46,874 bases of DNA. Source: a virus. The notes under the pieces were generated by a model, which saw nothing but the letters and a program-made list of their open reading frames with translations, made no database searches and had not been told where the DNA came from. The translations under genes and the position numbers were made by a program. Below, one piece after another: positions 1 through 46,874 of the stretch. Location of the stretch: positions 1 to 46,874 of the IMG/VR virus record IMGVR_UViG_3300027631_000037. One strand, 5' to 3'. Positions within the stretch are counted from its first letter, which is position 1. Each line of letters opens with the position of its first letter.

Positions 1-913
1 AACTATAACATTCTTAAGTTCTTCTTGGAGTAATTTAAAATATAACGAAGCAAGTTGTTCTAGAGATTTAGGATTTATCATAGATGCAATTAGAACGGAT
101 TTGGTTTATGGTGGTAATGAAAGAAGTATTGAAGCAGGTTCATACTACTACAAATTCCCATCAGTAGCAATTGTGGATAGTTATGGTGATAATAATGGAC
201 AAAAGAAACAAACAATAGATGGTATTAACTTCGCAAGAGGAATATCTGAAAAAATTGTAGCAAATACTTTATTAAGTTATTTAGCACCATCAACTAAGAG
301 AAGACAAGCAGCTGAAAGATTGAAAGCTGGTAAAGATGAATTGAAACAAAGAGCAATTGGATATACAAATGGAGCATTCCCATATTTAGTATATAATGAG
401 GCAAGTTGTTCTCGTGATACTGGATTTATTGTAGATGCGTGTGTAACGGATTTATTATATGGAGGAAACGAAAGAGGAATCAGAGCAGCATCTTCATACT
501 ACGATGGTCAATATGGAAGTGCAATAGCTGTGACTAGAGACCAGTTATTAGAAACATTGGAAACAAATCGTTATCTAAGAACTAAGGCAGAGTTTATAGC
601 AGCTGGAGCACCATTAGAAACATTTGGTTCTCTAATTGTGGCAACTGGTATTGACTACTCTTATAATGGTAGTGGTGTGACATTTAAAGCACTTCCTCCA
701 AATCAGGGTGGTAGTGGTGTTGCAAATCCATTATTTGAAATTACTGAATTGGGTGGAGGTAGAATCTTCTTCACATCAGGTAATGAAACTGGTGACTTTA
801 GAATTGGTACTGGTTTAAGTATTAATCAGGCAACTGGTACTCTTGTGGGTAGAACATTTAGTAAATCTCTATTCTCATTAGTAACTCCGTTCTCATTGGC
901 ACTACAAATATAA
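1..913 (+). CDS. Virion structural protein with internal repeats (5' end outside window)
   Basis: The frame is open from base 2 with no stop, so the gene begins upstream; the ATG at 101 is internal. A unit starting YNEASCSRD and running to YGGNER occurs twice, at about nt 41-130 and 392-481, a period of 117 residues. Each copy has a Cys in SCSRD and a conserved GFI[IV]DA helix-like stretch. As I recall, similar Cys-Arg-Asp...YGGN repeats occur in large structural proteins of marine T4-like phages; I cannot name the exact protein. The C-terminal third is Gly/Ser/Thr rich and beta-like, as in fibre or neck proteins. It sits directly upstream of another structural gene and the giant fibre genes, which supports a tail or fibre-associated role. 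Specific function unknown. Confidence 0.7.
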   Translation, partial: TITFLSSSWSNLKYNEASCSRDLGFIIDAIRTDLVYGGNERSIEAGSYYYKFPSVAIVDSYGDNNGQKKQTIDGINFARGISEKIVANTLLSYLAPSTKRRQAAERLKAGKDELKQRAIGYTNGAFPYLVYNEASCSRDTGFIVDACVTDLLYGGNERGIRAASSYYDGQYGSAIAVTRDQLLETLETNRYLRTKAEFIAAGAPLETFGSLIVATGIDYSYNGSGVTFKALPPNQGGSGVANPLFEITELGGGRIFFTSGNETGDFRIGTGLSINQATGTLVGRTFSKSLFSLVTPFSLALQI

Positions 914-938
914 AAAAGAAAATAAAAAATAAAAAGAA

Positions 939-1883
939 ATGGCAGAAGTTTTTGTTCCCTTAAATCGATTCCAGTCAGTAGTAACAGGACTGACTGGTGA
1001 GCAAGATGAAATATATGCAACACCGGCAGGAGTATCATCAATTGTGTTATCTTGTCAAATTACAAATAATAGTTTGATAACACAACCTGTAACTATATTT
1101 GTAACATCAAATAAAGAAATACCTGTACCTGAATTTGGTAATGTATATAGTGGTAGTTCTTTTATAAGTGCCTCCGCCGGTCCTTTTGCTGTTAATGGAA
1201 TTGAAACTTTGACTAGATTTAGTGGTAGTTTTGCTAGTGCATCTTTATTATTAAATTCAAATAGACAATTTTTAAGAAAAGAAATAGCAGCATATACTAA
1301 TAATCAAAATAGTTTATCAGAAACCCCATTTACATTTATATCATCATACTTTGAACAAAACACATTAGATGATGTAGATGCAATAAAATATGATATAGCT
1401 AATAATACAACAATTAGAACAAATAAAGCAGCAAAAGCTTATTTTGATAAAAATGGTGTATCTGCAATTGATACAACAGAATATTCTGCATCTATATTTG
1501 CTTTAGATTATTTAAAAGTATTATCAAATCAAATTATAAAAAATCAATCTGTAACTGGTTCAGAAGCTTCTCCATTATTATTTCAAGCTGGAGTTACGCA
1601 ATCCATATTAAGTGGATTTACAAATGGAACACAATCAGGAATATCAGCATCTATATATGTAGTAAATTCTTTAGTAGATGTTATCAAAGCTACAATTGAA
1701 TCTCCTGTACTTGTTGAACAAAACGCTGTAAGATTAGTGACAAACGTAACAATCCCTCCTGCTGATTCACTTTCACCGGTAGTTTCTGGTAAATTAGTAT
1801 TAGAAGAAACCTATGGATTTATTGTATCTGGCTCAACTGAATTAACTGTAGTTCTTTCCTTGTTAGAAAGTGCGAATGAATAA
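939..1883 (+). CDS. Putative virion structural protein
   Basis: A 314-residue protein starting MAEVFVPLNRFQ, with an A-rich leader (aaaaagaa) before the ATG. The N-terminal 100 residues are predicted beta-rich (TGLTGEQDEIYATPAGVSS...), a pattern I associate with small decoration or fibre-connector proteins of marine T4-like phages. The middle is more charged and helical, and the C-terminus is again beta-rich. No catalytic motif or signal peptide is seen. It follows the previous structural gene by 25 bp and precedes the giant fibre, so co-expression with the adhesion apparatus is likely. Function is inferred only from composition and position. Confidence 0.6.
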   Translation: MAEVFVPLNRFQSVVTGLTGEQDEIYATPAGVSSIVLSCQITNNSLITQPVTIFVTSNKEIPVPEFGNVYSGSSFISASAGPFAVNGIETLTRFSGSFASASLLLNSNRQFLRKEIAAYTNNQNSLSETPFTFISSYFEQNTLDDVDAIKYDIANNTTIRTNKAAKAYFDKNGVSAIDTTEYSASIFALDYLKVLSNQIIKNQSVTGSEASPLLFQAGVTQSILSGFTNGTQSGISASIYVVNSLVDVIKATIESPVLVEQNAVRLVTNVTIPPADSLSPVVSGKLVLEETYGFIVSGSTELTVVLSLLESANE

Positions 1884-1887
1884 CAAT

Positions 1888-1906
1888 AATATCATTGATT
1901 GATATT
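1888..1906. repeat. Short inverted repeat after the structural gene
   Basis: AATATCA and TGATATT form a 7-bp hairpin with a 5-base loop just after the stop at 1883. It overlaps the first late-promoter-like motif. It could be a weak terminator or an operator, but there is no following T run. Confidence 0.3.
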
Positions 1907-1930
1907 TATAAGGGATTCTCTATATTTATA
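1902..1930 (+). promoter_or_regulatory. Double late-promoter-like motif ATATTTATA
   Basis: ATATTTATA occurs at 1902-1910 and again at 1922-1930, exactly 20 bp apart. The second copy ends 20 bp before the ATG of the giant fibre gene. The same 9-mer precedes most transcription units in this window. Assignment as a promoter is inferred from recurrence and spacing. Confidence 0.55.
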
Positions 1931-1950
1931 ACAAAGCTGGAAAGTAACGC

Positions 1951-4900
1951 ATGGCAATAAGTAATCTATTAACGGGTAGGGTAAGGGTTGTAAACCCAAA
2001 AAATGTAACATCTGATAGGTATCAATTCTTGGATTTATCTCAAGCAGAGCCGAATTTAGGTGTTCCTAATTTTTCTGCTTCGTTATTAACAAATCCTGCT
2101 ATTGTAGTTTCCGATGACCAAGGTAATAGAGGATTTGCAAGAACAATTAGTTTAGATGAAATATCAGGTTCATTTAGTGGTTCATTTCAAGGTAATGGTT
2201 CTAACTTAACAAATTTACCTGTAGCTCCTTTTATAGCATCTGGTTCAGGAACAGCATCTTTTGTAGATGGAAATTTAAATATAAATACCAATACATTAAT
2301 TGATGGTAATTTATATGTAAGTGAAACTATATTTGCTGAGCAATTATTAGTTTCTTATATATCATCATCTATAATTTATTCATCTGGTTCAAATAAATTT
2401 GGAGATGAAATTACTGATAGACAAGAATTTACAGGTTCGGTTGAAATTAGAGATAGAATCGGTGCAAATGCAATAACAGCATCATCTATAACTGCATCAT
2501 TCACTGGTTCATTTTTTGGAGATGCTAGAGATTTATTTAATTTACCTCAAGCTACTAGATTAGCAAGTGGTAGTGTAACTGCGTCGGTTTCTCCTGATAT
2601 TGGATTTCAAGTAATTTCAGTAGTAAGCGGTTCTACATTTACTGGAAGTTTATTTGTAAGTGGAAATGTTGTAATACCATCTGGTTCTGGGTTTTTTAGT
2701 GGTAGTGGTGAGGGATTATTTAATATTCCACTATCTGCTCTTAATATTGATTCATTAGTATCAACTAGAATAGCTAGTGGAAGTGTAACTGCTTCAATTG
2801 CACCAAATACTGGTTTGGTAGTTAATACAACAATAACCGCATCAATGTATTCTGGTTCTGGTAGAGGATTATTTGATATTCCTTTAAATGCACTATCGCA
2901 GGAAGCAAACAGAATAGCATCTGGTAGTGTGACTGCATCTGTATCACCTAATAATGGATTTGTAGTAATATCACAAGTAAGTGGAAGTCAGTTTTACGGA
3001 AATGTATTTGTAAATAGTGGTTCGTATTTTACTGGTAGTGGAGCGGGATTATCAAATATACCTCGTTCAGCAATTACGGAAGATTCGAATAGAATATCAT
3101 CTGGGTCTGCAACGGCATCTATATCTCCTGATTTTGGTTTGGTAGTAACATCAAAATCGGGTTCTAAATTTGATTCAACTTTATTTGTAACTGGAGGATA
3201 TACTGATGTTAGTGGGTCTGGTGATATAATTTCAATTAGTGCGTATGGTTCAATTTATTTATACACTGGTTCTTATTCTGGTAGTGGTAGATTACTTAGA
3301 GATATTCCATTAGATGCAATTAAAGATTTAGACCTTTCAAAAATTGGTAGTGGTTCTGTAACAGGATCTATAAGTCCTGATTATGGTTTTAGAGTAAATA
3401 CATTTTCTGAAATTAGTGGTAGTTTAATAGTATCATCTTCAGCCGTAGAAATCGCAACCTCATCATTAACAACTGTATTTAATGTTATTAATATTGGGAT
3501 ATCTGCTTGGAATGTAAATGGGCAAGGAAATCCTGCATTAGATTTGGTAAGAGGGGTTGATTATACTTTTAATATCAATGCATCGGGTCATCCTTTCTAT
3601 TTAAAAATAACAAGTTCATTGGGTACTGGTGACCAATATTCGGATGGTGTAGCTAATAATGGAACTGATAATGGTATCCTTACATTTACTCCACCAACGG
3701 GTTCTCCTGATAGATTATATTATGTAGACCCAGACCACGATACAATGATTGGTACTGTTATATTACATGATGTATTAACAAGACCTTCTCAAATTAAATT
3801 TATTGGAGATACTACTATAACAGGTAGTTTATTTGTAAAAGATAGAATTGAAGCTAGAGAAATAAGTGCATCATTTAGCGGTAGTGGTAAAAATTTATTT
3901 GATATTCCACAATCTGCATTATCTGGAGATTCGGCTCGTATTGCTAGTGGTAGTGTAACGGCATCAGTTTCACCTAATACTGGATTTGTAGTTACTTCTG
4001 TTGATTCTGGTAGTATATTTAGTGGTAGTGTATATCTATCATCTGGTTCATTCTTTAGTGGTAGTGGTGAGGGTTTATTTAATATTCCTAGAACAGCTTT
4101 TAGTGGAGATACTCCTAGAATTGCAAGTGGTTCTATAACTGCATCTGTAAGTCCTGATTTTGGATTTAAAGTTGAAGCATCTGAAGTAGGTTCTCAATTT
4201 ACCGGAAGTGTTAATATGAGCCAATCTTTAACGGTTGGTGGTGTAATTAGTGGAGATGGTAGTGGGATTACAAATATTAATTTATCTAATTTATCATTTG
4301 AAGCTACTAGAATTGCAAGTGGTAGTATAACTGCCTCTGTAAGTCCTAATTTTGGATTAAAAGTTGAATCTTGGAATAGTGGTTCTCAATTTACTGGTTC
4401 ATTATTTGTAAGTGGTGGTAGGGGTGTTGAGATAACATCTGGTTCATCTTTTTCTGGTAGTGGTGCAAAATTATTTGATATTCCATTATCAGCATTATCT
4501 GATTTAGACCTTTCAAAAATATTTTCAGGTTCAGCAACGGCATCTATTGCACCAAATACTGGATTTGTAGTAAATACATTTTCAACATTTCAATTTCCTA
4601 TATCAGCTTCAATGTTTAGTGGTAGTGGTAAAGGATTATTTGATATTCCATTCACATCTTTAACTGGTGATTCACCTCGTATTGCTAGTGGTAGTGCCAC
4701 TGCATCCATTTCTCCAAATTTAGGAATGGTGGTTAATACAAGAATAACCGCATCCTCTTTTAGTGGTAGTGGTGAGGGATTGTTTAACATTCCACAATCG
4801 GCATTATCATCCGAAGTATTTAGAATATCTAGTGGTAGTGTAACGGCATCGGTAGATCCTGTTTATGGATTTAGAGTAGAAGCTGGAGTGTTAGGTTCTG

Positions 4901-7900
4901 AATTTAGTGGGTCTGTTGAAATTAGCGGTGGTTTATTTGTTAGTGGTGGTAATATAACCGCATTAAGTGGTTCAACATTTAGTGGTAGTGGTGAGGGATT
5001 ATTTAATATTCCCGAATCGGCATTATCGTTTAAATTAAATAGAATTGGTAGTGGTTCTGTAACAGCTTCTATTTCTCCTGATTATGGATTTAATGTAAAC
5101 ACATTTTCTGAAATTAGTGGAAGTTTTATAGTATCATCTTCAATAAGAGAAGTAGCTACATCATCATTAAATACAATATTTAATGTAACAAATAATGGAA
5201 GTGGTGAGTATGTTTTTAGTGGTGCAATAAGTGGTTCAAACTCAACATTAACATTAGTAAGAGGGGTAGAATATACTTTTAATTTAAGTGCACCCGGTCA
5301 TCCGTTTTGGATTAAAACTATAAGTGGTACGGGTACTGATAACGCTTACAATACTGGTGTAGTAAATAATGGAGATGATAATGGTGTAATAACATTCAAT
5401 CCAATATCAGGTTCTCCATCTCAATTATATTATAATTGCCAATTGCATTCTTCAATGGCAGGTATTATAAATTTAGTAAACGCTATAACTATTCCAGCTG
5501 AAATTAAATTAATTGGTGATACAACTATAACTGGTAGTTTATTAATAGAAGGTACGGTAACATCTTCAATGTTTAGTGGTAGTGGTAAAGGATTATTTGA
5601 CATACCATTTTCAAATATAACAGGAGATGCATTTAGAATAGCAAGTGGAAGTGTAACTGCTTCTGTTTCTCCTGAAGAAGGATTTAAAGTAATTTCAATC
5701 GAAAGTGGTTCTAATTTTACCGGAAGTTTATTTGTAAGTGGAAATATTACAATACCATCTGGAAGTGGATTTTTTAGTGGTAGTGGTGAAGGACTATTTA
5801 ATATTCCTGAATCCGCATTATCATTTTCACCAAATAGAATTGCTAGTGGTAGTGTAACTGCTTCTGTATCCCCTGCTGTTGGATTTATAGTTGAATCTTT
5901 TGAAAGTGGTTCATCATTTAGTGGAAGTATTTTAATTGATTCATCATCATTTATATTTTCAGAAGGTACATATCTTAGAAATATACCTCGTTCAGCATTA
6001 ACCGAAGATGCATTAATATCAACTGAAATTAAATCAGGTTCAGTAACAGCTTCTGTTTCTCCTGATTATGGATTTGATGTTAAGACTGGATTTAGTGGTT
6101 CTGATTTTGGTTCTAGATTTACAGGTTCAATTGATGTAAGTGGTAGTGTACAAGCATTTTCATTTGTAGGAGATGGTTCTCAATTAACAAATGTAGTAGC
6201 AGCCGCATCTCCTTTGATAGCAAGTGGTTCTGCGACGGCATCGGTAGCAAGTGGTGAAAGATTTGTAGTTAATACTGCAAAAACAGGTTCACAAATAGGC
6301 TCTGAATTTACTGGTTCAATTGATGTTTCTGGTTCTATTAAGGCATTTTCATTCATTGGGGATGGTTCTCAATTAGCAAATGTATTCGCACAAGCAGCTC
6401 CATTTATAGCAAGTGGTTCTGCAACGGCATCGGTAGCATCTGGAAATACATTTATAGTAACAACATCTGCAACTGGTTCTATAATTGGTACTCGAATTAC
6501 TGGTAGTGTTGATGTTAGTGGTTCTTTAAGAGCAGATGATTTAACGGCAAGAGGATTTGTTTTTGGTGATGGTAGATTTTTAACAAATGTACAAGCCGCA
6601 GCAGCACCATTAATAGCAAGTGGTTCGGCAACTGCATCTGTATCAAGTGGTAAAGTATTTCAAGTAACTACAAACGCAGTATCTGGTGGATATTATGGTT
6701 CTGAATTTACTGGTTCGGTAAGTATTAGTGGTTCAATATCATCATCTCGTTATGATGGTGATGGTGGTGGACTATTTAATATTCCTGCATCTGCATTAGA
6801 AGATTTACAATTAGATAGAATTATTTCTGGATCTGGTAGAGCAATAGTAGACCCAAATAAATTTGATGTAAACGTTCCAATAACCGCATCTCGTTATGAT
6901 GGTGATGGTAGTGGTTTATTTAACATTCCTGCAAACGCATTAGAAGATTTACAATTAGATAGAATTAAATCAGGTTCGGTTGAGGCGGTAATTTCTCCAA
7001 ATAAAGGTTTGGAAGTAAATACAAAAGCTAGAATATCAGCATCATTATCTGTTAGTGGTGGATTATTTGTAACTGGTGGAAATGTAAATTTAGCATCCGG
7101 TTCATCATTTGTTGGAGATGGTAGTGGTTTAACAAATATTAATATTGCAAATTTATCATTTGAAACAGCAATATTAAAATCGGGTTCATTTACCGCATCA
7201 ATTTCTCCTAATAATGGATTTGTTGTTAATACATCGGCTAGTATCTATGGTACTACATATTCTGATAAAATAATAACACCTGAATTTACAGCAAGTGGAT
7301 ATGCATATTCGCCTTTATTTACTGGTTCGTTTTTAGGAACTTATAATTTTCAAGGAAATTCAGCACCAGCTGAAGATTTAGATTTATTAAGATATGATTC
7401 AGCAAGAGGCTATTTTATTCCTCAACCTGAAACTTCATTAACGGAGACGGTATCATTCAATAATGTAAGTAGTTTAACTGTTGTACACAATTTAGGAATA
7501 AAATATCCTATGGTTCAGGTATACGCAACTGGTTCTGAAGACCAAATTATACCTGGTACAATAAAATCAATTAATGATAACACTATACAAATTTTATTTG
7601 CTGGATTAACATCTGGACATGTTGTAATTGGTAGTGGTGGTTCGTTGATTAGTGGTACGATTGAAGGAGATAGAGTAATTGGAAACGTATTATCAGCGTC
7701 TCGTGCAGATACTGCAAGAGTTGCAGATTCTGTTTCTGGTTTAGATAGTGCATCCATTGGAGCAATATTATCGGCATCATTAAATACTGGACAATTTGTA
7801 TTAAATTCTCAAACATCATCAATGGCGGTGTTTAGTGCAGTAAGTTCATCATATGCATTAACAGCATCGTTTGCATTAAATGCAGGAGGAGCTAGTGGTG

Positions 7901-10900
7901 GTACTGGGGATTTAGATGATTATGTATTAAATTCAGTAACATCATCAATGACTGCAGGAACTGCATCAATTGCAATATCCGCATCATATGCATTAACCGC
8001 ATCTTTTGTATTAGGAGGAGCATTAACTGCAGATGGATTTGTTAAGAATGAACAAACGGCATCTATGCTTGTTGGAACTGCTTCATTAGCATTCCAAGCA
8101 TATACTGCATCATACGCATTGTTTGCGTTAAATGCAGAAAACGTAGATACGGCATCTTTATTACAAGCATATCAAGATAGTACAATATATGCAAACTTTG
8201 TGGTTACGGGAAGTTTAGGAGCAAGTGGTAGTATTTTTGTAGATAATTTTTATACATCATCTGCATCTGATTTAGTAGTTGTTTGGAGTCCTATAACTAA
8301 AAAAGTAGAAGCACGAAACGTACAAGAGGCAGCAGGTACATCTGGAATTGATGGTACTATGGGAACATCCGGCTCATCCGGAAGTAGTGGTAGTAGTGGC
8401 TCATCCGGAAGTAGTGGAAGTAGTGGTTCATCTGGTTCGTCTGGAACATCTGGTTCTGATGGTTCATCGGGAAGTAGCGGAAGTAGTGGTTCTTCTGGAA
8501 GTAGCGGAAGTAGCGGTTCTTCTGGAAGTAGTGGTACGGCTGGTACATCGGGAACATCTGGTTCTGATGGTTCATCGGGAAGTAGTGGAAGTAGTGGCTC
8601 ATCGGGAAGTAGTGGAAGTAGTGGCTCATCTGGAAGTAGTGGTTCATCTGGAAGTAGTGGTACGGCTGGAAGTAGTGGTACATCTGGTACATCAGGTTCC
8701 ACTGGAACGGCGGGTACGTCAGGAACAACTGGTTCTAGTGGCACATCGGGAACTTCTGGTTCATCGGGAACTTCTGGTTCATCAGGAACTTCTGGCACAT
8801 CTGGTTCGTCTGGAAGTGGAGGAACTACGGGTTCATCTGGAACAACGGGCTCATCTGGAACTTCAGGAACATCAGCAACGTCTGGAACTGCTGGAACTAG
8901 TGGTAGTAGTGGAACGGCGGGTAGTAGTGGAACTACGGGTAGTAGTGGTACAACTGGCTCTCAAGGAACATCGGGAACTTCTGGGTCATCAGGAACAGCT
9001 GGTACATCCGGCTCAACTGGTACGAATGGAACTTCTGGGTCATCAGGAACTTCTGGGTCATCCGGAACATCCGGTGAAGATGGTACATCTGGTTCATCGG
9101 GAACGTCTGGTTCATCTGGTATCGCCGGGTCATCTGGTACTTCAGGAACTTCAGGAACATCTGGTACATCTGGATTGAAAGGTGAGGATGGTACTTCGGG
9201 AACTTCTGGTGAGGATGGTACTTCGGGAACTTCTGGAAGTAGTGGTTCATCTGGGTCAACGGGTTCAAGTGGTACAACGGGTTCTTCTGGTTCATCGGGA
9301 AGTAGCGGTTCATCTGGAACTTCGGGTTCGTCTGGTTCTTCTGGAAGTAGTGGCTCGTCTGGTACAACTGGGTCTGATGGTACAAGCGGAAGTAGTGGAA
9401 GTAGTGGAAGTAGTGGAACTGCAGGAACATCTGGTTCTTCTGGAAGTAGTGGGTCATCTGGTACAACTGGTTCTGATGGTACATCGGGAACTGCTGGTTC
9501 ATCTGGAAGTGGAGGAAGTAGTGGAAGTAGTGGTAGCAGTGGAAGTAGTGGTTCATCTGGCACAACTGGTTCGGATGGTACATCTGGTACAACAGGTACA
9601 TCGGGAACTGCTGGAACGGCTGGAAGTAGTGGTTCATCGGGAACATCTGGTTCTGATGGTTCATCAGGAAGTAGCGGTACAGCTGGAAGTAGTGGTACGA
9701 CTGGTTCGGAAGGAACTTCAGGTTCATCAGGATCATCTGGTACAGCTGGCACTTCAGGAACATCTGGTTCGTCTGGGTCATCTGGTTCGTCTGGAAGTAG
9801 TGGTACTACTGGTTCGGAAGGAACATCAGGTTCTTCTGGAAGTAGTGGCACATCTGGAACGGATGGTACAAGTGGAAGTAGTGGAAGTAGTGGAAGTGCT
9901 GGGACTAGTGGTTCAACTGGTTCAACCGGTACATCTGGAAGTAGTGGTTCGTCTGGTTCGGATGGTTCATCTGGCTCAAATGGTTCATCGGGTACTGATG
10001 GTTCGTCTGGTTCAGCTGGCTCAACGGGTTCAGCTGGAAGTAGTGGTTCATCGGGCTCTACGGGTTCTACTGGTACATCTGGTACAAGTGGAAGTAGTGG
10101 AACTGATGGCTCAACAGGTTCGGCTGGTACATCTGGCACTGATGGTACAACGGGTTCAGCTGGTTCATCTGGTAGTAGTGGTTCATCTGGTATAAATGGT
10201 ACATTCTTTGGAAGTAGTGGTACAACTGGTTCAGCTGGTTCATCTGGTTCAACGGGCACAGCTGGTTCTTCTGGAACTGCTGGTTCATCTGGAAGTAGTG
10301 GTTCATCGGGTCTTAATGGTACATTCTTTGGTTCGTCTGGAACTGCCGGCTCATCTGGAAGTAGTGGTTCTACTGGAACTGATGGTACTTCAGGTTCAGC
10401 TGGTTCATCTGGTTCATCTGGAAGTGGTGGTTCATCTGGTTCATCCGGTCTTAATGGTACATTCTTTGGTTCGTCTGGTTCTTCTGGCTCGTCTGGTAGT
10501 GATGGAACATCGGGTACTACTGGTACATCTGGTTCATCGGGAACTGCTGGAAGTAGTGGTGTAAATGGTACATTCTTTGGAACTAGCGGAGAATCAGGAA
10601 CATCTGGTTCAGCTGGTACATCGGGTGTGGATGCAACAAATGGTACATCTGGTACAACGGGAACTTCTGGTTCATCGGGATTGAATGGTACATTCTTTGG
10701 CTCATCCGGAACTTCTGGTTCATCGGGTTCATCTGGTTCATCTGGCTCTGCTGGGTCTACTGGAACTGATGGTACATCGGGTTCAGCTGGTTCGTCTGGT
10801 TCAACAGGTAGTAATGGTGTAAACGGAACATTCTTTGGAACTAATGGTACATCTGGTTCAGATGGTTCGTCTGGTAGTGGAGGCACATCAGGAACTGACG

Positions 10901-11766
10901 GTTCAACAGGTACGGCTGGTTCTTCTGGTTCTGCTGGTTCATCTGGTTCATCTGGAAGTAGTGGAGTAAATGGTACATTCTTTGGAAGTAGTGGAACAGC
11001 TGGTTCAACTGGAACTGCAGGAACATCGGGTACAAATGGTACAACAGGAACTGCTGGTTCATCCGGGTCATCTGCAACAAATGGTACATCGGGAAGTAGT
11101 GGAGTGAATGGTACATTCTTTGGAAGTAGTGGTTCGTCTGGAAGTGGAGGTTCGTCTGGTACATCAACACCTGGCATTACATCTGGAACGTCTGGCACAT
11201 CGGTACCTGGCATTACATCTGGAACTTCTGGCACGGGTGCTACTGCTGGTACATCTGGTGCATTATTACTTAGTGGAACAACTGATAATGGTTTATTAAC
11301 ATTAAACGGAACTCCACCAAACGCAACGGTAGAAAATAATTTAACTTTTGATGGTACTACACTAACATTAGCAGGAGCATTAAGCCAAACCGGTAATATA
11401 ACATTAACAGGTAATTTGGGAGCAAGTGGATTTATAAATTCAACGGTTTATAGAGAAACATTCAGTGATTTGGGAACTGGTGGTTCTTCTACATTGGATT
11501 TATCAACAGCAAATAACTTTAGAAGACAATTTAACGGAGCAGCAACACTTACATACACAAATGCACCAACATCTCCTATTGGATTTGGATTTACATTAAT
11601 TACCGTAAATGCCGGCGCATATTCAATAACATGGCCTGCATCGGTAGATTGGGTTGGTGGAACTGCACCAATATTAACATCATCTGGTACGGACGTTTTA
11701 GTATTCTATACTTACAATGGTGGAACTACATATTACGGATTTGTAACAGGTAAAAATTTAAGTTAA
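1951..11766 (+). CDS. Giant tail fibre 1 with Gly-X-Y tract and cupredoxin-like inserts
   Basis: A 3271-residue single frame. Residues ~1-1760 hold about 21 copies of a module built around SGS[VAI]TAS[VI]SP and GSG[EK]GLFNIP, the beta-rich repeat style of phage fibre shafts. Two cupredoxin-like inserts sit at residues ~530-610 and ~1100-1180; the second keeps His1117, Cys1163, His1166 and Met1169. Residues ~2130-3104 form an almost uninterrupted Gly-X-Y tract of Ser, Thr, Ala and Asp with virtually no proline, broken eight times by NGTFFG. The C-terminal ~165 residues are a beta-rich tip beginning TTDNGLLTLNG, a module also found after the Gly-X-Y tract of the second fibre. By position and architecture this is a long tail fibre or adhesin; receptor unknown. 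The repeats make this region prone to recombination and assembly error. Confidence 0.85.
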   Translation: MAISNLLTGRVRVVNPKNVTSDRYQFLDLSQAEPNLGVPNFSASLLTNPAIVVSDDQGNRGFARTISLDEISGSFSGSFQGNGSNLTNLPVAPFIASGSGTASFVDGNLNINTNTLIDGNLYVSETIFAEQLLVSYISSSIIYSSGSNKFGDEITDRQEFTGSVEIRDRIGANAITASSITASFTGSFFGDARDLFNLPQATRLASGSVTASVSPDIGFQVISVVSGSTFTGSLFVSGNVVIPSGSGFFSGSGEGLFNIPLSALNIDSLVSTRIASGSVTASIAPNTGLVVNTTITASMYSGSGRGLFDIPLNALSQEANRIASGSVTASVSPNNGFVVISQVSGSQFYGNVFVNSGSYFTGSGAGLSNIPRSAITEDSNRISSGSATASISPDFGLVVTSKSGSKFDSTLFVTGGYTDVSGSGDIISISAYGSIYLYTGSYSGSGRLLRDIPLDAIKDLDLSKIGSGSVTGSISPDYGFRVNTFSEISGSLIVSSSAVEIATSSLTTVFNVINIGISAWNVNGQGNPALDLVRGVDYTFNINASGHPFYLKITSSLGTGDQYSDGVANNGTDNGILTFTPPTGSPDRLYYVDPDHDTMIGTVILHDVLTRPSQIKFIGDTTITGSLFVKDRIEAREISASFSGSGKNLFDIPQSALSGDSARIASGSVTASVSPNTGFVVTSVDSGSIFSGSVYLSSGSFFSGSGEGLFNIPRTAFSGDTPRIASGSITASVSPDFGFKVEASEVGSQFTGSVNMSQSLTVGGVISGDGSGITNINLSNLSFEATRIASGSITASVSPNFGLKVESWNSGSQFTGSLFVSGGRGVEITSGSSFSGSGAKLFDIPLSALSDLDLSKIFSGSATASIAPNTGFVVNTFSTFQFPISASMFSGSGKGLFDIPFTSLTGDSPRIASGSATASISPNLGMVVNTRITASSFSGSGEGLFNIPQSALSSEVFRISSGSVTASVDPVYGFRVEAGVLGSEFSGSVEISGGLFVSGGNITALSGSTFSGSGEGLFNIPESALSFKLNRIGSGSVTASISPDYGFNVNTFSEISGSFIVSSSIREVATSSLNTIFNVTNNGSGEYVFSGAISGSNSTLTLVRGVEYTFNLSAPGHPFWIKTISGTGTDNAYNTGVVNNGDDNGVITFNPISGSPSQLYYNCQLHSSMAGIINLVNAITIPAEIKLIGDTTITGSLLIEGTVTSSMFSGSGKGLFDIPFSNITGDAFRIASGSVTASVSPEEGFKVISIESGSNFTGSLFVSGNITIPSGSGFFSGSGEGLFNIPESALSFSPNRIASGSVTASVSPAVGFIVESFESGSSFSGSILIDSSSFIFSEGTYLRNIPRSALTEDALISTEIKSGSVTASVSPDYGFDVKTGFSGSDFGSRFTGSIDVSGSVQAFSFVGDGSQLTNVVAAASPLIASGSATASVASGERFVVNTAKTGSQIGSEFTGSIDVSGSIKAFSFIGDGSQLANVFAQAAPFIASGSATASVASGNTFIVTTSATGSIIGTRITGSVDVSGSLRADDLTARGFVFGDGRFLTNVQAAAAPLIASGSATASVSSGKVFQVTTNAVSGGYYGSEFTGSVSISGSISSSRYDGDGGGLFNIPASALEDLQLDRIISGSGRAIVDPNKFDVNVPITASRYDGDGSGLFNIPANALEDLQLDRIKSGSVEAVISPNKGLEVNTKARISASLSVSGGLFVTGGNVNLASGSSFVGDGSGLTNINIANLSFETAILKSGSFTASISPNNGFVVNTSASIYGTTYSDKIITPEFTASGYAYSPLFTGSFLGTYNFQGNSAPAEDLDLLRYDSARGYFIPQPETSLTETVSFNNVSSLTVVHNLGIKYPMVQVYATGSEDQIIPGTIKSINDNTIQILFAGLTSGHVVIGSGGSLISGTIEGDRVIGNVLSASRADTARVADSVSGLDSASIGAILSASLNTGQFVLNSQTSSMAVFSAVSSSYALTASFALNAGGASGGTGDLDDYVLNSVTSSMTAGTASIAISASYALTASFVLGGALTADGFVKNEQTASMLVGTASLAFQAYTASYALFALNAENVDTASLLQAYQDSTIYANFVVTGSLGASGSIFVDNFYTSSASDLVVVWSPITKKVEARNVQEAAGTSGIDGTMGTSGSSGSSGSSGSSGSSGSSGSSGSSGTSGSDGSSGSSGSSGSSGSSGSSGSSGSSGTAGTSGTSGSDGSSGSSGSSGSSGSSGSSGSSGSSGSSGSSGTAGSSGTSGTSGSTGTAGTSGTTGSSGTSGTSGSSGTSGSSGTSGTSGSSGSGGTTGSSGTTGSSGTSGTSATSGTAGTSGSSGTAGSSGTTGSSGTTGSQGTSGTSGSSGTAGTSGSTGTNGTSGSSGTSGSSGTSGEDGTSGSSGTSGSSGIAGSSGTSGTSGTSGTSGLKGEDGTSGTSGEDGTSGTSGSSGSSGSTGSSGTTGSSGSSGSSGSSGTSGSSGSSGSSGSSGTTGSDGTSGSSGSSGSSGTAGTSGSSGSSGSSGTTGSDGTSGTAGSSGSGGSSGSSGSSGSSGSSGTTGSDGTSGTTGTSGTAGTAGSSGSSGTSGSDGSSGSSGTAGSSGTTGSEGTSGSSGSSGTAGTSGTSGSSGSSGSSGSSGTTGSEGTSGSSGSSGTSGTDGTSGSSGSSGSAGTSGSTGSTGTSGSSGSSGSDGSSGSNGSSGTDGSSGSAGSTGSAGSSGSSGSTGSTGTSGTSGSSGTDGSTGSAGTSGTDGTTGSAGSSGSSGSSGINGTFFGSSGTTGSAGSSGSTGTAGSSGTAGSSGSSGSSGLNGTFFGSSGTAGSSGSSGSTGTDGTSGSAGSSGSSGSGGSSGSSGLNGTFFGSSGSSGSSGSDGTSGTTGTSGSSGTAGSSGVNGTFFGTSGESGTSGSAGTSGVDATNGTSGTTGTSGSSGLNGTFFGSSGTSGSSGSSGSSGSAGSTGTDGTSGSAGSSGSTGSNGVNGTFFGTNGTSGSDGSSGSGGTSGTDGSTGTAGSSGSAGSSGSSGSSGVNGTFFGSSGTAGSTGTAGTSGTNGTTGTAGSSGSSATNGTSGSSGVNGTFFGSSGSSGSGGSSGTSTPGITSGTSGTSVPGITSGTSGTGATAGTSGALLLSGTTDNGLLTLNGTPPNATVENNLTFDGTTLTLAGALSQTGNITLTGNLGASGFINSTVYRETFSDLGTGGSSTLDLSTANNFRRQFNGAATLTYTNAPTSPIGFGFTLITVNAGAYSITWPASVDWVGGTAPILTSSGTDVLVFYTYNGGTTYYGFVTGKNLS
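2560..7225 (+). repeat. Degenerate protein-level repeat array in fibre 1
   Basis: About 21 imperfect copies of the sequence encoding [RK]I[AGS]SGS.TAS[VI]SP, usually followed by a GSG..LF[ND]IP segment and an FTGS or FSGS segment. Two cupredoxin-like domains interrupt the array. Copies differ at many silent and replacement sites, so this is an old array rather than a recent amplification. Confidence 0.8.
8338..11260 (+). repeat. Gly-X-Y low-complexity tract of fibre 1
   Basis: About 2.9 kb coding for Gly at every third residue, mainly GSS, GTS, GTT, GTA and GSD triplets. From about 10195 onward it is punctuated by eight copies of a sequence encoding NGTFFG, starting near 10195, 10315, 10453, 10564, 10684, 10822, 10969 and 11107. 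The tract is locally richer in G+C than its flanks, and its low stop-codon content creates long shadow reading frames on both strands. Confidence 0.9.
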
Positions 11767-11777
11767 TAATTATAGTT

Positions 11778-12680
11778 ATGGGAATAGCAAAAAGATTAGT
11801 AGAATCGGAATCATCGGTAGTGTTTCCTTTCGTATTTAAAATAACAACAACAGCAAGTAATACGGTATTTACTGTACCATTGGTTGATTCCAGTGGATTA
11901 ACACCGAATTTGACAATAAATTGGGGAGATACAACAGCATCTCCATTAATAACATCATCTACTTCATCGGATAGAATACACACATATGTAACAGCTGGTA
12001 CTTATACAATTACTATAAGTGGATTTATGCCAGGTTTTCGTGTGGATAATAGTTCAGCAATTAGAAATCTTATTACTGAATTAGTTCAATGGGGGATTGT
12101 TGGGTTAAGAACTATAAATTTTTATGGTTGTATAAATCTAACAGCAATACCGGGAAATGCTAGTTTAAGTGGGGTTGGTGGTTATACTGGATTAAGTGAA
12201 GTATCTAGCTTTGCATCATTTATGAGAAGTACTAGAATAACAGCAATTCCGGAAGATATATTTGATTATTCACCAAATGCAACAACATTTACCGATAGTT
12301 TTTCATCAGTACCAACTATAACAACTGTACCAACTGGATTATTTGATAATGTAACTTTAGCAACAACATTTGCATCTTGTTTTTTTGCATGTAGTGCATT
12401 AGCATCAGTACCTTTAACATTATTTGATAATTGTCCAAGTGTAGTAAACTTTTCATCAACTTTTAGAAATTGTAGAGCATTGGTAACTGTATTACAATTT
12501 ACAAATAATACAAATGTAAGTATTTTTAATAACTTATATAATATGAGTTCTACTACAAACGCATTAACAGGAACTGCTCCTGAATTGTGGAATAGAACTC
12601 CAACTCCATCCGGAACTGATGCATTTAATAATTGTGTAAATTTAACAAACTTCGCATCAATACCTGCAAACTTTAAATAA
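11778..12680 (+). CDS. PKD-like plus BspA-type leucine-rich repeat protein
   Basis: A 300-residue protein. Residues ~20-75 look like a PKD-type beta sandwich: INWGDTTAS followed by HTYVTAGTYTITISG matches the family's WGDG...H.Y...G.Y.V pattern. From ~residue 95 onward there are repeats with the spacing of BspA-type leucine-rich repeats (DUF285 family), for example TVPTGLFDN, SVPLTLFDNCPSVVNFSSTF and RNCRALVTV. Such repeats are common in surface adhesins of bacteria and protists. No signal peptide is present, so it is more likely a virion part than an exported protein. Its place directly after the giant fibre suggests an adhesin or fibre-tip accessory. That role is inferred from context. Confidence 0.7.
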   Translation: MGIAKRLVESESSVVFPFVFKITTTASNTVFTVPLVDSSGLTPNLTINWGDTTASPLITSSTSSDRIHTYVTAGTYTITISGFMPGFRVDNSSAIRNLITELVQWGIVGLRTINFYGCINLTAIPGNASLSGVGGYTGLSEVSSFASFMRSTRITAIPEDIFDYSPNATTFTDSFSSVPTITTVPTGLFDNVTLATTFASCFFACSALASVPLTLFDNCPSVVNFSSTFRNCRALVTVLQFTNNTNVSIFNNLYNMSSTTNALTGTAPELWNRTPTPSGTDAFNNCVNLTNFASIPANFK

Positions 12681-12681
12681 T

Positions 12682-13125
12682 ATGCATTTACGAATTATAG
12701 ATGAAACAATAAACTATCCTTATAGTATTCCTCAATTAAGAGCAGCGTTTCCAAATGTAAGCTTACCTAGCGAATTAACGGATGAATCTTTAATAGAGTG
12801 GGATATGCATGTAGTTGTACCAACTATTATGCCAAATGATTATACAAAAAATATTACCGAAGGAACTCCTGTTTTAACGGATGGTGTGTATTATCAAAAT
12901 TGGATTCAAACCGATGCATCTCAAAGTGAAATAGATTATAGATTAGAAAATCAATGGTTTATTATCAGAGAAACTAGAAATGAATTATTAGTAGAATGCG
13001 ATTGGACACAATTAGCAGATGTATCTACTGAAACAAAATCAATTTGGTCTGGATACAGACAATCTTTAAGAGATATTACATCTCAAACTAATCCATTTAG
13101 TATAACTTGGCCTGTGAAACCTTAA
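12682..13125 (+). CDS. Tail assembly chaperone-like protein
   Basis: 147 residues; its ATG follows the previous stop by one base, so the two are probably translationally coupled. Residues 99-113 read RNELLVECDWTQLAD, which matches the signature (RN.LL..CDWTQL.D) of the phage tail assembly chaperone family near the end of many fibre operons, and the protein ends WPVKP in keeping with that family. The N-terminal ~90 residues appear to be a separate small domain of unknown role. In related phages such proteins assist fibre folding or attachment; here that role is inferred from the motif and from the position between two giant fibre genes. Confidence 0.7.
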   Translation: MHLRIIDETINYPYSIPQLRAAFPNVSLPSELTDESLIEWDMHVVVPTIMPNDYTKNITEGTPVLTDGVYYQNWIQTDASQSEIDYRLENQWFIIRETRNELLVECDWTQLADVSTETKSIWSGYRQSLRDITSQTNPFSITWPVKP

Positions 13126-13139
13126 AAGGAAAATAGTTT

Positions 13140-13148
13140 ATATTTATA
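13140..13148 (+). promoter_or_regulatory. Late-promoter-like motif ATATTTATA
   Basis: Exact 9-mer, 28 bp before the ATG at 13177, in the 51-bp gap after the chaperone-like gene. Confidence 0.5.
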
Positions 13149-13176
13149 CACATAACACAAACGTATATAGATATAA

Positions 13177-13506
13177 ATGGTAATACATAGTCCAATATTT
13201 TCAGGTTCAATAATTCAAGATAAAAATTTTGGATATGCCAACCTTAGCGGGTCTTTTACGGGTTCAATTACAGGTTCATTTAGGGGAGAAATTGATGTAC
13301 AGCAAGCTACTTTTGAAAATCTAATAGTAACTAGAACTTTAAAATTGGGTTCTTTTACAAGTGATAATCAAAAAATAACAGGTTCAATATTAATTACTGG
13401 TTCTATGGTTAGTACTGGTTCTATAAACTTAACACAAGGAGCATTTTTACAAGATGGTGTAAACGTATTAGATACGGCATTAGCTTATTCAATTGCATTA
13501 GGATAA
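13177..13506 (+). CDS. Small fibre-like protein
   Basis: 109 residues with the same SGSFTGS, ITGSILITGS and STGSINLTQG beta-repeat style as the shafts of both giant fibres. It has no enzymatic motif and no signal peptide. It probably shares ancestry with the fibre shaft modules and may be a connector or minor fibre subunit. It lies just upstream of another small structural gene and the second giant fibre, and a late-promoter-like motif lies before it. Confidence 0.55.
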   Translation: MVIHSPIFSGSIIQDKNFGYANLSGSFTGSITGSFRGEIDVQQATFENLIVTRTLKLGSFTSDNQKITGSILITGSMVSTGSINLTQGAFLQDGVNVLDTALAYSIALG

Positions 13507-13518
13507 AATAAAATATAA

Positions 13519-13851
13519 ATGGCAAACGTATTCAGAAATAGTATAACGGGTTCAATAGGTACAACAGGCGTAACAACCTATCTAACACCCACAGCAACTA
13601 CTACAACGGTAATTGGACTTAATGTGGCAAATGTAGCAACACAAAACATATCAGTAAGTGTAATGGCTAGAGATAGTTCATTAAATAAAACTGTATATTT
13701 GGTTAAAGATGCTATAATTGTTCAAGGTAGTACTGCTGTTTTAATTGGTGGTGAGCAAAAAATTGTTTTGGAATCAAATGATTTTCTTTCAGTAACATCA
13801 TCGTTGGCTAGCTCGGCAGATGTAATTATTTCGGTATTGGAATTAACATAA
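13519..13851 (+). CDS. Small virion-associated protein
   Basis: 110 residues, starting 12 bp after the previous stop. The sequence is beta-rich with a conserved-looking core (TTTTVIGLNVAN, KTVYLVKDAIIVQGS, GGEQKIVLESNDFLSVTSS). I recognise this pattern from small proteins near the structural genes of marine T4-like phages, where the function is not established. It resembles a compact trimer-forming or decoration domain. It is assigned to the adhesion module by position only. Confidence 0.55.
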   Translation: MANVFRNSITGSIGTTGVTTYLTPTATTTTVIGLNVANVATQNISVSVMARDSSLNKTVYLVKDAIIVQGSTAVLIGGEQKIVLESNDFLSVTSSLASSADVIISVLELT

Positions 13852-13867
13852 TAAAAAGATATATTGA

Positions 13868-16800
13868 ATGGAGTTCAAAGGTAAAAGTCCTAACGGGTTA
13901 AATCAAAATAGTATTAATAGTGTATCACTTTTTGTAAGTGGTTCACCTATTTTAAATGCATCATCCGAATCTGTAAATGTTGTAGGAAACTTTACGGCAT
14001 CCGCTGTTCAATCAAATGTAATTGGTACATCAAATAGTTCACCATTACAAATAAAAGCAAATACACAAATAACTGGTTCAGTACATGTAACAACATTTGT
14101 ATCGGCATCAACTTTGTATGGAACTTTAGTAGGAGATGGTAGTGGAATAACAAATATCCCAGCATCATCAATCGGAGATATTGATAGAATAAAATCAGGT
14201 TCAGCTCAAGCAATTATATCACCAAATAAAGGATTTGAGATTAATACCAAAACTTCTGTGGCTGGTAATTTAGCAGTTACTGGTTCTGTGAATATAACAA
14301 CTAATTTAAATGTTGCTGGTAGAATAACATCAACTGAATTAGTTACTGAATTTATTTCATCTTCAATAATTTATACAACTGGTTCATCTAAATTTGGTGA
14401 CCAATTAACTGATAAGCAAGAATTTACTGGTAGTGTTGCTATAACGGGAAGTATTTTACTATCTGGTAGTTTGAAAGTTGGAAATTTTCCAAACGATTCA
14501 ACAACCGATGAAGTTTTAGTATATAATACTGTAACTGGTATAGTTGGTAGAAAATACGCAGCAGCATCATCAGGAACATCAGGAACATCTGGTACAACGG
14601 GTTCAGCTGGTACATCCGGTACAACGGGTTCATCGGGAACTTCTGGAACTTCAGGATCGTCTGGTAGTGGTGGTACATCTGGTTCATCAGGAACATCTGG
14701 TTCATCGGGAACTTCTGGTTCATCTGGAACTTCTGGAAGTAGTGGTACAACTGGTTCATCGGGAACAACCGGAAGTGATGGTACTAGTGGTAGTGGTGGT
14801 TCATCAGGAACATCAGGAACTTCTGGCTCATCTGGAAGTGGAGGTACAACAGGTACATCGGGCTCATCTGGCACTGATGGTTCAACTGGTACTGGTGGTA
14901 CTTCGGGAACTTCTGGTTCATCCGGAACTGCTGGAAGTAGTGGTACAACGGGTTCGAGTGGTACAACGGGTTCTGCTGGTACGTCTGGTGTAAGTGGTAC
15001 GAATGGAACATCTGGTTCATCGGGAACTTCTGGTACAAATGGTTCAACTGGTAGTGGTGGTACATCGGGACTTAGTGGAGCAGCAGCAACTGCTGGTACG
15101 TCTGGCTCTAGCGGTACATCTGGTAGTAGTGGTACATCCGGTACAACGGGTTCGGCTGGTACATCCGGTATAACTGGAGCTGGTGGAGGTAGTGGTTCAT
15201 CTGGAAGTGGAGGTACTTCAGGAACTTCTGGAAGTAGTGGTACGGCTGGTACATCGGGAACTTCTGGTAGTGGGGGTTCGGCTGGTACAACGGGTACAGC
15301 TGGTTCTTCAGGTACTATGGGTACATCTGGAAGTGGAGGTAGTACGGGTACATCTGGAAGTGGTGGAACAACAGGTACAAGCGGTAGTGGAGGTACAACA
15401 GGTACAAGTGGTAGTGGTGGAACGTCTGGCACAAGTGGTAGTGGTGGAACGTCTGGATTAAATGGTACGAATGGTACATCAGGATCGTCTGGGTTAACTG
15501 GAACGGCTGGAAGTAGTGGTACATCAGGAACATCTGGTACAACCGGAACGTCTGGGTCAGCTGGTACATCAGGTACTGCTGGTACGGCGGGAAGTAGTGG
15601 TACAACAGGAACGTCTGGTTCGGCTGGAACATCAGGTACGGCAGGTACTGCTGGAAGTAGTGGTACGACTGGAACGTCTGGGTCAGCTGGAACATCTGGT
15701 TCAGCTGGTAGTGCTGGAACATCGGGAACATCTGGTTCATCTGGAAGTGGAGGAACGGCTGGAACATCTGGGTCAGCTGGTACATCAGGTTCGGCTGGAA
15801 CTTCTGGAAGTGGAGGAACGGCAGGTACATCAGGAACGTCTGGCACATCAGGTTCTACGGGTACAGCTGGTAGTGGTGGCACATCAGGAACTTCTGGAAG
15901 TAGTGGTACATCAGGTTCATCGGGAACACGTGGTACAAGCGGTACTGGGGGTACATCGGGATTATTAGCATTAACTGGTACAACTGATAATGGTGTAATT
16001 ACATTAAACGGAAGTGCACCAAACGGAACTGTTGAATCAAATTTAACTTTTAATGGTAGTACATTGACAGTAACTGGAGATGCTACAATTAGTGGTAACT
16101 TAACTGTTAGTGGTACAACAACATATATTAATACAACAACTCTTAACGTAGGTGATAATATTATTACACTTAATGCAGATATTGGCGCAGCAACAACACC
16201 ATCTGAAAATGCTGGTATAGAAGTTAAGAGAGGTAATGCAGCAACAAAAACATTTTATTGGGAAGAAGCAAATGATAGATGGTATGCAGAAGATGGTCTT
16301 TATGTAGGTGGTAATGTGGTTCTTAGTGGCACGGTTGATACTGGGCAAGGAGCAACTGAAGTACATTTAATGAACCAAAATATTCGTACTACGGATGCAG
16401 TAACATTTGCTACGGTTGATACTGGGCAAGGAGCAAACGAATTATACGCAATGAACCAAAACGTAAGAACTACGGATGCGGTTACATTTACTACGGTTGA
16501 TACTGGACAAGGTGCTAATGAACTTTACGCAATGAACCAAAACGTAAGAACTACGGATGCGGTTACATTTGCTACGGTTGATACTGGACAAGGTGCAAAC
16601 GAATTGTACGCAATGAATCAGAATGTTCGCACAACTGATGCTGTTACATTTGCTACGGTAGATACTGGACAAGGAGCAACCGAAGTTCACTTAATGAATC
16701 AGAATTTAAGAACAATCGATTCTCCAACATTCGCAACATTAAATACGGGACAAGGTGCAAACGAATTGTACGCAATGGACCAAAATGTTCGTTCTACTGA

Positions 16801-19800
16801 TTCACCCACATTTGCAACGGTAAATACGGGACAAGGAGCAAATGAATTGTACGCAATGGACCAAAATGTTCGTACAACCGATTCGGTAACATTTGCAAAT
16901 GTAACTTCAAATTTAACTGGTACTGCTGATAGAGCTGAAGCAGTTGATTCAAACGATACTCGTGCTACCAATGATACTCCATCATCTAGAGGAGCTGGTG
17001 TTTATTTTGATTTTAAACAAAACTCCACAAACGGATTAAGTGATGGTGGTACATATAATGGCCAAATGACTTGGAGAAGTTATGGTGGTAGTACCGATTT
17101 AAGTGGAGGACAACCAATGCAAATAGGATACACCGCTAATGGTAATCTTTGGACTAGAATGGGTACTGGTGCTAGTACTTGGGATAGTTGGAAAAAAATA
17201 TTAAATGAAACTAATTTTACATCATACGCACTACCACTAACAGGAGGAACACTTACGGGATATTTGTATATAAGAAAAACAGACCCAACAATATTCTTTC
17301 AAGATACAGACCATCGTTCAGCAATGATTCATGTAAACTCTAATATATTTTATGTATTAAGAGGAAATGGAACGGATAGTACAACTTGGGCAACTTCAAA
17401 TGGATATTGGCCAATGGAGTTGTATTTGGAAAATAACGCAGCAACTTTTGGTGGTACTGGTACTTTTATTGGTAGTGTTACTGCGGATTCATTTATTGAT
17501 AGAAACGATACGGCATATTTTGTAAATCCAAGAAGTAATTCTAGATTAAGTGGACTTCGTTTAGATGGAGTGGATAATGAAGCATCTGGTACTGATGCGA
17601 TTCTTTGGATTAACAAACCAAATAACAATGACTGGGGCATGATTGTTACCGGTGATTTGGATTATGGTATTGATTTAAGAATGGCAGCAAGTTCAACTTA
17701 CGCTTTTAGAATTACAGGAGGTGGTTCGGAAAGATTTAGAGTGAATGGAGCAGGTTCGGCATACGCATCAAACTTATTCCAAGCACCATCTATAAACGCA
17801 ACATATTATAATGATGAAGGTGGTACTTTTGCATTTAGAATAGGTAGTGGTACTGGTAATACAAGACATATTAACTTAGGTAATAGTACATCAGACCCAT
17901 CGGCAGTTGGTTCATCTACTGGTATATCTTCTGGACAAAGAAGCGATGGCCAACCATATTATTTATTATATGTAAAATCTCCATATAATAATGGATATGC
18001 AACTTATACAAGATTATCTGTTGGGTGGCATACTGGTTTGGAATTAGGTGGTAATCAATCATATGGTGGTACTAGAATTATGAACGATTCGCCTGGTGTA
18101 TCAACTACGGAATTGATGAGTATTGGTGCAGGTGATTCACATGTTAGAATTACAAACAATTTATATGTACCAATTGTATATGATAGAGATAGTACTTCAT
18201 ATTGGACAAACCCTGCTGGAGATTCTCAATTTAGTAATATAGAACTTGATGGTGTTTTATGGTCTAGAAATCACTATGGTAGAATTTATTTAGGAGGTAA
18301 CTTACATATAGATTCATACTCACATAGTATTTATCACAATTATTATACAAACAATCCAATACGAAACTATGGACATAACTATTTTAATGGATATGACCAT
18401 TATGATGTTTCAATTGGATATGCATATAGTTCGTATAGAGCACCATATTTTTATGATGTATATGATACTGCATATTATATAAATGCAAATGATAGTTCTA
18501 GATTATGGTATTTGGGAATTGGATATGAATCTCCTGAAAAAAGATTACATGTTACAGGAGACCACGGTTCAACAGCTATTAGATTAACTCTACCAGCAGC
18601 TTACAATGGAACTGGTCAAAGAGTTAGTATGCAGTGGTGGATATCCGAACCAGGTAATACTTGGAATGGTGCAGGATTTGGATACAATGTTGATAATAAC
18701 TTAAATAGTGGTACAAATACATACTATTGGGGTAGACCAAATACTAACTACGGACAAGCATATATAAGATTCTCGGAAGGTGGTGATATGTATTTTTATA
18801 ATACGAATACATCTGGTACACGTGTTACTAATTTGGAAATGTATCCAAATAATACGGTATATGCAAATAACTACTTAACTGGCGGTAACTCATTAAGAGC
18901 ACCAATATTCTACGATAACCAAGATACCGCATATTATGCTGACCCTAATGGTACATCTCACTTTAGTTCAATGTATATTTACAACGTTTATTATAGAGGT
19001 GATGGTAACTACGGAGCAATTGGTACAAACACATATAGAGATACTGTAAACTCTGGATATGATTCTGACCCATTAGAGTTAGTTTATTATAGAGGATATC
19101 CGGGTGTTAGAATTGGACCTGGTGGTGGTAATCGTTCATTAACAGCTGGTGACATTTATTCAAACGCATGGTATAGACAAAATACTTCAAATGGTTTCTA
19201 TTGGGAGCCGTATGGTAGAGGGTTCTTCTCACCTGAAGGTGGTGGTAACTCGTATGGCCACGTCACAACTTATGGTGGTGGTAGAAACGGATGGTATGGC
19301 TGGGGTATAGCTAGTACGCATTGTTTAATGAGTACTACTGGTGATAACGTTGGTTTGCATGATAATAGATATAGCTGGATTTGGTATTGGGATGGTGGAG
19401 CATTTAACGTATATAGAGGATATACTTATTCAGTAGGTTCGATGAGAACTCCCATATTCTACGATTCAAATAATACGGGATATTATATTGATGGAGATAA
19501 TACCTCTAGTTTAAACGCATTACATACAAATAACCATTATATTAGAGGTGGTTATATGTTGTATTCAGACCCTGGTGGATGGACTGGTGAATATTATAAA
19601 ATCCAATGGCATAGTTCGCATATGTATTTCCAAAGACAACAATGGGGATACTTTATATTCAGAAATCCAAATGGTAGTGAAGGAGCTTATATAAATGATA
19701 ACAACCTTTGGTTAGCATATTTGGGATGGATGAGTAATAACGTAAATCAAAGTGTAAGAACCGATGGTTCACCTACATTTAATGAGGTTTATGCAAACGG

Positions 19801-20650
19801 ATGGTTTAGAAACCAAGGTGGTGGTGGATTATATAGCCAATCATATGGAGGTCATAGTAGAACAAACTTATCATCATCATATGGATGTTGGGAAACGTGG
19901 GGATATTATAGAGGTGGATATGGTGGTATGTTGTGTCATGACCCATCTGGATATTATAATAACCTAATGTTTGAAAGAGGTAATGGTGGTATCTATGTAC
20001 AAAATCGTAATGGGTGGAGTTTCTATTATAGTGCAGATAACAGTTGTGCATCCGCAGCAGATTCAACGACATATGGATTTATTAGATTTAACGTTCAAGG
20101 TTCTGTAAGATTCCGTCAGTTTATTAATTTGAACTATAACGCAGATGGTAACATCGACCAAAATAATGGATTTGGTATTTACTATCGTTCTTCTGGTGGA
20201 TACAATACTGTAATGCAAACCGATGGATACCAATCAATTTATATGTTGAATGGTGGTGGTTCTTATGGTGGAGTGGTTTTATATCCTTACTACTATGGAT
20301 GGAGTGGTTATTCGGATGCTAATGTTAAAAATATACTTGGTGTAGTTACTGGTGTGCTTGATAAGGTAGATTCTTTAACACCTATATATTATACATATAA
20401 AATGGATTGTTTAGATCCTGAGTATGTAGAAGATACTAATATCAAAATGGGATTCACTGCACAAAATGTTCAGAGTGTTTTCCCTGAATTGGTAAGAACG
20501 GATGAAAAAAGTGGATTATTAACACTTGCAATGGATTCTTTGATTCCTGTATTGGTTCAATCGGTGAAAGAATTAAGAAATGAAATTAATTTCTTAAAAG
20601 CACAAAACGAATATTTATTAGAGAGAATAGAAAATTTAGAAAATAGTTAA
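13868..20650 (+). CDS. Giant tail fibre 2 with C-terminal S74 intramolecular chaperone
   Basis: 2260 residues. Residues ~1-230 share shaft modules with fibre 1, including the SSSIIY..GS.KFGD..TD.QEFTGSV segment. Residues ~234-698 form a Gly-X-Y tract without NGTFFG interruptions. A TTDNGVITLNG module then matches the tip module of fibre 1. Seven 27-residue repeats (DTGQGANELYAMNQNVRTTD) span nt 16331-16897. A region resembling pyocin-knob-type tail domains ends in WDSWKKIL. The large Tyr/Gly/Asn-rich receptor-binding part contains five copies of a YD..DT.YY..P...S motif. The last ~112 residues are a Peptidase_S74-type chaperone: the SDANVK segment gives Ser2149 and Lys2154, the expected self-cleavage Ser and +5 Lys, followed by IKMGFTAQNVQSVFPELV and a coiled-coil end. 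This domain is known to fold trimeric fibres and then cut itself off. Confidence 0.9.
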   Translation: MEFKGKSPNGLNQNSINSVSLFVSGSPILNASSESVNVVGNFTASAVQSNVIGTSNSSPLQIKANTQITGSVHVTTFVSASTLYGTLVGDGSGITNIPASSIGDIDRIKSGSAQAIISPNKGFEINTKTSVAGNLAVTGSVNITTNLNVAGRITSTELVTEFISSSIIYTTGSSKFGDQLTDKQEFTGSVAITGSILLSGSLKVGNFPNDSTTDEVLVYNTVTGIVGRKYAAASSGTSGTSGTTGSAGTSGTTGSSGTSGTSGSSGSGGTSGSSGTSGSSGTSGSSGTSGSSGTTGSSGTTGSDGTSGSGGSSGTSGTSGSSGSGGTTGTSGSSGTDGSTGTGGTSGTSGSSGTAGSSGTTGSSGTTGSAGTSGVSGTNGTSGSSGTSGTNGSTGSGGTSGLSGAAATAGTSGSSGTSGSSGTSGTTGSAGTSGITGAGGGSGSSGSGGTSGTSGSSGTAGTSGTSGSGGSAGTTGTAGSSGTMGTSGSGGSTGTSGSGGTTGTSGSGGTTGTSGSGGTSGTSGSGGTSGLNGTNGTSGSSGLTGTAGSSGTSGTSGTTGTSGSAGTSGTAGTAGSSGTTGTSGSAGTSGTAGTAGSSGTTGTSGSAGTSGSAGSAGTSGTSGSSGSGGTAGTSGSAGTSGSAGTSGSGGTAGTSGTSGTSGSTGTAGSGGTSGTSGSSGTSGSSGTRGTSGTGGTSGLLALTGTTDNGVITLNGSAPNGTVESNLTFNGSTLTVTGDATISGNLTVSGTTTYINTTTLNVGDNIITLNADIGAATTPSENAGIEVKRGNAATKTFYWEEANDRWYAEDGLYVGGNVVLSGTVDTGQGATEVHLMNQNIRTTDAVTFATVDTGQGANELYAMNQNVRTTDAVTFTTVDTGQGANELYAMNQNVRTTDAVTFATVDTGQGANELYAMNQNVRTTDAVTFATVDTGQGATEVHLMNQNLRTIDSPTFATLNTGQGANELYAMDQNVRSTDSPTFATVNTGQGANELYAMDQNVRTTDSVTFANVTSNLTGTADRAEAVDSNDTRATNDTPSSRGAGVYFDFKQNSTNGLSDGGTYNGQMTWRSYGGSTDLSGGQPMQIGYTANGNLWTRMGTGASTWDSWKKILNETNFTSYALPLTGGTLTGYLYIRKTDPTIFFQDTDHRSAMIHVNSNIFYVLRGNGTDSTTWATSNGYWPMELYLENNAATFGGTGTFIGSVTADSFIDRNDTAYFVNPRSNSRLSGLRLDGVDNEASGTDAILWINKPNNNDWGMIVTGDLDYGIDLRMAASSTYAFRITGGGSERFRVNGAGSAYASNLFQAPSINATYYNDEGGTFAFRIGSGTGNTRHINLGNSTSDPSAVGSSTGISSGQRSDGQPYYLLYVKSPYNNGYATYTRLSVGWHTGLELGGNQSYGGTRIMNDSPGVSTTELMSIGAGDSHVRITNNLYVPIVYDRDSTSYWTNPAGDSQFSNIELDGVLWSRNHYGRIYLGGNLHIDSYSHSIYHNYYTNNPIRNYGHNYFNGYDHYDVSIGYAYSSYRAPYFYDVYDTAYYINANDSSRLWYLGIGYESPEKRLHVTGDHGSTAIRLTLPAAYNGTGQRVSMQWWISEPGNTWNGAGFGYNVDNNLNSGTNTYYWGRPNTNYGQAYIRFSEGGDMYFYNTNTSGTRVTNLEMYPNNTVYANNYLTGGNSLRAPIFYDNQDTAYYADPNGTSHFSSMYIYNVYYRGDGNYGAIGTNTYRDTVNSGYDSDPLELVYYRGYPGVRIGPGGGNRSLTAGDIYSNAWYRQNTSNGFYWEPYGRGFFSPEGGGNSYGHVTTYGGGRNGWYGWGIASTHCLMSTTGDNVGLHDNRYSWIWYWDGGAFNVYRGYTYSVGSMRTPIFYDSNNTGYYIDGDNTSSLNALHTNNHYIRGGYMLYSDPGGWTGEYYKIQWHSSHMYFQRQQWGYFIFRNPNGSEGAYINDNNLWLAYLGWMSNNVNQSVRTDGSPTFNEVYANGWFRNQGGGGLYSQSYGGHSRTNLSSSYGCWETWGYYRGGYGGMLCHDPSGYYNNLMFERGNGGIYVQNRNGWSFYYSADNSCASAADSTTYGFIRFNVQGSVRFRQFINLNYNADGNIDQNNGFGIYYRSSGGYNTVMQTDGYQSIYMLNGGGSYGGVVLYPYYYGWSGYSDANVKNILGVVTGVLDKVDSLTPIYYTYKMDCLDPEYVEDTNIKMGFTAQNVQSVFPELVRTDEKSGLLTLAMDSLIPVLVQSVKELRNEINFLKAQNEYLLERIENLENS
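14566..15960 (+). repeat. Gly-X-Y low-complexity tract of fibre 2
   Basis: About 1.4 kb coding for Gly at every third residue, with more GSGG, GTTG and GSAG variation than fibre 1 and no NGTFFG breaks. It is flanked by modules homologous to those of fibre 1. Confidence 0.9.
16331..16897 (+). repeat. Seven tandem 81-bp repeats in fibre 2
   Basis: Seven in-frame 81-bp units encoding T[VL][DN]TGQGA[NT]E[LV] followed by [YH][AL]M[ND]QN. Units 2-4 are nearly identical, while units 1 and 5 carry ATEVHL in place of ANELYA. The period is exactly 27 codons across the array. Confidence 0.9.
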
Positions 20651-20651
20651 T

Positions 20652-21218
20652 ATGGCATTGATAATAAAAACACCAATTGGTACAGATAGAGGACTTGCAA
20701 CAAACGCATATGTAAGAATCAATGAATACAGAGTTCTTAAAACAGGAGAATGTATATTTGATGTTCATATATATAAATCAAAAGCGGAAGCAATTTTAGC
20801 AGATTCTAATATAGCTACCTATGCAGTTGCAAATCATTTGACTTGTAGAAGTTTTGAAATTGGAAACGAAATTAAAGTAGATTTAAGACATGAAATAATT
20901 AAAACAGTAACTGTTCCAAAGGAAACACCAAAGACTATTCAAGTAGAGAGAACAATTGGTACTCGTACATATAATGTTACGGAGAATATAGTTGAGATAG
21001 AACCAACTACATTTGAAACTACATTAAAAATACCAAATTGGACTCAAGTTGAAAATCACAATATTTTTGAATTTGGATATGCTAAATTAAAAGATAAATT
21101 AATTGAATTATATGGTGCAGAAAATATAGAAGATGATTCTACAAATACTGTATCTCAAGGACCTTTTGCTGAAGCTTACGCTGAGGATATAAGAGTAAGA
21201 AACGAAGGAAATCTTTAA
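20652..21218 (+). CDS. Hypothetical protein, fibre-proximal
   Basis: 188 residues; the ATG follows the fibre 2 stop by one base, which suggests translational coupling. The N-terminal half is beta-like (MALIIKTPIGTDRGLATNAYVRI). The middle is rich in Val, Thr and Glu, and the C-terminal ~60 residues are helical and acidic. No signal peptide, membrane segment or catalytic motif is visible. Coupling to a fibre gene suggests a structural or fibre-assembly role, but I do not recognise the family. Confidence 0.6.
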   Translation: MALIIKTPIGTDRGLATNAYVRINEYRVLKTGECIFDVHIYKSKAEAILADSNIATYAVANHLTCRSFEIGNEIKVDLRHEIIKTVTVPKETPKTIQVERTIGTRTYNVTENIVEIEPTTFETTLKIPNWTQVENHNIFEFGYAKLKDKLIELYGAENIEDDSTNTVSQGPFAEAYAEDIRVRNEGNL

Positions 21219-21228
21219 TAAAATAATT

Positions 21229-21534
21229 ATGGCAATTTTTACAAAAGTAGAAGAAACAACAATTTTAGGAAATACAGTTAATAGATTATTTACTAACGTA
21301 CTAAGTTATGATATTGGTAGAGATGATTGTAGAGTTAGATATGAACTTAGATATGTAGACCCAAATAGAGAATCGGTGGCAATACCTGATACAATTATAA
21401 CATCTAATATGTGGAAAGTTCCAGTAGATGTTTTAAATACATGGTCTGGTAGTAATACCTATTTGGTAGATGAGTTATGTAAAACAATTGGATTAACACC
21501 AATAGAACATTCATCGCATAGCGATAGAGTATAA
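21229..21534 (+). CDS. Hypothetical protein
   Basis: 101 residues, 10 bp after the previous gene. It contains a RVRYELRYVDPNRESVAIPDT segment that looks beta-rich and no recognisable motif. The small size and tight spacing suggest it is part of the fibre operon. I do not recognise the family. Confidence 0.55.
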   Translation: MAIFTKVEETTILGNTVNRLFTNVLSYDIGRDDCRVRYELRYVDPNRESVAIPDTIITSNMWKVPVDVLNTWSGSNTYLVDELCKTIGLTPIEHSSHSDRV

Positions 21535-21547
21535 ATTATTTAGTATA

Positions 21548-21556
21548 ATATTTATA
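21548..21556 (+). promoter_or_regulatory. Late-promoter-like motif ATATTTATA
   Basis: Exact 9-mer, 19 bp before the ATG at 21576. Confidence 0.5.
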
Positions 21557-21575
21557 AAATATAAAATAAAAGATT

Positions 21576-21971
21576 ATGGCAAGAACATACGAATGGAGTA
21601 TAAAACGAATTACAAAATCAGATAGCTCTGATTTAAACGGAGTTATTGTAGGAACTCAATGGAAATTAATTGGAACTGATGATGATGGTGAATTTGGTCA
21701 ATTTGATGGAGCAACACCTTTCCCAATTTCAAATGTAAATCCTGATGATTTTACCCCATATGAAGAATTAACAGAAGAGCTAGTTTTAGGTTGGGTTAAA
21801 AATGTAGCTAGTAGTTCAAATGACGCTAGTTATTGGGCGCATATTGATGGACAAATTACCAAAGAAATTAACAAAAAGAGAAACTCAATAATTGATGTTC
21901 CCGTTGATATGACACCTTGGTATACGGGGAGTGTATTTACATATCCATCCGCATCATTACCTCCTGTTTAG
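21576..21971 (+). CDS. Hypothetical protein, fibre/tail region
   Basis: 131 residues beginning MARTYEWSIKRITKSD. It has an N-terminal beta-rich half and a middle WVKNV...YWAHIDGQITKEINKK segment. I have seen similar short proteins of unknown function near fibre genes in cyanophage-like T4 relatives, but I cannot give a function. It has its own late-promoter-like motif and is followed by a hairpin and the sheath promoter region, so it may be a single-gene unit. Confidence 0.55.
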   Translation: MARTYEWSIKRITKSDSSDLNGVIVGTQWKLIGTDDDGEFGQFDGATPFPISNVNPDDFTPYEELTEELVLGWVKNVASSSNDASYWAHIDGQITKEINKKRNSIIDVPVDMTPWYTGSVFTYPSASLPPV

Positions 21972-22000
21972 TAGAAATTTAATAAAAAAAAATAAATATT

Positions 22001-22050
22001 ATACCCAATTCTGTATTTTATAACAAAAATATGGTTTTGGGTATTTTCTT
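22001..22050 (+). terminator. Possible intrinsic terminator before tail sheath
   Basis: ATACCCAA (22001-22008) pairs with TTGGGTAT (22037-22044) across a long 28-base AT-rich loop, followed by TTTTCTTT. The long loop makes it weaker than the other terminators here. Confidence 0.45.
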
Positions 22051-22051
22051 T

Positions 22052-22060
22052 ATATTTATA
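22052..22060 (+). promoter_or_regulatory. Late-promoter-like motif ATATTTATA for the sheath gene
   Basis: Exact 9-mer, 59 bp before the sheath ATG, giving a longer leader than most. A GGAG at 22109-22112 lies 7 bases before the ATG, one of the few clear Shine-Dalgarno sequences in the window, in keeping with high expression. Confidence 0.55.
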
Positions 22061-22119
22061 TAGGTAATATTGTACACACTCAATATTAGCATTTAAAAAA
22101 TTATAATCGGAGTAAAAAA

Positions 22120-24468
22120 ATGGCAGAAAGAATCGTATCACCCGGTGTATTCACAAGAGAAAATGACCTATCCTTCTTAGCGCAAGGTATTGGTGAAATT
22201 GGAGCAGCATTCGTAGGACCTTTCAAACAAGGACCTGCATTCGTTCCAACAATTGTGAGAACGCAATCAGAATTCGAACAAATATTCGGAACACCTGATG
22301 GAACTTATTATACTGAATATGCAGTACAAAACTATTTAAGAGAAGCAGGTGCAGCAACTGTAGTAAGAGTAGCTGGTATCGGTGGATATGAGCAAAGAGC
22401 ACCTTTGGGTATCTTAGCATCATCTTCTCTTGGAACTAAACTTATTGGAACACTACACTCAACCAAATTTGGTGATGAGAATGTAGGTTTCACAGCAGCT
22501 AGTACAAACATCACAGCTAGTGCAACCATATCTGGTTCATTTGTGATATCTGGATTGGTTAGTTCTGGTTCAGCAGCAGCTAGTGTATCAGCATCAATCT
22601 TAGCATCAGCTACGAATGATTTAGCAGATGTATTTGGTGAATCTCCATTTGGAGCTAAAGCAGCTTACGCTTATACTTTCTTTGAAAATGCAGCATTATT
22701 ATATACTGGTTCAATAAATGATGGTTTAAATGGTGTTAGAATAACTGAATTAAATTTACCAACGCAAGATTTCACATATGATGCAACTGTAGCATCTACA
22801 CCTTGGGTTAAATCACAAATAGCTGATATAGTAAGTGGTGAAAGATATGACCTTTTCCGTTTCCATACTAATGGACATGGTAACACATACAATACTAAAT
22901 TTAAAGTTAGTATTTCAAATGTAAAGGCAGCTGGTGAAGATGGTTCAACTGATTATTCTACATTCACTATAACTCTTAGAGGATTTTCCGATACTGATAA
23001 GAGAAAGAGTGTTATGGAAACATACAATAACGTAAACTTAGACCCATCATCTCCTAGATTTATTTCTAGAGTGATAGGTGATAGATATTTTACAATAGAT
23101 GATAATGGCAAATTAACTGAATTTGGTGATTATTCAAACAAATCAGCATATGTAAGAGTTGAAGTATCAGCTGCAGGTTCATACGCAATATCAGCAGCTC
23201 CTTTTGGACACGCTGCTTATATTAACCCAATTACAACTAATAACGCAACTGAAGCATCATATGTACCACCGGTAGTTTACCAAACTGGTTCAGCAAATAA
23301 CACATCTTCATCTCCTGTATATTATGCTGGATTTGATTTTGAGACAAGTGGTGTTGAAATGGATAACAAACAATATTGTAATCCAATTCCTGATGGTGCT
23401 GTTGCTGGGGCAAATACTATATTTGCATTTGATTCTCAACTTACTTATCAAATGACTGGTTCAAGTGCATCTGATATGGTTAAGAGACAATTTGTAATAG
23501 CATTCCAAGGTGGTTTTGATGGTGTTAATCCAACTAAAACCATAGCTAAAGCTGGAGATAATGATTGGGGAGCAGCAAACAATCAGGGTTTTGATTGTGC
23601 TCGTTCAACATCATCTGGTTCAGTAGGATATTCAAAAGCAATTAACGCTTTATCAAATCCTGATGAGTATGATATCAATTTGATTTCAACTCCTGGTATT
23701 AATAGAGAATTACACCCTGCAATTACTCAAAAGGTAATTGATATGTGTGAAGATAGACAAGATACTTTCTATATTGCAGATTTTACGGATTATGATTCAT
23801 CTATAACGGTAGCAACTGAGCAAGCAAATTCAGTAGATTCAAATTATGTAGCTTGTTACTATCCTTGGATGAAGACTATTGATTCTAACACAAATAAACT
23901 TACAACTGTACCTCCATCTACATTATTACCAGCGGTATTCGCTAGTAGTGATAGATTATCGGCTGAGTGGTTCGCACCTGCTGGTTTGAATAGAGGTGGT
24001 ATTACTGGAGCAGTTAGTGTATTGAATAGATTAACACATTCTGAAAGAGATACTTTATATGAGAACAAAGTAAACCCAATTGCAACTTTCCCTGGACAAG
24101 GTATCGTAGCATTCGGACAAAAGACTTTGCAAGATAAGGCATCGGCATTAGATAGAATCAACGTAAGAAGATTATTAATCACTGTTAAGAAATTTATCGC
24201 TTCAACATCTCGTTATTTAGTATTTGAACAAAATACTACGGAGACTAGAAATAGATTTATCAACACTGTAACTCCTTACTTAGAGGGTATCCAACAAAGA
24301 CAAGGTTTGTACGCATTCAATGTTGTAATGGATGATTCTAATAACACACCGGATGTGATTGATAGAAACATATTAGCAGGAGCAATTTTCCTTCAACCGG
24401 CTAAGACAGCTGAATTCATCGTAATTGATTTCAACATCTTACCAACTGGAGCAAGTTTCTCAGCATAA
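22120..24468 (+). CDS. gp18: Tail sheath protein
   Basis: 782 residues. The N-terminus (AERIVSPGVFTRENDLSFL, then GEIGAAFVGPFKQGPAFVPTIV) is the hallmark of T4-type sheath proteins, including the N-terminal strand that links neighbouring subunits. The C-terminal ~250 residues (FAPAGLNRGGITGAV, NPIATFPGQGIVAFGQKTL, RRLLITVKKFI, TAEFIVIDFNILPTG) match the conserved inner sheath domain. T4 gp18 has 659 residues; the extra length lies in the middle, including a Ser/Ala-rich insert near residues 125-165, probably on the outer surface. The protein forms the contractile outer tube. It is followed by the tail tube gene, as in T4. Confidence 0.95.
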   Translation: MAERIVSPGVFTRENDLSFLAQGIGEIGAAFVGPFKQGPAFVPTIVRTQSEFEQIFGTPDGTYYTEYAVQNYLREAGAATVVRVAGIGGYEQRAPLGILASSSLGTKLIGTLHSTKFGDENVGFTAASTNITASATISGSFVISGLVSSGSAAASVSASILASATNDLADVFGESPFGAKAAYAYTFFENAALLYTGSINDGLNGVRITELNLPTQDFTYDATVASTPWVKSQIADIVSGERYDLFRFHTNGHGNTYNTKFKVSISNVKAAGEDGSTDYSTFTITLRGFSDTDKRKSVMETYNNVNLDPSSPRFISRVIGDRYFTIDDNGKLTEFGDYSNKSAYVRVEVSAAGSYAISAAPFGHAAYINPITTNNATEASYVPPVVYQTGSANNTSSSPVYYAGFDFETSGVEMDNKQYCNPIPDGAVAGANTIFAFDSQLTYQMTGSSASDMVKRQFVIAFQGGFDGVNPTKTIAKAGDNDWGAANNQGFDCARSTSSGSVGYSKAINALSNPDEYDINLISTPGINRELHPAITQKVIDMCEDRQDTFYIADFTDYDSSITVATEQANSVDSNYVACYYPWMKTIDSNTNKLTTVPPSTLLPAVFASSDRLSAEWFAPAGLNRGGITGAVSVLNRLTHSERDTLYENKVNPIATFPGQGIVAFGQKTLQDKASALDRINVRRLLITVKKFIASTSRYLVFEQNTTETRNRFINTVTPYLEGIQQRQGLYAFNVVMDDSNNTPDVIDRNILAGAIFLQPAKTAEFIVIDFNILPTGASFSA

Positions 24469-24488
24469 TATGAAAATAAACAAAATTA

Positions 24489-24497
24489 ATATTTATT
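24489..24497 (+). promoter_or_regulatory. Late-promoter-like motif, one mismatch (ATATTTATT)
   Basis: 8 of 9 match to the recurrent motif, 24 bp before the tube ATG. AGGA at 24511-24514 gives a Shine-Dalgarno sequence 7 bases before the ATG. Confidence 0.45.
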
Positions 24498-24521
24498 AAT
24501 ACAAATTAAAAGGAACAAAAA

Positions 24522-25025
24522 ATGGCAGACGAATTAATACTACCCTACGATAAGATGATTTTCACGCAGTTCGAACCAAAAATGAAGAACCGCTACTACA
24601 TGGAAATGACAGATGTAGGTATCCCAGCATTTATGGTAAAGACAGCAAATAGACCAAACATTCAATTTGAGACTGTTACCATCGACCATATCAACGTACA
24701 AAGAAAACTAAAAGGTAAAGGTACGTGGCAAGATATGAACATCACTTTATATGACCCAATTGTACCATCAGCGGCACAATTAGTAATGGAGTGGATTCGT
24801 CTATCACATGAATCAATTACTGGTAGAGACGGATATGCAGAATTCTACAAAAAGACTATTAACTTTTATATGTTAGGTCCTGTTGGAGATAAGATTGAAA
24901 AATGGACTTTACATGGTGCATTTATCTCTCAAGCAAACTTTAACGAAGTAGATTTTAGTAATGCAAACGAACCAGCAACAATTGATTTAACATTAACTTA
25001 CGATTACGCTGTTCTTGAATACTAA
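24522..25025 (+). CDS. gp19: Tail tube protein
   Basis: 167 residues, close to the 163 of T4 gp19. The pattern FEPKMKNRYYMEM...IPAFMVKTANRP, then W.DMNITLYDPIVPSAAQLVMEW, and an ending WTLHGAFISQANFNEVDFSN with ATIDLTLTYDYAVLEY is typical of T4-like tube subunits. It forms the inner hollow tube through which DNA passes. It lies right after the sheath and is followed by a strong terminator, so it can be transcribed alone or with the sheath. Confidence 0.95.
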   Translation: MADELILPYDKMIFTQFEPKMKNRYYMEMTDVGIPAFMVKTANRPNIQFETVTIDHINVQRKLKGKGTWQDMNITLYDPIVPSAAQLVMEWIRLSHESITGRDGYAEFYKKTINFYMLGPVGDKIEKWTLHGAFISQANFNEVDFSNANEPATIDLTLTYDYAVLEY

Positions 25026-25046
25026 TATTCAACAAAACATAAAACT

Positions 25047-25076
25047 AAAGGGGATACTAAAATATCCCCTTTTTTA
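25047..25076 (+). terminator. Intrinsic terminator after tail tube gene
   Basis: A 10-bp stem, AAAGGGGATA (25047-25056) with TATCCCCTTT (25063-25072), a 6-base loop, and a T run at 25070-25075. Confidence 0.9.
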
Positions 25077-25102
25077 TGCTTTCTATTTTTTTAAAAACTA
25101 TG

Positions 25103-25110
25103 TATTTATA
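25103..25110 (+). promoter_or_regulatory. Late-promoter-like motif, one mismatch (GTATTTATA)
   Basis: TATTTATA preceded by G, 26 bp before the gp26-family ATG and just after the tube terminator, so this gene starts a new transcription unit. Confidence 0.45.
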
Positions 25111-25136
25111 TATACAAACTTAAAACAAGTAAAGTT

Positions 25137-25901
25137 ATGACAGAAAAACAATTTGATTTCCCAACCGAAGTGTTGGATTTACCATCTAAAGGTAAATTAT
25201 ATCCAAAAGATAATCCATTATCATCTGGTAGAATCACAATTAAGTATATGACTGCAAAAGAGGAAGATATTCTTTCTTCTACAAATCTAATTAAAAAAGG
25301 TATTGTATTAGATAAATTATTTGAATCTATTATAGTTGATGATGTAAATATCAATGATATATTAGTTGGTGATAAAAACGCTATTATATTAGCAACTCGT
25401 CTATTGGGATATGGTGCGGATTATAATGTATCATTTTATTCATCTAAAGCAGGTAAAACATTAGAAGCAACAGTAGATTTATCTAAAGTAGCTACTAAAG
25501 AGGTAGATTTATCTTCATTTGAGTATAAAAATGAATTTGAATTTGTTACTCCGGTAGGTAAAAATAAATTAACATTTAAATTACTTACACATGGTGATGA
25601 ATTATTAATTGATAAAGATATCACCGCATTAGAAAAATTAAATAAAGATACTTCATTTGAAATCACTACTCGTTTACGATATATGATTAAAAGTGTAGAT
25701 GGAAATTCTGATATTGGATTTATTGCAAAATTTATTAATAATTCATTTTTAGCTAGAGATAGTAAAGCATTTAGAGATTATGTAAAGACAATATCTCCTG
25801 ATATGAATATGAAATTTAGTTATACCCATGAAGATGGTGAGGTGGAGGAGGCACCTATCCCAATGGGTGTAGGCTTTTTTTGGCCTGGCGAGGAATCATA
25901 G
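25137..25901 (+). CDS. gp26: gp26-family baseplate/tape-measure chaperone protein
   Basis: 254 residues. The N-terminus FDFPTEVLDLPSKGKLYP, then KYMTAKEEDIL and GDKNAIILATRLLGYGADYNV, is the signature of the T4 baseplate protein family that includes gp26 (208 residues in T4). In T4, gp26 is needed for hub assembly. Here the gene sits between tube and tape measure, the position of tail assembly chaperones in many phages. The last codons contain a run of seven T (25875-25881). A shift there enters an open frame that continues to 26097, giving a protein of about 319 residues. The unit has a promoter-like motif in front and terminators on both sides. Confidence 0.85.
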   Translation: MTEKQFDFPTEVLDLPSKGKLYPKDNPLSSGRITIKYMTAKEEDILSSTNLIKKGIVLDKLFESIIVDDVNINDILVGDKNAIILATRLLGYGADYNVSFYSSKAGKTLEATVDLSKVATKEVDLSSFEYKNEFEFVTPVGKNKLTFKLLTHGDELLIDKDITALEKLNKDTSFEITTRLRYMIKSVDGNSDIGFIAKFINNSFLARDSKAFRDYVKTISPDMNMKFSYTHEDGEVEEAPIPMGVGFFWPGEES

Positions 25902-26097
25902 TGCATTACTTCACACTCAAATTTTTGAGATGGTGGAATATAGTAACGGATTCACTATTATGGAATTGTACAAAATGCCAACTTATTTGAGAACATTCTA
26001 CTATAATAAATTAGTGGAATCTAAGAAAAAGGAAAACGAAGAAGCTAAAAAATCAAATCAATCGGCAAACGCATCAAAGGTTAGGTTTAAGAGATAA
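25882..26097 (+). CDS. Probable frameshift-expressed extension of the gp26-family gene
   Basis: An open frame, +1 relative to the upstream gene, with 71 codons after the T7 run and stop TAA at 26095-26097. The product has a compact core, IFEMVEYSNGFTIMELYKM then PTYLRTFYYNKLVE, and a Lys/Glu-rich tail. The first ATG in frame is 25930, but conserved-looking residues (LLHTQIFE) lie upstream of it, no Shine-Dalgarno or A-rich leader precedes it, and the frame is open back to the slippery run (previous stop at 25870-25872). Alternatives are an independent gene from 25930 or a base miscounted in the T run. The terminator hairpin overlaps its stop codon, which supports this as a true gene end. Confidence 0.7.
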   Translation, partial: GLARNHSALLHTQIFEMVEYSNGFTIMELYKMPTYLRTFYYNKLVESKKKENEEAKKSNQSANASKVRFKR

Positions 26098-26120
26098 TTC
26101 TCTTATTCCTAACTTTTTTT
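26080..26120 (+). terminator. Intrinsic terminator after the gp26 unit
   Basis: Two-part stem: GTTAGG (26080-26085) with CCTAAC (26108-26113), and inside it AAGAGA (26089-26094) with TCTCTT (26099-26104) around a 4-base loop. T7 follows at 26114-26120. The stop codon of the extension lies in the loop. Confidence 0.85.
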
Positions 26121-26129
26121 GTTTATACG

Positions 26130-26156
26130 ATATTTATAGTTGTATTATTATAAATA
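26130..26156 (+). promoter_or_regulatory. Late-promoter-like motif plus a T4-style TATAAATA box
   Basis: ATATTTATA at 26130-26138 is 28 bp before the ATG at 26167. A TATAAATA, the T4 late-promoter box in its usual orientation, lies at 26149-26156, 10 bp before the same ATG. Either could drive the tape-measure operon; the first fits the spacing seen elsewhere. Confidence 0.5.
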
Positions 26157-26166
26157 AGCAAATATT

Positions 26167-26409
26167 ATGGGAAAATATAAAATAAAAAGACATCAATTAA
26201 AAGAATTCTTCGGGTTATTCAGCAAAAAAGCTACGCCTGCAAAACTTCAACAATTAATTGATAAAGACCCTACTTTACAAAGATTAAAGGCTGATGTTGA
26301 TAAAATGAATTCAAAATATAAGCCTGATATCGATAGACTTAAAGATGAAAAGCCTGAAATGTTTAAAATGTTTCAGAGTTGGGGTATGATACCAAAAGAT
26401 TACAACTAA
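26167..26409 (+). CDS. Small helical protein upstream of tape measure
   Basis: 80 residues, basic at the N-terminus (MGKYKIKRHQLKEFFGLFSKK) and predicted almost wholly helical, ending MFQSWGMIPKDYN. No known motif. It is 13 bp upstream of the tape measure and shares its promoter, so a role as tape-measure chaperone or hub component is plausible but unproven. Confidence 0.65.
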   Translation: MGKYKIKRHQLKEFFGLFSKKATPAKLQQLIDKDPTLQRLKADVDKMNSKYKPDIDRLKDEKPEMFKMFQSWGMIPKDYN

Positions 26410-26422
26410 CATATAGCAACTA

Positions 26423-28786
26423 ATGGCTAAGAAACTATCAGATAGTGAAGATGAAATTAGGTTAGGCCTTCTTAGAGAAATTGAAGAAACTAATCAACGT
26501 ATTGAGGAGCAAAATAAAAAGGCTGCGGTTGTTGGTGCGGAAGAACGTAAAAGACTTGAAAAAAGAATTGAGAAAGAGAAAGAAAAGGTAAAACTGTTAG
26601 GAAAGCAAGTAAAACCATTACAAGAGCAAAACAAATTAGCAGAAGAATATAACGATTTACAAGATACCCTACAAACATCTTATACTAAATTAGATATTGG
26701 AGCTAGAAAATTAATATCTACTAATAAAATAGGTGGTACTGCATTTGCATCTCTTGCGGCAGATATATTAGATATAAAAGATAAACAAGAAGGATTATCG
26801 GAAGATGAACTTAAAATTAATCAAAGAAAATTAGATGTATATACTAATTTATATACTTCAGTAACACAACAAGCGGAAGCAGCAGCTCAAACTAAAAATG
26901 AATTATTAGGTGTAACTGAGCAAGCTAGTAGAAGACTTCAGTTTGAAGAAAGTATAGCTGATTTATCTCCAAAAGAAAAAGCAAAATTAACCGATTTATT
27001 TAATTTAAAGGAAAATTTAATATCGCAACAGGAAAGGCTACAAAAAATACAAGAAGAAGCAGATGATTTATATCAAAGATTACCATCATTTCTTCAAGAT
27101 GCGGTAGACATGACTAAAAAATTAGCAAAAGGAATTTCAAGTGGTCTTGGTCCTATTGTAATAATGGGTGCACTATTTGCAGCAGCATTAGTATCTTTTA
27201 GTGAAATACAGGCAGCAAGTAAAAAGTTTAGAGAAGAAACTGGATTAACAAATTCACAAACAAAACAAATTCAAAAAGATGCACATAGTATTGCAGTTGA
27301 TTTTGCTAAATTGGGAGTAGATGCTGAAGTTGCATATGATAGTATTGCTGCATTTAAAAATGAATTTGGTGATAGTATTCCAATATCAAAAGCAGTAGCG
27401 GCTAACGTAGCTGTATTAAATAAAAACTTTGGAGTAGCTCAATCAGATGCAGCTGCAGTTAATATGGTTTTCCAAAGTATGGCAGGATTATCTGCAGAAA
27501 CTGCACAAAACGTATCACAGCAAGTGGCTGATATGGCTAATTTAGCTGGTGTAGCACCATCTAAAGTATTTAAAGATATTGCAGATTCGGCAGAGGGTAC
27601 ATATACATATTTTAAAGGTGATGTAACTCTTATTGCTAAACAAGCTATTGAAGCTAGACGATTAGGTACTACATTAAAGGATGTATTAAAAACAACTGAA
27701 GACCTTTTAGATTTTGAAAATGGTATTGAAAAGGAATTAGTTGCTGCAACATTTGTTGGTGGTCAATTTAATTTATCGCAAGCAAGAGCATTGGCATATG
27801 CAGGAAAGCATGTTGATGCACAAAAAGAAATATTAAAACAGGTTGAACGAAGTGGTAAATTTTCTGAGCAAGATTCATTTACTAAAAAGGTATTAGCTGA
27901 TGCAGCTGGTATGACGGTTGATGAGTTAAGTAAACAAATCCTTATGCAAGAAAAGCTTGGAAATCTTAGTGATGAGGAACAAAAGAAGATTTCTAAAGCT
28001 ATGGATGCTGGATTGGATATCACTAATATGAGTGAAGACCAATTAAAAGCAAAAACACAAGAATTGGCAAAACAAGAAGAAATAGCTGATAAGATAACTC
28101 AAATGGAAAATTCATTTAAAGGTATCGTTGCAGCTGTTGGTGAAGGATTGCTACCATTAATGGAGGCATTAGCACCAATAGTAACTACGTTGGGTAATAT
28201 ATTTGGAGGGATATTTGGGGCATTGAATTCAATACCAGGTCTATTTCCTGCTATAATTGGAGGATTGAGTGTAATGTATATTCTAAGTAAGAAAACCGCA
28301 TTATTAAAAATGAAAGATGCAATTGCTTCTATTTTTGCTGGTAACGCAAAGTTGGGAGCAATTGGTTTGATTGCAGCTGGTGCTGGTATAGCGGCATTAA
28401 TGTCTGCTTTGGGTAGTGCAAAAATTAGTGAAGCTGGGGATGTAATGTCACCTGCAAGAGGTAAAACTAGAGTATCAACTAAAGAGGGTGGGTTGTATGA
28501 ATTATCACCAAACGATGATTTAGTAGCAGCACCAAACGCTTTAGAAAAAATGAATAATAATCCAGCGGTATCACAATTAACAAATACATCTACAAAGAGT
28601 AGTAATAGTATTGGGGATAATACAATGGTTCAGATTTTAGTAAATGAAATGAAAGCACTAAGAGCCGATATGAGTAGTGGTAAGATTATGGCTAACACAT
28701 ATTTGGATGGACAAAAAGTTATAGCAGGTATTGTAACAGCTACCGAAAAGAGTAGTAGAAATAACTTTACTTACGGACAAAGATAA
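26423..28786 (+). CDS. Tail tape measure protein
   Basis: 787 residues. Residues ~1-90 are a charged coiled coil (EETNQRIEEQNKKAAVVGAEE...). A long hydrophobic stretch GPIVIMGALFAAALVSF lies at ~242-262, and further hydrophobic runs occur near 606-625 and 644-664 (LGAIGLIAAGAGIAALMSAL). The body is Ala-rich helical sequence. This mix, the length and the position after tube and chaperone genes are typical of tape measure proteins (gp29 in T4, 590 residues). It sets tail length and is released or injected at infection. The longer length predicts a longer tail than T4. The C-terminal ~120 residues may be cleaved or hub-bound, but no clear protease site is seen. Confidence 0.85.
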   Translation: MAKKLSDSEDEIRLGLLREIEETNQRIEEQNKKAAVVGAEERKRLEKRIEKEKEKVKLLGKQVKPLQEQNKLAEEYNDLQDTLQTSYTKLDIGARKLISTNKIGGTAFASLAADILDIKDKQEGLSEDELKINQRKLDVYTNLYTSVTQQAEAAAQTKNELLGVTEQASRRLQFEESIADLSPKEKAKLTDLFNLKENLISQQERLQKIQEEADDLYQRLPSFLQDAVDMTKKLAKGISSGLGPIVIMGALFAAALVSFSEIQAASKKFREETGLTNSQTKQIQKDAHSIAVDFAKLGVDAEVAYDSIAAFKNEFGDSIPISKAVAANVAVLNKNFGVAQSDAAAVNMVFQSMAGLSAETAQNVSQQVADMANLAGVAPSKVFKDIADSAEGTYTYFKGDVTLIAKQAIEARRLGTTLKDVLKTTEDLLDFENGIEKELVAATFVGGQFNLSQARALAYAGKHVDAQKEILKQVERSGKFSEQDSFTKKVLADAAGMTVDELSKQILMQEKLGNLSDEEQKKISKAMDAGLDITNMSEDQLKAKTQELAKQEEIADKITQMENSFKGIVAAVGEGLLPLMEALAPIVTTLGNIFGGIFGALNSIPGLFPAIIGGLSVMYILSKKTALLKMKDAIASIFAGNAKLGAIGLIAAGAGIAALMSALGSAKISEAGDVMSPARGKTRVSTKEGGLYELSPNDDLVAAPNALEKMNNNPAVSQLTNTSTKSSNSIGDNTMVQILVNEMKALRADMSSGKIMANTYLDGQKVIAGIVTATEKSSRNNFTYGQR

Positions 28787-28792
28787 TATAAT

Positions 28793-30631
28793 ATGCCAAA
28801 TTTAGAAGATTTATTTAAAGAACGAATAATAGATAAAGGACCAAATCAAGGTAAAACAGCTGAGGAGGCATATGCTATTAGAGATAGTAAAGCTAGAGAT
28901 ATATCATCATCAAATCCATTTATAAATGCGGTTGCTGCATCTGGTGGAGGACCTGTTAAATTATTTGATGTAATTGGGCAATTAAATAAAAGAAGAAAAG
29001 GTAGTGTTTTATTATCAGAAAAGCCAGCTGAAGTAGAGCAAATGGGATTAAAACAATTTGCTATAAGTGGTAGACCTTACATATATGGAGGTGATATATT
29101 CAGAATAACTAATCAAAGAACTAGAACTCTTACATTAATGAATAGGGCAGCCGAAAAAGGCGTCTCTGGTGGCATTGATGATAAGATAGGAAATGCGGTT
29201 GGTAATTATGCATCTGATGCAATTACCAATTTACTTAGTGGTAAAAAAGAATTACCACCTAAACCTGATTTAGTAGCATTTGGTACTGAATTAGCTATTG
29301 ATGTAGCTGATAGAACTTTAGGAGCATTACTTCCAAATCCAATGGTGCCAACTAAAGTAGCTCAGGAATTTGAAAAGGGGTATGATAAGAAAAAACAATA
29401 CTTTCAAAATGAATTCGATACACCTAAAAAGATAATTGAATTAAATAATAAAAATAAAGTACCGGGATTTTTAAAAAACTTATTAAAAAATAATAAAAAC
29501 GCATTATCACAAACTAAAGATTTCTTAATATCGGCAGGTGCTGGTATTGTTGGTGGTTTGGTAAAGGCAGGTGTAACTGCATTAGTAAGAGGTGGTATCT
29601 CATTGATAGTTGGAAAAAAAATGGGTGATATATTATTAGGACCATCTAAAAAAACAAAAAAAGCAACTTCAAATGATATATGGGGCAGATTCATAAAACA
29701 TAGTAGTTCTGACCCATATTCTAAATTAGAAGCAACATATAAATTAACAGATGTAAGAGATAGAGGTGATTTATCTACTTATTTAATCTTAAGGAATGAA
29801 GCTTATATGACAGCTATTATGAATGCTGGTCTAATACCTATGGATGTTGGTAATGCATTTTTAGCAATAAATGGAACAGCACCTAATGATTATTCAACAA
29901 CCAAAGATAATATTGATAAAAATAGTAGATTTGCACAAAGAGGTATGACTTCCAAGGCCGATTTTTTAAATCTAAATCAAAACGCAACATATCAAGGCAC
30001 AGAAGTAATTGATGCAACCGACCCAACCGGTAAAAAAACATATGATGATTATGATTTTATTCCACTTAAATTTTATTCAATATTTCAAAACCAAACTGTA
30101 CAATTTAGATGTACTGTTACGGAACTATCCGAAACATTTTCACCAACATGGGATACTAATAAATTTATAGGCAATCCATTTAATTTTTACACATATCAAG
30201 GAGTAGAACGTTCTTTAACTTTCAGTTTTAAAGTTTTTTCTTTAAGTTTAATGGAACATAGAATGGCATGGCAAAGACTTAGTTTTTTAGCAGGACTTAC
30301 ATATCCACAAGGATTTAATGGAGGTAGTGGTGCTGTTGCACCCCCATTAATTAAGTTTACATTGGGTAATATGTATAATAAAAAAGATGCTTTTATAGAA
30401 TCATTAAATTTTAATGTTGATGCAAATTCACCTTGGGAAGTTGGAATGAATTCTCAATTGGGTGGTAATATGACACCTGCGGTGGGTGGTGGATTTACAT
30501 ATCCAATATTTACTGGAGTTAAACCTGATGATTTCAAATTACCAATGATAGTAAATGTAGAAATTACTCTGAAATTTATAGAAAGTAGACAAACGGCGGG
30601 CCCTCTTACTCAAAAATATTCTTATAAATAA
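28793..30631 (+). CDS. Baseplate tail-tube cap/initiator-like protein
   Basis: 612 residues, 6 bp after the tape measure. The C-terminal half (FIPLKFYSIF..QTVQFRCTV, ETFSPTWDTNKFIGN, YTYQGVERSLTFSFKVFS, LSFLAGLTYPQ, then FNVDANSPWEVG) matches a tail/baseplate pattern I associate with the tube cap and tube initiator group (gp48 and gp54 in T4, which also follow the tape measure). The N-terminal half has a hydrophobic Gly/Ala-rich segment near residues 245-275. It is nearly twice the size of gp48, so extra domains have been added. The exact equivalence to gp48 or gp54 is uncertain. Confidence 0.65.
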   Translation: MPNLEDLFKERIIDKGPNQGKTAEEAYAIRDSKARDISSSNPFINAVAASGGGPVKLFDVIGQLNKRRKGSVLLSEKPAEVEQMGLKQFAISGRPYIYGGDIFRITNQRTRTLTLMNRAAEKGVSGGIDDKIGNAVGNYASDAITNLLSGKKELPPKPDLVAFGTELAIDVADRTLGALLPNPMVPTKVAQEFEKGYDKKKQYFQNEFDTPKKIIELNNKNKVPGFLKNLLKNNKNALSQTKDFLISAGAGIVGGLVKAGVTALVRGGISLIVGKKMGDILLGPSKKTKKATSNDIWGRFIKHSSSDPYSKLEATYKLTDVRDRGDLSTYLILRNEAYMTAIMNAGLIPMDVGNAFLAINGTAPNDYSTTKDNIDKNSRFAQRGMTSKADFLNLNQNATYQGTEVIDATDPTGKKTYDDYDFIPLKFYSIFQNQTVQFRCTVTELSETFSPTWDTNKFIGNPFNFYTYQGVERSLTFSFKVFSLSLMEHRMAWQRLSFLAGLTYPQGFNGGSGAVAPPLIKFTLGNMYNKKDAFIESLNFNVDANSPWEVGMNSQLGGNMTPAVGGGFTYPIFTGVKPDDFKLPMIVNVEITLKFIESRQTAGPLTQKYSYK

Positions 30632-30639
30632 AATAAACA

Positions 30640-32268
30640 ATGAGCGATATTATTTCAAAGATTGATACAGAAATACATGGTCCTGGTGTTATAAAAAAAG
30701 ATGAACCAGCTTATGATTTTACATGGACTGACTCTAGAGGAAGGGTACGAGGTGTTAATGCAAACTTATCACCCAATGCCAATATGGAAGCAGCGCTTGG
30801 TCCAAACTATCTAAGAAAATTTGCCGGTACACTTTTTGAAAGTGCAGTTAAAACAGCGGCATCACTTTATCCAGCTGGTAGTACTTGGAAAATGGCTATT
30901 GCATTGACTGGAGCTAAAATAGTTACTAAATCAGCTGCCACAGCGGGTAATTATATTATAACAGGTGAATATGACGTAATACCGGCTGCTAAAAAAGCTT
31001 TAATTATAAATGCATTCAATCCTTCAAACGTTGCACCGATATTGAATTCAAAAATGTTAGAAAATACTGTTCTTGGTAAAACATATGGAAGTTATTATGG
31101 ATTTGTAAACGGAAATGGTAAGAGTACAAACTTTTTTCAAAAAAATAGACCTGATTACATTGATATAAAAGCAGCTCATTTACATGGTACTATTTATTCA
31201 TTAAATCCATTGGCACAAGCCGAAGCTCAAGGTGGGTATTCTGTATATAATATGATATCTGGAAAACACCCGCATGAAACAGCACACGCAAATCAAATTC
31301 ATAATAATGATAATCAGCATACACAAATGGTAAACAATATGCATTATCAAGGAGCTGGACAACAAGGATTTAATGTAGTACCAAACCCAGCATCAGGCCT
31401 TAACGTAAATTTACATGTATTTGATGAACCTAAATCAGGTGGAGAGCATGATGAGGGTGAATATGTGGGAGCATATTTACCATTTAGCGTTCAAGCTACT
31501 AGAGAACTTACTAACTATTTTGAAAATAATAATAAAGAAGGAATGGCAAGAACAGAAGCTGGTATTGCAAAAGATAATGAGATATGGGTAAAACGAATTA
31601 ATAATGCGGATGGTGTACTTTCTAAAACGGGTGAAATTATAAAAGGAATACCTACTGCACTTGATAATCTTGATAAAATTTCTTTAATTTACGCTAATAG
31701 ATATTTTGCAGTTCCGGTACTTAGTACAGTAGCGGGGGGATTTAATGAAGCAGTTATAGCTATTGATAAATCAATTGAAGCAGTTGTTGATTATAGCCTC
31801 GCTGCAGCACATAGTAGTATGGCCGGATGGTTACAGGTAGGCAGGTCCCTCTTAGGTATTCAACCAGGTGGTTTACCATTGAAGAATCCATATGAGGAGG
31901 TTCAAATAATTACCGATTCAAAAGGTGTAAAAACTACTAGATATATTTCAAAGGTGAGACAAGATAATGTAAAAGTAGGACAACCAATAAAACCAAAACT
32001 TTTAATAGATGTAAAAAATCAACAAAACCAAGCAGATGACGCTTTCAGAAAATTAATGGGATGGGATACGAACAAATTAGCTAATATAATGAATGCAAGT
32101 GGCGCGGAGCAACGAGCGGCACAATCGGCTATATATGGCGCAGCCGGTAAGCCAAACGCTAAGTTTAGCGGATATACGGGATTTGGCTCTCCGATTCCAA
32201 ATATTGCCGGTGTGGGTATTCAACGAAATGCAACAAAAGGACCAACAATAAGTCAAACTAGAAAATAA
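30640..32268 (+). CDS. Putative baseplate/tail structural protein
   Basis: 542 residues, 8 bp after the previous gene. It contains a His/Asn/Gln-rich segment around residues 205-235 (HETAHANQIHNNDNQHTQ) and a region VGAYLPFSVQATRELTNYFEN, and otherwise mixed helix and strand. No catalytic motif or signal peptide. I do not recognise the family; the position between the tube-cap-like and LysM wedge genes implies a baseplate or hub part. Confidence 0.6.
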   Translation: MSDIISKIDTEIHGPGVIKKDEPAYDFTWTDSRGRVRGVNANLSPNANMEAALGPNYLRKFAGTLFESAVKTAASLYPAGSTWKMAIALTGAKIVTKSAATAGNYIITGEYDVIPAAKKALIINAFNPSNVAPILNSKMLENTVLGKTYGSYYGFVNGNGKSTNFFQKNRPDYIDIKAAHLHGTIYSLNPLAQAEAQGGYSVYNMISGKHPHETAHANQIHNNDNQHTQMVNNMHYQGAGQQGFNVVPNPASGLNVNLHVFDEPKSGGEHDEGEYVGAYLPFSVQATRELTNYFENNNKEGMARTEAGIAKDNEIWVKRINNADGVLSKTGEIIKGIPTALDNLDKISLIYANRYFAVPVLSTVAGGFNEAVIAIDKSIEAVVDYSLAAAHSSMAGWLQVGRSLLGIQPGGLPLKNPYEEVQIITDSKGVKTTRYISKVRQDNVKVGQPIKPKLLIDVKNQQNQADDAFRKLMGWDTNKLANIMNASGAEQRAAQSAIYGAAGKPNAKFSGYTGFGSPIPNIAGVGIQRNATKGPTISQTRK

Positions 32269-32270
32269 TT

Positions 32271-32558
32271 ATGAGATACGAAAATAATAGAACAAAAAAA
32301 ACAATAGATGGTAGAGAAGTATATGTTCCTAAAATATATCCAAATATTCCTGAAAATGTTTTTGATACTTATGTAGCTACTGAAACTGGAGATAGGTTGG
32401 ATACATTAGCCACTCAATATTATGGAGATCCTGGTCTTTGGTGGATAATCGCATCAGCTAATAAAATACATAATGCACCTATTGGATTTGCAGATGGTAC
32501 TATATTAAGAATTCCATCAAATTATGTACAAATTTTAGAACAAACTATTAATAGATAA
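32271..32558 (+). CDS. LysM-domain baseplate wedge protein (gp53-like)
   Basis: 95 residues. Residues ~30-88 form a LysM-like unit: VATETGDRLDTLATQYYGDPGLWWIIASANKI followed by GTILRIP, with the typical GD.L..LA..YYGD...WW.I...N pattern. T4 gp53 and many contractile-tail wedge proteins contain such a domain, used structurally. Start is 2 bp after the previous stop, so co-translation is likely. It is shorter than T4 gp53 (196 residues), keeping mainly the LysM part. Confidence 0.8.
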   Translation: MRYENNRTKKTIDGREVYVPKIYPNIPENVFDTYVATETGDRLDTLATQYYGDPGLWWIIASANKIHNAPIGFADGTILRIPSNYVQILEQTINR

Positions 32559-32563
32559 ATGTT

Positions 32564-35353
32564 ATGTCATATCCATTTTTTTCAAAGATATCACTAAGAA
32601 TCTTTAATAATATACAAACGCATGGTAAGGCATCTATTAGTACTAGCTTAAACAAATCTACGGATGCATCAAGCTTAGTAACTTGGATGAGAGTAATATC
32701 TGGAACTGGTGGGGGTTTAATAATGAGCTCAAATCCAGACATCCCAGTTACCAGCGAACCAACATTTGATAAAGCTAATAAATCTTGGATGCATAGTCCA
32801 AGTTCACATGGTAGCAGACTTGTAGCTGGTATGATTGGGTATGATTGGGATGGAGTTCCTGTATATCCATATATGACGCCGCTTGGTGGTGATTTGGTAT
32901 TAAGGCCTTCCCCAATTATAACGGCATTTGAAGTAAAAGAAGGTAAAGACCAAATTTCAAGACAAGCTACTTTAGTTTTAAAATGTTTCTCATTGGCTCA
33001 ATGTGAAATAATACAAAAATATCTAATGGAGCCCGGTCATTCTTTATTGGTTGAATATGGTTGGAATACCGATAGAGCCGAAGCTCAACTGATAGATATA
33101 TCAAATCCAAATGATATTGTAAATCAAGCTGCAGATAATAATTTAAATTATGTTGAGTTACATGGTAAGAGATTAAAATCCGCTGGCGATTATGATTCTT
33201 ATTTTGGATTTATTGTAGGTGGTAGTACGGTATCGGAGGGTGATTCGTTTATTATAAATGTTAAATTACGTGGTATGCCGGGTATGCCAACTTTTTTACA
33301 AGGACAACACACCGTAAATAGATTAGTAGATGTTAAAGATGCAAAAGGTAATATATTAGGTAAAAAAACTAGTGTAATTCCAACCGCACAAACTTATAGT
33401 GTGGATGATATTGAAGCTGGTGTAGGTTCTAGCGCAACAACTACATCTTCTCCAATTGCAATCGGTCTTCGTAGATATAAATGGATGTTTAATAACCTAC
33501 CACCAATAAGACAAATACCCCAAGTTAAAGCTTTAGTTGATAATGTAAAAAAAACAAATACATACTATGGTTGGTGGGATTTAATAAATTTTGATGCGGT
33601 TGTATTAAAAGATATACAAAAATATACTACTGGTGCTGGATTAGGTGGACTTGATAAGCTAAAACGTTATTTTGGACTTGTTAAGGAAATAACGGTGGGT
33701 GATGTTACAATAGAAAAAGATAAATTAGTATCAGAAGAAAAATATATAAATTTTGGATTAGTATTGGCTATATTAAATGCAAATAACGGATTATATGCAT
33801 ATAAAGTAGGTAATAAAGATATAAAAGTTACAATAGATACTACCGGATTTATAGGTTCTTTTCCTGGTATATTTTCTACAAAAGCAAAAAAATTAATAAT
33901 ACCGGGTAAGATTCCCGATTTTTATAACTTCTACCTAAACACAGCTTTAGTAGATGTTAATGAAATTTTAAATCCAGCAAAATTTGTTAATAATGGTATT
34001 ATTTATACTAGAGGTGGTAAAAATTATAATTTAGGATTTACACAAGATTATGATTTGGATGGATTAGACCCGACAACAAAAAAACCAATACTAAACTATA
34101 CTGGTTATTATGAATCTGCTGGTTATTATGGAAGAATTGACCACTTATATATTAATTTTGAAATATTTAAAAATGCAGTTTCCAATTCATCTAATAAATC
34201 TCTTAAAGATGTATTGATGACAATGTTAAATGAAATGTCATCTGCGGTTAATTCTTTTTGGAATTTTCAACTTATAGAATCAACTTCGGACAGTGGCGAT
34301 GTATCATTACAAATTATAGATGATAATTGGGCAGGTAATTGTGAACTAACAAATAAAGGAATACCAGCAACTACAGAGAAACCAATAAAAGAATTTTATC
34401 ATAGTGGCGAACAATCTGTATTTTTAGAAGCTGAATTGGATATTGATATACCAGCTGAAATGACTAATATGATAATACTAAGGAGAGAGGATTATGTATT
34501 TAACCAAGATGCAAAACCAATATCTATGGGTGGTATTTTTAGTGAGCAATCGGATAAATTTTTTACAGGAATTGATTATAGAGCAACATCTGTAAAAGTA
34601 GCTACTCCAAAAACACCAGCACCTAGTGGTGGTGACCCTTATGGATTCCGTGCAAAAACATTAAATGAATTAAAAGACGCTAAAAATGCTTGGAAGAAAA
34701 CATTAATAGAAAGGCCACGTAGTTTAAAAGACCAAGTGGCAGATGCATTATCTAAAAGTAGAGTTAGGGAATATGAAAATTCATCAAAAGTTTTGGTATT
34801 TACTGATAGATTTACTAGTGGTGCTGGTTTAAGTGGGGGTATAAAATCTGAAAATGGAGGACCTAATGCAGACGGTCAAAAATGGGATGATTTATTAAAA
34901 GTTATAGATGAAAAAGAAAAAGAAGCTGCAGCAGTAGCAAAAACAAATCTATCTGCAAATTTAAGTAAAATAAATATAGTACCCAATCCCGAAAAGGGTG
35001 TGGTAAATGGAAGTTCATTGGATGTAACAAGTGGAACAGCAACTGCGGAATCATTATTTAGACAAAATTTTAGAATATATTGTTGCGATGATACGCAATT
35101 ATTTGATATTTTAAAAAATAATGCATATGAAGCAAATAAAAGTTCAAATAAAACATCAATATTACTTCCAATAAAATATAGATTTAAAATATTAGGAAAA
35201 AGCGGATTACGTCGTGGTGATGTATTTAATATATGGGGAATCCCTAAAAAATATAGAGACAATGGGTTTTTTCAAATAGTTGAAATAGAGCAAACATTAC
35301 AAGGAAACTCTTGGACAACTAACATAACAGGACAATATAGACAAGTTGGATAA
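32564..35353 (+). CDS. Large baseplate hub-like protein
   Basis: 929 residues. An N-terminal segment (LVLRPSPIITAFEVKEGKDQISRQATLVLKCFSLAQ, then GHSLLVEYGWNTD) and a C-terminal segment (RFKILGKSGLRRGDVFNIWGIPKKY, FFQIVEIEQTL, WTTNITGQYR) match the large hub/baseplate proteins of marine T4-like phages. The C-terminal part has the fold pattern of the gp27-type hub ring. It is much longer than T4 gp27 (391 residues), with ~400 residues of added central sequence. No lysozyme motif is seen. Position after the LysM wedge gene supports a central hub role; the exact T4 equivalent is inferred. Confidence 0.7.
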   Translation: MSYPFFSKISLRIFNNIQTHGKASISTSLNKSTDASSLVTWMRVISGTGGGLIMSSNPDIPVTSEPTFDKANKSWMHSPSSHGSRLVAGMIGYDWDGVPVYPYMTPLGGDLVLRPSPIITAFEVKEGKDQISRQATLVLKCFSLAQCEIIQKYLMEPGHSLLVEYGWNTDRAEAQLIDISNPNDIVNQAADNNLNYVELHGKRLKSAGDYDSYFGFIVGGSTVSEGDSFIINVKLRGMPGMPTFLQGQHTVNRLVDVKDAKGNILGKKTSVIPTAQTYSVDDIEAGVGSSATTTSSPIAIGLRRYKWMFNNLPPIRQIPQVKALVDNVKKTNTYYGWWDLINFDAVVLKDIQKYTTGAGLGGLDKLKRYFGLVKEITVGDVTIEKDKLVSEEKYINFGLVLAILNANNGLYAYKVGNKDIKVTIDTTGFIGSFPGIFSTKAKKLIIPGKIPDFYNFYLNTALVDVNEILNPAKFVNNGIIYTRGGKNYNLGFTQDYDLDGLDPTTKKPILNYTGYYESAGYYGRIDHLYINFEIFKNAVSNSSNKSLKDVLMTMLNEMSSAVNSFWNFQLIESTSDSGDVSLQIIDDNWAGNCELTNKGIPATTEKPIKEFYHSGEQSVFLEAELDIDIPAEMTNMIILRREDYVFNQDAKPISMGGIFSEQSDKFFTGIDYRATSVKVATPKTPAPSGGDPYGFRAKTLNELKDAKNAWKKTLIERPRSLKDQVADALSKSRVREYENSSKVLVFTDRFTSGAGLSGGIKSENGGPNADGQKWDDLLKVIDEKEKEAAAVAKTNLSANLSKINIVPNPEKGVVNGSSLDVTSGTATAESLFRQNFRIYCCDDTQLFDILKNNAYEANKSSNKTSILLPIKYRFKILGKSGLRRGDVFNIWGIPKKYRDNGFFQIVEIEQTLQGNSWTTNITGQYRQVG

Positions 35354-35354
35354 T

Positions 35355-35726
35355 ATGAATGATGATTTAAATAATATATTTAGGTACAGCTATCTTAATA
35401 GAAAAATTGGTATGGATTTTACAATACCAACTATAATTGCATATTTACCTGAATTGACAAATGATGATTATACTAGAGGTTATGTTGTCAGAAACTTTGT
35501 GCAAAAAGTAAATGATGATACTGCAACTATAACGGAGATAGATGACAATAATCATACGGAAATACAAGCAAATGCATATTATAAAATAGTTAAAATTAAA
35601 TGGAGATTGATTGGAACTCCGCAAGAAATTATGGATTCTAATAAAGCTTCTATTGGATTGGTAATATCTGAAATGAAAAATTTAAAATTGTATCTTTCAA
35701 ATCTTTTACAATTTGCTAAAGTTTAA
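35355..35726 (+). CDS. Small protein paired with the hub gene
   Basis: 123 residues from ATG 35355, one base after the hub stop. A longer frame from TTG 35346 overlaps the hub gene and is less likely. The protein begins MNDDLNNIFRYSYLNRKIG and ends in a helical KNLKLYLSNLLQFAKV. The middle (YKIVKIKWRLIGTPQE) is beta-like. No known motif. Coupling to the hub gene suggests a baseplate component or chaperone. Confidence 0.65.
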   Translation: MNDDLNNIFRYSYLNRKIGMDFTIPTIIAYLPELTNDDYTRGYVVRNFVQKVNDDTATITEIDDNNHTEIQANAYYKIVKIKWRLIGTPQEIMDSNKASIGLVISEMKNLKLYLSNLLQFAKV

Positions 35727-35758
35727 TTTGGTAGTTTAACAAATTATTCGTATATTTA
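35727..35758 (+). promoter_or_regulatory. Bacteroidetes-type promoter for the tmRNA
   Basis: TTTG at 35727-35730, a 20-bp spacer, and TATATTTA at 35751-35758, 13 bp before the predicted tmRNA 5' end. It matches the Bacteroidetes TTTG/TAnnTTTG consensus apart from the last base. The -33 element overlaps the stop codon region of the previous gene. Confidence 0.7.
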
Positions 35759-35771
35759 CATAAACAAACTT

Positions 35772-36154
35772 GGGGGTGCCTTGGAATTGATTGTGATGAG
35801 AATAGTAGTATCACACGTAGACAGAAGTGCTAGATGTCTTTAAATCTGTACAAAACAATAACTGACGTAGAATTATCTACTTGGACCTACGAAGACTTAA
35901 TGTCTTTCATGGGTGCTGACTTAGCAATAGCTGCATAGTCCCTCCCGTATCACTCATGGGAATGAAATAGAAGTGAACAAAACGGAGTTTTACATATCGG
36001 CTCCCTAAATCTGATAAGTTGGTGGAATTGCTGAATTAACCATTCGGCCCCAATTATTTTGGAAAGTTAATAAGATTAAACTTTATCCTAAACGTGTAAT
36101 TCGTTGGTATTACGATTACTTTGCAAGACATGGGTTCGAATCCCATCACCTCCA
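35772..36154 (+). ncRNA. ssrA: Transfer-messenger RNA (tmRNA)
   Basis: A 383-nt one-piece tmRNA. The acceptor stem pairs GGGGGTG (35772-35778) with CACCTCC (36147-36153) over 7 bp, with a G.U at the third pair, the alanine identity signal. A74-type discriminator follows; CCA is not encoded. The T arm is ATGGG-TTCGAAT-CCCAT (36130-36146). The 5' part TTGGAATTGATTGTG fits the reduced D-loop of tmRNAs. Around the resume site the sequence TTTAAATCTGTA...AACT resembles Bacteroides tmRNA. The tag frame is read as starting at GAC 35864 and ends at TAG 35936-35938. tmRNA with SmpB rescues stalled ribosomes and tags products for proteolysis. It has its own promoter and terminator. Phage tmRNAs are known but uncommon. 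Confidence 0.95.
35864..35938 (+). other. Predicted tmRNA proteolysis-tag reading frame
   Basis: From GAC 35864 the frame has 24 codons, starting DVELSTW and ending GADLAIAA, then TAG. The resume codon was placed by aligning the flanking AAC..T.[AT]CTG[AG]C with my memory of Bacteroides tmRNA, where the tag starts GE. A later start is possible, which would shorten the tag. The end of the frame is firm. Confidence 0.65.
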
Positions 36155-36158
36155 CAAT

Positions 36159-36195
36159 AATCCCGAACTATATTTGGTAGTTTGGGATTTTTTTT
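36159..36195 (+). terminator. Intrinsic terminator of the tmRNA
   Basis: A 12-bp stem, AATCCCGAACTA (36159-36170) with TAGTTTGGGATT (36178-36189), one G.T pair, a 7-base loop, and eight T at 36188-36195. The loop contains the -33 element of the next promoter. Confidence 0.9.
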
Positions 36196-36204
36196 GTATA
36201 TTTG
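36173..36204 (+). promoter_or_regulatory. Bacteroidetes-type promoter for the polymerase-like gene
   Basis: TTTG at 36173-36176, a 20-bp spacer, and TATATTTG at 36197-36204, a perfect match to the consensus. The expected transcription start is within a few bases of the ATG at 36210, so the message would be leaderless or nearly so. Confidence 0.75.
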
Positions 36205-36209
36205 TATCT

Positions 36210-37496
36210 ATGAATATTGTTGAGTCTATTGAGGAAGTTAATCAACTAAAAGAAAAGCTGGAAACGGAAGCATCTATTTGGTATCCATTATGGGTAGATA
36301 ATAGTAAGCATCCGTTAAACACTTCTCTTTCGCTCGTAGTTGTACGATGTTCCGATGGTTTGTACATTCTACCACATAAACATACAGACGCTCTTGCGTT
36401 AAGTAATGAGCAAATAGAGACCATACTTAATACCAACGGACAAAAGTGGATATTCCAAAAGAAAAAGATATTACATACTCTTAATGTTTCGGTAAATCTA
36501 TATGATGTAGATTCAGCATACTTTAGAAAGGAAGCTAAGGTAATTGATTATGAAGCCCCTTTAAATCCTCTCCTTTCAACTCTAACTCATAAAGGGTATA
36601 GAGATGACTTGATACAATCCCTTCCTCTAATGAAGATTGTAGAAGTAATACAACCACAATTCGGTAAGTACTTCCATAAAGAACCTTACACTACTACTCT
36701 TAAGTGGTACAACGAAGTGTTTATACCTACCCTTTCAGATATCGAACAATTTGGAATCCGTGTCGATGGGAAAAAATTTACTGATAGATGGCCACAAGCC
36801 TCCAAACAGCTTTCACCCGATAATTTAGTGTTTACGGAATACAATCCATTTACGGTGACAGGTAGACCATCCAATAGACATGGCGGTGTGAATTACGCCG
36901 CCTTAAATAAAACCGATGGTAGTAGAGAATGTTTTGTTTCCGATGGGATATTCCTACAAATGGATTATAACGCATATCACCCACGCCTAATTGGTAAGTT
37001 GGTGAACTTTGAACTCCCAACAACCAGTGTACATGAGTGGTTAGCTGAACAATATGGTTGTAGTGTGGATGAATCTAAGGGAATTACGTTTCAATTACTT
37101 TATGGTGGTATTGATGATGACTTCCGACAAATCCCATACTTTAATGCGGTGGCTGATTACATTGATACCTTATGGATTGATGTACAAAAGAAGGGTTACT
37201 TACAAACACCTCATAGAGAAATCCCATTAAGTTGGATAGAGCAACCAAACGCACAAAAGGTATTCAACTATCTATTACAAGCCGTTGAGACTGAGATGAA
37301 TATTGAGGTTATGAGAAAAATATTGGATTATATAAAGGGAAGTGGTATTAACTTTTGTTTATATACCTATGACTCGTTCCTTTTTGATGTTCCGACTGAT
37401 ATTGATAAGAGTTTGATTAGAGGATTGAAGGAAATCATCGAAGGAAGTGGTTTCCCTGTTAAGGCTAGTTGGGGTTTGGATTACGGAAAACTATAA
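36210..37496 (+). CDS. Family A DNA polymerase-like protein
   Basis: 428 residues from ATG 36210; the frame extends back to a TTG at 36174, but that lies inside the terminator and promoter. Polymerase I-type motifs appear in order: FTVTGRPSN with Thr217-Arg219; motif A MDYNAYHPR with Asp252; motif B SKGITFQLLYGG with Lys290, Tyr298 and Gly299; the helix QKVFNYLLQAVETEM with Asn353 and Gln357; and motif C YTYDSF with Asp388. The usual motif A Glu is His, and the Glu of the HDE motif C is Ser. Both metal-binding Asp are present. Residues 1-160 show no clear 3'-5' exonuclease motif. T4 relatives usually copy DNA with a family B enzyme, so this may serve repair, lesion bypass or gap filling. Activity is not certain given the substitutions. 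Confidence 0.75.
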   Translation: MNIVESIEEVNQLKEKLETEASIWYPLWVDNSKHPLNTSLSLVVVRCSDGLYILPHKHTDALALSNEQIETILNTNGQKWIFQKKKILHTLNVSVNLYDVDSAYFRKEAKVIDYEAPLNPLLSTLTHKGYRDDLIQSLPLMKIVEVIQPQFGKYFHKEPYTTTLKWYNEVFIPTLSDIEQFGIRVDGKKFTDRWPQASKQLSPDNLVFTEYNPFTVTGRPSNRHGGVNYAALNKTDGSRECFVSDGIFLQMDYNAYHPRLIGKLVNFELPTTSVHEWLAEQYGCSVDESKGITFQLLYGGIDDDFRQIPYFNAVADYIDTLWIDVQKKGYLQTPHREIPLSWIEQPNAQKVFNYLLQAVETEMNIEVMRKILDYIKGSGINFCLYTYDSFLFDVPTDIDKSLIRGLKEIIEGSGFPVKASWGLDYGKL

Positions 37497-37502
37497 GAAC
37501 CC

Positions 37503-37511
37503 ATATTTATA
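37503..37511 (+). promoter_or_regulatory. Late-promoter-like motif ATATTTATA
   Basis: Exact 9-mer just after the polymerase-like stop, 24 bp before the nuclease ATG. Confidence 0.5.
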
Positions 37512-37535
37512 GTATATACAAAAACATGCTATAAT

Positions 37536-38138
37536 ATGAAGAAAATCGTTATCCTTTTTAGTTTCTTACTCCTTTCTTTGGTTTCCTTTGGACAAAATGT
37601 AAGAATTAAAAACGATGTGTTTGAGGTTTTATACTCACAATCGTTAGAACAACCCTTAGTAATTAAGTATCGGTCTACTAACCGTCCTACAAATGTGAAT
37701 AGAGGAGCTATGGATTTTTATAAAGAACCAAACATCAAAACATCAGATGGGGATGATTATAAAGCAAACATATATGATAAAGGACATGGTGCACCAGCTG
37801 CAACATTTTCTGACAATATGGAGAATCTAAAACAAACATTTTCTTACTTAAATTGTATAATGCAGGACAAATATCTTAATAGAGGTGAATGGAGAATGTT
37901 AGAAGAACAAATCCGTAAATGGGATGATACCGAAAATATTACTGTATTAATAAAAACATTCTTTGATAAACCTGTAAAAAAAGTAACAACTGGTGCAGCA
38001 ATTCCATCACACTTACAAAAACACATCTATTTTGAAAAACAAAAGAAATGGAAGTGTTATGTATTTCTAAATGAAAAACCTAAATTTTCTTGGGAAGAAT
38101 TGGAAATGATATGTGAAGCAAAAGACCACAAATTTTAA
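37536..38138 (+). CDS. Exported DNA/RNA non-specific endonuclease
   Basis: 200 residues. Residues 1-19 are a signal peptide (two Lys, a hydrophobic core, then SFGQ), with probable cleavage after Gly19 or Gln20. The core is of the DNA/RNA non-specific (beta-beta-alpha metal) nuclease family: DKGHGAPAATF gives the catalytic His84 (family motif DRGH), YLNRGEW gives the Mg-binding Asn115, and IPSHLQKHIYF is the conserved IP.H..K strand. Unlike most members it has Lys82 in place of the motif Arg. The protein should act in the periplasm or outside the cell, where it could degrade incoming or extracellular nucleic acid. Its stop overlaps the next start (TAATG), which implies translational coupling. 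Confidence 0.8.
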   Translation: MKKIVILFSFLLLSLVSFGQNVRIKNDVFEVLYSQSLEQPLVIKYRSTNRPTNVNRGAMDFYKEPNIKTSDGDDYKANIYDKGHGAPAATFSDNMENLKQTFSYLNCIMQDKYLNRGEWRMLEEQIRKWDDTENITVLIKTFFDKPVKKVTTGAAIPSHLQKHIYFEKQKKWKCYVFLNEKPKFSWEELEMICEAKDHKF

Positions 38139-41100
38139 TGAATATGAATTTATCTGAATTAATTAATGAGATACTAAGCGAATGGGCTTATAGAGTGGAC
38201 GATGGACAACCTAATCCAAAAAATAAAAAGCATTTAGCTGAATTATCAATAGTGCTTTCCGAAATGGGATTATCTCACATCAAAGAAGAATTATTTGAAA
38301 ATATTACTGAAGCTGATAAGAATTTTAAAAACGCAATTCTTAATAAAGAAATTCCATATAAATCAGCAGATGGTACTCAAAAGAAAGGAATTGTAGGTAA
38401 CTTATTAAGATTACCAAAAGATAGTCCCGGTAGAGTAGCAGCTGAAAAACTAATGCCACCTGAAGGTTCTGAAGAAAGAGATTCAGCAATGAAAGATTTA
38501 GGAAGTGAGAAAGATGGTAAGAGCACAGGTGGTGATAAAGAGAAAGGTAAAGAAGATGAAAAGCCTAAAGATGGTGAACAACCACAAGGTGGAGGCGAAG
38601 AAGAAAAAGCAAAAGCTGCTCAAGCTATGTTTGACCCAAAAGCAGACCCTGCTATGGGTGCTAGGATGGATAGAGAGAAAGCGGCAAATGATAAATTAGC
38701 ACAAAAAGATAAAGAAAACAAAGAAGCTGAAGCTGATGCCGAAAAATCAACAAATAGCGAAACACCAGAAGGTGAATATAAACCATTAGAAACACCACCA
38801 CCTCAAAATGAAAAGGGTGTAGTAGATGCGGATGGTAAAATATCAGGAACTGAAATTGATGCAGAATCTAAATTAGATGATGTACCAAAATCTTTCTTAG
38901 ATAAGATTAGTACTAAAATGGGACAGTTTTATAGCCATTTTAAAGATGATAGATTACAAGCTGAGAAAAAAGCTATGGAGGTATTTGGATATACCCAACA
39001 GGATGTAAACCGATTATCAAAAGATAAAGATTCTGCTGAATTTAAAGCATACGATGATGAAGTTAAAAAGAATCAAGAACCAACATTTAATTTATGTAGT
39101 ATAAGCATACCCGGTACTAACTTATTTTGTGATGGTAATAAAGGAATTACAAGAGATAAGATGCCACAATTCAAAGGTAAGCCCGAAGAAGGAAGTCAAG
39201 CTTGGAATGAATTGGAAGCTGGTAAGAAAAGTGGTAAGTATAAAGAGACAGATACTGAAGTTGAGGGAGAACCATTCTTTAGACAATTGTTAGCAGATAA
39301 AGATATTAAAGTAACAGATGCAACAATTGCATCTGATTCGTTAAAAGCAACTCAAAGTGAATTAGTAGGTGATAAGGTAATGGGGATGAAATCGGTTTTA
39401 GATAAAGGACCAGACCATCCAGCATTCAAAAAAATAACCGCGCCAATTTTTGTAAGTAAAGATGGATATGTAGTTGATGGACATCATAGATGGGCAGCAA
39501 TTACCGCTTATAATATAGATAATCCTGATAATCCACTTCCAATGAATGTTATGATTATAGATAAGGATATTGATGAAGCTATTGATATTTCAAATGAATT
39601 TGCAAATAACTTTGGAGTGGCAGCTAAATCAGGTAAACAAACTGGACCACAATCGGGAGAAAATCCTGAACCACCAAAGGATGAACCATCAAGACCTAAT
39701 GCCGAACCTGCAACGGATAAATCGGGCGAGGGTAGTATAAAAGCACAAACAAAAACATTTAAAGGTGAATCATCTGGTAAAGAAATTAAAGCAGTTGAAT
39801 TTGATGGTGGTGCACAAATATTTGGAGTTCAACACCGTAATACTAAAATGGTAGATGATATAGTAAATAAAGTTAAATCATCTATTCCAGAAGAAAGATG
39901 GAAAGATATTGTATTTTTAGGTGAGGGTGGTGCAAATGATGAAAATGGTGAAATGAAATTCAATGATGAGCAAATACACGCATCCGAAGAATTCAAAAAA
40001 ATGGGTGCTACAATAGATAGTTGGGATGGTGATGATATGGATGTGCATAATAGCGAATCTAAATTATATAAAAAGCAAAAAGAAAAAACAGGTCTTGAAG
40101 ATAATCAAATATTAGCAGGTAACTGGGCAAGTATGGTTGGGCAGGGAGAAGGCGAGGGTTTAGACCCAAATGACCCTGACAATAGAATGAAAGCCGAAGA
40201 TTATTTAGATGATAATGGTAAGCAATTCTTACAAGACGCAGCTAAAGAAGCTGGATTGCCTCCAATAGAAAATTGGGATAATCCAACGGGTGAAAAGCCA
40301 AGTGAAGAAAATGATTGGAAAGGAACGGGCGATAGAGGAACATTATATAGATTATCATTCCCAAAAGATAATGGTGATAAAGAAACAAAGATAAATGATA
40401 TTCAGGTTGCATTCAATGAAACTAGAGATGAAAATCTTTTAGAGAAAACAAAAGAATTACAAGCACAAGGTAAAATACCTATTAGTATAGCAGGTGAAGG
40501 GCATGTTGATTTAGTAGATGATATGATTAAGAGTAAGAATGCACAACCTAAAGCTGAAAAACCAGAAGAAAAATTACCTGAACCGGAAGAACCTTCAAAA
40601 GAAGATGGTGGAGTAATTTATAATGTTGGTGGTAATTATTATTCTGATAGTCCTGATGGACCTGCACAATATGTAAAAACAGAAAGTGTTGTTGAAAAGG
40701 TATTAATTGAAGGTGATGAAACTTGGGCTTACTTATTATTTGAAGCAACTGTAACAAAAACAACTTCGGGTGGTAAGACAGTTAAAGTAAAAACAATACC
40801 ACCTAAGAATCAAAAGAAAGCAACGGTTGTAGCTAAAGCTAAAGAAAAGAAAGAAACAAAGCCTACAAAATCAACTGGTGTAACTAAAGCGGCTCCTACT
40901 AAGAAAACAAAAAAATTCGTAGCAACTCCGGAAGATAAGGCTAGATTAAAATATAGAAAAGAGGAATTAGCTAAAATAGTTGCAGCTGGATTAATTCCAA
41001 CTCAAAAGAAAAAATTATCTGGTGCTGGTGTATTTGTTCCAACTGAAAAGCAAATGCAGGCTTTATTAGAGGTTACTAAAAAACAAATAGAAGATCCTGA

Positions 41101-42103
41101 ATATAGATTACCATTACCTAAATACGATGTTAGTGAGGAAGATATTGATATAGCTATCGAAACAATGAAAGAAATACTGAAAACAGAATTTTCATCAGTA
41201 TATAATTCAATAAAAAAAGCAGGTGGTGTAGATTCTAAATTAACAACTAGAGAAGCTGGTAATCAAAGAGTAAGAGATATTATAAAAAAATATTTAGAAA
41301 CTGGTGGACGAAGTGCTATTACTGGTGAGTTTGTTCCATTTAATCAAATGCAATTAGACCACCACGTTCCATATAGTTCAGCTGCACAAAGAGTAGCTGA
41401 TAAGAAAAAGAAAGGAATTGAAACGACTTTATTAGCAGAGCAAGATGAGTTAGATAGTCCTGAAAACTGGGATTTGATGGAAACTCCATTGAATCAACTG
41501 AAAAACGCGTTAGAAGGAAATGCATTAATTGAAAGAATAAATAAAAAATTATCAGCATCTCCGGATGAAAAGGAAAAGAAAGAATTAGAGACAGAACTAA
41601 AAAATGTAAGACGTAGAGCATTATTAACAAGCTTGGTAACTTCATTTGGAAATGGGGATTATAGTGGTATTAGTGAAGAAACATTAGAGAAATTCAACCA
41701 AGATGAAATGAATGTAATATGTAAGGCTTGGAATTGGTATCATCCAAATAGTAAAGATGCGGACCAATTTAGAGAAATAGACCCTAAATACGATGAGACA
41801 CTTAAAAAAAGAGGAATAGATACATCGGTAAGGCACCCATTAAGTATTACAAGAGGTGTTGCTCAACAAGGTGGTGCTAGGGGTAGAGGTCAAATAAAAC
41901 CTGTTGCTGAATTGAGAAAATCATTCTTAGCTGTTGTTAGACAAGCTGGTATAAAGCTTATGACTAAAAAAGATGTTAAAAAGACAGATTTGGCACTTGC
42001 TAAAGCAGTTAGGGATGTTGAAACAGCAACAAAACCGCAGACAGATAAAATAAATCAATTAAAGCAAAAAATAAAACAACAAACCGCACAATCTAAAAAA
42101 TAG
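38138..42103 (+). CDS. Multidomain ParB-like / HNH polyvalent-type protein
   Basis: 1321 residues; ATG overlaps the nuclease stop. Residues ~100-250 are charged and low in complexity. A segment near 320-345 (LCSISIPGTNLFCDGNKGI, then MPQFKG) leads to a ParB-like domain with the DGHHRWAA motif (Gly448-His450-Arg451). Residues ~560-800 include GEGG (595-598), an RDENLL segment and IAGEGHVDLVDD (His789), a pattern faintly like TraB/TIKI or ChaN-type domains. A Lys-rich linker leads to an HNH nuclease-like domain: ITGEFVPFNQMQLDHHVPYS (Asp1074, His1075-1076), SPENWDL (Asn1110) and Asn1119-Gln-Leu-Lys. Long proteins joining ParB-like and nuclease domains are known from phages as polyvalent proteins, often thought to be injected with DNA. 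Target and delivery are unknown. The HNH lacks Cys knuckles. Confidence 0.7.
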   Translation: MNMNLSELINEILSEWAYRVDDGQPNPKNKKHLAELSIVLSEMGLSHIKEELFENITEADKNFKNAILNKEIPYKSADGTQKKGIVGNLLRLPKDSPGRVAAEKLMPPEGSEERDSAMKDLGSEKDGKSTGGDKEKGKEDEKPKDGEQPQGGGEEEKAKAAQAMFDPKADPAMGARMDREKAANDKLAQKDKENKEAEADAEKSTNSETPEGEYKPLETPPPQNEKGVVDADGKISGTEIDAESKLDDVPKSFLDKISTKMGQFYSHFKDDRLQAEKKAMEVFGYTQQDVNRLSKDKDSAEFKAYDDEVKKNQEPTFNLCSISIPGTNLFCDGNKGITRDKMPQFKGKPEEGSQAWNELEAGKKSGKYKETDTEVEGEPFFRQLLADKDIKVTDATIASDSLKATQSELVGDKVMGMKSVLDKGPDHPAFKKITAPIFVSKDGYVVDGHHRWAAITAYNIDNPDNPLPMNVMIIDKDIDEAIDISNEFANNFGVAAKSGKQTGPQSGENPEPPKDEPSRPNAEPATDKSGEGSIKAQTKTFKGESSGKEIKAVEFDGGAQIFGVQHRNTKMVDDIVNKVKSSIPEERWKDIVFLGEGGANDENGEMKFNDEQIHASEEFKKMGATIDSWDGDDMDVHNSESKLYKKQKEKTGLEDNQILAGNWASMVGQGEGEGLDPNDPDNRMKAEDYLDDNGKQFLQDAAKEAGLPPIENWDNPTGEKPSEENDWKGTGDRGTLYRLSFPKDNGDKETKINDIQVAFNETRDENLLEKTKELQAQGKIPISIAGEGHVDLVDDMIKSKNAQPKAEKPEEKLPEPEEPSKEDGGVIYNVGGNYYSDSPDGPAQYVKTESVVEKVLIEGDETWAYLLFEATVTKTTSGGKTVKVKTIPPKNQKKATVVAKAKEKKETKPTKSTGVTKAAPTKKTKKFVATPEDKARLKYRKEELAKIVAAGLIPTQKKKLSGAGVFVPTEKQMQALLEVTKKQIEDPEYRLPLPKYDVSEEDIDIAIETMKEILKTEFSSVYNSIKKAGGVDSKLTTREAGNQRVRDIIKKYLETGGRSAITGEFVPFNQMQLDHHVPYSSAAQRVADKKKKGIETTLLAEQDELDSPENWDLMETPLNQLKNALEGNALIERINKKLSASPDEKEKKELETELKNVRRRALLTSLVTSFGNGDYSGISEETLEKFNQDEMNVICKAWNWYHPNSKDADQFREIDPKYDETLKKRGIDTSVRHPLSITRGVAQQGGARGRGQIKPVAELRKSFLAVVRQAGIKLMTKKDVKKTDLALAKAVRDVETATKPQTDKINQLKQKIKQQTAQSKK

Positions 42104-42132
42104 TCCGTTTTTACCCTTCCTTTTGGTTTTTG

Positions 42133-42141
42133 ATATTTATA
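42133..42141 (+). promoter_or_regulatory. Late-promoter-like motif ATATTTATA
   Basis: Exact 9-mer, 25 bp before the ATG at 42167. Confidence 0.5.
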
Positions 42142-42166
42142 GGTAATAAAAGAAACAAGAGGAAGA

Positions 42167-42580
42167 ATGAAGACACAGTTACTTTGTACATTTACAACAA
42201 AGGAGGAGTTACAAAACACCTTACAACAAATAAGAGAGACTTATCATATAGTTTACAACTATATATACATATTACAAAACAAGTCCAATTTAGAAGAATT
42301 GTTTGTAACGTACAACATAGATACAGCTTTCCAACCGGAGACTCCATTGGAAAATACAATCCTAATACATAGAAAGAAAGAATCAAACTCACTTTACACT
42401 ATAAACGCTCTTAACGAATTAGTTAAAGAGGAAAATGGTGGGGTGTTAGATACATCTTTTGTCATCAATTGGCAGAAGTTTAAGAATTCAATCATATTAA
42501 CAAACGCCGAAGGAACTAAGAAAATTCAAACAAGAGTTTTTGAAGTAATTGACTTTGGTGAGGGAAATAAAACAGAGTAA
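42167..42580 (+). CDS. Hypothetical protein (conserved T4-like style)
   Basis: 137 residues. N-terminal part MKTQLLCTFTTKEELQNTLQQI suggests a small alpha/beta domain; the later part (ILIHRKKESNSLYTINALNELV, then NSIILTNAEGTKKIQTRVFEVI) is a pattern I have seen in proteins of unknown function in marine T4-like phages. No catalytic motif, signal or membrane segment. The alternative frame starting at 42130 is a shadow of this gene. Confidence 0.65.
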   Translation: MKTQLLCTFTTKEELQNTLQQIRETYHIVYNYIYILQNKSNLEELFVTYNIDTAFQPETPLENTILIHRKKESNSLYTINALNELVKEENGGVLDTSFVINWQKFKNSIILTNAEGTKKIQTRVFEVIDFGEGNKTE

Positions 42581-42588
42581 TATTTATA
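42580..42588 (+). promoter_or_regulatory. Late-promoter-like motif ATATTTATA close to a start codon
   Basis: Exact 9-mer overlapping the stop of the previous gene and ending only 6 bp before the ATG at 42595. If active, its transcript would begin at or very near the start codon. Confidence 0.4.
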
Positions 42589-42594
42589 TTTACT

Positions 42595-43365
42595 ATGTAT
42601 GCAGTTAGAGGATATTTCAAACCAGAAAGTTCATTTCACACAATCGCAGAATGGGAAGCCATATGTAAAGAATTTCTTGCTTTAGAGAAGCAGGGATTTG
42701 ATACTAGAGGTGGAACTATCGATTATAGTCCTCAACTCATACAATTAATTAACAAATATTTCTCACATCAATTATATATTGAAACTGAGCAATTTGCTGA
42801 TTTGACAAGAAAAAAGGTATTAGATTTCATTGAAGATTTTGTAAACCATAGAGTTTGGTCTTTAAGAAAGGATTACAAAGATTATATAGTTAATATAGAT
42901 AATGATAAAATTGCGTTCTTTCAAAGTAGAGGAGCAATAGAACCATATCTTTTAATGGATGAACAATTTACCATTGATACATATAGAACGACTGATGAGG
43001 AAGTAACGGCATTACATTGGACTTCTAAAGCTGGTTTGATTAATTTAATAGATGCAACTAAAAACGGATATAAATTTTCAATATCCACATTTACAACACA
43101 GGCTAAAGAATTTTTTAGGCCTGATGCTAATTTTTTAGTAAAGGTAACCGGAACGTTAGTAGCAGCATTTAAATCGGATGCAAAAACATTTGCAACTGAT
43201 AGAGGTAATAAAGCAGTTAATATGTTTAGATTATCATATCCTGATAATGAAAATAACCTTTGCAGAAATGTGGAGGACTGTAAAGATGATAAAACATCTC
43301 TATGGAATGAAATAGTTATGAAACCAAAAGAAGTTATAACATATAAAGAAATTAAAAAATATTAA
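42595..43365 (+). CDS. Hypothetical protein, possible divergent ADP-ribosyltransferase-like
   Basis: 256 residues. The C-terminal half has a layout loosely like ADP-ribosyltransferases: LHWTSKAGLINLI (His141), then KFSISTFTTQ (Ser164-Thr165-Phe166, like the STS strand) and near the end WNEIVMKPKEVITYKEI (Glu239, like the glutamate before the final strand). The N-terminal ~110 residues are helical. The similarity is by eye and weak. The gene lies two genes before a clearer ADP-ribosyltransferase, which raises the likelihood slightly. Confidence 0.55.
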   Translation: MYAVRGYFKPESSFHTIAEWEAICKEFLALEKQGFDTRGGTIDYSPQLIQLINKYFSHQLYIETEQFADLTRKKVLDFIEDFVNHRVWSLRKDYKDYIVNIDNDKIAFFQSRGAIEPYLLMDEQFTIDTYRTTDEEVTALHWTSKAGLINLIDATKNGYKFSISTFTTQAKEFFRPDANFLVKVTGTLVAAFKSDAKTFATDRGNKAVNMFRLSYPDNENNLCRNVEDCKDDKTSLWNEIVMKPKEVITYKEIKKY

Positions 43366-43370
43366 GTATC

Positions 43371-44213
43371 ATGTTATTAAAAAAAGGAGACAATAACGAA
43401 AACGTAAAGTTAATGCAACAAAAGCTTGGCATCGAACCAGCAGTAACTAACTTTGGACCTAAAACTGAAGCAGCTGTAAAAGCTTGGCAATCGGCACATG
43501 GTTTAACAGCAGATGGTATCGTAGGACCAGCAACTTGGGCAAAAATAATGGGAGAATCTACGGCAGTAGTTCCTACTCCTGTTGTATCTGCACCAATAGC
43601 ACCGGTAGGTGGATTGAAATTGGATAAATTAAAGGGACATATTCCTGATGCAGTAATCGCAATGATTCCTGATACGGCAGCTAAGTTCCAAATTAATACT
43701 CCATTAAGATTAGCACACTTCTTAGCACAATGTGGACATGAGAGTGGTGGATTCAAAGCAACGCAAGAGAACTTAAACTATTCAGCAAAAGGATTAGCAG
43801 GTATCTTTAAAAAATACTTCCCAACTGAAGCAGCTGCAGCTCCATATGCTAGAAACCCACAAAAGATTGCATCTAAAGTATATGGTGGTAGAATGGGTAA
43901 CGGGCCTGAATCAACTGGCGAAGGCTACAAATTTAGAGGTAGAGGATATATCCAATTGACAGGTAAAGAAAACTATACTGCATTTGGTAAATCAATTGGT
44001 GAAGATATGACAGTAAACCCTGATGTAGTAGCATCTAAGTACGCTTTATTATCAGCAGCTTGGTTCTTCTCTAAAAACGGATTACATAAGATAGCAGACG
44101 AAGGAGCTAGTGATACAGTTGTAACAAAGATTACTAAAAGAGTAAACGGAGGAACAATTGGATTACCGGACAGAATCAAACACTTTAAAGAATATTATCA
44201 TTTATTAGCATAA
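43371..44213 (+). CDS. Endolysin: peptidoglycan-binding plus GH19 lytic domain
   Basis: 280 residues. Residues 1-60 form a peptidoglycan-binding domain (GDNNENVKLMQQKLG...FGPKTEAAVKAWQ, GIVGPATW). A Pro/Ala/Val linker (62-80) follows. Residues ~85-280 are a glycoside hydrolase family 19 (chitinase-like) domain: LAHFLAQCGHESGGF places the catalytic Glu at 124, QENLNYSA holds the second acidic residue Glu133, and GRGYIQLTGKENY is the family signature. It should cut glycan strands of the host wall at lysis. No signal peptide or holin is seen nearby, so export needs a holin encoded elsewhere. It starts 5 bp after the previous gene and is closed by a strong terminator. Confidence 0.93.
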   Translation: MLLKKGDNNENVKLMQQKLGIEPAVTNFGPKTEAAVKAWQSAHGLTADGIVGPATWAKIMGESTAVVPTPVVSAPIAPVGGLKLDKLKGHIPDAVIAMIPDTAAKFQINTPLRLAHFLAQCGHESGGFKATQENLNYSAKGLAGIFKKYFPTEAAAAPYARNPQKIASKVYGGRMGNGPESTGEGYKFRGRGYIQLTGKENYTAFGKSIGEDMTVNPDVVASKYALLSAAWFFSKNGLHKIADEGASDTVVTKITKRVNGGTIGLPDRIKHFKEYYHLLA

Positions 44214-44220
44214 TAACAAA

Positions 44221-44248
44221 AGGGAGAACGTAAAAATTCTCCCTTTTT
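44221..44248 (+). terminator. Intrinsic terminator after endolysin gene
   Basis: AGGGAGAA (44221-44228) pairs with TTCTCCCT (44237-44244), 8-base loop, T run 44244-44248. Confidence 0.9.
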
Positions 44249-44257
44249 ATTTCATTT

Positions 44258-44266
44258 ATATTTATA
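44258..44266 (+). promoter_or_regulatory. Late-promoter-like motif ATATTTATA close to a start codon
   Basis: Exact 9-mer between the endolysin terminator and the ATG at 44270, only 3 bp before it. No other promoter-like sequence fits in this short gap, so a leaderless message is the simplest reading. Confidence 0.45.
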
Positions 44267-44269
44267 TGT

Positions 44270-46132
44270 ATGATTTTACTTAGGGAACTATTTGAGGCCA
44301 AACCAAAAACAACTGATTTTTCGGCAATATCCAAAAAAACAGGTAAATTAGTATATTTTGATACTAAAGATAATATGGATGCGGCAGTTACAACTGGTAC
44401 ACATGATAAACCTAAAGTAAAAGGAAAGGATGTAAAAACTCCAAAATCTTCTGATTTATTTAAAGGAGACTACGAAACGGAAAGAGGTGGTACAATTGAT
44501 GATAAAGAAAATTCAGCAAACGAAATAATAAAGGGAATTAAAAATATAGGATATGGTAGTATGGTTACCCTTTATAGAAAAAATAAAAATGGTAAACTTG
44601 TACAAGATGTTCGATTTAATTCAAGAGAAGATATAACTCCTGAAATAATCAAAAAAACTGCCAATGAATATGGTATTGATTTAAATCTTATAAGTAAATT
44701 AGGCGTAGATACCAAAATAAAAAATGCGGATGGTAAAAACGAATCCATATCGGGAATGATGGTATCTTTAATTTTTAGGGATATGCAGCAAAAACAACAT
44801 GCATCTGATGGAGTTGCTGCCGATGATTATTATTATAAAATATATTCCGATGATGCAAATAAAGAAGCTAACGCAATTAAAAAAGGAATTGACCCAAATG
44901 CAGCGGAAAAGGAATTAGTTAAAAAAGCAGCTAAAGCTGAATCTGATAAAACGGATTTGTATAATGATGAAACTACTAAAGATTTAACAAATTCACTTTC
45001 AAAGATAAAAGATAAAATTATATTTTCTGGAACATTTACTCCAAAAGATGTTGCCAAAGTGGCTAACAAATATAAAATAGATGTAAATAGAATATTACAA
45101 CATCCTGAAATGTATTTAGATATATCAGGATTTACTCCAAATAAAGAAGATTTAAAAGTTTATGGTTATAAAAGTTTATCAGAGTATGTATTAGTTAAAT
45201 TGGGAAATACTATTTATTTTGGAAAAGATAATGAAACGGATGCTATGGATGATTTATCAAATTTACAATTAGCATACCCATTAAAATACAAATTACTTTC
45301 GGATGATGAGTGGAGTAAGAAAATGCAAAGTGAATTGGAAAATCCAACAACTGTAGATGGTGGACTTCGTAATTTTATTAAAAAAGAAAAGGGCGGTGAT
45401 ACGGATAATTCTTTTGTAGGTATTTCGGAAGCTAATAATAAAAATCAATCTAAATGGGTTAAGCAGCAAGCTAAGAAAAACCCAAATTATATAAATGATA
45501 TGATTTCATATCAATCAATGATTAACAAAGATGCATTAAATAGAATTGATGAGATGTTGAAATCAGCCCCACCTCCAGTAGTTCATACGAAAGCTTTATA
45601 TAGAGGTATGGCTATGAAATCTTCCGATTATACTAAGTTTATGAAATCTTTTAAAGAAGGTAGTAGTATTGATTTACCAATATCTTCATTTTCATTTGAT
45701 GCAACAACTGCTACGGAATTTGCTAATAATGTTGGAAACGCAAATGCACTAATAGATAAAGCAAATAATCAATCTATAATGATAAAGGTGGTTAATTCAA
45801 CAAATACAATCAATGGATTTTGTATGAATGCAAATATAGGTAATGTATCTGCTAAAAAAGATAATAATTCTTTTAGTAATGATTTTGGTAATTGGGAAGG
45901 ACAACATGAAGTGCTGTTACCATCAAATAATAAATACAAAGTTGTGAAAACCGAATCTACAAAAATGGAAGGTGGTCGTTCCCTTACGATAATAACATTA
46001 GAACAAAATGGTGTTAAAAACGAAATTAAGTTAAGAGAGTTTATAGATGATAACGAAAAGGACATTTTAAAGAAACATCTACAATATCCAAATAGGACAT
46101 CATTATTATATACAAAAGAAGGGGAAAATTAA
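44270..46132 (+). CDS. ADP-ribosyltransferase-domain protein
   Basis: 620 residues, starting MILLRELFEAKPK. The C-terminal ~180 residues carry the layout of arginine/asparagine-type ADP-ribosyltransferases: LYRGMAM with Arg445, ISSFSFDATTATEF with Ser472-Ser473 and Ser475, and EGQHEVLLPSNNKYKV with Gln545 and Glu547 (a Q-x-E catalytic loop; Glu543 also precedes). These correspond to the NAD-binding Arg, the STS strand and the catalytic loop. The N-terminal ~400 residues are charged and unknown. T4 carries Alt, ModA and ModB enzymes that modify host proteins; Alt is packaged and injected. A similar role is likely here but inferred. It has its own motif in front and a terminator behind. Confidence 0.75.
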   Translation: MILLRELFEAKPKTTDFSAISKKTGKLVYFDTKDNMDAAVTTGTHDKPKVKGKDVKTPKSSDLFKGDYETERGGTIDDKENSANEIIKGIKNIGYGSMVTLYRKNKNGKLVQDVRFNSREDITPEIIKKTANEYGIDLNLISKLGVDTKIKNADGKNESISGMMVSLIFRDMQQKQHASDGVAADDYYYKIYSDDANKEANAIKKGIDPNAAEKELVKKAAKAESDKTDLYNDETTKDLTNSLSKIKDKIIFSGTFTPKDVAKVANKYKIDVNRILQHPEMYLDISGFTPNKEDLKVYGYKSLSEYVLVKLGNTIYFGKDNETDAMDDLSNLQLAYPLKYKLLSDDEWSKKMQSELENPTTVDGGLRNFIKKEKGGDTDNSFVGISEANNKNQSKWVKQQAKKNPNYINDMISYQSMINKDALNRIDEMLKSAPPPVVHTKALYRGMAMKSSDYTKFMKSFKEGSSIDLPISSFSFDATTATEFANNVGNANALIDKANNQSIMIKVVNSTNTINGFCMNANIGNVSAKKDNNSFSNDFGNWEGQHEVLLPSNNKYKVVKTESTKMEGGRSLTIITLEQNGVKNEIKLREFIDDNEKDILKKHLQYPNRTSLLYTKEGEN

Positions 46133-46144
46133 TTCCCCTTTTTT
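46119..46144 (+). terminator. Intrinsic terminator overlapping the end of the ADP-ribosyltransferase gene
   Basis: AAGGGGAA (46119-46126) pairs with TTCCCCTT (46133-46140), 6-base loop that includes the stop codon, T run 46139-46144. Confidence 0.88.
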
Positions 46145-46145
46145 A

Positions 46146-46177
46146 TTTGGTAGTATCAGATATTTTTCGTATCTTTG
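46146..46177 (+). promoter_or_regulatory. Bacteroidetes-type promoter upstream of gp32 (distal)
   Basis: TTTG at 46146-46149, a 20-bp spacer, TATCTTTG at 46170-46177. It begins right after the terminator T run. The upstream part ATTTGGTAGT is shared with the tmRNA and polymerase-like promoters. Confidence 0.7.
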
Positions 46178-46235
46178 AGTAATCTCAAACCCATATAAAT
46201 GCTTAAATCGGTTATAAAATATACTTCAAAAAAGA

Positions 46236-46267
46236 TTTGGAAAGTCCAATAAATTGTTGTATATTTG
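46236..46267 (+). promoter_or_regulatory. Bacteroidetes-type promoter upstream of gp32 (proximal)
   Basis: TTTG at 46236-46239, a 20-bp spacer, TATATTTG at 46260-46267. With the distal site and the late-type motif at 46278, gp32 appears to have three promoters, suggesting expression through much of infection. Confidence 0.7.
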
Positions 46268-46277
46268 TAATCTCTTT

Positions 46278-46286
46278 ATATTTATA
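46278..46286 (+). promoter_or_regulatory. Late-promoter-like motif ATATTTATA for gp32
   Basis: Exact 9-mer, 67 bp before the gp32 ATG. A start about 5-7 bp downstream would place the leader hairpin at the very 5' end of the message. Confidence 0.5.
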
Positions 46287-46294
46287 TACATAGA

Positions 46295-46313
46295 GGGTGA
46301 AGGACACTCACCT
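46295..46313 (+). promoter_or_regulatory. Hairpin in the gp32 leader, possible translational operator
   Basis: GGGTGA (46295-46300) pairs with TCACCT (46308-46313), with a terminal G.T pair and a 7-base loop, 40 bases before the ATG. The spacer to the ATG is A-rich and looks unstructured. T4 gp32 represses its own translation through a leader pseudoknot followed by an unstructured A/U-rich stretch; the layout here is similar. Confidence 0.45.
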
Positions 46314-46353
46314 AAATAAAACCATAAAACATAAACTCTTAAAACGCAAAAAA

Positions 46354-46874
46354 ATGGCTATTAACTTAGACGCAATCAGAGGTAGACTGAACAAACTACA
46401 AAGCACAACTTCAAAGAAAGTAGAACTTTGGAAACCAGCTCCGGGCAAACACACTATTCGTTTAGTCCCTTACAAATTCAACAAAGAGAATCCTTTTATT
46501 GAATTATTCTTTCACTACAACATTAACAACAAATCTTATCTATCTCCATCTTCTTTTGGCAGACCTGACCCTATCGTTGAGTTCGCTGATAAGTTGAAAA
46601 GAATGGGTGATAAAGAAGATTGGAAAGCTGCCAAGAAAATGGAGCCGAAACTTAGAACATTCGTACCAGTATTGGTAAGAGGTGAAGAAGGTGAAGGTGT
46701 AAGATTCTGGGGCTTTGGAAAAACTGTATATCAAGAAATTCTTGGTTACATCGCAGATCCTGATTATGGTGATATTACTGACCCAAATGAAGGTAGAGAT
46801 ATTACTGTTGAAGTAGTATCAGCTGAAGACAGTGGTACTTCTTACCCTGTAACAACAATCCGTGTTAAACCAAA
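46354..46874 (+). CDS. gp32: Single-stranded DNA-binding protein (3' end outside window)
   Basis: 173 complete codons, open to the window edge. The start ATG follows an A-rich leader. LWKPAPGKHTIRLVPYK and PKLRTFVPVLVRGEEGEGVRFWGFGKTVYQEILGYIADPDYGDITD are typical of the gp32 OB-fold core. gp32 coats single-stranded DNA during replication, recombination and repair. In T4 gp32 a zinc is held by His64, Cys77, Cys87 and Cys90. Here the matching region (FFHYNINNKSYLSPSSFGRP) keeps His54 but has no Cys, so the zinc site is absent, as I recall for some marine T4-like phages. The acidic C-terminus that recruits partners is not in the window. Confidence 0.92.
   Translation, partial: MAINLDAIRGRLNKLQSTTSKKVELWKPAPGKHTIRLVPYKFNKENPFIELFFHYNINNKSYLSPSSFGRPDPIVEFADKLKRMGDKEDWKAAKKMEPKLRTFVPVLVRGEEGEGVRFWGFGKTVYQEILGYIADPDYGDITDPNEGRDITVEVVSAEDSGTSYPVTTIRVKP

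What the first reader, a model, noticed from the sequence alone, without database searches (positions are those of the whole stretch)
25860..26097. Likely programmed +1 or -2 frameshift at a T7 run in the gp26-family gene
Seen: the last codons of the gp26-family gene read GGC TTT TTT TGG, with seven T at 25875-25881. A +1 or -2 shift enters a frame that runs 71 codons to TAA 26095-26097, right in a terminator. Both shifts let the Phe tRNA re-pair perfectly. The extension core begins before its first ATG (25930). Known: many tailed phages make two tail assembly chaperones by frameshifting, from genes lying between tube and tape measure, as here. Inference: the gp26 family plays that chaperone role in this phage and is frameshifted, which I am not aware of for T4 relatives.
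Basis: partly seen in the sequence, partly recalled or inferred. Interest (0 to 1): 0.75.

Follow-up and report, generated by a model that had tools for sequence, protein, structure and literature searches.

The report
Plus-one frameshift in phage tail chaperone
This phage gene, and nearly all of its roughly 200 relatives examined, appears to make a short and a longer tail-assembly helper protein by letting some ribosomes skip one base at a run of T; such two-form helpers are known, but a forward skip conserved across a whole branch of T4-like phages, next to cousins that slip backwards, seems to be new.

Summary
The gp26-family ORF (25137-25901) ends GGC TTT TTT TGG; the +1 frame runs 71 codons to TAA 26095-26097, inside a terminator hairpin. 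It is not a sequencing slip: of 196 related loci with both parts, 194 carry the same extension in the same +1 frame, entered at UUU-pyrimidine sites (T7 in about two thirds; TTTCTTT, TTCTTTT, TTTCTA and others in the rest). The extension frame is under purifying selection (pN/pS 0.23 against 1.4 and 1.8 in the other frames). All 145 distinct sites allow perfect +1 re-pairing of tRNA-Phe; 43 forbid it for -2. So this is most likely +1 programmed frameshifting.

The gene is a tail assembly chaperone (short TAC-N, long TAC-NC) near the tape measure gene. Sister cyanophages reach a homologous extension by -1 (80 of 81, at T_TTT_TTC). T4 has separate genes 26 and 51, and gp51's C-terminus matches the cyanophage extension.

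The chaperone role of gp26/gp51, and frameshifting in some T4-like phages, are published (Vladimirov 2022; text not held). The conserved +1 direction and the -1/+1 split within one family look new. There is no expression evidence.

The parts
25137..25901 (+). TAC-N: gp26-family tail assembly chaperone, short form, 254 aa plus stop
   Evidence: PHROG 150 E 4e-7, PF12322 E 4e-5 just under its cut-off; relatives at 70-95% identity
25875..25883 (+). Shift site TTT TTT TGG (T7 at 25875-25881); P-site tRNA-Phe on UUU slips +1, A-site codon UGG
   Evidence: Conserved in family, all 145 distinct sites fit +1
25882..26097 (+). TAC-C extension in the +1 frame, 71 codons plus TAA; with the core it makes the 319-aa TAC-NC
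   Evidence: 194/196 loci, pN/pS 0.23
25899..25901 (+). 0-frame stop TAG of the short form
25851..25870 (+). Hairpin just 5' of the site, only in the nearest relatives; role unknown
26076..26120 (+). Intrinsic terminator containing the extension stop
24522..25025 (+). Tail tube gene (gp19 type), expected partner of TAC-C
   Evidence: PHROG 4542 E 4e-30
26423..28786 (+). Tape measure homologue, expected partner of TAC-N
   Evidence: BLASTP E 4e-22 to annotated tape measure of phage immuto

Best explanation
The gene encodes the tail assembly chaperone of a T4-related myophage. Most ribosomes read TTT TTT TGG CCT in frame and stop a few codons later, giving the 254-aa TAC-N. A minority, paused with tRNA-Phe on UUU in the P site and a pyrimidine-starting codon (mostly the Trp codon UGG) next, slip forward one base (UUU to UUU or UUC) and make TAC-NC, 319 aa, with an added helical TAC-C domain. 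By analogy with lambda gpG/gpGT, TAC-N would coat the tape measure protein encoded just downstream and the few TAC-NC copies would recruit tail tube subunits. Shown: ORFs, frame, conservation, selection, site compatibility, gene position. Inferred: that ribosomes shift, how often, and the binding partners.
For: 194/196 loci have the extension in the +1 frame. pN/pS 0.23 in the extension frame against 1.43 and 1.84 in the others; window against L012 dN/dS 0.10. All 145 distinct sites allow perfect +1 re-pairing of tRNA-Phe on UUU, 43 do not for -2. UUU_Ynn is described as especially +1-prone in bacteria (Atkins 2016). Only 1-4 codons lie between the Pro codon and the 0-frame stop. No conserved start codon for the extension: its first ATG is more than 30 nt after the core stop, or absent, in 103 of 194. 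Tube upstream, tape measure downstream. Homologous extension reached by -1 in cyanophages. In L196/L201 the slip site is lost and the extension has its own ATG. Remote Streptococcus, Bacillus and Listeria phages also carry an extension in +1.
Against: No expression data. No conserved stimulatory RNA structure and no conserved Shine-Dalgarno-like element near the site, so efficiency is unknown. UUU_U is a weaker +1 site than CUU_U in the E. coli tests reviewed. In 69 of 194 loci an ATG does occur in the extension frame upstream of the core stop. The host ribosome is unknown.
Confidence: 0.9

Rival explanations
1. -2 frameshift at the T7 run, as in phage Mu.
For: The window's own T7 allows perfect -2 re-pairing, as do 102 of 145 distinct sites. 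-2 is used by Mu.
Against: 43 distinct sites (TTT CTT TGG, TTC TTT TGG, TTT CTA TGG, TTC TTT CGT and others) keep the same frame offset without perfect -2 pairing.
Confidence: 0.04
2. The extension is a separate gene started internally at a weak or non-ATG codon.
For: Annotators placed short separate ORFs there. L196 and L201 really have an own ATG just after the core stop.
Against: In the window the first ATG is at residue 17, inside the conserved domain. No start codon is conserved, and in many loci the extension frame opens only just upstream of the shift site, which is itself highly conserved. L196/L201 lost the shift site where they gained a start.
Confidence: 0.04
3. Transcriptional slippage by RNA polymerase at the T7 run.
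For: Seven T are a possible slippage template; a hairpin lies just 5' of it in the window clade.
Against: About 60 of 194 relatives have T7 broken into shorter runs, mostly of 3 or 4 T, and keep the frame.
Confidence: 0.015
4. Sequencing error or a decaying gene; really one ORF.
For: Homopolymer run in a metagenome contig.
Against: Same T count in many independent contigs, and the same frame offset in isolate genomes without a T7 (immuto TTTCTTT).
Confidence: 0.005

Closest known systems
T4-like tail assembly chaperones gp26/gp51 (Pfam T4_baseplate PF12322; Vladimirov, Gautam and Davidson 2022)
   Same: Same gene family; short and long forms; the cyanophage version of the long-form tail matches gp51 residues 200-246 (hhalign E 7e-7).
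   Different: T4 encodes the two forms as separate genes 26 and 51; here one gene with a +1 shift. The extension of the window clade matches gp51 only through the cyanophage intermediate.
Cyanophage (Kyanoviridae) gp26 with downstream 'hub assembly catalyst' ORF
   Same: Homologous core and extension (extension hhalign E 5e-7), poly-T site at the 3' end of the core.
   Different: 80 of 81 loci use the -1 frame at T_TTT_TTC; the window clade uses +1 at UUU_Y.
Lambda gpG/gpGT and the conserved tail-chaperone frameshift (Xu 2004; Atkins 2016)
   Same: Gene order, two products, shift near the 3' end; different phages use -1, -2 or (HSTV-2, very likely) +1.
   Different: No sequence relation shown; the HK97 chaperone 2ob9 appears among fold hits only at a non-significant E 0.94.
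UUU_Ynn +1 shift sites (Yersinia yopN-tyeA; influenza PA-X UCC_UUU_CGU)
   Same: tRNA-Phe slips UUU to UUY; Streptococcus phage GXN1 has TTC TTT CGT.
   Different: Different genes; PA-X is read by eukaryotic ribosomes.

Membership tests
Tail assembly chaperone with G/GT-type frameshift | Gene lies between tail tube and tape measure genes | tested here: met
   gp19-family tube upstream; tape measure homologue downstream with one 80-aa ORF between
Tail assembly chaperone with G/GT-type frameshift | Overlapping second frame entered near the 3' end, conserved in relatives | tested here: met
   194/196 loci, same offset; purifying selection
Tail assembly chaperone with G/GT-type frameshift | Both forms made, long form minor | not testable with these tools
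   needs proteomics or a reporter
Tail assembly chaperone with G/GT-type frameshift | Binds tape measure and tube; absent from virions | not testable with these tools
   needs binding assays and virion proteomics
PF12322 T4_baseplate (T4 gp26/gp51) | Profile match above the curated cut-off | tested here: inconclusive
   23.7 bits against 24.5; PHROG 150, which holds T4 gp26 and gp51, E 4e-7
T4-like chaperone with -1 shift (cyanophage type) | Extension in the -1 frame at T_TTT_TTC | tested here: not met
   Window clade is +1; cyanophages -1 in 80 of 81
UUU_Ynn +1 shift site | P-site UUU followed by a pyrimidine, tRNA-Phe re-pairs +1 | tested here: met
   145 of 145 distinct sites; LIS04 only at the first of its two TTT codons
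RF2-type +1 shift | Stop codon in the A site and Shine-Dalgarno-like element close upstream | tested here: not met
   A-site codon is mostly TGG; no conserved SD-like motif close to the site

The most novel reading that the evidence does not exclude
In one gp26-type chaperone family the recoding direction has switched between -1 and +1 while poly-T site and extension domain were kept, and elsewhere recoding was replaced by a separate gene (L196/L201) or by a second full-length gene (T4): four solutions to one short/long-protein ratio problem, with an apparently stimulator-free UUU_Y +1 site as the conserved solution in this branch of myophages.
Probability: 0.6. Interest if true: 0.6.

Novelty: new variant of a known kind. 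Interest (0 to 1): 0.48.

Why it matters
It corrects the annotation of a common gene: phage genomes now list a 'baseplate hub subunit' plus a stray hypothetical ORF, or miss the extension. It gives a large natural set of +1 sites (145 distinct) with matched -1 cousins, so what sets frameshift direction on a poly-T site can be tested by swapping a few bases. It also makes the T4 two-gene arrangement readable as one of several outcomes of the same need.

Tried and rejected
-2 shift: fails on 43 of 145 sites. Conserved stimulatory RNA: none (RNAalifold 0 pairs; downstream MFE z about -0.3). Upstream SD-like element: GGAG/GGGG tracts sit mostly 33-54 nt away, too far, and none is conserved near the site. 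Direct profile match of the window-clade extension to T4 gp51: not significant; only via the cyanophage extension (reversed-profile controls negative). tblastn of the extension alone against phage records: no hit. Fold search: PDB nothing significant; BFVD gave gp26-family and other phage proteins for the fusion and nothing significant for the extension alone. A joint alignment of cores and extensions misaligned the extensions and was not used.

Full report
OBSERVATION. The sequence is as described. The gp26-like ORF 25137-25901 reads ...GGC TTT TTT TGG CCT GGC GAG GAA TCA TAG, with seven T at 25875-25881. A +1 (equivalently -2) change of frame enters an open frame of 71 codons from 25882 to TAA 26095-26097. 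That stop lies inside a strong hairpin followed by seven T. The first ATG of this frame is at 25930.

RELATIVES. Searches with the window protein and with three distant relatives (Flavobacterium phage immuto, Microcystis phage Mel-JY01, uncultured LR756508) brought in about 200 loci. A profile of the extension, iterated, was placed in all three frames relative to the core. In 194 of 196 loci with both parts it lies in the +1 frame and adjoins or overlaps the core stop. Sites found: TTT TTT TGG CCT 130, TTT CTT TGG CCT 36, TTC TTT TGG CCT 14, TTT CTA TGG CCT 4, CTT TTT TGG CCT 3, TTT TTT TAC CCT 3, and four single variants. Over 83 thinned loci the 12 bases TTTTTTTGGCCT are 84-100% conserved per base. 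One to four codons lie between the Pro codon and the 0-frame stop.

SELECTION. Over 282 ungapped pairs, pN/pS is 0.23 in the extension frame and 1.43 and 1.84 in the two other frames; differences fall 27/16/57% on codon positions 1/2/3. The window against L012 gives dN/dS 0.10. The extension is therefore selected as protein. Its consensus is GLTxxYRxxLxxQIFxxVxHGKGGFxxxxVYNMPIWLRxF.

DIRECTION. At every one of 145 distinct sites a tRNA-Phe on UUU can re-pair one base forward on UUU or UUC. At 43 of them it cannot re-pair two bases back. [quoted passage not shown] 2016, PMC5009743). In the TTT CTT TGG group a CUU_U slip, as in RF2, is a second possible site. Transcriptional slippage is unlikely because the frame is kept where the T run is broken.

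STIMULATORS. No conserved RNA pairing was found, and no SD-like element close to the site. An 8-bp hairpin at 25851-25870 is kept in the tested near relatives L009, L012, L015, L016, L017 and L020, with one A-U to G-C pair change, but not beyond. A slow Trp codon in the A site is the simplest pausing element; this is inference.

RELATION TO T4 AND CYANOPHAGES. T4 gp26 (208 aa) and gp51 (249 aa) are both PF12322 members, and gp51 has about 48 residues beyond the shared domain. Cyanophage gp26 genes carry a 3' extension in the -1 frame at T_TTT_TTC-like sites in 80 of 81 loci. The cyanophage extension matches the window-clade extension (hhalign E 5e-7) and gp51 residues 200-246 (E 7e-7); reversed controls give 0.1-0.7. 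A direct match of the window-clade extension to gp51 was not significant. More remote Streptococcus GXN1, Bacillus SP-15 and Listeria LIS04 phages fit +1; Vibrio Bakedbeans, Agrobacterium Atu_ph07, Stenotrophomonas RAS14, Pseudomonas Cygsa01 and LR756511 fit -1. In a core tree the +1 rows cluster (3 label changes against 15 in shuffles; starred branches force at least 2) next to -1 rows. The two loci in which the extension has its own ATG (L196, L201) nest inside the +1 clade and have lost the slip site. The root and the long-branch rows are unsure, so the order of change is not settled.

FUNCTION. The gene sits between a gp19-type tube gene and a tape measure homologue, as tail chaperone genes do. 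AF2 models the core with high confidence (mostly pLDDT above 90) and the extension alone as a helical domain (mean pLDDT 83). The roles of the two forms are taken from lambda gpG/gpGT and are not tested here.

WHAT IS KNOWN. [quoted passage not shown] the paper is not in the library and its title was read in reference lists. A later paper states on its authority that some T4-like phages carry one short and one long gene instead of a frameshift (PRFect, PMC10885494), and another that poly-T sequences are -1 signals in T4-like chaperone genes (Adele, PMC12846349). From my memory, its abstract names genes 26 and 51 and says frameshifting is kept in several T4-like groups. So chaperone identity and frameshifting as such are known; the conserved +1 direction in this branch and the -1/+1 split were not found in the papers held, but the 2022 paper could contain part of it.

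VERDICT. A real, well-conserved programmed +1 frameshift in a tail assembly chaperone gene, by comparative evidence; a new variant of a known kind.

Noticed in passing
35772-36157 +: A tmRNA gene in the phage window: ARAGORN tag VNKTEFYISAP, Rfam RF00023 E 3.7e-28.
   Followed up: partly
1903, 1923, 13141, 21549, 22053, 25103, 26131, 37504, 42134, 42581, 44259 (+): TATTTATA motif (mostly ATATTTATA) 11-67 nt upstream of gene starts (17 in all on both strands against 10.9 expected); it also follows the extension in several relatives. Candidate late promoter; it is the reverse complement of the T4 late motif TATAAATA.
   Followed up: partly
13868-20650 +: 2260-aa protein with collagen-like repeats (best match SclB model, below its cut-off), probably a tail fibre.
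   Followed up: no
L196:3707-4040, L201:3713-4010: Chaperone extension as a separate gene with its own ATG just after the core stop; slip site lost.
   Followed up: yes
L208 (Synechococcus phage S-SCSM1) around 2687: Extension in the +1 frame although all 80 other cyanophage loci are -1 with similar sites; a real switch or a one-base sequence difference.
   Followed up: no
26167-26409 +: 80-aa ORF between extension and tape measure, found only in the nearest relatives L009-L018 and L020-L023; function unknown.
   Followed up: partly
25851-25870 +: Hairpin just 5' of the T7 run scores as an intrinsic-terminator-like site; it could also affect read-through in the window clade.
   Followed up: partly

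Follow-up and report, generated by a model that had tools for sequence, protein, structure and literature searches.

A conserved tmRNA gene with an extended tag peptide in a lineage of contractile-tail phages

Ribosomes stalled on broken mRNAs are rescued by alanine-charged tmRNA together with SmpB, and the ALAA-type end of the appended tag is read by Clp proteases (PMC3985003). The Bacteroidota-type tmRNA gene ssrA (family RF00023) has an acceptor stem with G3.U70, a T arm, helix H2, pseudoknots PK1-PK4 and a resume site after PK1. Its tag of 9 residues ends with AxAA, followed by UAA or UAG. The tag of the Mycoplasma tmRNA, which is degraded by Lon, is extended and much longer than usual. 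Mycoplasma tags end with AFA and occur in hosts without ClpXP/AP (PMC3985003). A list of phage tmRNAs is available, and mycobacteriophage DS6A has a gene reduced to the tRNA-like domain (PMC4131195). tmRNA and SmpB have been reported for huge phages in general (PMC7162821). Thus both phage tmRNAs and one extended phage tag, that of the Bxz1 type, were already known. What is new in the locus described here is an extended tag that is conserved and nearly fixed in a phage lineage.

The window, that is, the whole stretch of 46,874 nucleotides analysed here, is a linear virus record of 46.9 kb and a piece of the genome of a contractile-tail phage. A complete tmRNA gene had been predicted in it at 35772-36154, and both ARAGORN and a covariance-model search with RF00023 (Rfam cmscan) place the gene there, on the plus strand. 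The RF00023 match at 35772-36157 (+) scores 73.1 bits (E 1.2e-26; the gathering score is 47 bits) and spans all 374 model positions. The 3' end is set at 36155 by ARAGORN and at 36157 by Rfam, 36154 being the discriminator base. CCA is not encoded in the window, where ACAA is found instead, but is encoded in many relatives. By both programs the tmRNA is the sole RNA gene in the window. The observation of a complete tmRNA is thus confirmed, and the tag is corrected below. The elements of the gene are as follows.

35772..36154 (+), tmRNA gene, from the 5' end to the discriminator base, by RF00023 and ARAGORN
35772..35778 (+), 5' strand of the acceptor stem, pairing with 36147-36153, third pair G.U
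35791..35818 (+; 35791-35796 and 35806-35818), 5' strand of H2, partners at 36121-36126, 36106-36112 and 36092-36097, by RNAalifold and pair counts
35819..35851 (+), PK1, AGACA/UGUCU crossed by GUGC/GUAC, with covariation in alignment A1
35864..35938 (+), tag reading frame, resume codon GAC, peptide DVELSTWTYEDLMSFMGADLAIAA, stop codon UAG at 35936-35938
35943..35976 (+), PK2, UCCC/GGGA crossed by UCACU/AGUGA, with compensatory changes
35984..36018 (+), PK3, GGAG/CUCC crossed by CAUAUC/GAUAAG, with one A.A mismatch in the window
36020..36048 (+), PK4, UGGU/ACCA crossed by GCUGAA/UUCGGC
36130..36146 (+), T arm, AUGGG UUCGAAU CCCAU, 100% of cells paired in 40 relatives

Forty representatives were aligned (alignment A1). 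RNAalifold recovers the acceptor stem, H2 and the T arm; the pseudoknots PK1-PK4 were derived by hand and their pairs then counted. The intact acceptor stem of the original prediction, GGGGGUG/CACCUCC, is there; its fifth pair switches between A-U and G-C with changes on both sides, and the G.U at the third pair is invariant (40/40). The T arm, also predicted, is present as well, and four of its five pairs vary on both sides among the 40 relatives. The tRNA-like domain, which is without an anticodon stem, combines the alanine identity pair G3.U70 with a T arm. The check for loss of pseudoknot helices that had been proposed found all four crossing helix pairs present, most of them with compensatory changes. 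In PK2, the window type UCCC/GGGA is replaced by UUCC/GGAA, ACCC/GGGU or UCUC/GAGA; in PK3, the variants are CCUAUC/GAUAGG, CAUAUC/GAUAUG, CCUAUU/AAUAGG and UUCGUU/AACGAA, the outer helix of this pseudoknot being weak across cassette types. The second helix of PK4 covaries at two pairs, and the first is almost invariant.

In the 40 representatives 92.0% of cells are paired, compared to 84.2 in shuffles. Changes on both sides are seen in 29 pairs (17.9 in shuffles) and in 200 cells (59 in shuffles), and the covariation score is 0.245 (0.125 in shuffles). None of 500 shuffles was as high on the structure measures, with the exception of the number of pair types (155/500). When the partners were slid by 1-3 columns, pairing fell to 38-49%, a control that leans in favour of the structure because the latter was partly derived from the same sequences. 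The region of PK2 and PK3 (A1 columns 183-310) occurs as several unlike cassette types, e.g. in loci L117, L099, L100 and L134. Since these cassettes are combined with different tag classes, the pattern suggests recombination within the tmRNA gene.

A tag frame had been claimed as well, with no statement of which frame it was. The frame exists and starts at 35864, after PK1 and directly behind AAUAACU. A tag reading frame with a stop codon lies between PK1 and PK2 in all 63 distinct relatives, and in all 63 the tag is of the same kind, with 23-26 residues; examples are DVELSTWTFEDAMAFVGADYAVAA, DEMSTMTFDSMMEFIGASEYAYAA, AEELSSWTFEDAMAFVGADYAVAA and ADVELSTMTFGDAMAWMESFDYAVAA. The lineage tags end with A[VIY]AA, so that AxAA is kept in every one, and the consensus extension DVELSTWTFEDxMxF precedes GADYAVAA. 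In a codon alignment, pN/pS of the tag is 0.43 in frame, and the other two frames give 1.33 and 1.46; with random column order, a value as extreme as the real one is reached in 2 of 200 trials (20 sequences). This codon-aligned test supersedes a pairwise estimate of 0.72 made without codon alignment. All indels within the tag in the alignment of the 40 representatives are whole codons. The tag peptide is under purifying selection, and as the constraint is frame-specific, the peptide itself matters.

The tag given by ARAGORN, VNKTEFYISAP (frame at 35973), was rejected: it lies in PK2/PK3, is found in 31 of the 63 relatives and has no frame-specific constraint. ARAGORN reports a wrong tag in 18 of the 63 relatives' tmRNAs and misses another three altogether. 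With such misreadings by the standard finder, extended tags in phages may be reported less often than they occur. No copy of the tag motif was found elsewhere in the genomes of the large relatives, except for one weak match (E 0.02), and the tag peptide has no match among named phages. A pattern scan of the genome collection gave a single match, in a Sandarakinorhabdus contig with no tmRNA there, which was taken as chance.

The RNA of this lineage has the same anatomy as the Bacteroidota-type tmRNA, but differs in its tag and its location. For comparison we used viral contigs that hold Bacteroidota-type tmRNAs, their taxonomy being deduced from the tags together with the neighbours of locus L307. 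The five contigs encode GENNYALAA, GETNYALAA, GEYNYAMAA, GEENYALAA and GENNYALAA. The short tag GExNYA[LM]AA of about 9 residues does not occur in the window lineage, and the YAxAA-like end alone is common to both. The lineage tag contains approximately 45 extra bases between the resume site and this end. Moreover, the gene is phage-encoded and stands between tail and replication genes. The lineage resembles Mycoplasma in the length of the tag but keeps AxAA, as all tags end with A[VIY]AA, whereas Mycoplasma is without an ALAA-type end.

Other phages that carry a full tmRNA, as here, are Bacillus phage G, Streptomyces phages Jay2Jay, Spelly and Phredrick, and Mycobacterium phage ET08 (Bxz1 species), used as a stand-in for Bxz1. 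All five have tRNA genes no further than 1.5 kb from the tmRNA, whereas the window tmRNA stands alone; their tag sequences are unrelated to those of the window lineage. In Bacillus phage G a tRNA with the UUA (ochre suppressor-like) anticodon adjoins the tmRNA (L324:1373-1446, by ARAGORN). Tag lengths measured in the same way are 11, 13 and 9 residues in the Streptomyces phages and 13 in Bacillus phage G, and the ET08 tag is likewise extended, with 25 residues (ATDTDATVTDAEIEAFFAEEAAALV). The 484-kb phage LR756508, whose sheath and polymerase make it a distant cousin, has a full tmRNA at 92434-92880 with a 36-residue tag, GVNNADYESAGFTAEDFAQMDGESLYHGSERKPAAV, read after an AUAACU site; this reading is less sure, as ARAGORN gives a different frame. 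By eye, a capping-box-like motif T-x-x-[DE] is common to the three extended phage tag kinds, although it is too short for significance. Extended tags, as read from these genomes, are not unique to the window lineage, yet here they are conserved over many members.

The same phage LR756508 contains a 112-nt tmRNA-like gene (L087:1501-1612, LR756508.1:414804-414915; 58.2 bits) that has G3.U70 and a T arm and is without the mRNA-like domain. It resembles the gene of DS6A and would qualify as a molecule of that domain-only type; the window RNA, with its full mRNA-like domain, does not.

The surroundings of the gene in the window are the following.

35355..35726 (+), upstream neighbour, small tail-region protein, at the same place in relatives with 30-57% identity
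35727..35759 (+), tmRNA promoter, TTTGG at 35727-35731 and TATATTTAC at 35751-35759, spacer N19
36159..36195 (+), terminator, hairpin AATCCCGAACTA/TAGTTTGGGATT and T run, by sequence and fold
36173..36204 (+), promoter of the next gene, TTTGG at 36173-36177 and TATATTTG at 36197-36204
36210..37496 (+), downstream neighbour, PolA-like DNA polymerase (phrog_17, E 2e-12), at the same place in relatives

Both the promoter and the terminator of the original prediction were found. The former is TTTGG-N19-TATATTT, 14 bases 5' of the gene, and the pattern TTG-N17..23-TAnnTTT occurs upstream of the tmRNA in 40/40 representatives. TTTGG-N19-TATATTTAC is of the promoter type of Bacteroidota. The latter is a hairpin with a T run, and similar hairpins lie 3' of the tmRNA in most relatives. 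The polymerase promoter overlaps the tmRNA terminator (36159-36204), its TTTGG box being in the hairpin loop region, and this arrangement recurs in relatives. On the 5' side of the tmRNA are genes for tail fibres, sheath (22120-24468), tube, and baseplate hub and wedge; on the 3' side, for the PolA-like protein, Endonuclease_NS, a GH19-type endolysin and a single-strand binding protein. Two of the tail fibre genes are huge, 1951-11766 (3271 aa) and 13868-20650 (2260 aa), with repeated matches to collagen-like/tail-fibre families. The small upstream protein (35355..35726) has no family match. As a 126-aa query it gave no match in viral contigs, which is explained by fast divergence of this family; local tblastn did find relatives. 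The site had been described as a tail-to-accessory junction; it is better named a baseplate-to-DNA-polymerase junction.

Relatives were collected in several ways. The sheath protein as query gave 80 viral loci, and among the records searched, a tmRNA above the family threshold was found in 11 viral contigs and in LR756508. A 20-base DNA pattern from the tmRNA gave 104 viral contigs, in all of which the tmRNA was confirmed by profile. The pattern and the polymerase loci together yielded the 63 distinct full tmRNAs; some contigs may represent the same phage in different samples. Of the 78 loci found with the polymerase as query, 72 have the tmRNA upstream, five start inside the polymerase gene and one (L234) has none. 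Where the flanks are present, the gene order is gp25-like wedge, large baseplate protein, small upstream protein, tmRNA, polymerase, endonuclease. Thus, of the 73 viral contigs that extend to the junction of the last baseplate gene and the PolA-like gene, 72 have the tmRNA there, and the view that phage copies are uncommon fails in this lineage. L234, a close relative, is truly without the tmRNA; a ParB-like-looking ORF of 132 aa (L234:3565-3963) lies instead between its small tail-region gene and the polymerase. Distances between tmRNAs correlate with those between polymerases (Mantel r 0.46; a value as high in 0 of 2000 permutations), and there has been some exchange between lineages. The near-universal presence, the one relative without the gene and the correlated distances mean that the phage lineage has long had the tmRNA, which is nearly fixed in it but can be dispensed with. 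The outside sequences closest to it by profile are tmRNAs of the Bacteroidota type, the resemblance (21 bits) being mainly in the 3' domain. The suggestion of a captured host gene holds therefore only for a remote origin, as the gene is now an old syntenic phage gene with a different, longer tag.

The host is apparently a member of Bacteroidota. Three things suggest this: the promoter type, a cousin among Flavobacterium phages, and published lake myoviruses of Bacteroidetes that encode bS21 (PMC9723584). These myoviruses and the huge phages (PMC7162821) are, like the window lineage, large contractile-tail phages, and some members of the window lineage also encode bS21; the word tmRNA does not occur in the text index of PMC9723584. 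Two cultured phages, Flavobacterium phage immuto (160 kb) and Microcystis phage Mel-JY01 (190 kb), are cousins whose sheath and polymerase are distantly related to those of the lineage; neither has a tmRNA above the family threshold. No SmpB was found in the contigs of relatives and cousins and no ClpP in those of relatives, in both cases including contigs of 274, 207 and 188 kb; these contigs may be incomplete. The large relatives have tRNA arrays located away from the tmRNA, and together with bS21 in some members these make translation supply a theme of the lineage. In all three near-genome-size relatives (274, 188 and 207 kb) a GOLLD RNA (RF02032, 285-307 bits) lies beside the tRNA array: L311 (G060:90652-91065), L312 (G062:126620-127027) and L313 (G061:76458-76864). 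GOLLD near tRNAs and phages was already known (PMC6582537, PMC12286853).

All sequence features needed for trans-translation are present in the window RNA. The most probable reading (about 0.7) is that it is a working phage trans-translation RNA that would borrow the host SmpB and add a longer, phage-specific tag. The close relative L234, which does without the gene, speaks against it. The steps from expression to proteolysis, among them charging and the use of host SmpB, and the function of the extension are inferred to be as follows. The RNA would be transcribed from its own promoter, trimmed and supplied with CCA by host enzymes, and charged with alanine through G3.U70. During infection, host SmpB and EF-Tu would bring it to ribosomes halted on broken mRNAs. 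The ribosome would resume at GAC (35864), append A-DVELSTWTYEDLMSFMGADLAIAA and be released at UAG. The C-terminal AxAA would keep the unfinished protein a target of host Clp-type proteolysis, and the N-terminal extension of about 15 residues may act as a further recognition module specific to the phage, with a protease or an adaptor as its most likely partner. The original prediction that the phage may supplement or replace host ribosome rescue fits this course, to which an intact, constrained RNA, its own promoter and a selected tag are now added, the role itself being a probable one.

One possibility is that the phage RNA mainly replaces host tmRNA destroyed or exhausted by host defence or by the phage. 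Ribosome release alone would then matter, and the extension would serve to avoid or slow proteolysis or be a lineage-specific by-product. The full rescue anatomy of the RNA, its dedicated promoter, the tRNA arrays of the large relatives and bS21 in some of them are all consistent with replacement. On the other hand, a by-product could do without the in-frame constraint seen throughout the extension, and all tags retain AxAA, normally the signal for Clp, which speaks against avoidance of proteolysis. This explanation is thus unlikely. Still less probable is that the RNA inhibits host trans-translation by titrating SmpB or occupying ribosomes, as proposed for molecules consisting of the tmRNA domain only. 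Such genes do exist in DS6A (PMC4131195) and, with 112 nt, in the distant cousin LR756508, but the lineage has kept the complete mRNA-like domain, all four pseudoknots and a tag under constraint, none of which a decoy needs. Passive capture of a host ssrA or an attachment-site remnant, functionless in the phage, would agree with the profile similarity to Bacteroidota-type tmRNAs, but is largely refuted by the synteny across the whole lineage with own promoter and terminator, the correlation with polymerase distances, the constrained tag unlike the Bacteroidota type, and the lack of an integrase among the families matched in the window.

To return to a working RNA with a phage-specific tag, Mycoplasma, the closest precedent for an extended tag, has lost the ALAA-type end, whereas the window lineage has kept it. 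From this difference, the better guess is that the extension is an additional signal rather than a replacing one. It is possible, but tentative, that it is a phage-specific routing signal directing rescued proteins to another protease, adaptor or phage factor than the host-tagged ones.

Lists of phage tmRNAs go back years, but no purpose has been demonstrated for them. A tmRNA that a whole lineage keeps at one place, with a selected tag of non-Bacteroidota type, provides a handle for direct tests of why phages carry this gene. The extension of about 15 residues over the ordinary 9-residue tag can be shortened, swapped or frameshifted to see the effect. If the routing is true, the phage would control the fate of unfinished proteins during infection, and the extended tags in three groups (23-26 aa in this lineage, 36 in LR756508 and 25 in the Bxz1 type) would represent a shared phage strategy.

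Follow-up and report, generated by a model that had tools for sequence, protein, structure and literature searches.

The tmRNA gene and its surroundings

The window, meaning the whole stretch of DNA that was analysed, is a 46.9 kb piece of a contractile-tailed phage, as seen from its tail sheath gene and its viral record. The source phage is large and of freshwater type, and its host is very probably a member of the Bacteroidota. A one-piece tmRNA gene (ssrA) lies on the plus strand at 35772..36155 as called by ARAGORN and from the sequence, or 35772-36157 as matched by Rfam RF00023. The RF00023 covariance model was matched over its full length (model positions 1-374) with a score of 73.1 bits (cut-off 47), and 35772-36157 is a real one-piece tmRNA. 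It is flanked by a 126-residue ORF on one side and a DNA-polymerase-like gene on the other. The polymerase-like gene is adjoined on its 3′ side by a DNA/RNA non-specific endonuclease gene (PF01223; 37536-38138), and relatives of this endonuclease are found near the tmRNA in contigs L202, L204 and L429, where the other genes of the window have no match.

The tRNA-like domain is of the alanine type, with a 7 bp acceptor stem (GGGGGUG/CACCUCC) carrying G3-U70 and the T arm GGGTTCGAATCCC; the T arm and 3′ acceptor strand, as matched by Rfam, occupy 36127..36154 (+). In contrast to many relatives, the 3′ CCA is incompletely encoded (A CAA). Pseudoknot PK1, drawn by hand at 35819..35851 (+), consists of the stems AGACA/UGUCU and GUGC/GUAC and ends 12 nt 5′ of the resume codon. 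In the covariation analysis of PK1, 76 % of cells were paired and 19 double changes were seen vs 8.3 after shuffling, with one clade misaligned by a base. Three further probable pseudoknots on the same strand were drawn by hand from the sequence, namely PK2 (UCCC/GGGA and UCACU/AGUGA; 35939..35976), PK3 (GGAG/CUCC and UAUCGG/CUGAUA; 35984..36016) and PK4 (UGGU/ACCA and GCUGA/UCGGC; 36019..36048). Two related tmRNAs, in L030 (5505-5937) and L053 (4382-4803), have about 40 additional bases in the PK2-PK3 region, and these include the T-arm-like sequence GGTGTGATTCGAACACACC.

An intrinsic terminator with a 13-pair stem and a T run stands immediately 3′ of the tmRNA (36159..36196, +; one found, 0.4 expected). 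On the 5′ side, comparison with the Bacteroidetes consensus TTTG / TAnnTTTG points to a putative promoter at 35727..35758 (+), made up of TTTG (35727-35730), a 20 nt spacer and TATATTTA (35751-35758). A consensus scan also returned TTGGTA-17-TATATT at 35728, the number of such matches being no higher than in shuffled sequences. The promoter-like site has a near-twin of the same Bacteroidetes type at 36173-36204; both include TTTGGTAGTTT, followed by TATATTTA in one and TATATTTG in the other. One lies 5′ of the tmRNA and the other within the terminator region, 5′ of the polymerase-like gene.

The tag reading frame and the resume codon

The tag reading frame, DVELSTWTYEDLMSFMGADLAIAA, occupies 35864..35938 (+), from the resume codon GAC (35864-35866) to the stop codon TAG (35936-35938), and was assigned from the sequence, its conservation and the resume anchor. 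The codons are GAC GTA GAA TTA TCT ACT TGG ACC TAC GAA GAC TTA ATG TCT followed by TTC ATG GGT GCT GAC TTA GCA ATA GCT GCA TAG, i.e. 24 codons and a stop. The preliminary description had predicted a tag of 24 residues ending LAIAA in this position, and the interval holds exactly 25 codons including TAG.

Directly 5′ of the frame is the resume anchor AAACAAUAACU (35853..35863, +), which contains the SmpB-contact stretch (-6 to +1) and was recognized through scans of bacterial tmRNAs. The upstream anchor AAACAATAACT has the same position in tmRNAs of bacteria (for the most part Bacteroidota), whose 9-residue tags follow it. In 52 bacterial tmRNAs called by ARAGORN, AAACAATAA[C/A]T is directly 5′ of the resume codon (GGC GAA...) and PK1 is about 12 nt upstream; because these loci were retrieved using AAACAATAA[A/C]T plus GGCGAA, identity of the letters there is by design and the position is the finding. 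An unrelated 3′-end pattern also brought up Bacteroidota tmRNAs in which Asp is the first residue of the tag (DNNYSYRLAA). In the phage relatives, the anchor stretch is at the equivalent place, before GAC or GCA. As the anchor and PK1 of the window are placed as in bacteria, with the resume signal (-6 to +1) 10-12 nt past PK1 and an in-frame tag ending hydrophobic-A-A (AIAA), and as the frame evolves like coding sequence 5′ of 35912, GAC 35864 was taken as the resume codon.

Resumption at GGT 35912, which the preliminary description had named as something that would refute a long tag, would give a tag of eight residues, GADLAIAA, similar in length and end to bacterial GExxYALAA tags. We regard this as highly improbable. 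PK1 and the SmpB-contact stretch stand directly before 35864 and are finished by 35863, the residues encoded 5′ of 35912 are conserved as peptide, and the G of GAD is missing in some relatives (ESF/NSF).

The tag that ARAGORN reports for the window, VNKTEFYISAP, was rejected as a miscall read inside the pseudoknot region. Many family members are miscalled in the same way; the wrong tags (VNK..., EQPQLYLSAV) found in the window and in L004, L012, L032, L033 and L040 all come from this region. Automatic tag annotation can thus be unreliable for phage tmRNAs.

Conservation among phages and comparison with bacteria

The polymerase-like neighbour was used to retrieve 78 related viral contigs, and in 70 of them a long tag (23-26 residues) is present at the same place in a tmRNA. 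Among the other eight, the contig start falls at or within the polymerase gene in five, and the anchor used gave no call in three. Examples of the tags in relatives are DVELSTWTFDDVMAFVGADYAVAA, DEMSTMTFDSMMEFIGASEYAYAA and ADVELSTMTFGDAMAWMESFDYAVAA. Scanning with the alignment of tags, without regard to synteny, detected relatives in 255 viral contigs; the best 80 of these were checked and the tag was in a tmRNA context in every one, many of the fetched stretches being without similarity to the genes of the window. The motif occurs once per genome, in the tmRNA, in all 18 large contigs (132-274 kb). Conservation at the same place in 70/78 contigs, together with a location in tmRNAs in 80/80, is far beyond chance, with the proviso that related sequences share ancestry and the counts are therefore not independent events. 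Within the family, E, S, M and three A of the C-terminal region are invariant, and D is nearly so.

A scan of 85 000 bacterial and archaeal species, each represented by one genome, gave chance matches only, and there were no matches in 395 Bacteroidota genomes, a search that had no bacterial positive control but used a query identical to the one that works in phages. The possibility that the host has the same tag, raised in the preliminary description, thus finds no counterpart in the bacterial genomes searched. The tag was also not found among 50 697 phage records, and no near DNA relatives of the window were found among annotated phages. Within the collections searched, this tag family is restricted to phages.

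Bacterial controls examined with the 3′-end pattern and tool also used for the viral sample below had tags of 9-14 residues in 29/29 callable Bacteroidota tmRNAs, and the commonest published tag length is 10 (PMC11915505). The earlier statement that the tag is much longer than those of Bacteroidota therefore stands (24 vs 9-10 residues, with one control at 14). One-piece tmRNAs of Bacteroidota (tags GENNYALAA, GESTYAMAA, DNNYSYRLAA) share with the window the tRNA-like domain, the placement of PK1, the anchor AAACAAUAA[C/A]U, the A-A end and, in some cases, Asp as the first residue. However, their tags of 9-10 (one 14) residues do not include the VELST extension, and there is no space for inserted hairpins between the resume codon and helix H5.

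Hairpins within the frame and selection on the peptide

In most sequences, the frame folds as three successive hairpins, A, B and C. Hairpin A (GUAGA-AUUA-UCUAC; 35867..35880, +) was paired in 99.4 % of cells, two of its five pairs have double changes, and its stem in relatives is, for example, GAAGA/UCUUC or GUUGA/UCAAC. Hairpin B (35885..35914, +) is predicted by folding, with a pairing register that differs among relatives. Hairpin C (35918..35940, +; inner pairs GCA/UGC) is supported by folding and covariation and sits at the canonical position of helix H5; A and B are additions. In hairpin C, the last Asp codon is paired to the stop codon (GAC/TAG in the window) and, because of this pairing, GAT is mostly found with TAA and GAC with TAG. 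Hairpins A and C covary, with 24 double-change cells vs 7.5 after shuffling (0/500 shuffles) and a sharp drop when the pairing is slid. Relative to random synonymous recodings, the coding RNA is more stable, with a mean z of -1.76 and 29 of 34 values below -1. The hairpins probably serve to compact the long coding loop, which lies between PK1 and PK2.

The amino acids of the frame are also constrained. In 52 distinct 17-codon alignments, the tag frame gave a pN/pS of 0.32, against 1.38 and 2.04 for the remaining two frames, values that are a rough measure only because RNA folding and peptide selection share bases. In the 12-codon core of the extension, entropy by codon position was 5.0, 4.1 and 10.3 (permutation p 0.0006), and pairs of extension cores differing by one base included 16 synonymous and 5 nonsynonymous differences, where about 20-23 % synonymous would be expected. 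From the codon-position entropy, pN/pS and the synonymous excess, we infer that the extension is translated and that its amino acids matter; judging by these substitution patterns, the extension, about 16 N-terminal residues, is selected as a peptide. An amphipathic helix in the extension was also considered, but the hydrophobic moment was not above that of shuffled sequences and the idea was dropped.

These data also bear on whether the RNA structure, two hairpins plus H5, is the selected feature and the extra residues a by-product. The covariation of A and C, on one occasion at the cost of amino acids (a double change that preserves the stem of hairpin A yet alters VELST to EELSS), and folding in excess of synonymous recodings would fit such an explanation. 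However, additional selection on the peptide is visible in the codon-position pattern and pN/pS, and in hairpin B the amino acids are kept while the pairing register shifts. We consider it distinctly improbable that structure was the sole target.

Long tags in other phages

Tags of other phage tmRNAs were compared using a viral sample of 119 contigs among the matches listed for a tmRNA 3′-end pattern, and two more families of long tags, besides several singletons, were found. The family of the window accounts for at least 21 of the 119 listed contigs. A regular expression assigns at least 32 to a second family, G[N/E/D][V/T]xxx[M/L]xxxGL..., with 20-22 residues, to which L417 and L491 also belong. 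Its codon-position bias is 19.2, 13.5 and 26.3, and the contrast in pN/pS is weaker (0.65, 0.81 and 1.10). A recurrent mid-frame hairpin was observed in members with GN[TV]xxKMxxLGL...V[AV]A (L385, L388, L400, L404, L407, L431 and others), and the phages of this second family are unrelated to the window at the tmRNA locus. The third family, [G/D]NxFxVSENF..., of about 25 residues, has at least eight members among the matches listed. Long singletons are L380 (30 residues), L403 (25), L420 (26), L442 (21), L446 (17) and also L477. At least nine tags among the 119 listed matches have 9-15 residues, and many of the remaining matches are other RNAs or incomplete. As a few families dominate, the sample speaks to recurrence and not to frequency.

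Long tags were also read by hand from the resume anchor in two huge phages. In LR756508 (484 kb), the tmRNA at 1501-1947 of L372 encodes a tag of 36 residues, GVNNADYESAGFTAEDFAQMDGESLYHGSERKPAAV, and in LR756504 (636 kb), the tmRNA at 1857-1501 (-) of L374 encodes one of 24 residues, DNVNSFEQSILNELFAPVEMAVAA.

Phage-encoded tmRNAs are known from Bacillus phage G, mycobacteriophages, huge phages (Al-Shayeb 2020) and Melnitz-like methylophages. Ten were listed in 2014 (PMC4131195), by 2022 a tmRNA was recorded in 402 of 18 146 phage genomes (PMC9004378), and huge phages carry both tmRNAs and SmpB (PMC7162821). The tag of phage G has 13 residues, AKLNITNNELQVA; a tag expected for mycobacteriophage Bxz1 was looked for, not found and left out of the comparison. 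Phage tmRNAs have usually been regarded as copies of those of the host, whereas here the tag itself has been rewritten and is two to three times as long; besides the family of the window, there are no fewer than two other families of long tags, unrelated in sequence. No report of the tag family of the window, of its internal hairpins or of recurrent long phage tags was found in the open-access literature. Hundreds of phages, both related to this one and not, have long tags, which suggests that a basic quality-control signal of bacteria has been re-engineered by viruses.

A proposed two-part tag

The preliminary description had pointed to the LAIAA ending as well as to the length, with weaker recognition by ClpX as a possible result of the changed tag. 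Neither a decisive role of the ending nor weaker recognition through it was borne out, as the ends in relatives vary freely (LAVAA, YAVAA, YALAA, YAIAA, YAYAA) while A-x-A-A, in the form A[VILY]AA, is kept throughout. On this comparison, LAIAA is one of several interchangeable ends and not unusual. AVAA-type ends also occur in alphaproteobacterial tags. The signal for ClpX and ClpA is described in a review as a C-terminal ALAA (PMC3985003), and nothing in the analysis points to A-I-A-A being a poor one. What truly sets this tag apart is its conserved N-terminal extension, about 16 residues long.

We favour, with a probability of roughly 0.6, a functional phage tmRNA that works with the SmpB of the host and has a two-part tag, an ordinary degron preceded by an extension that would serve as a second contact point for a protease or adaptor. 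The tmRNA would be charged with alanine, bound by host SmpB and, given its intact anatomy, able to enter ribosomes stalled on broken mRNAs. Translation would resume at GAC 35864, adding Ala and the 24-residue tag. The C-terminal part, A-[V/I/L]-A-A, would be a degron of the ordinary type readable by ClpX/ClpA, with degradation proceeding via the C-terminus. The N-terminal part, the conserved, phage-specific x-VELST-W/M-TFEDxM-A/S-F-V-G, may offer a host protease or adaptor this further point of contact, and the outcome would be reliable removal of rescued products during infection.

The second contact is proposed by analogy with Mycoplasma and Mesoplasma, in which Lon is described as reading an extended tmRNA tag (Gur and Sauer 2008; Ge and Karzai 2009; as cited in PMC11986505 and PMC3985003). 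The Mycoplasma tag has more than 20 residues with conserved upstream residues, as does the phage tag with its 24 residues and conserved extension, and it exemplifies an extension through which a protease engages the tag at more than one site. Mycoplasma tags, whose hosts lack ClpXP, end AFA (PMC3985003), whereas A-x-A-A is retained in the phage tag, and no sequence similarity between the two is claimed. Tagged products may also be redirected to another protease or adaptor, as the preliminary description proposed.

Neither SmpB nor Lon was encoded in any of the 18 large relatives, and among SmpB, Lon, ClpP-like proteases and Clp unfoldases no phage-encoded partner constantly accompanies the tag in these 18. 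The SmpB of the host is therefore the likely partner and, with no phage protease consistently linked, a host protease or adaptor is likelier than a phage one.

Two other roles for the extension were weighed. It may be a longer flexible lead that gives an AAA+ protease a grip on tightly folded or assembled phage proteins, so that length and not sequence is what counts. Long tags of unrelated sequence recur in several phage families, all with a small hydrophobic C-terminus, as would be expected, but within each family the sequence is conserved besides the length (in that of the window, invariant E, S, M and three A, and pN/pS of 0.32), and we think this explanation unlikely. The extension could instead be an address for a phage or host protein, serving sequestration, signalling or amino-acid recycling, with AA as a residual degron. 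Such a role, to which we give slightly less credence still, would agree with sequence-specific conservation in phages only, in the collections searched, and with a single motif per phage genome; the family-invariant C-terminal A-x-A-A argues for continued proteolysis, and a consistent partner gene was not found in the 18 relatives.

The two-part tag may be an instance of something wider, in which tailed phages have repeatedly evolved long, family-specific tags whose upstream segment hands rescued proteins over, during infection, to another protease or adaptor or to a phage factor. We advance this viral take-over of the tag code tentatively, and with less conviction than the two-part tag itself. 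Should the extension prove to have a receptor of its own, the handling of rescued proteins would be under phage control, and Bacteroidota proteases and adaptors could be probed with these tags as they stand. To our knowledge, tag recognition in this group has been little studied.

Clp-like genes in large relatives

A ClpP-like protease of about 180 aa (PF00574, 97 bits) is encoded about 4 kb from the long-tag tmRNA in 4 of the 18 large relatives, at 1498-2040 (-) in L242 and also in L240, L241 and L243. A strong ClpC/A-like unfoldase was found in 1 of the 18 relatives. A ClpA/ClpC-like unfoldase of 663 residues, apparently missing the adaptor-binding N domain, is encoded at 1183-3174 (-) of L244, in a 217 kb relative of L227 whose tag is DNKSTWTFEDAMSFVGADLAVAA.
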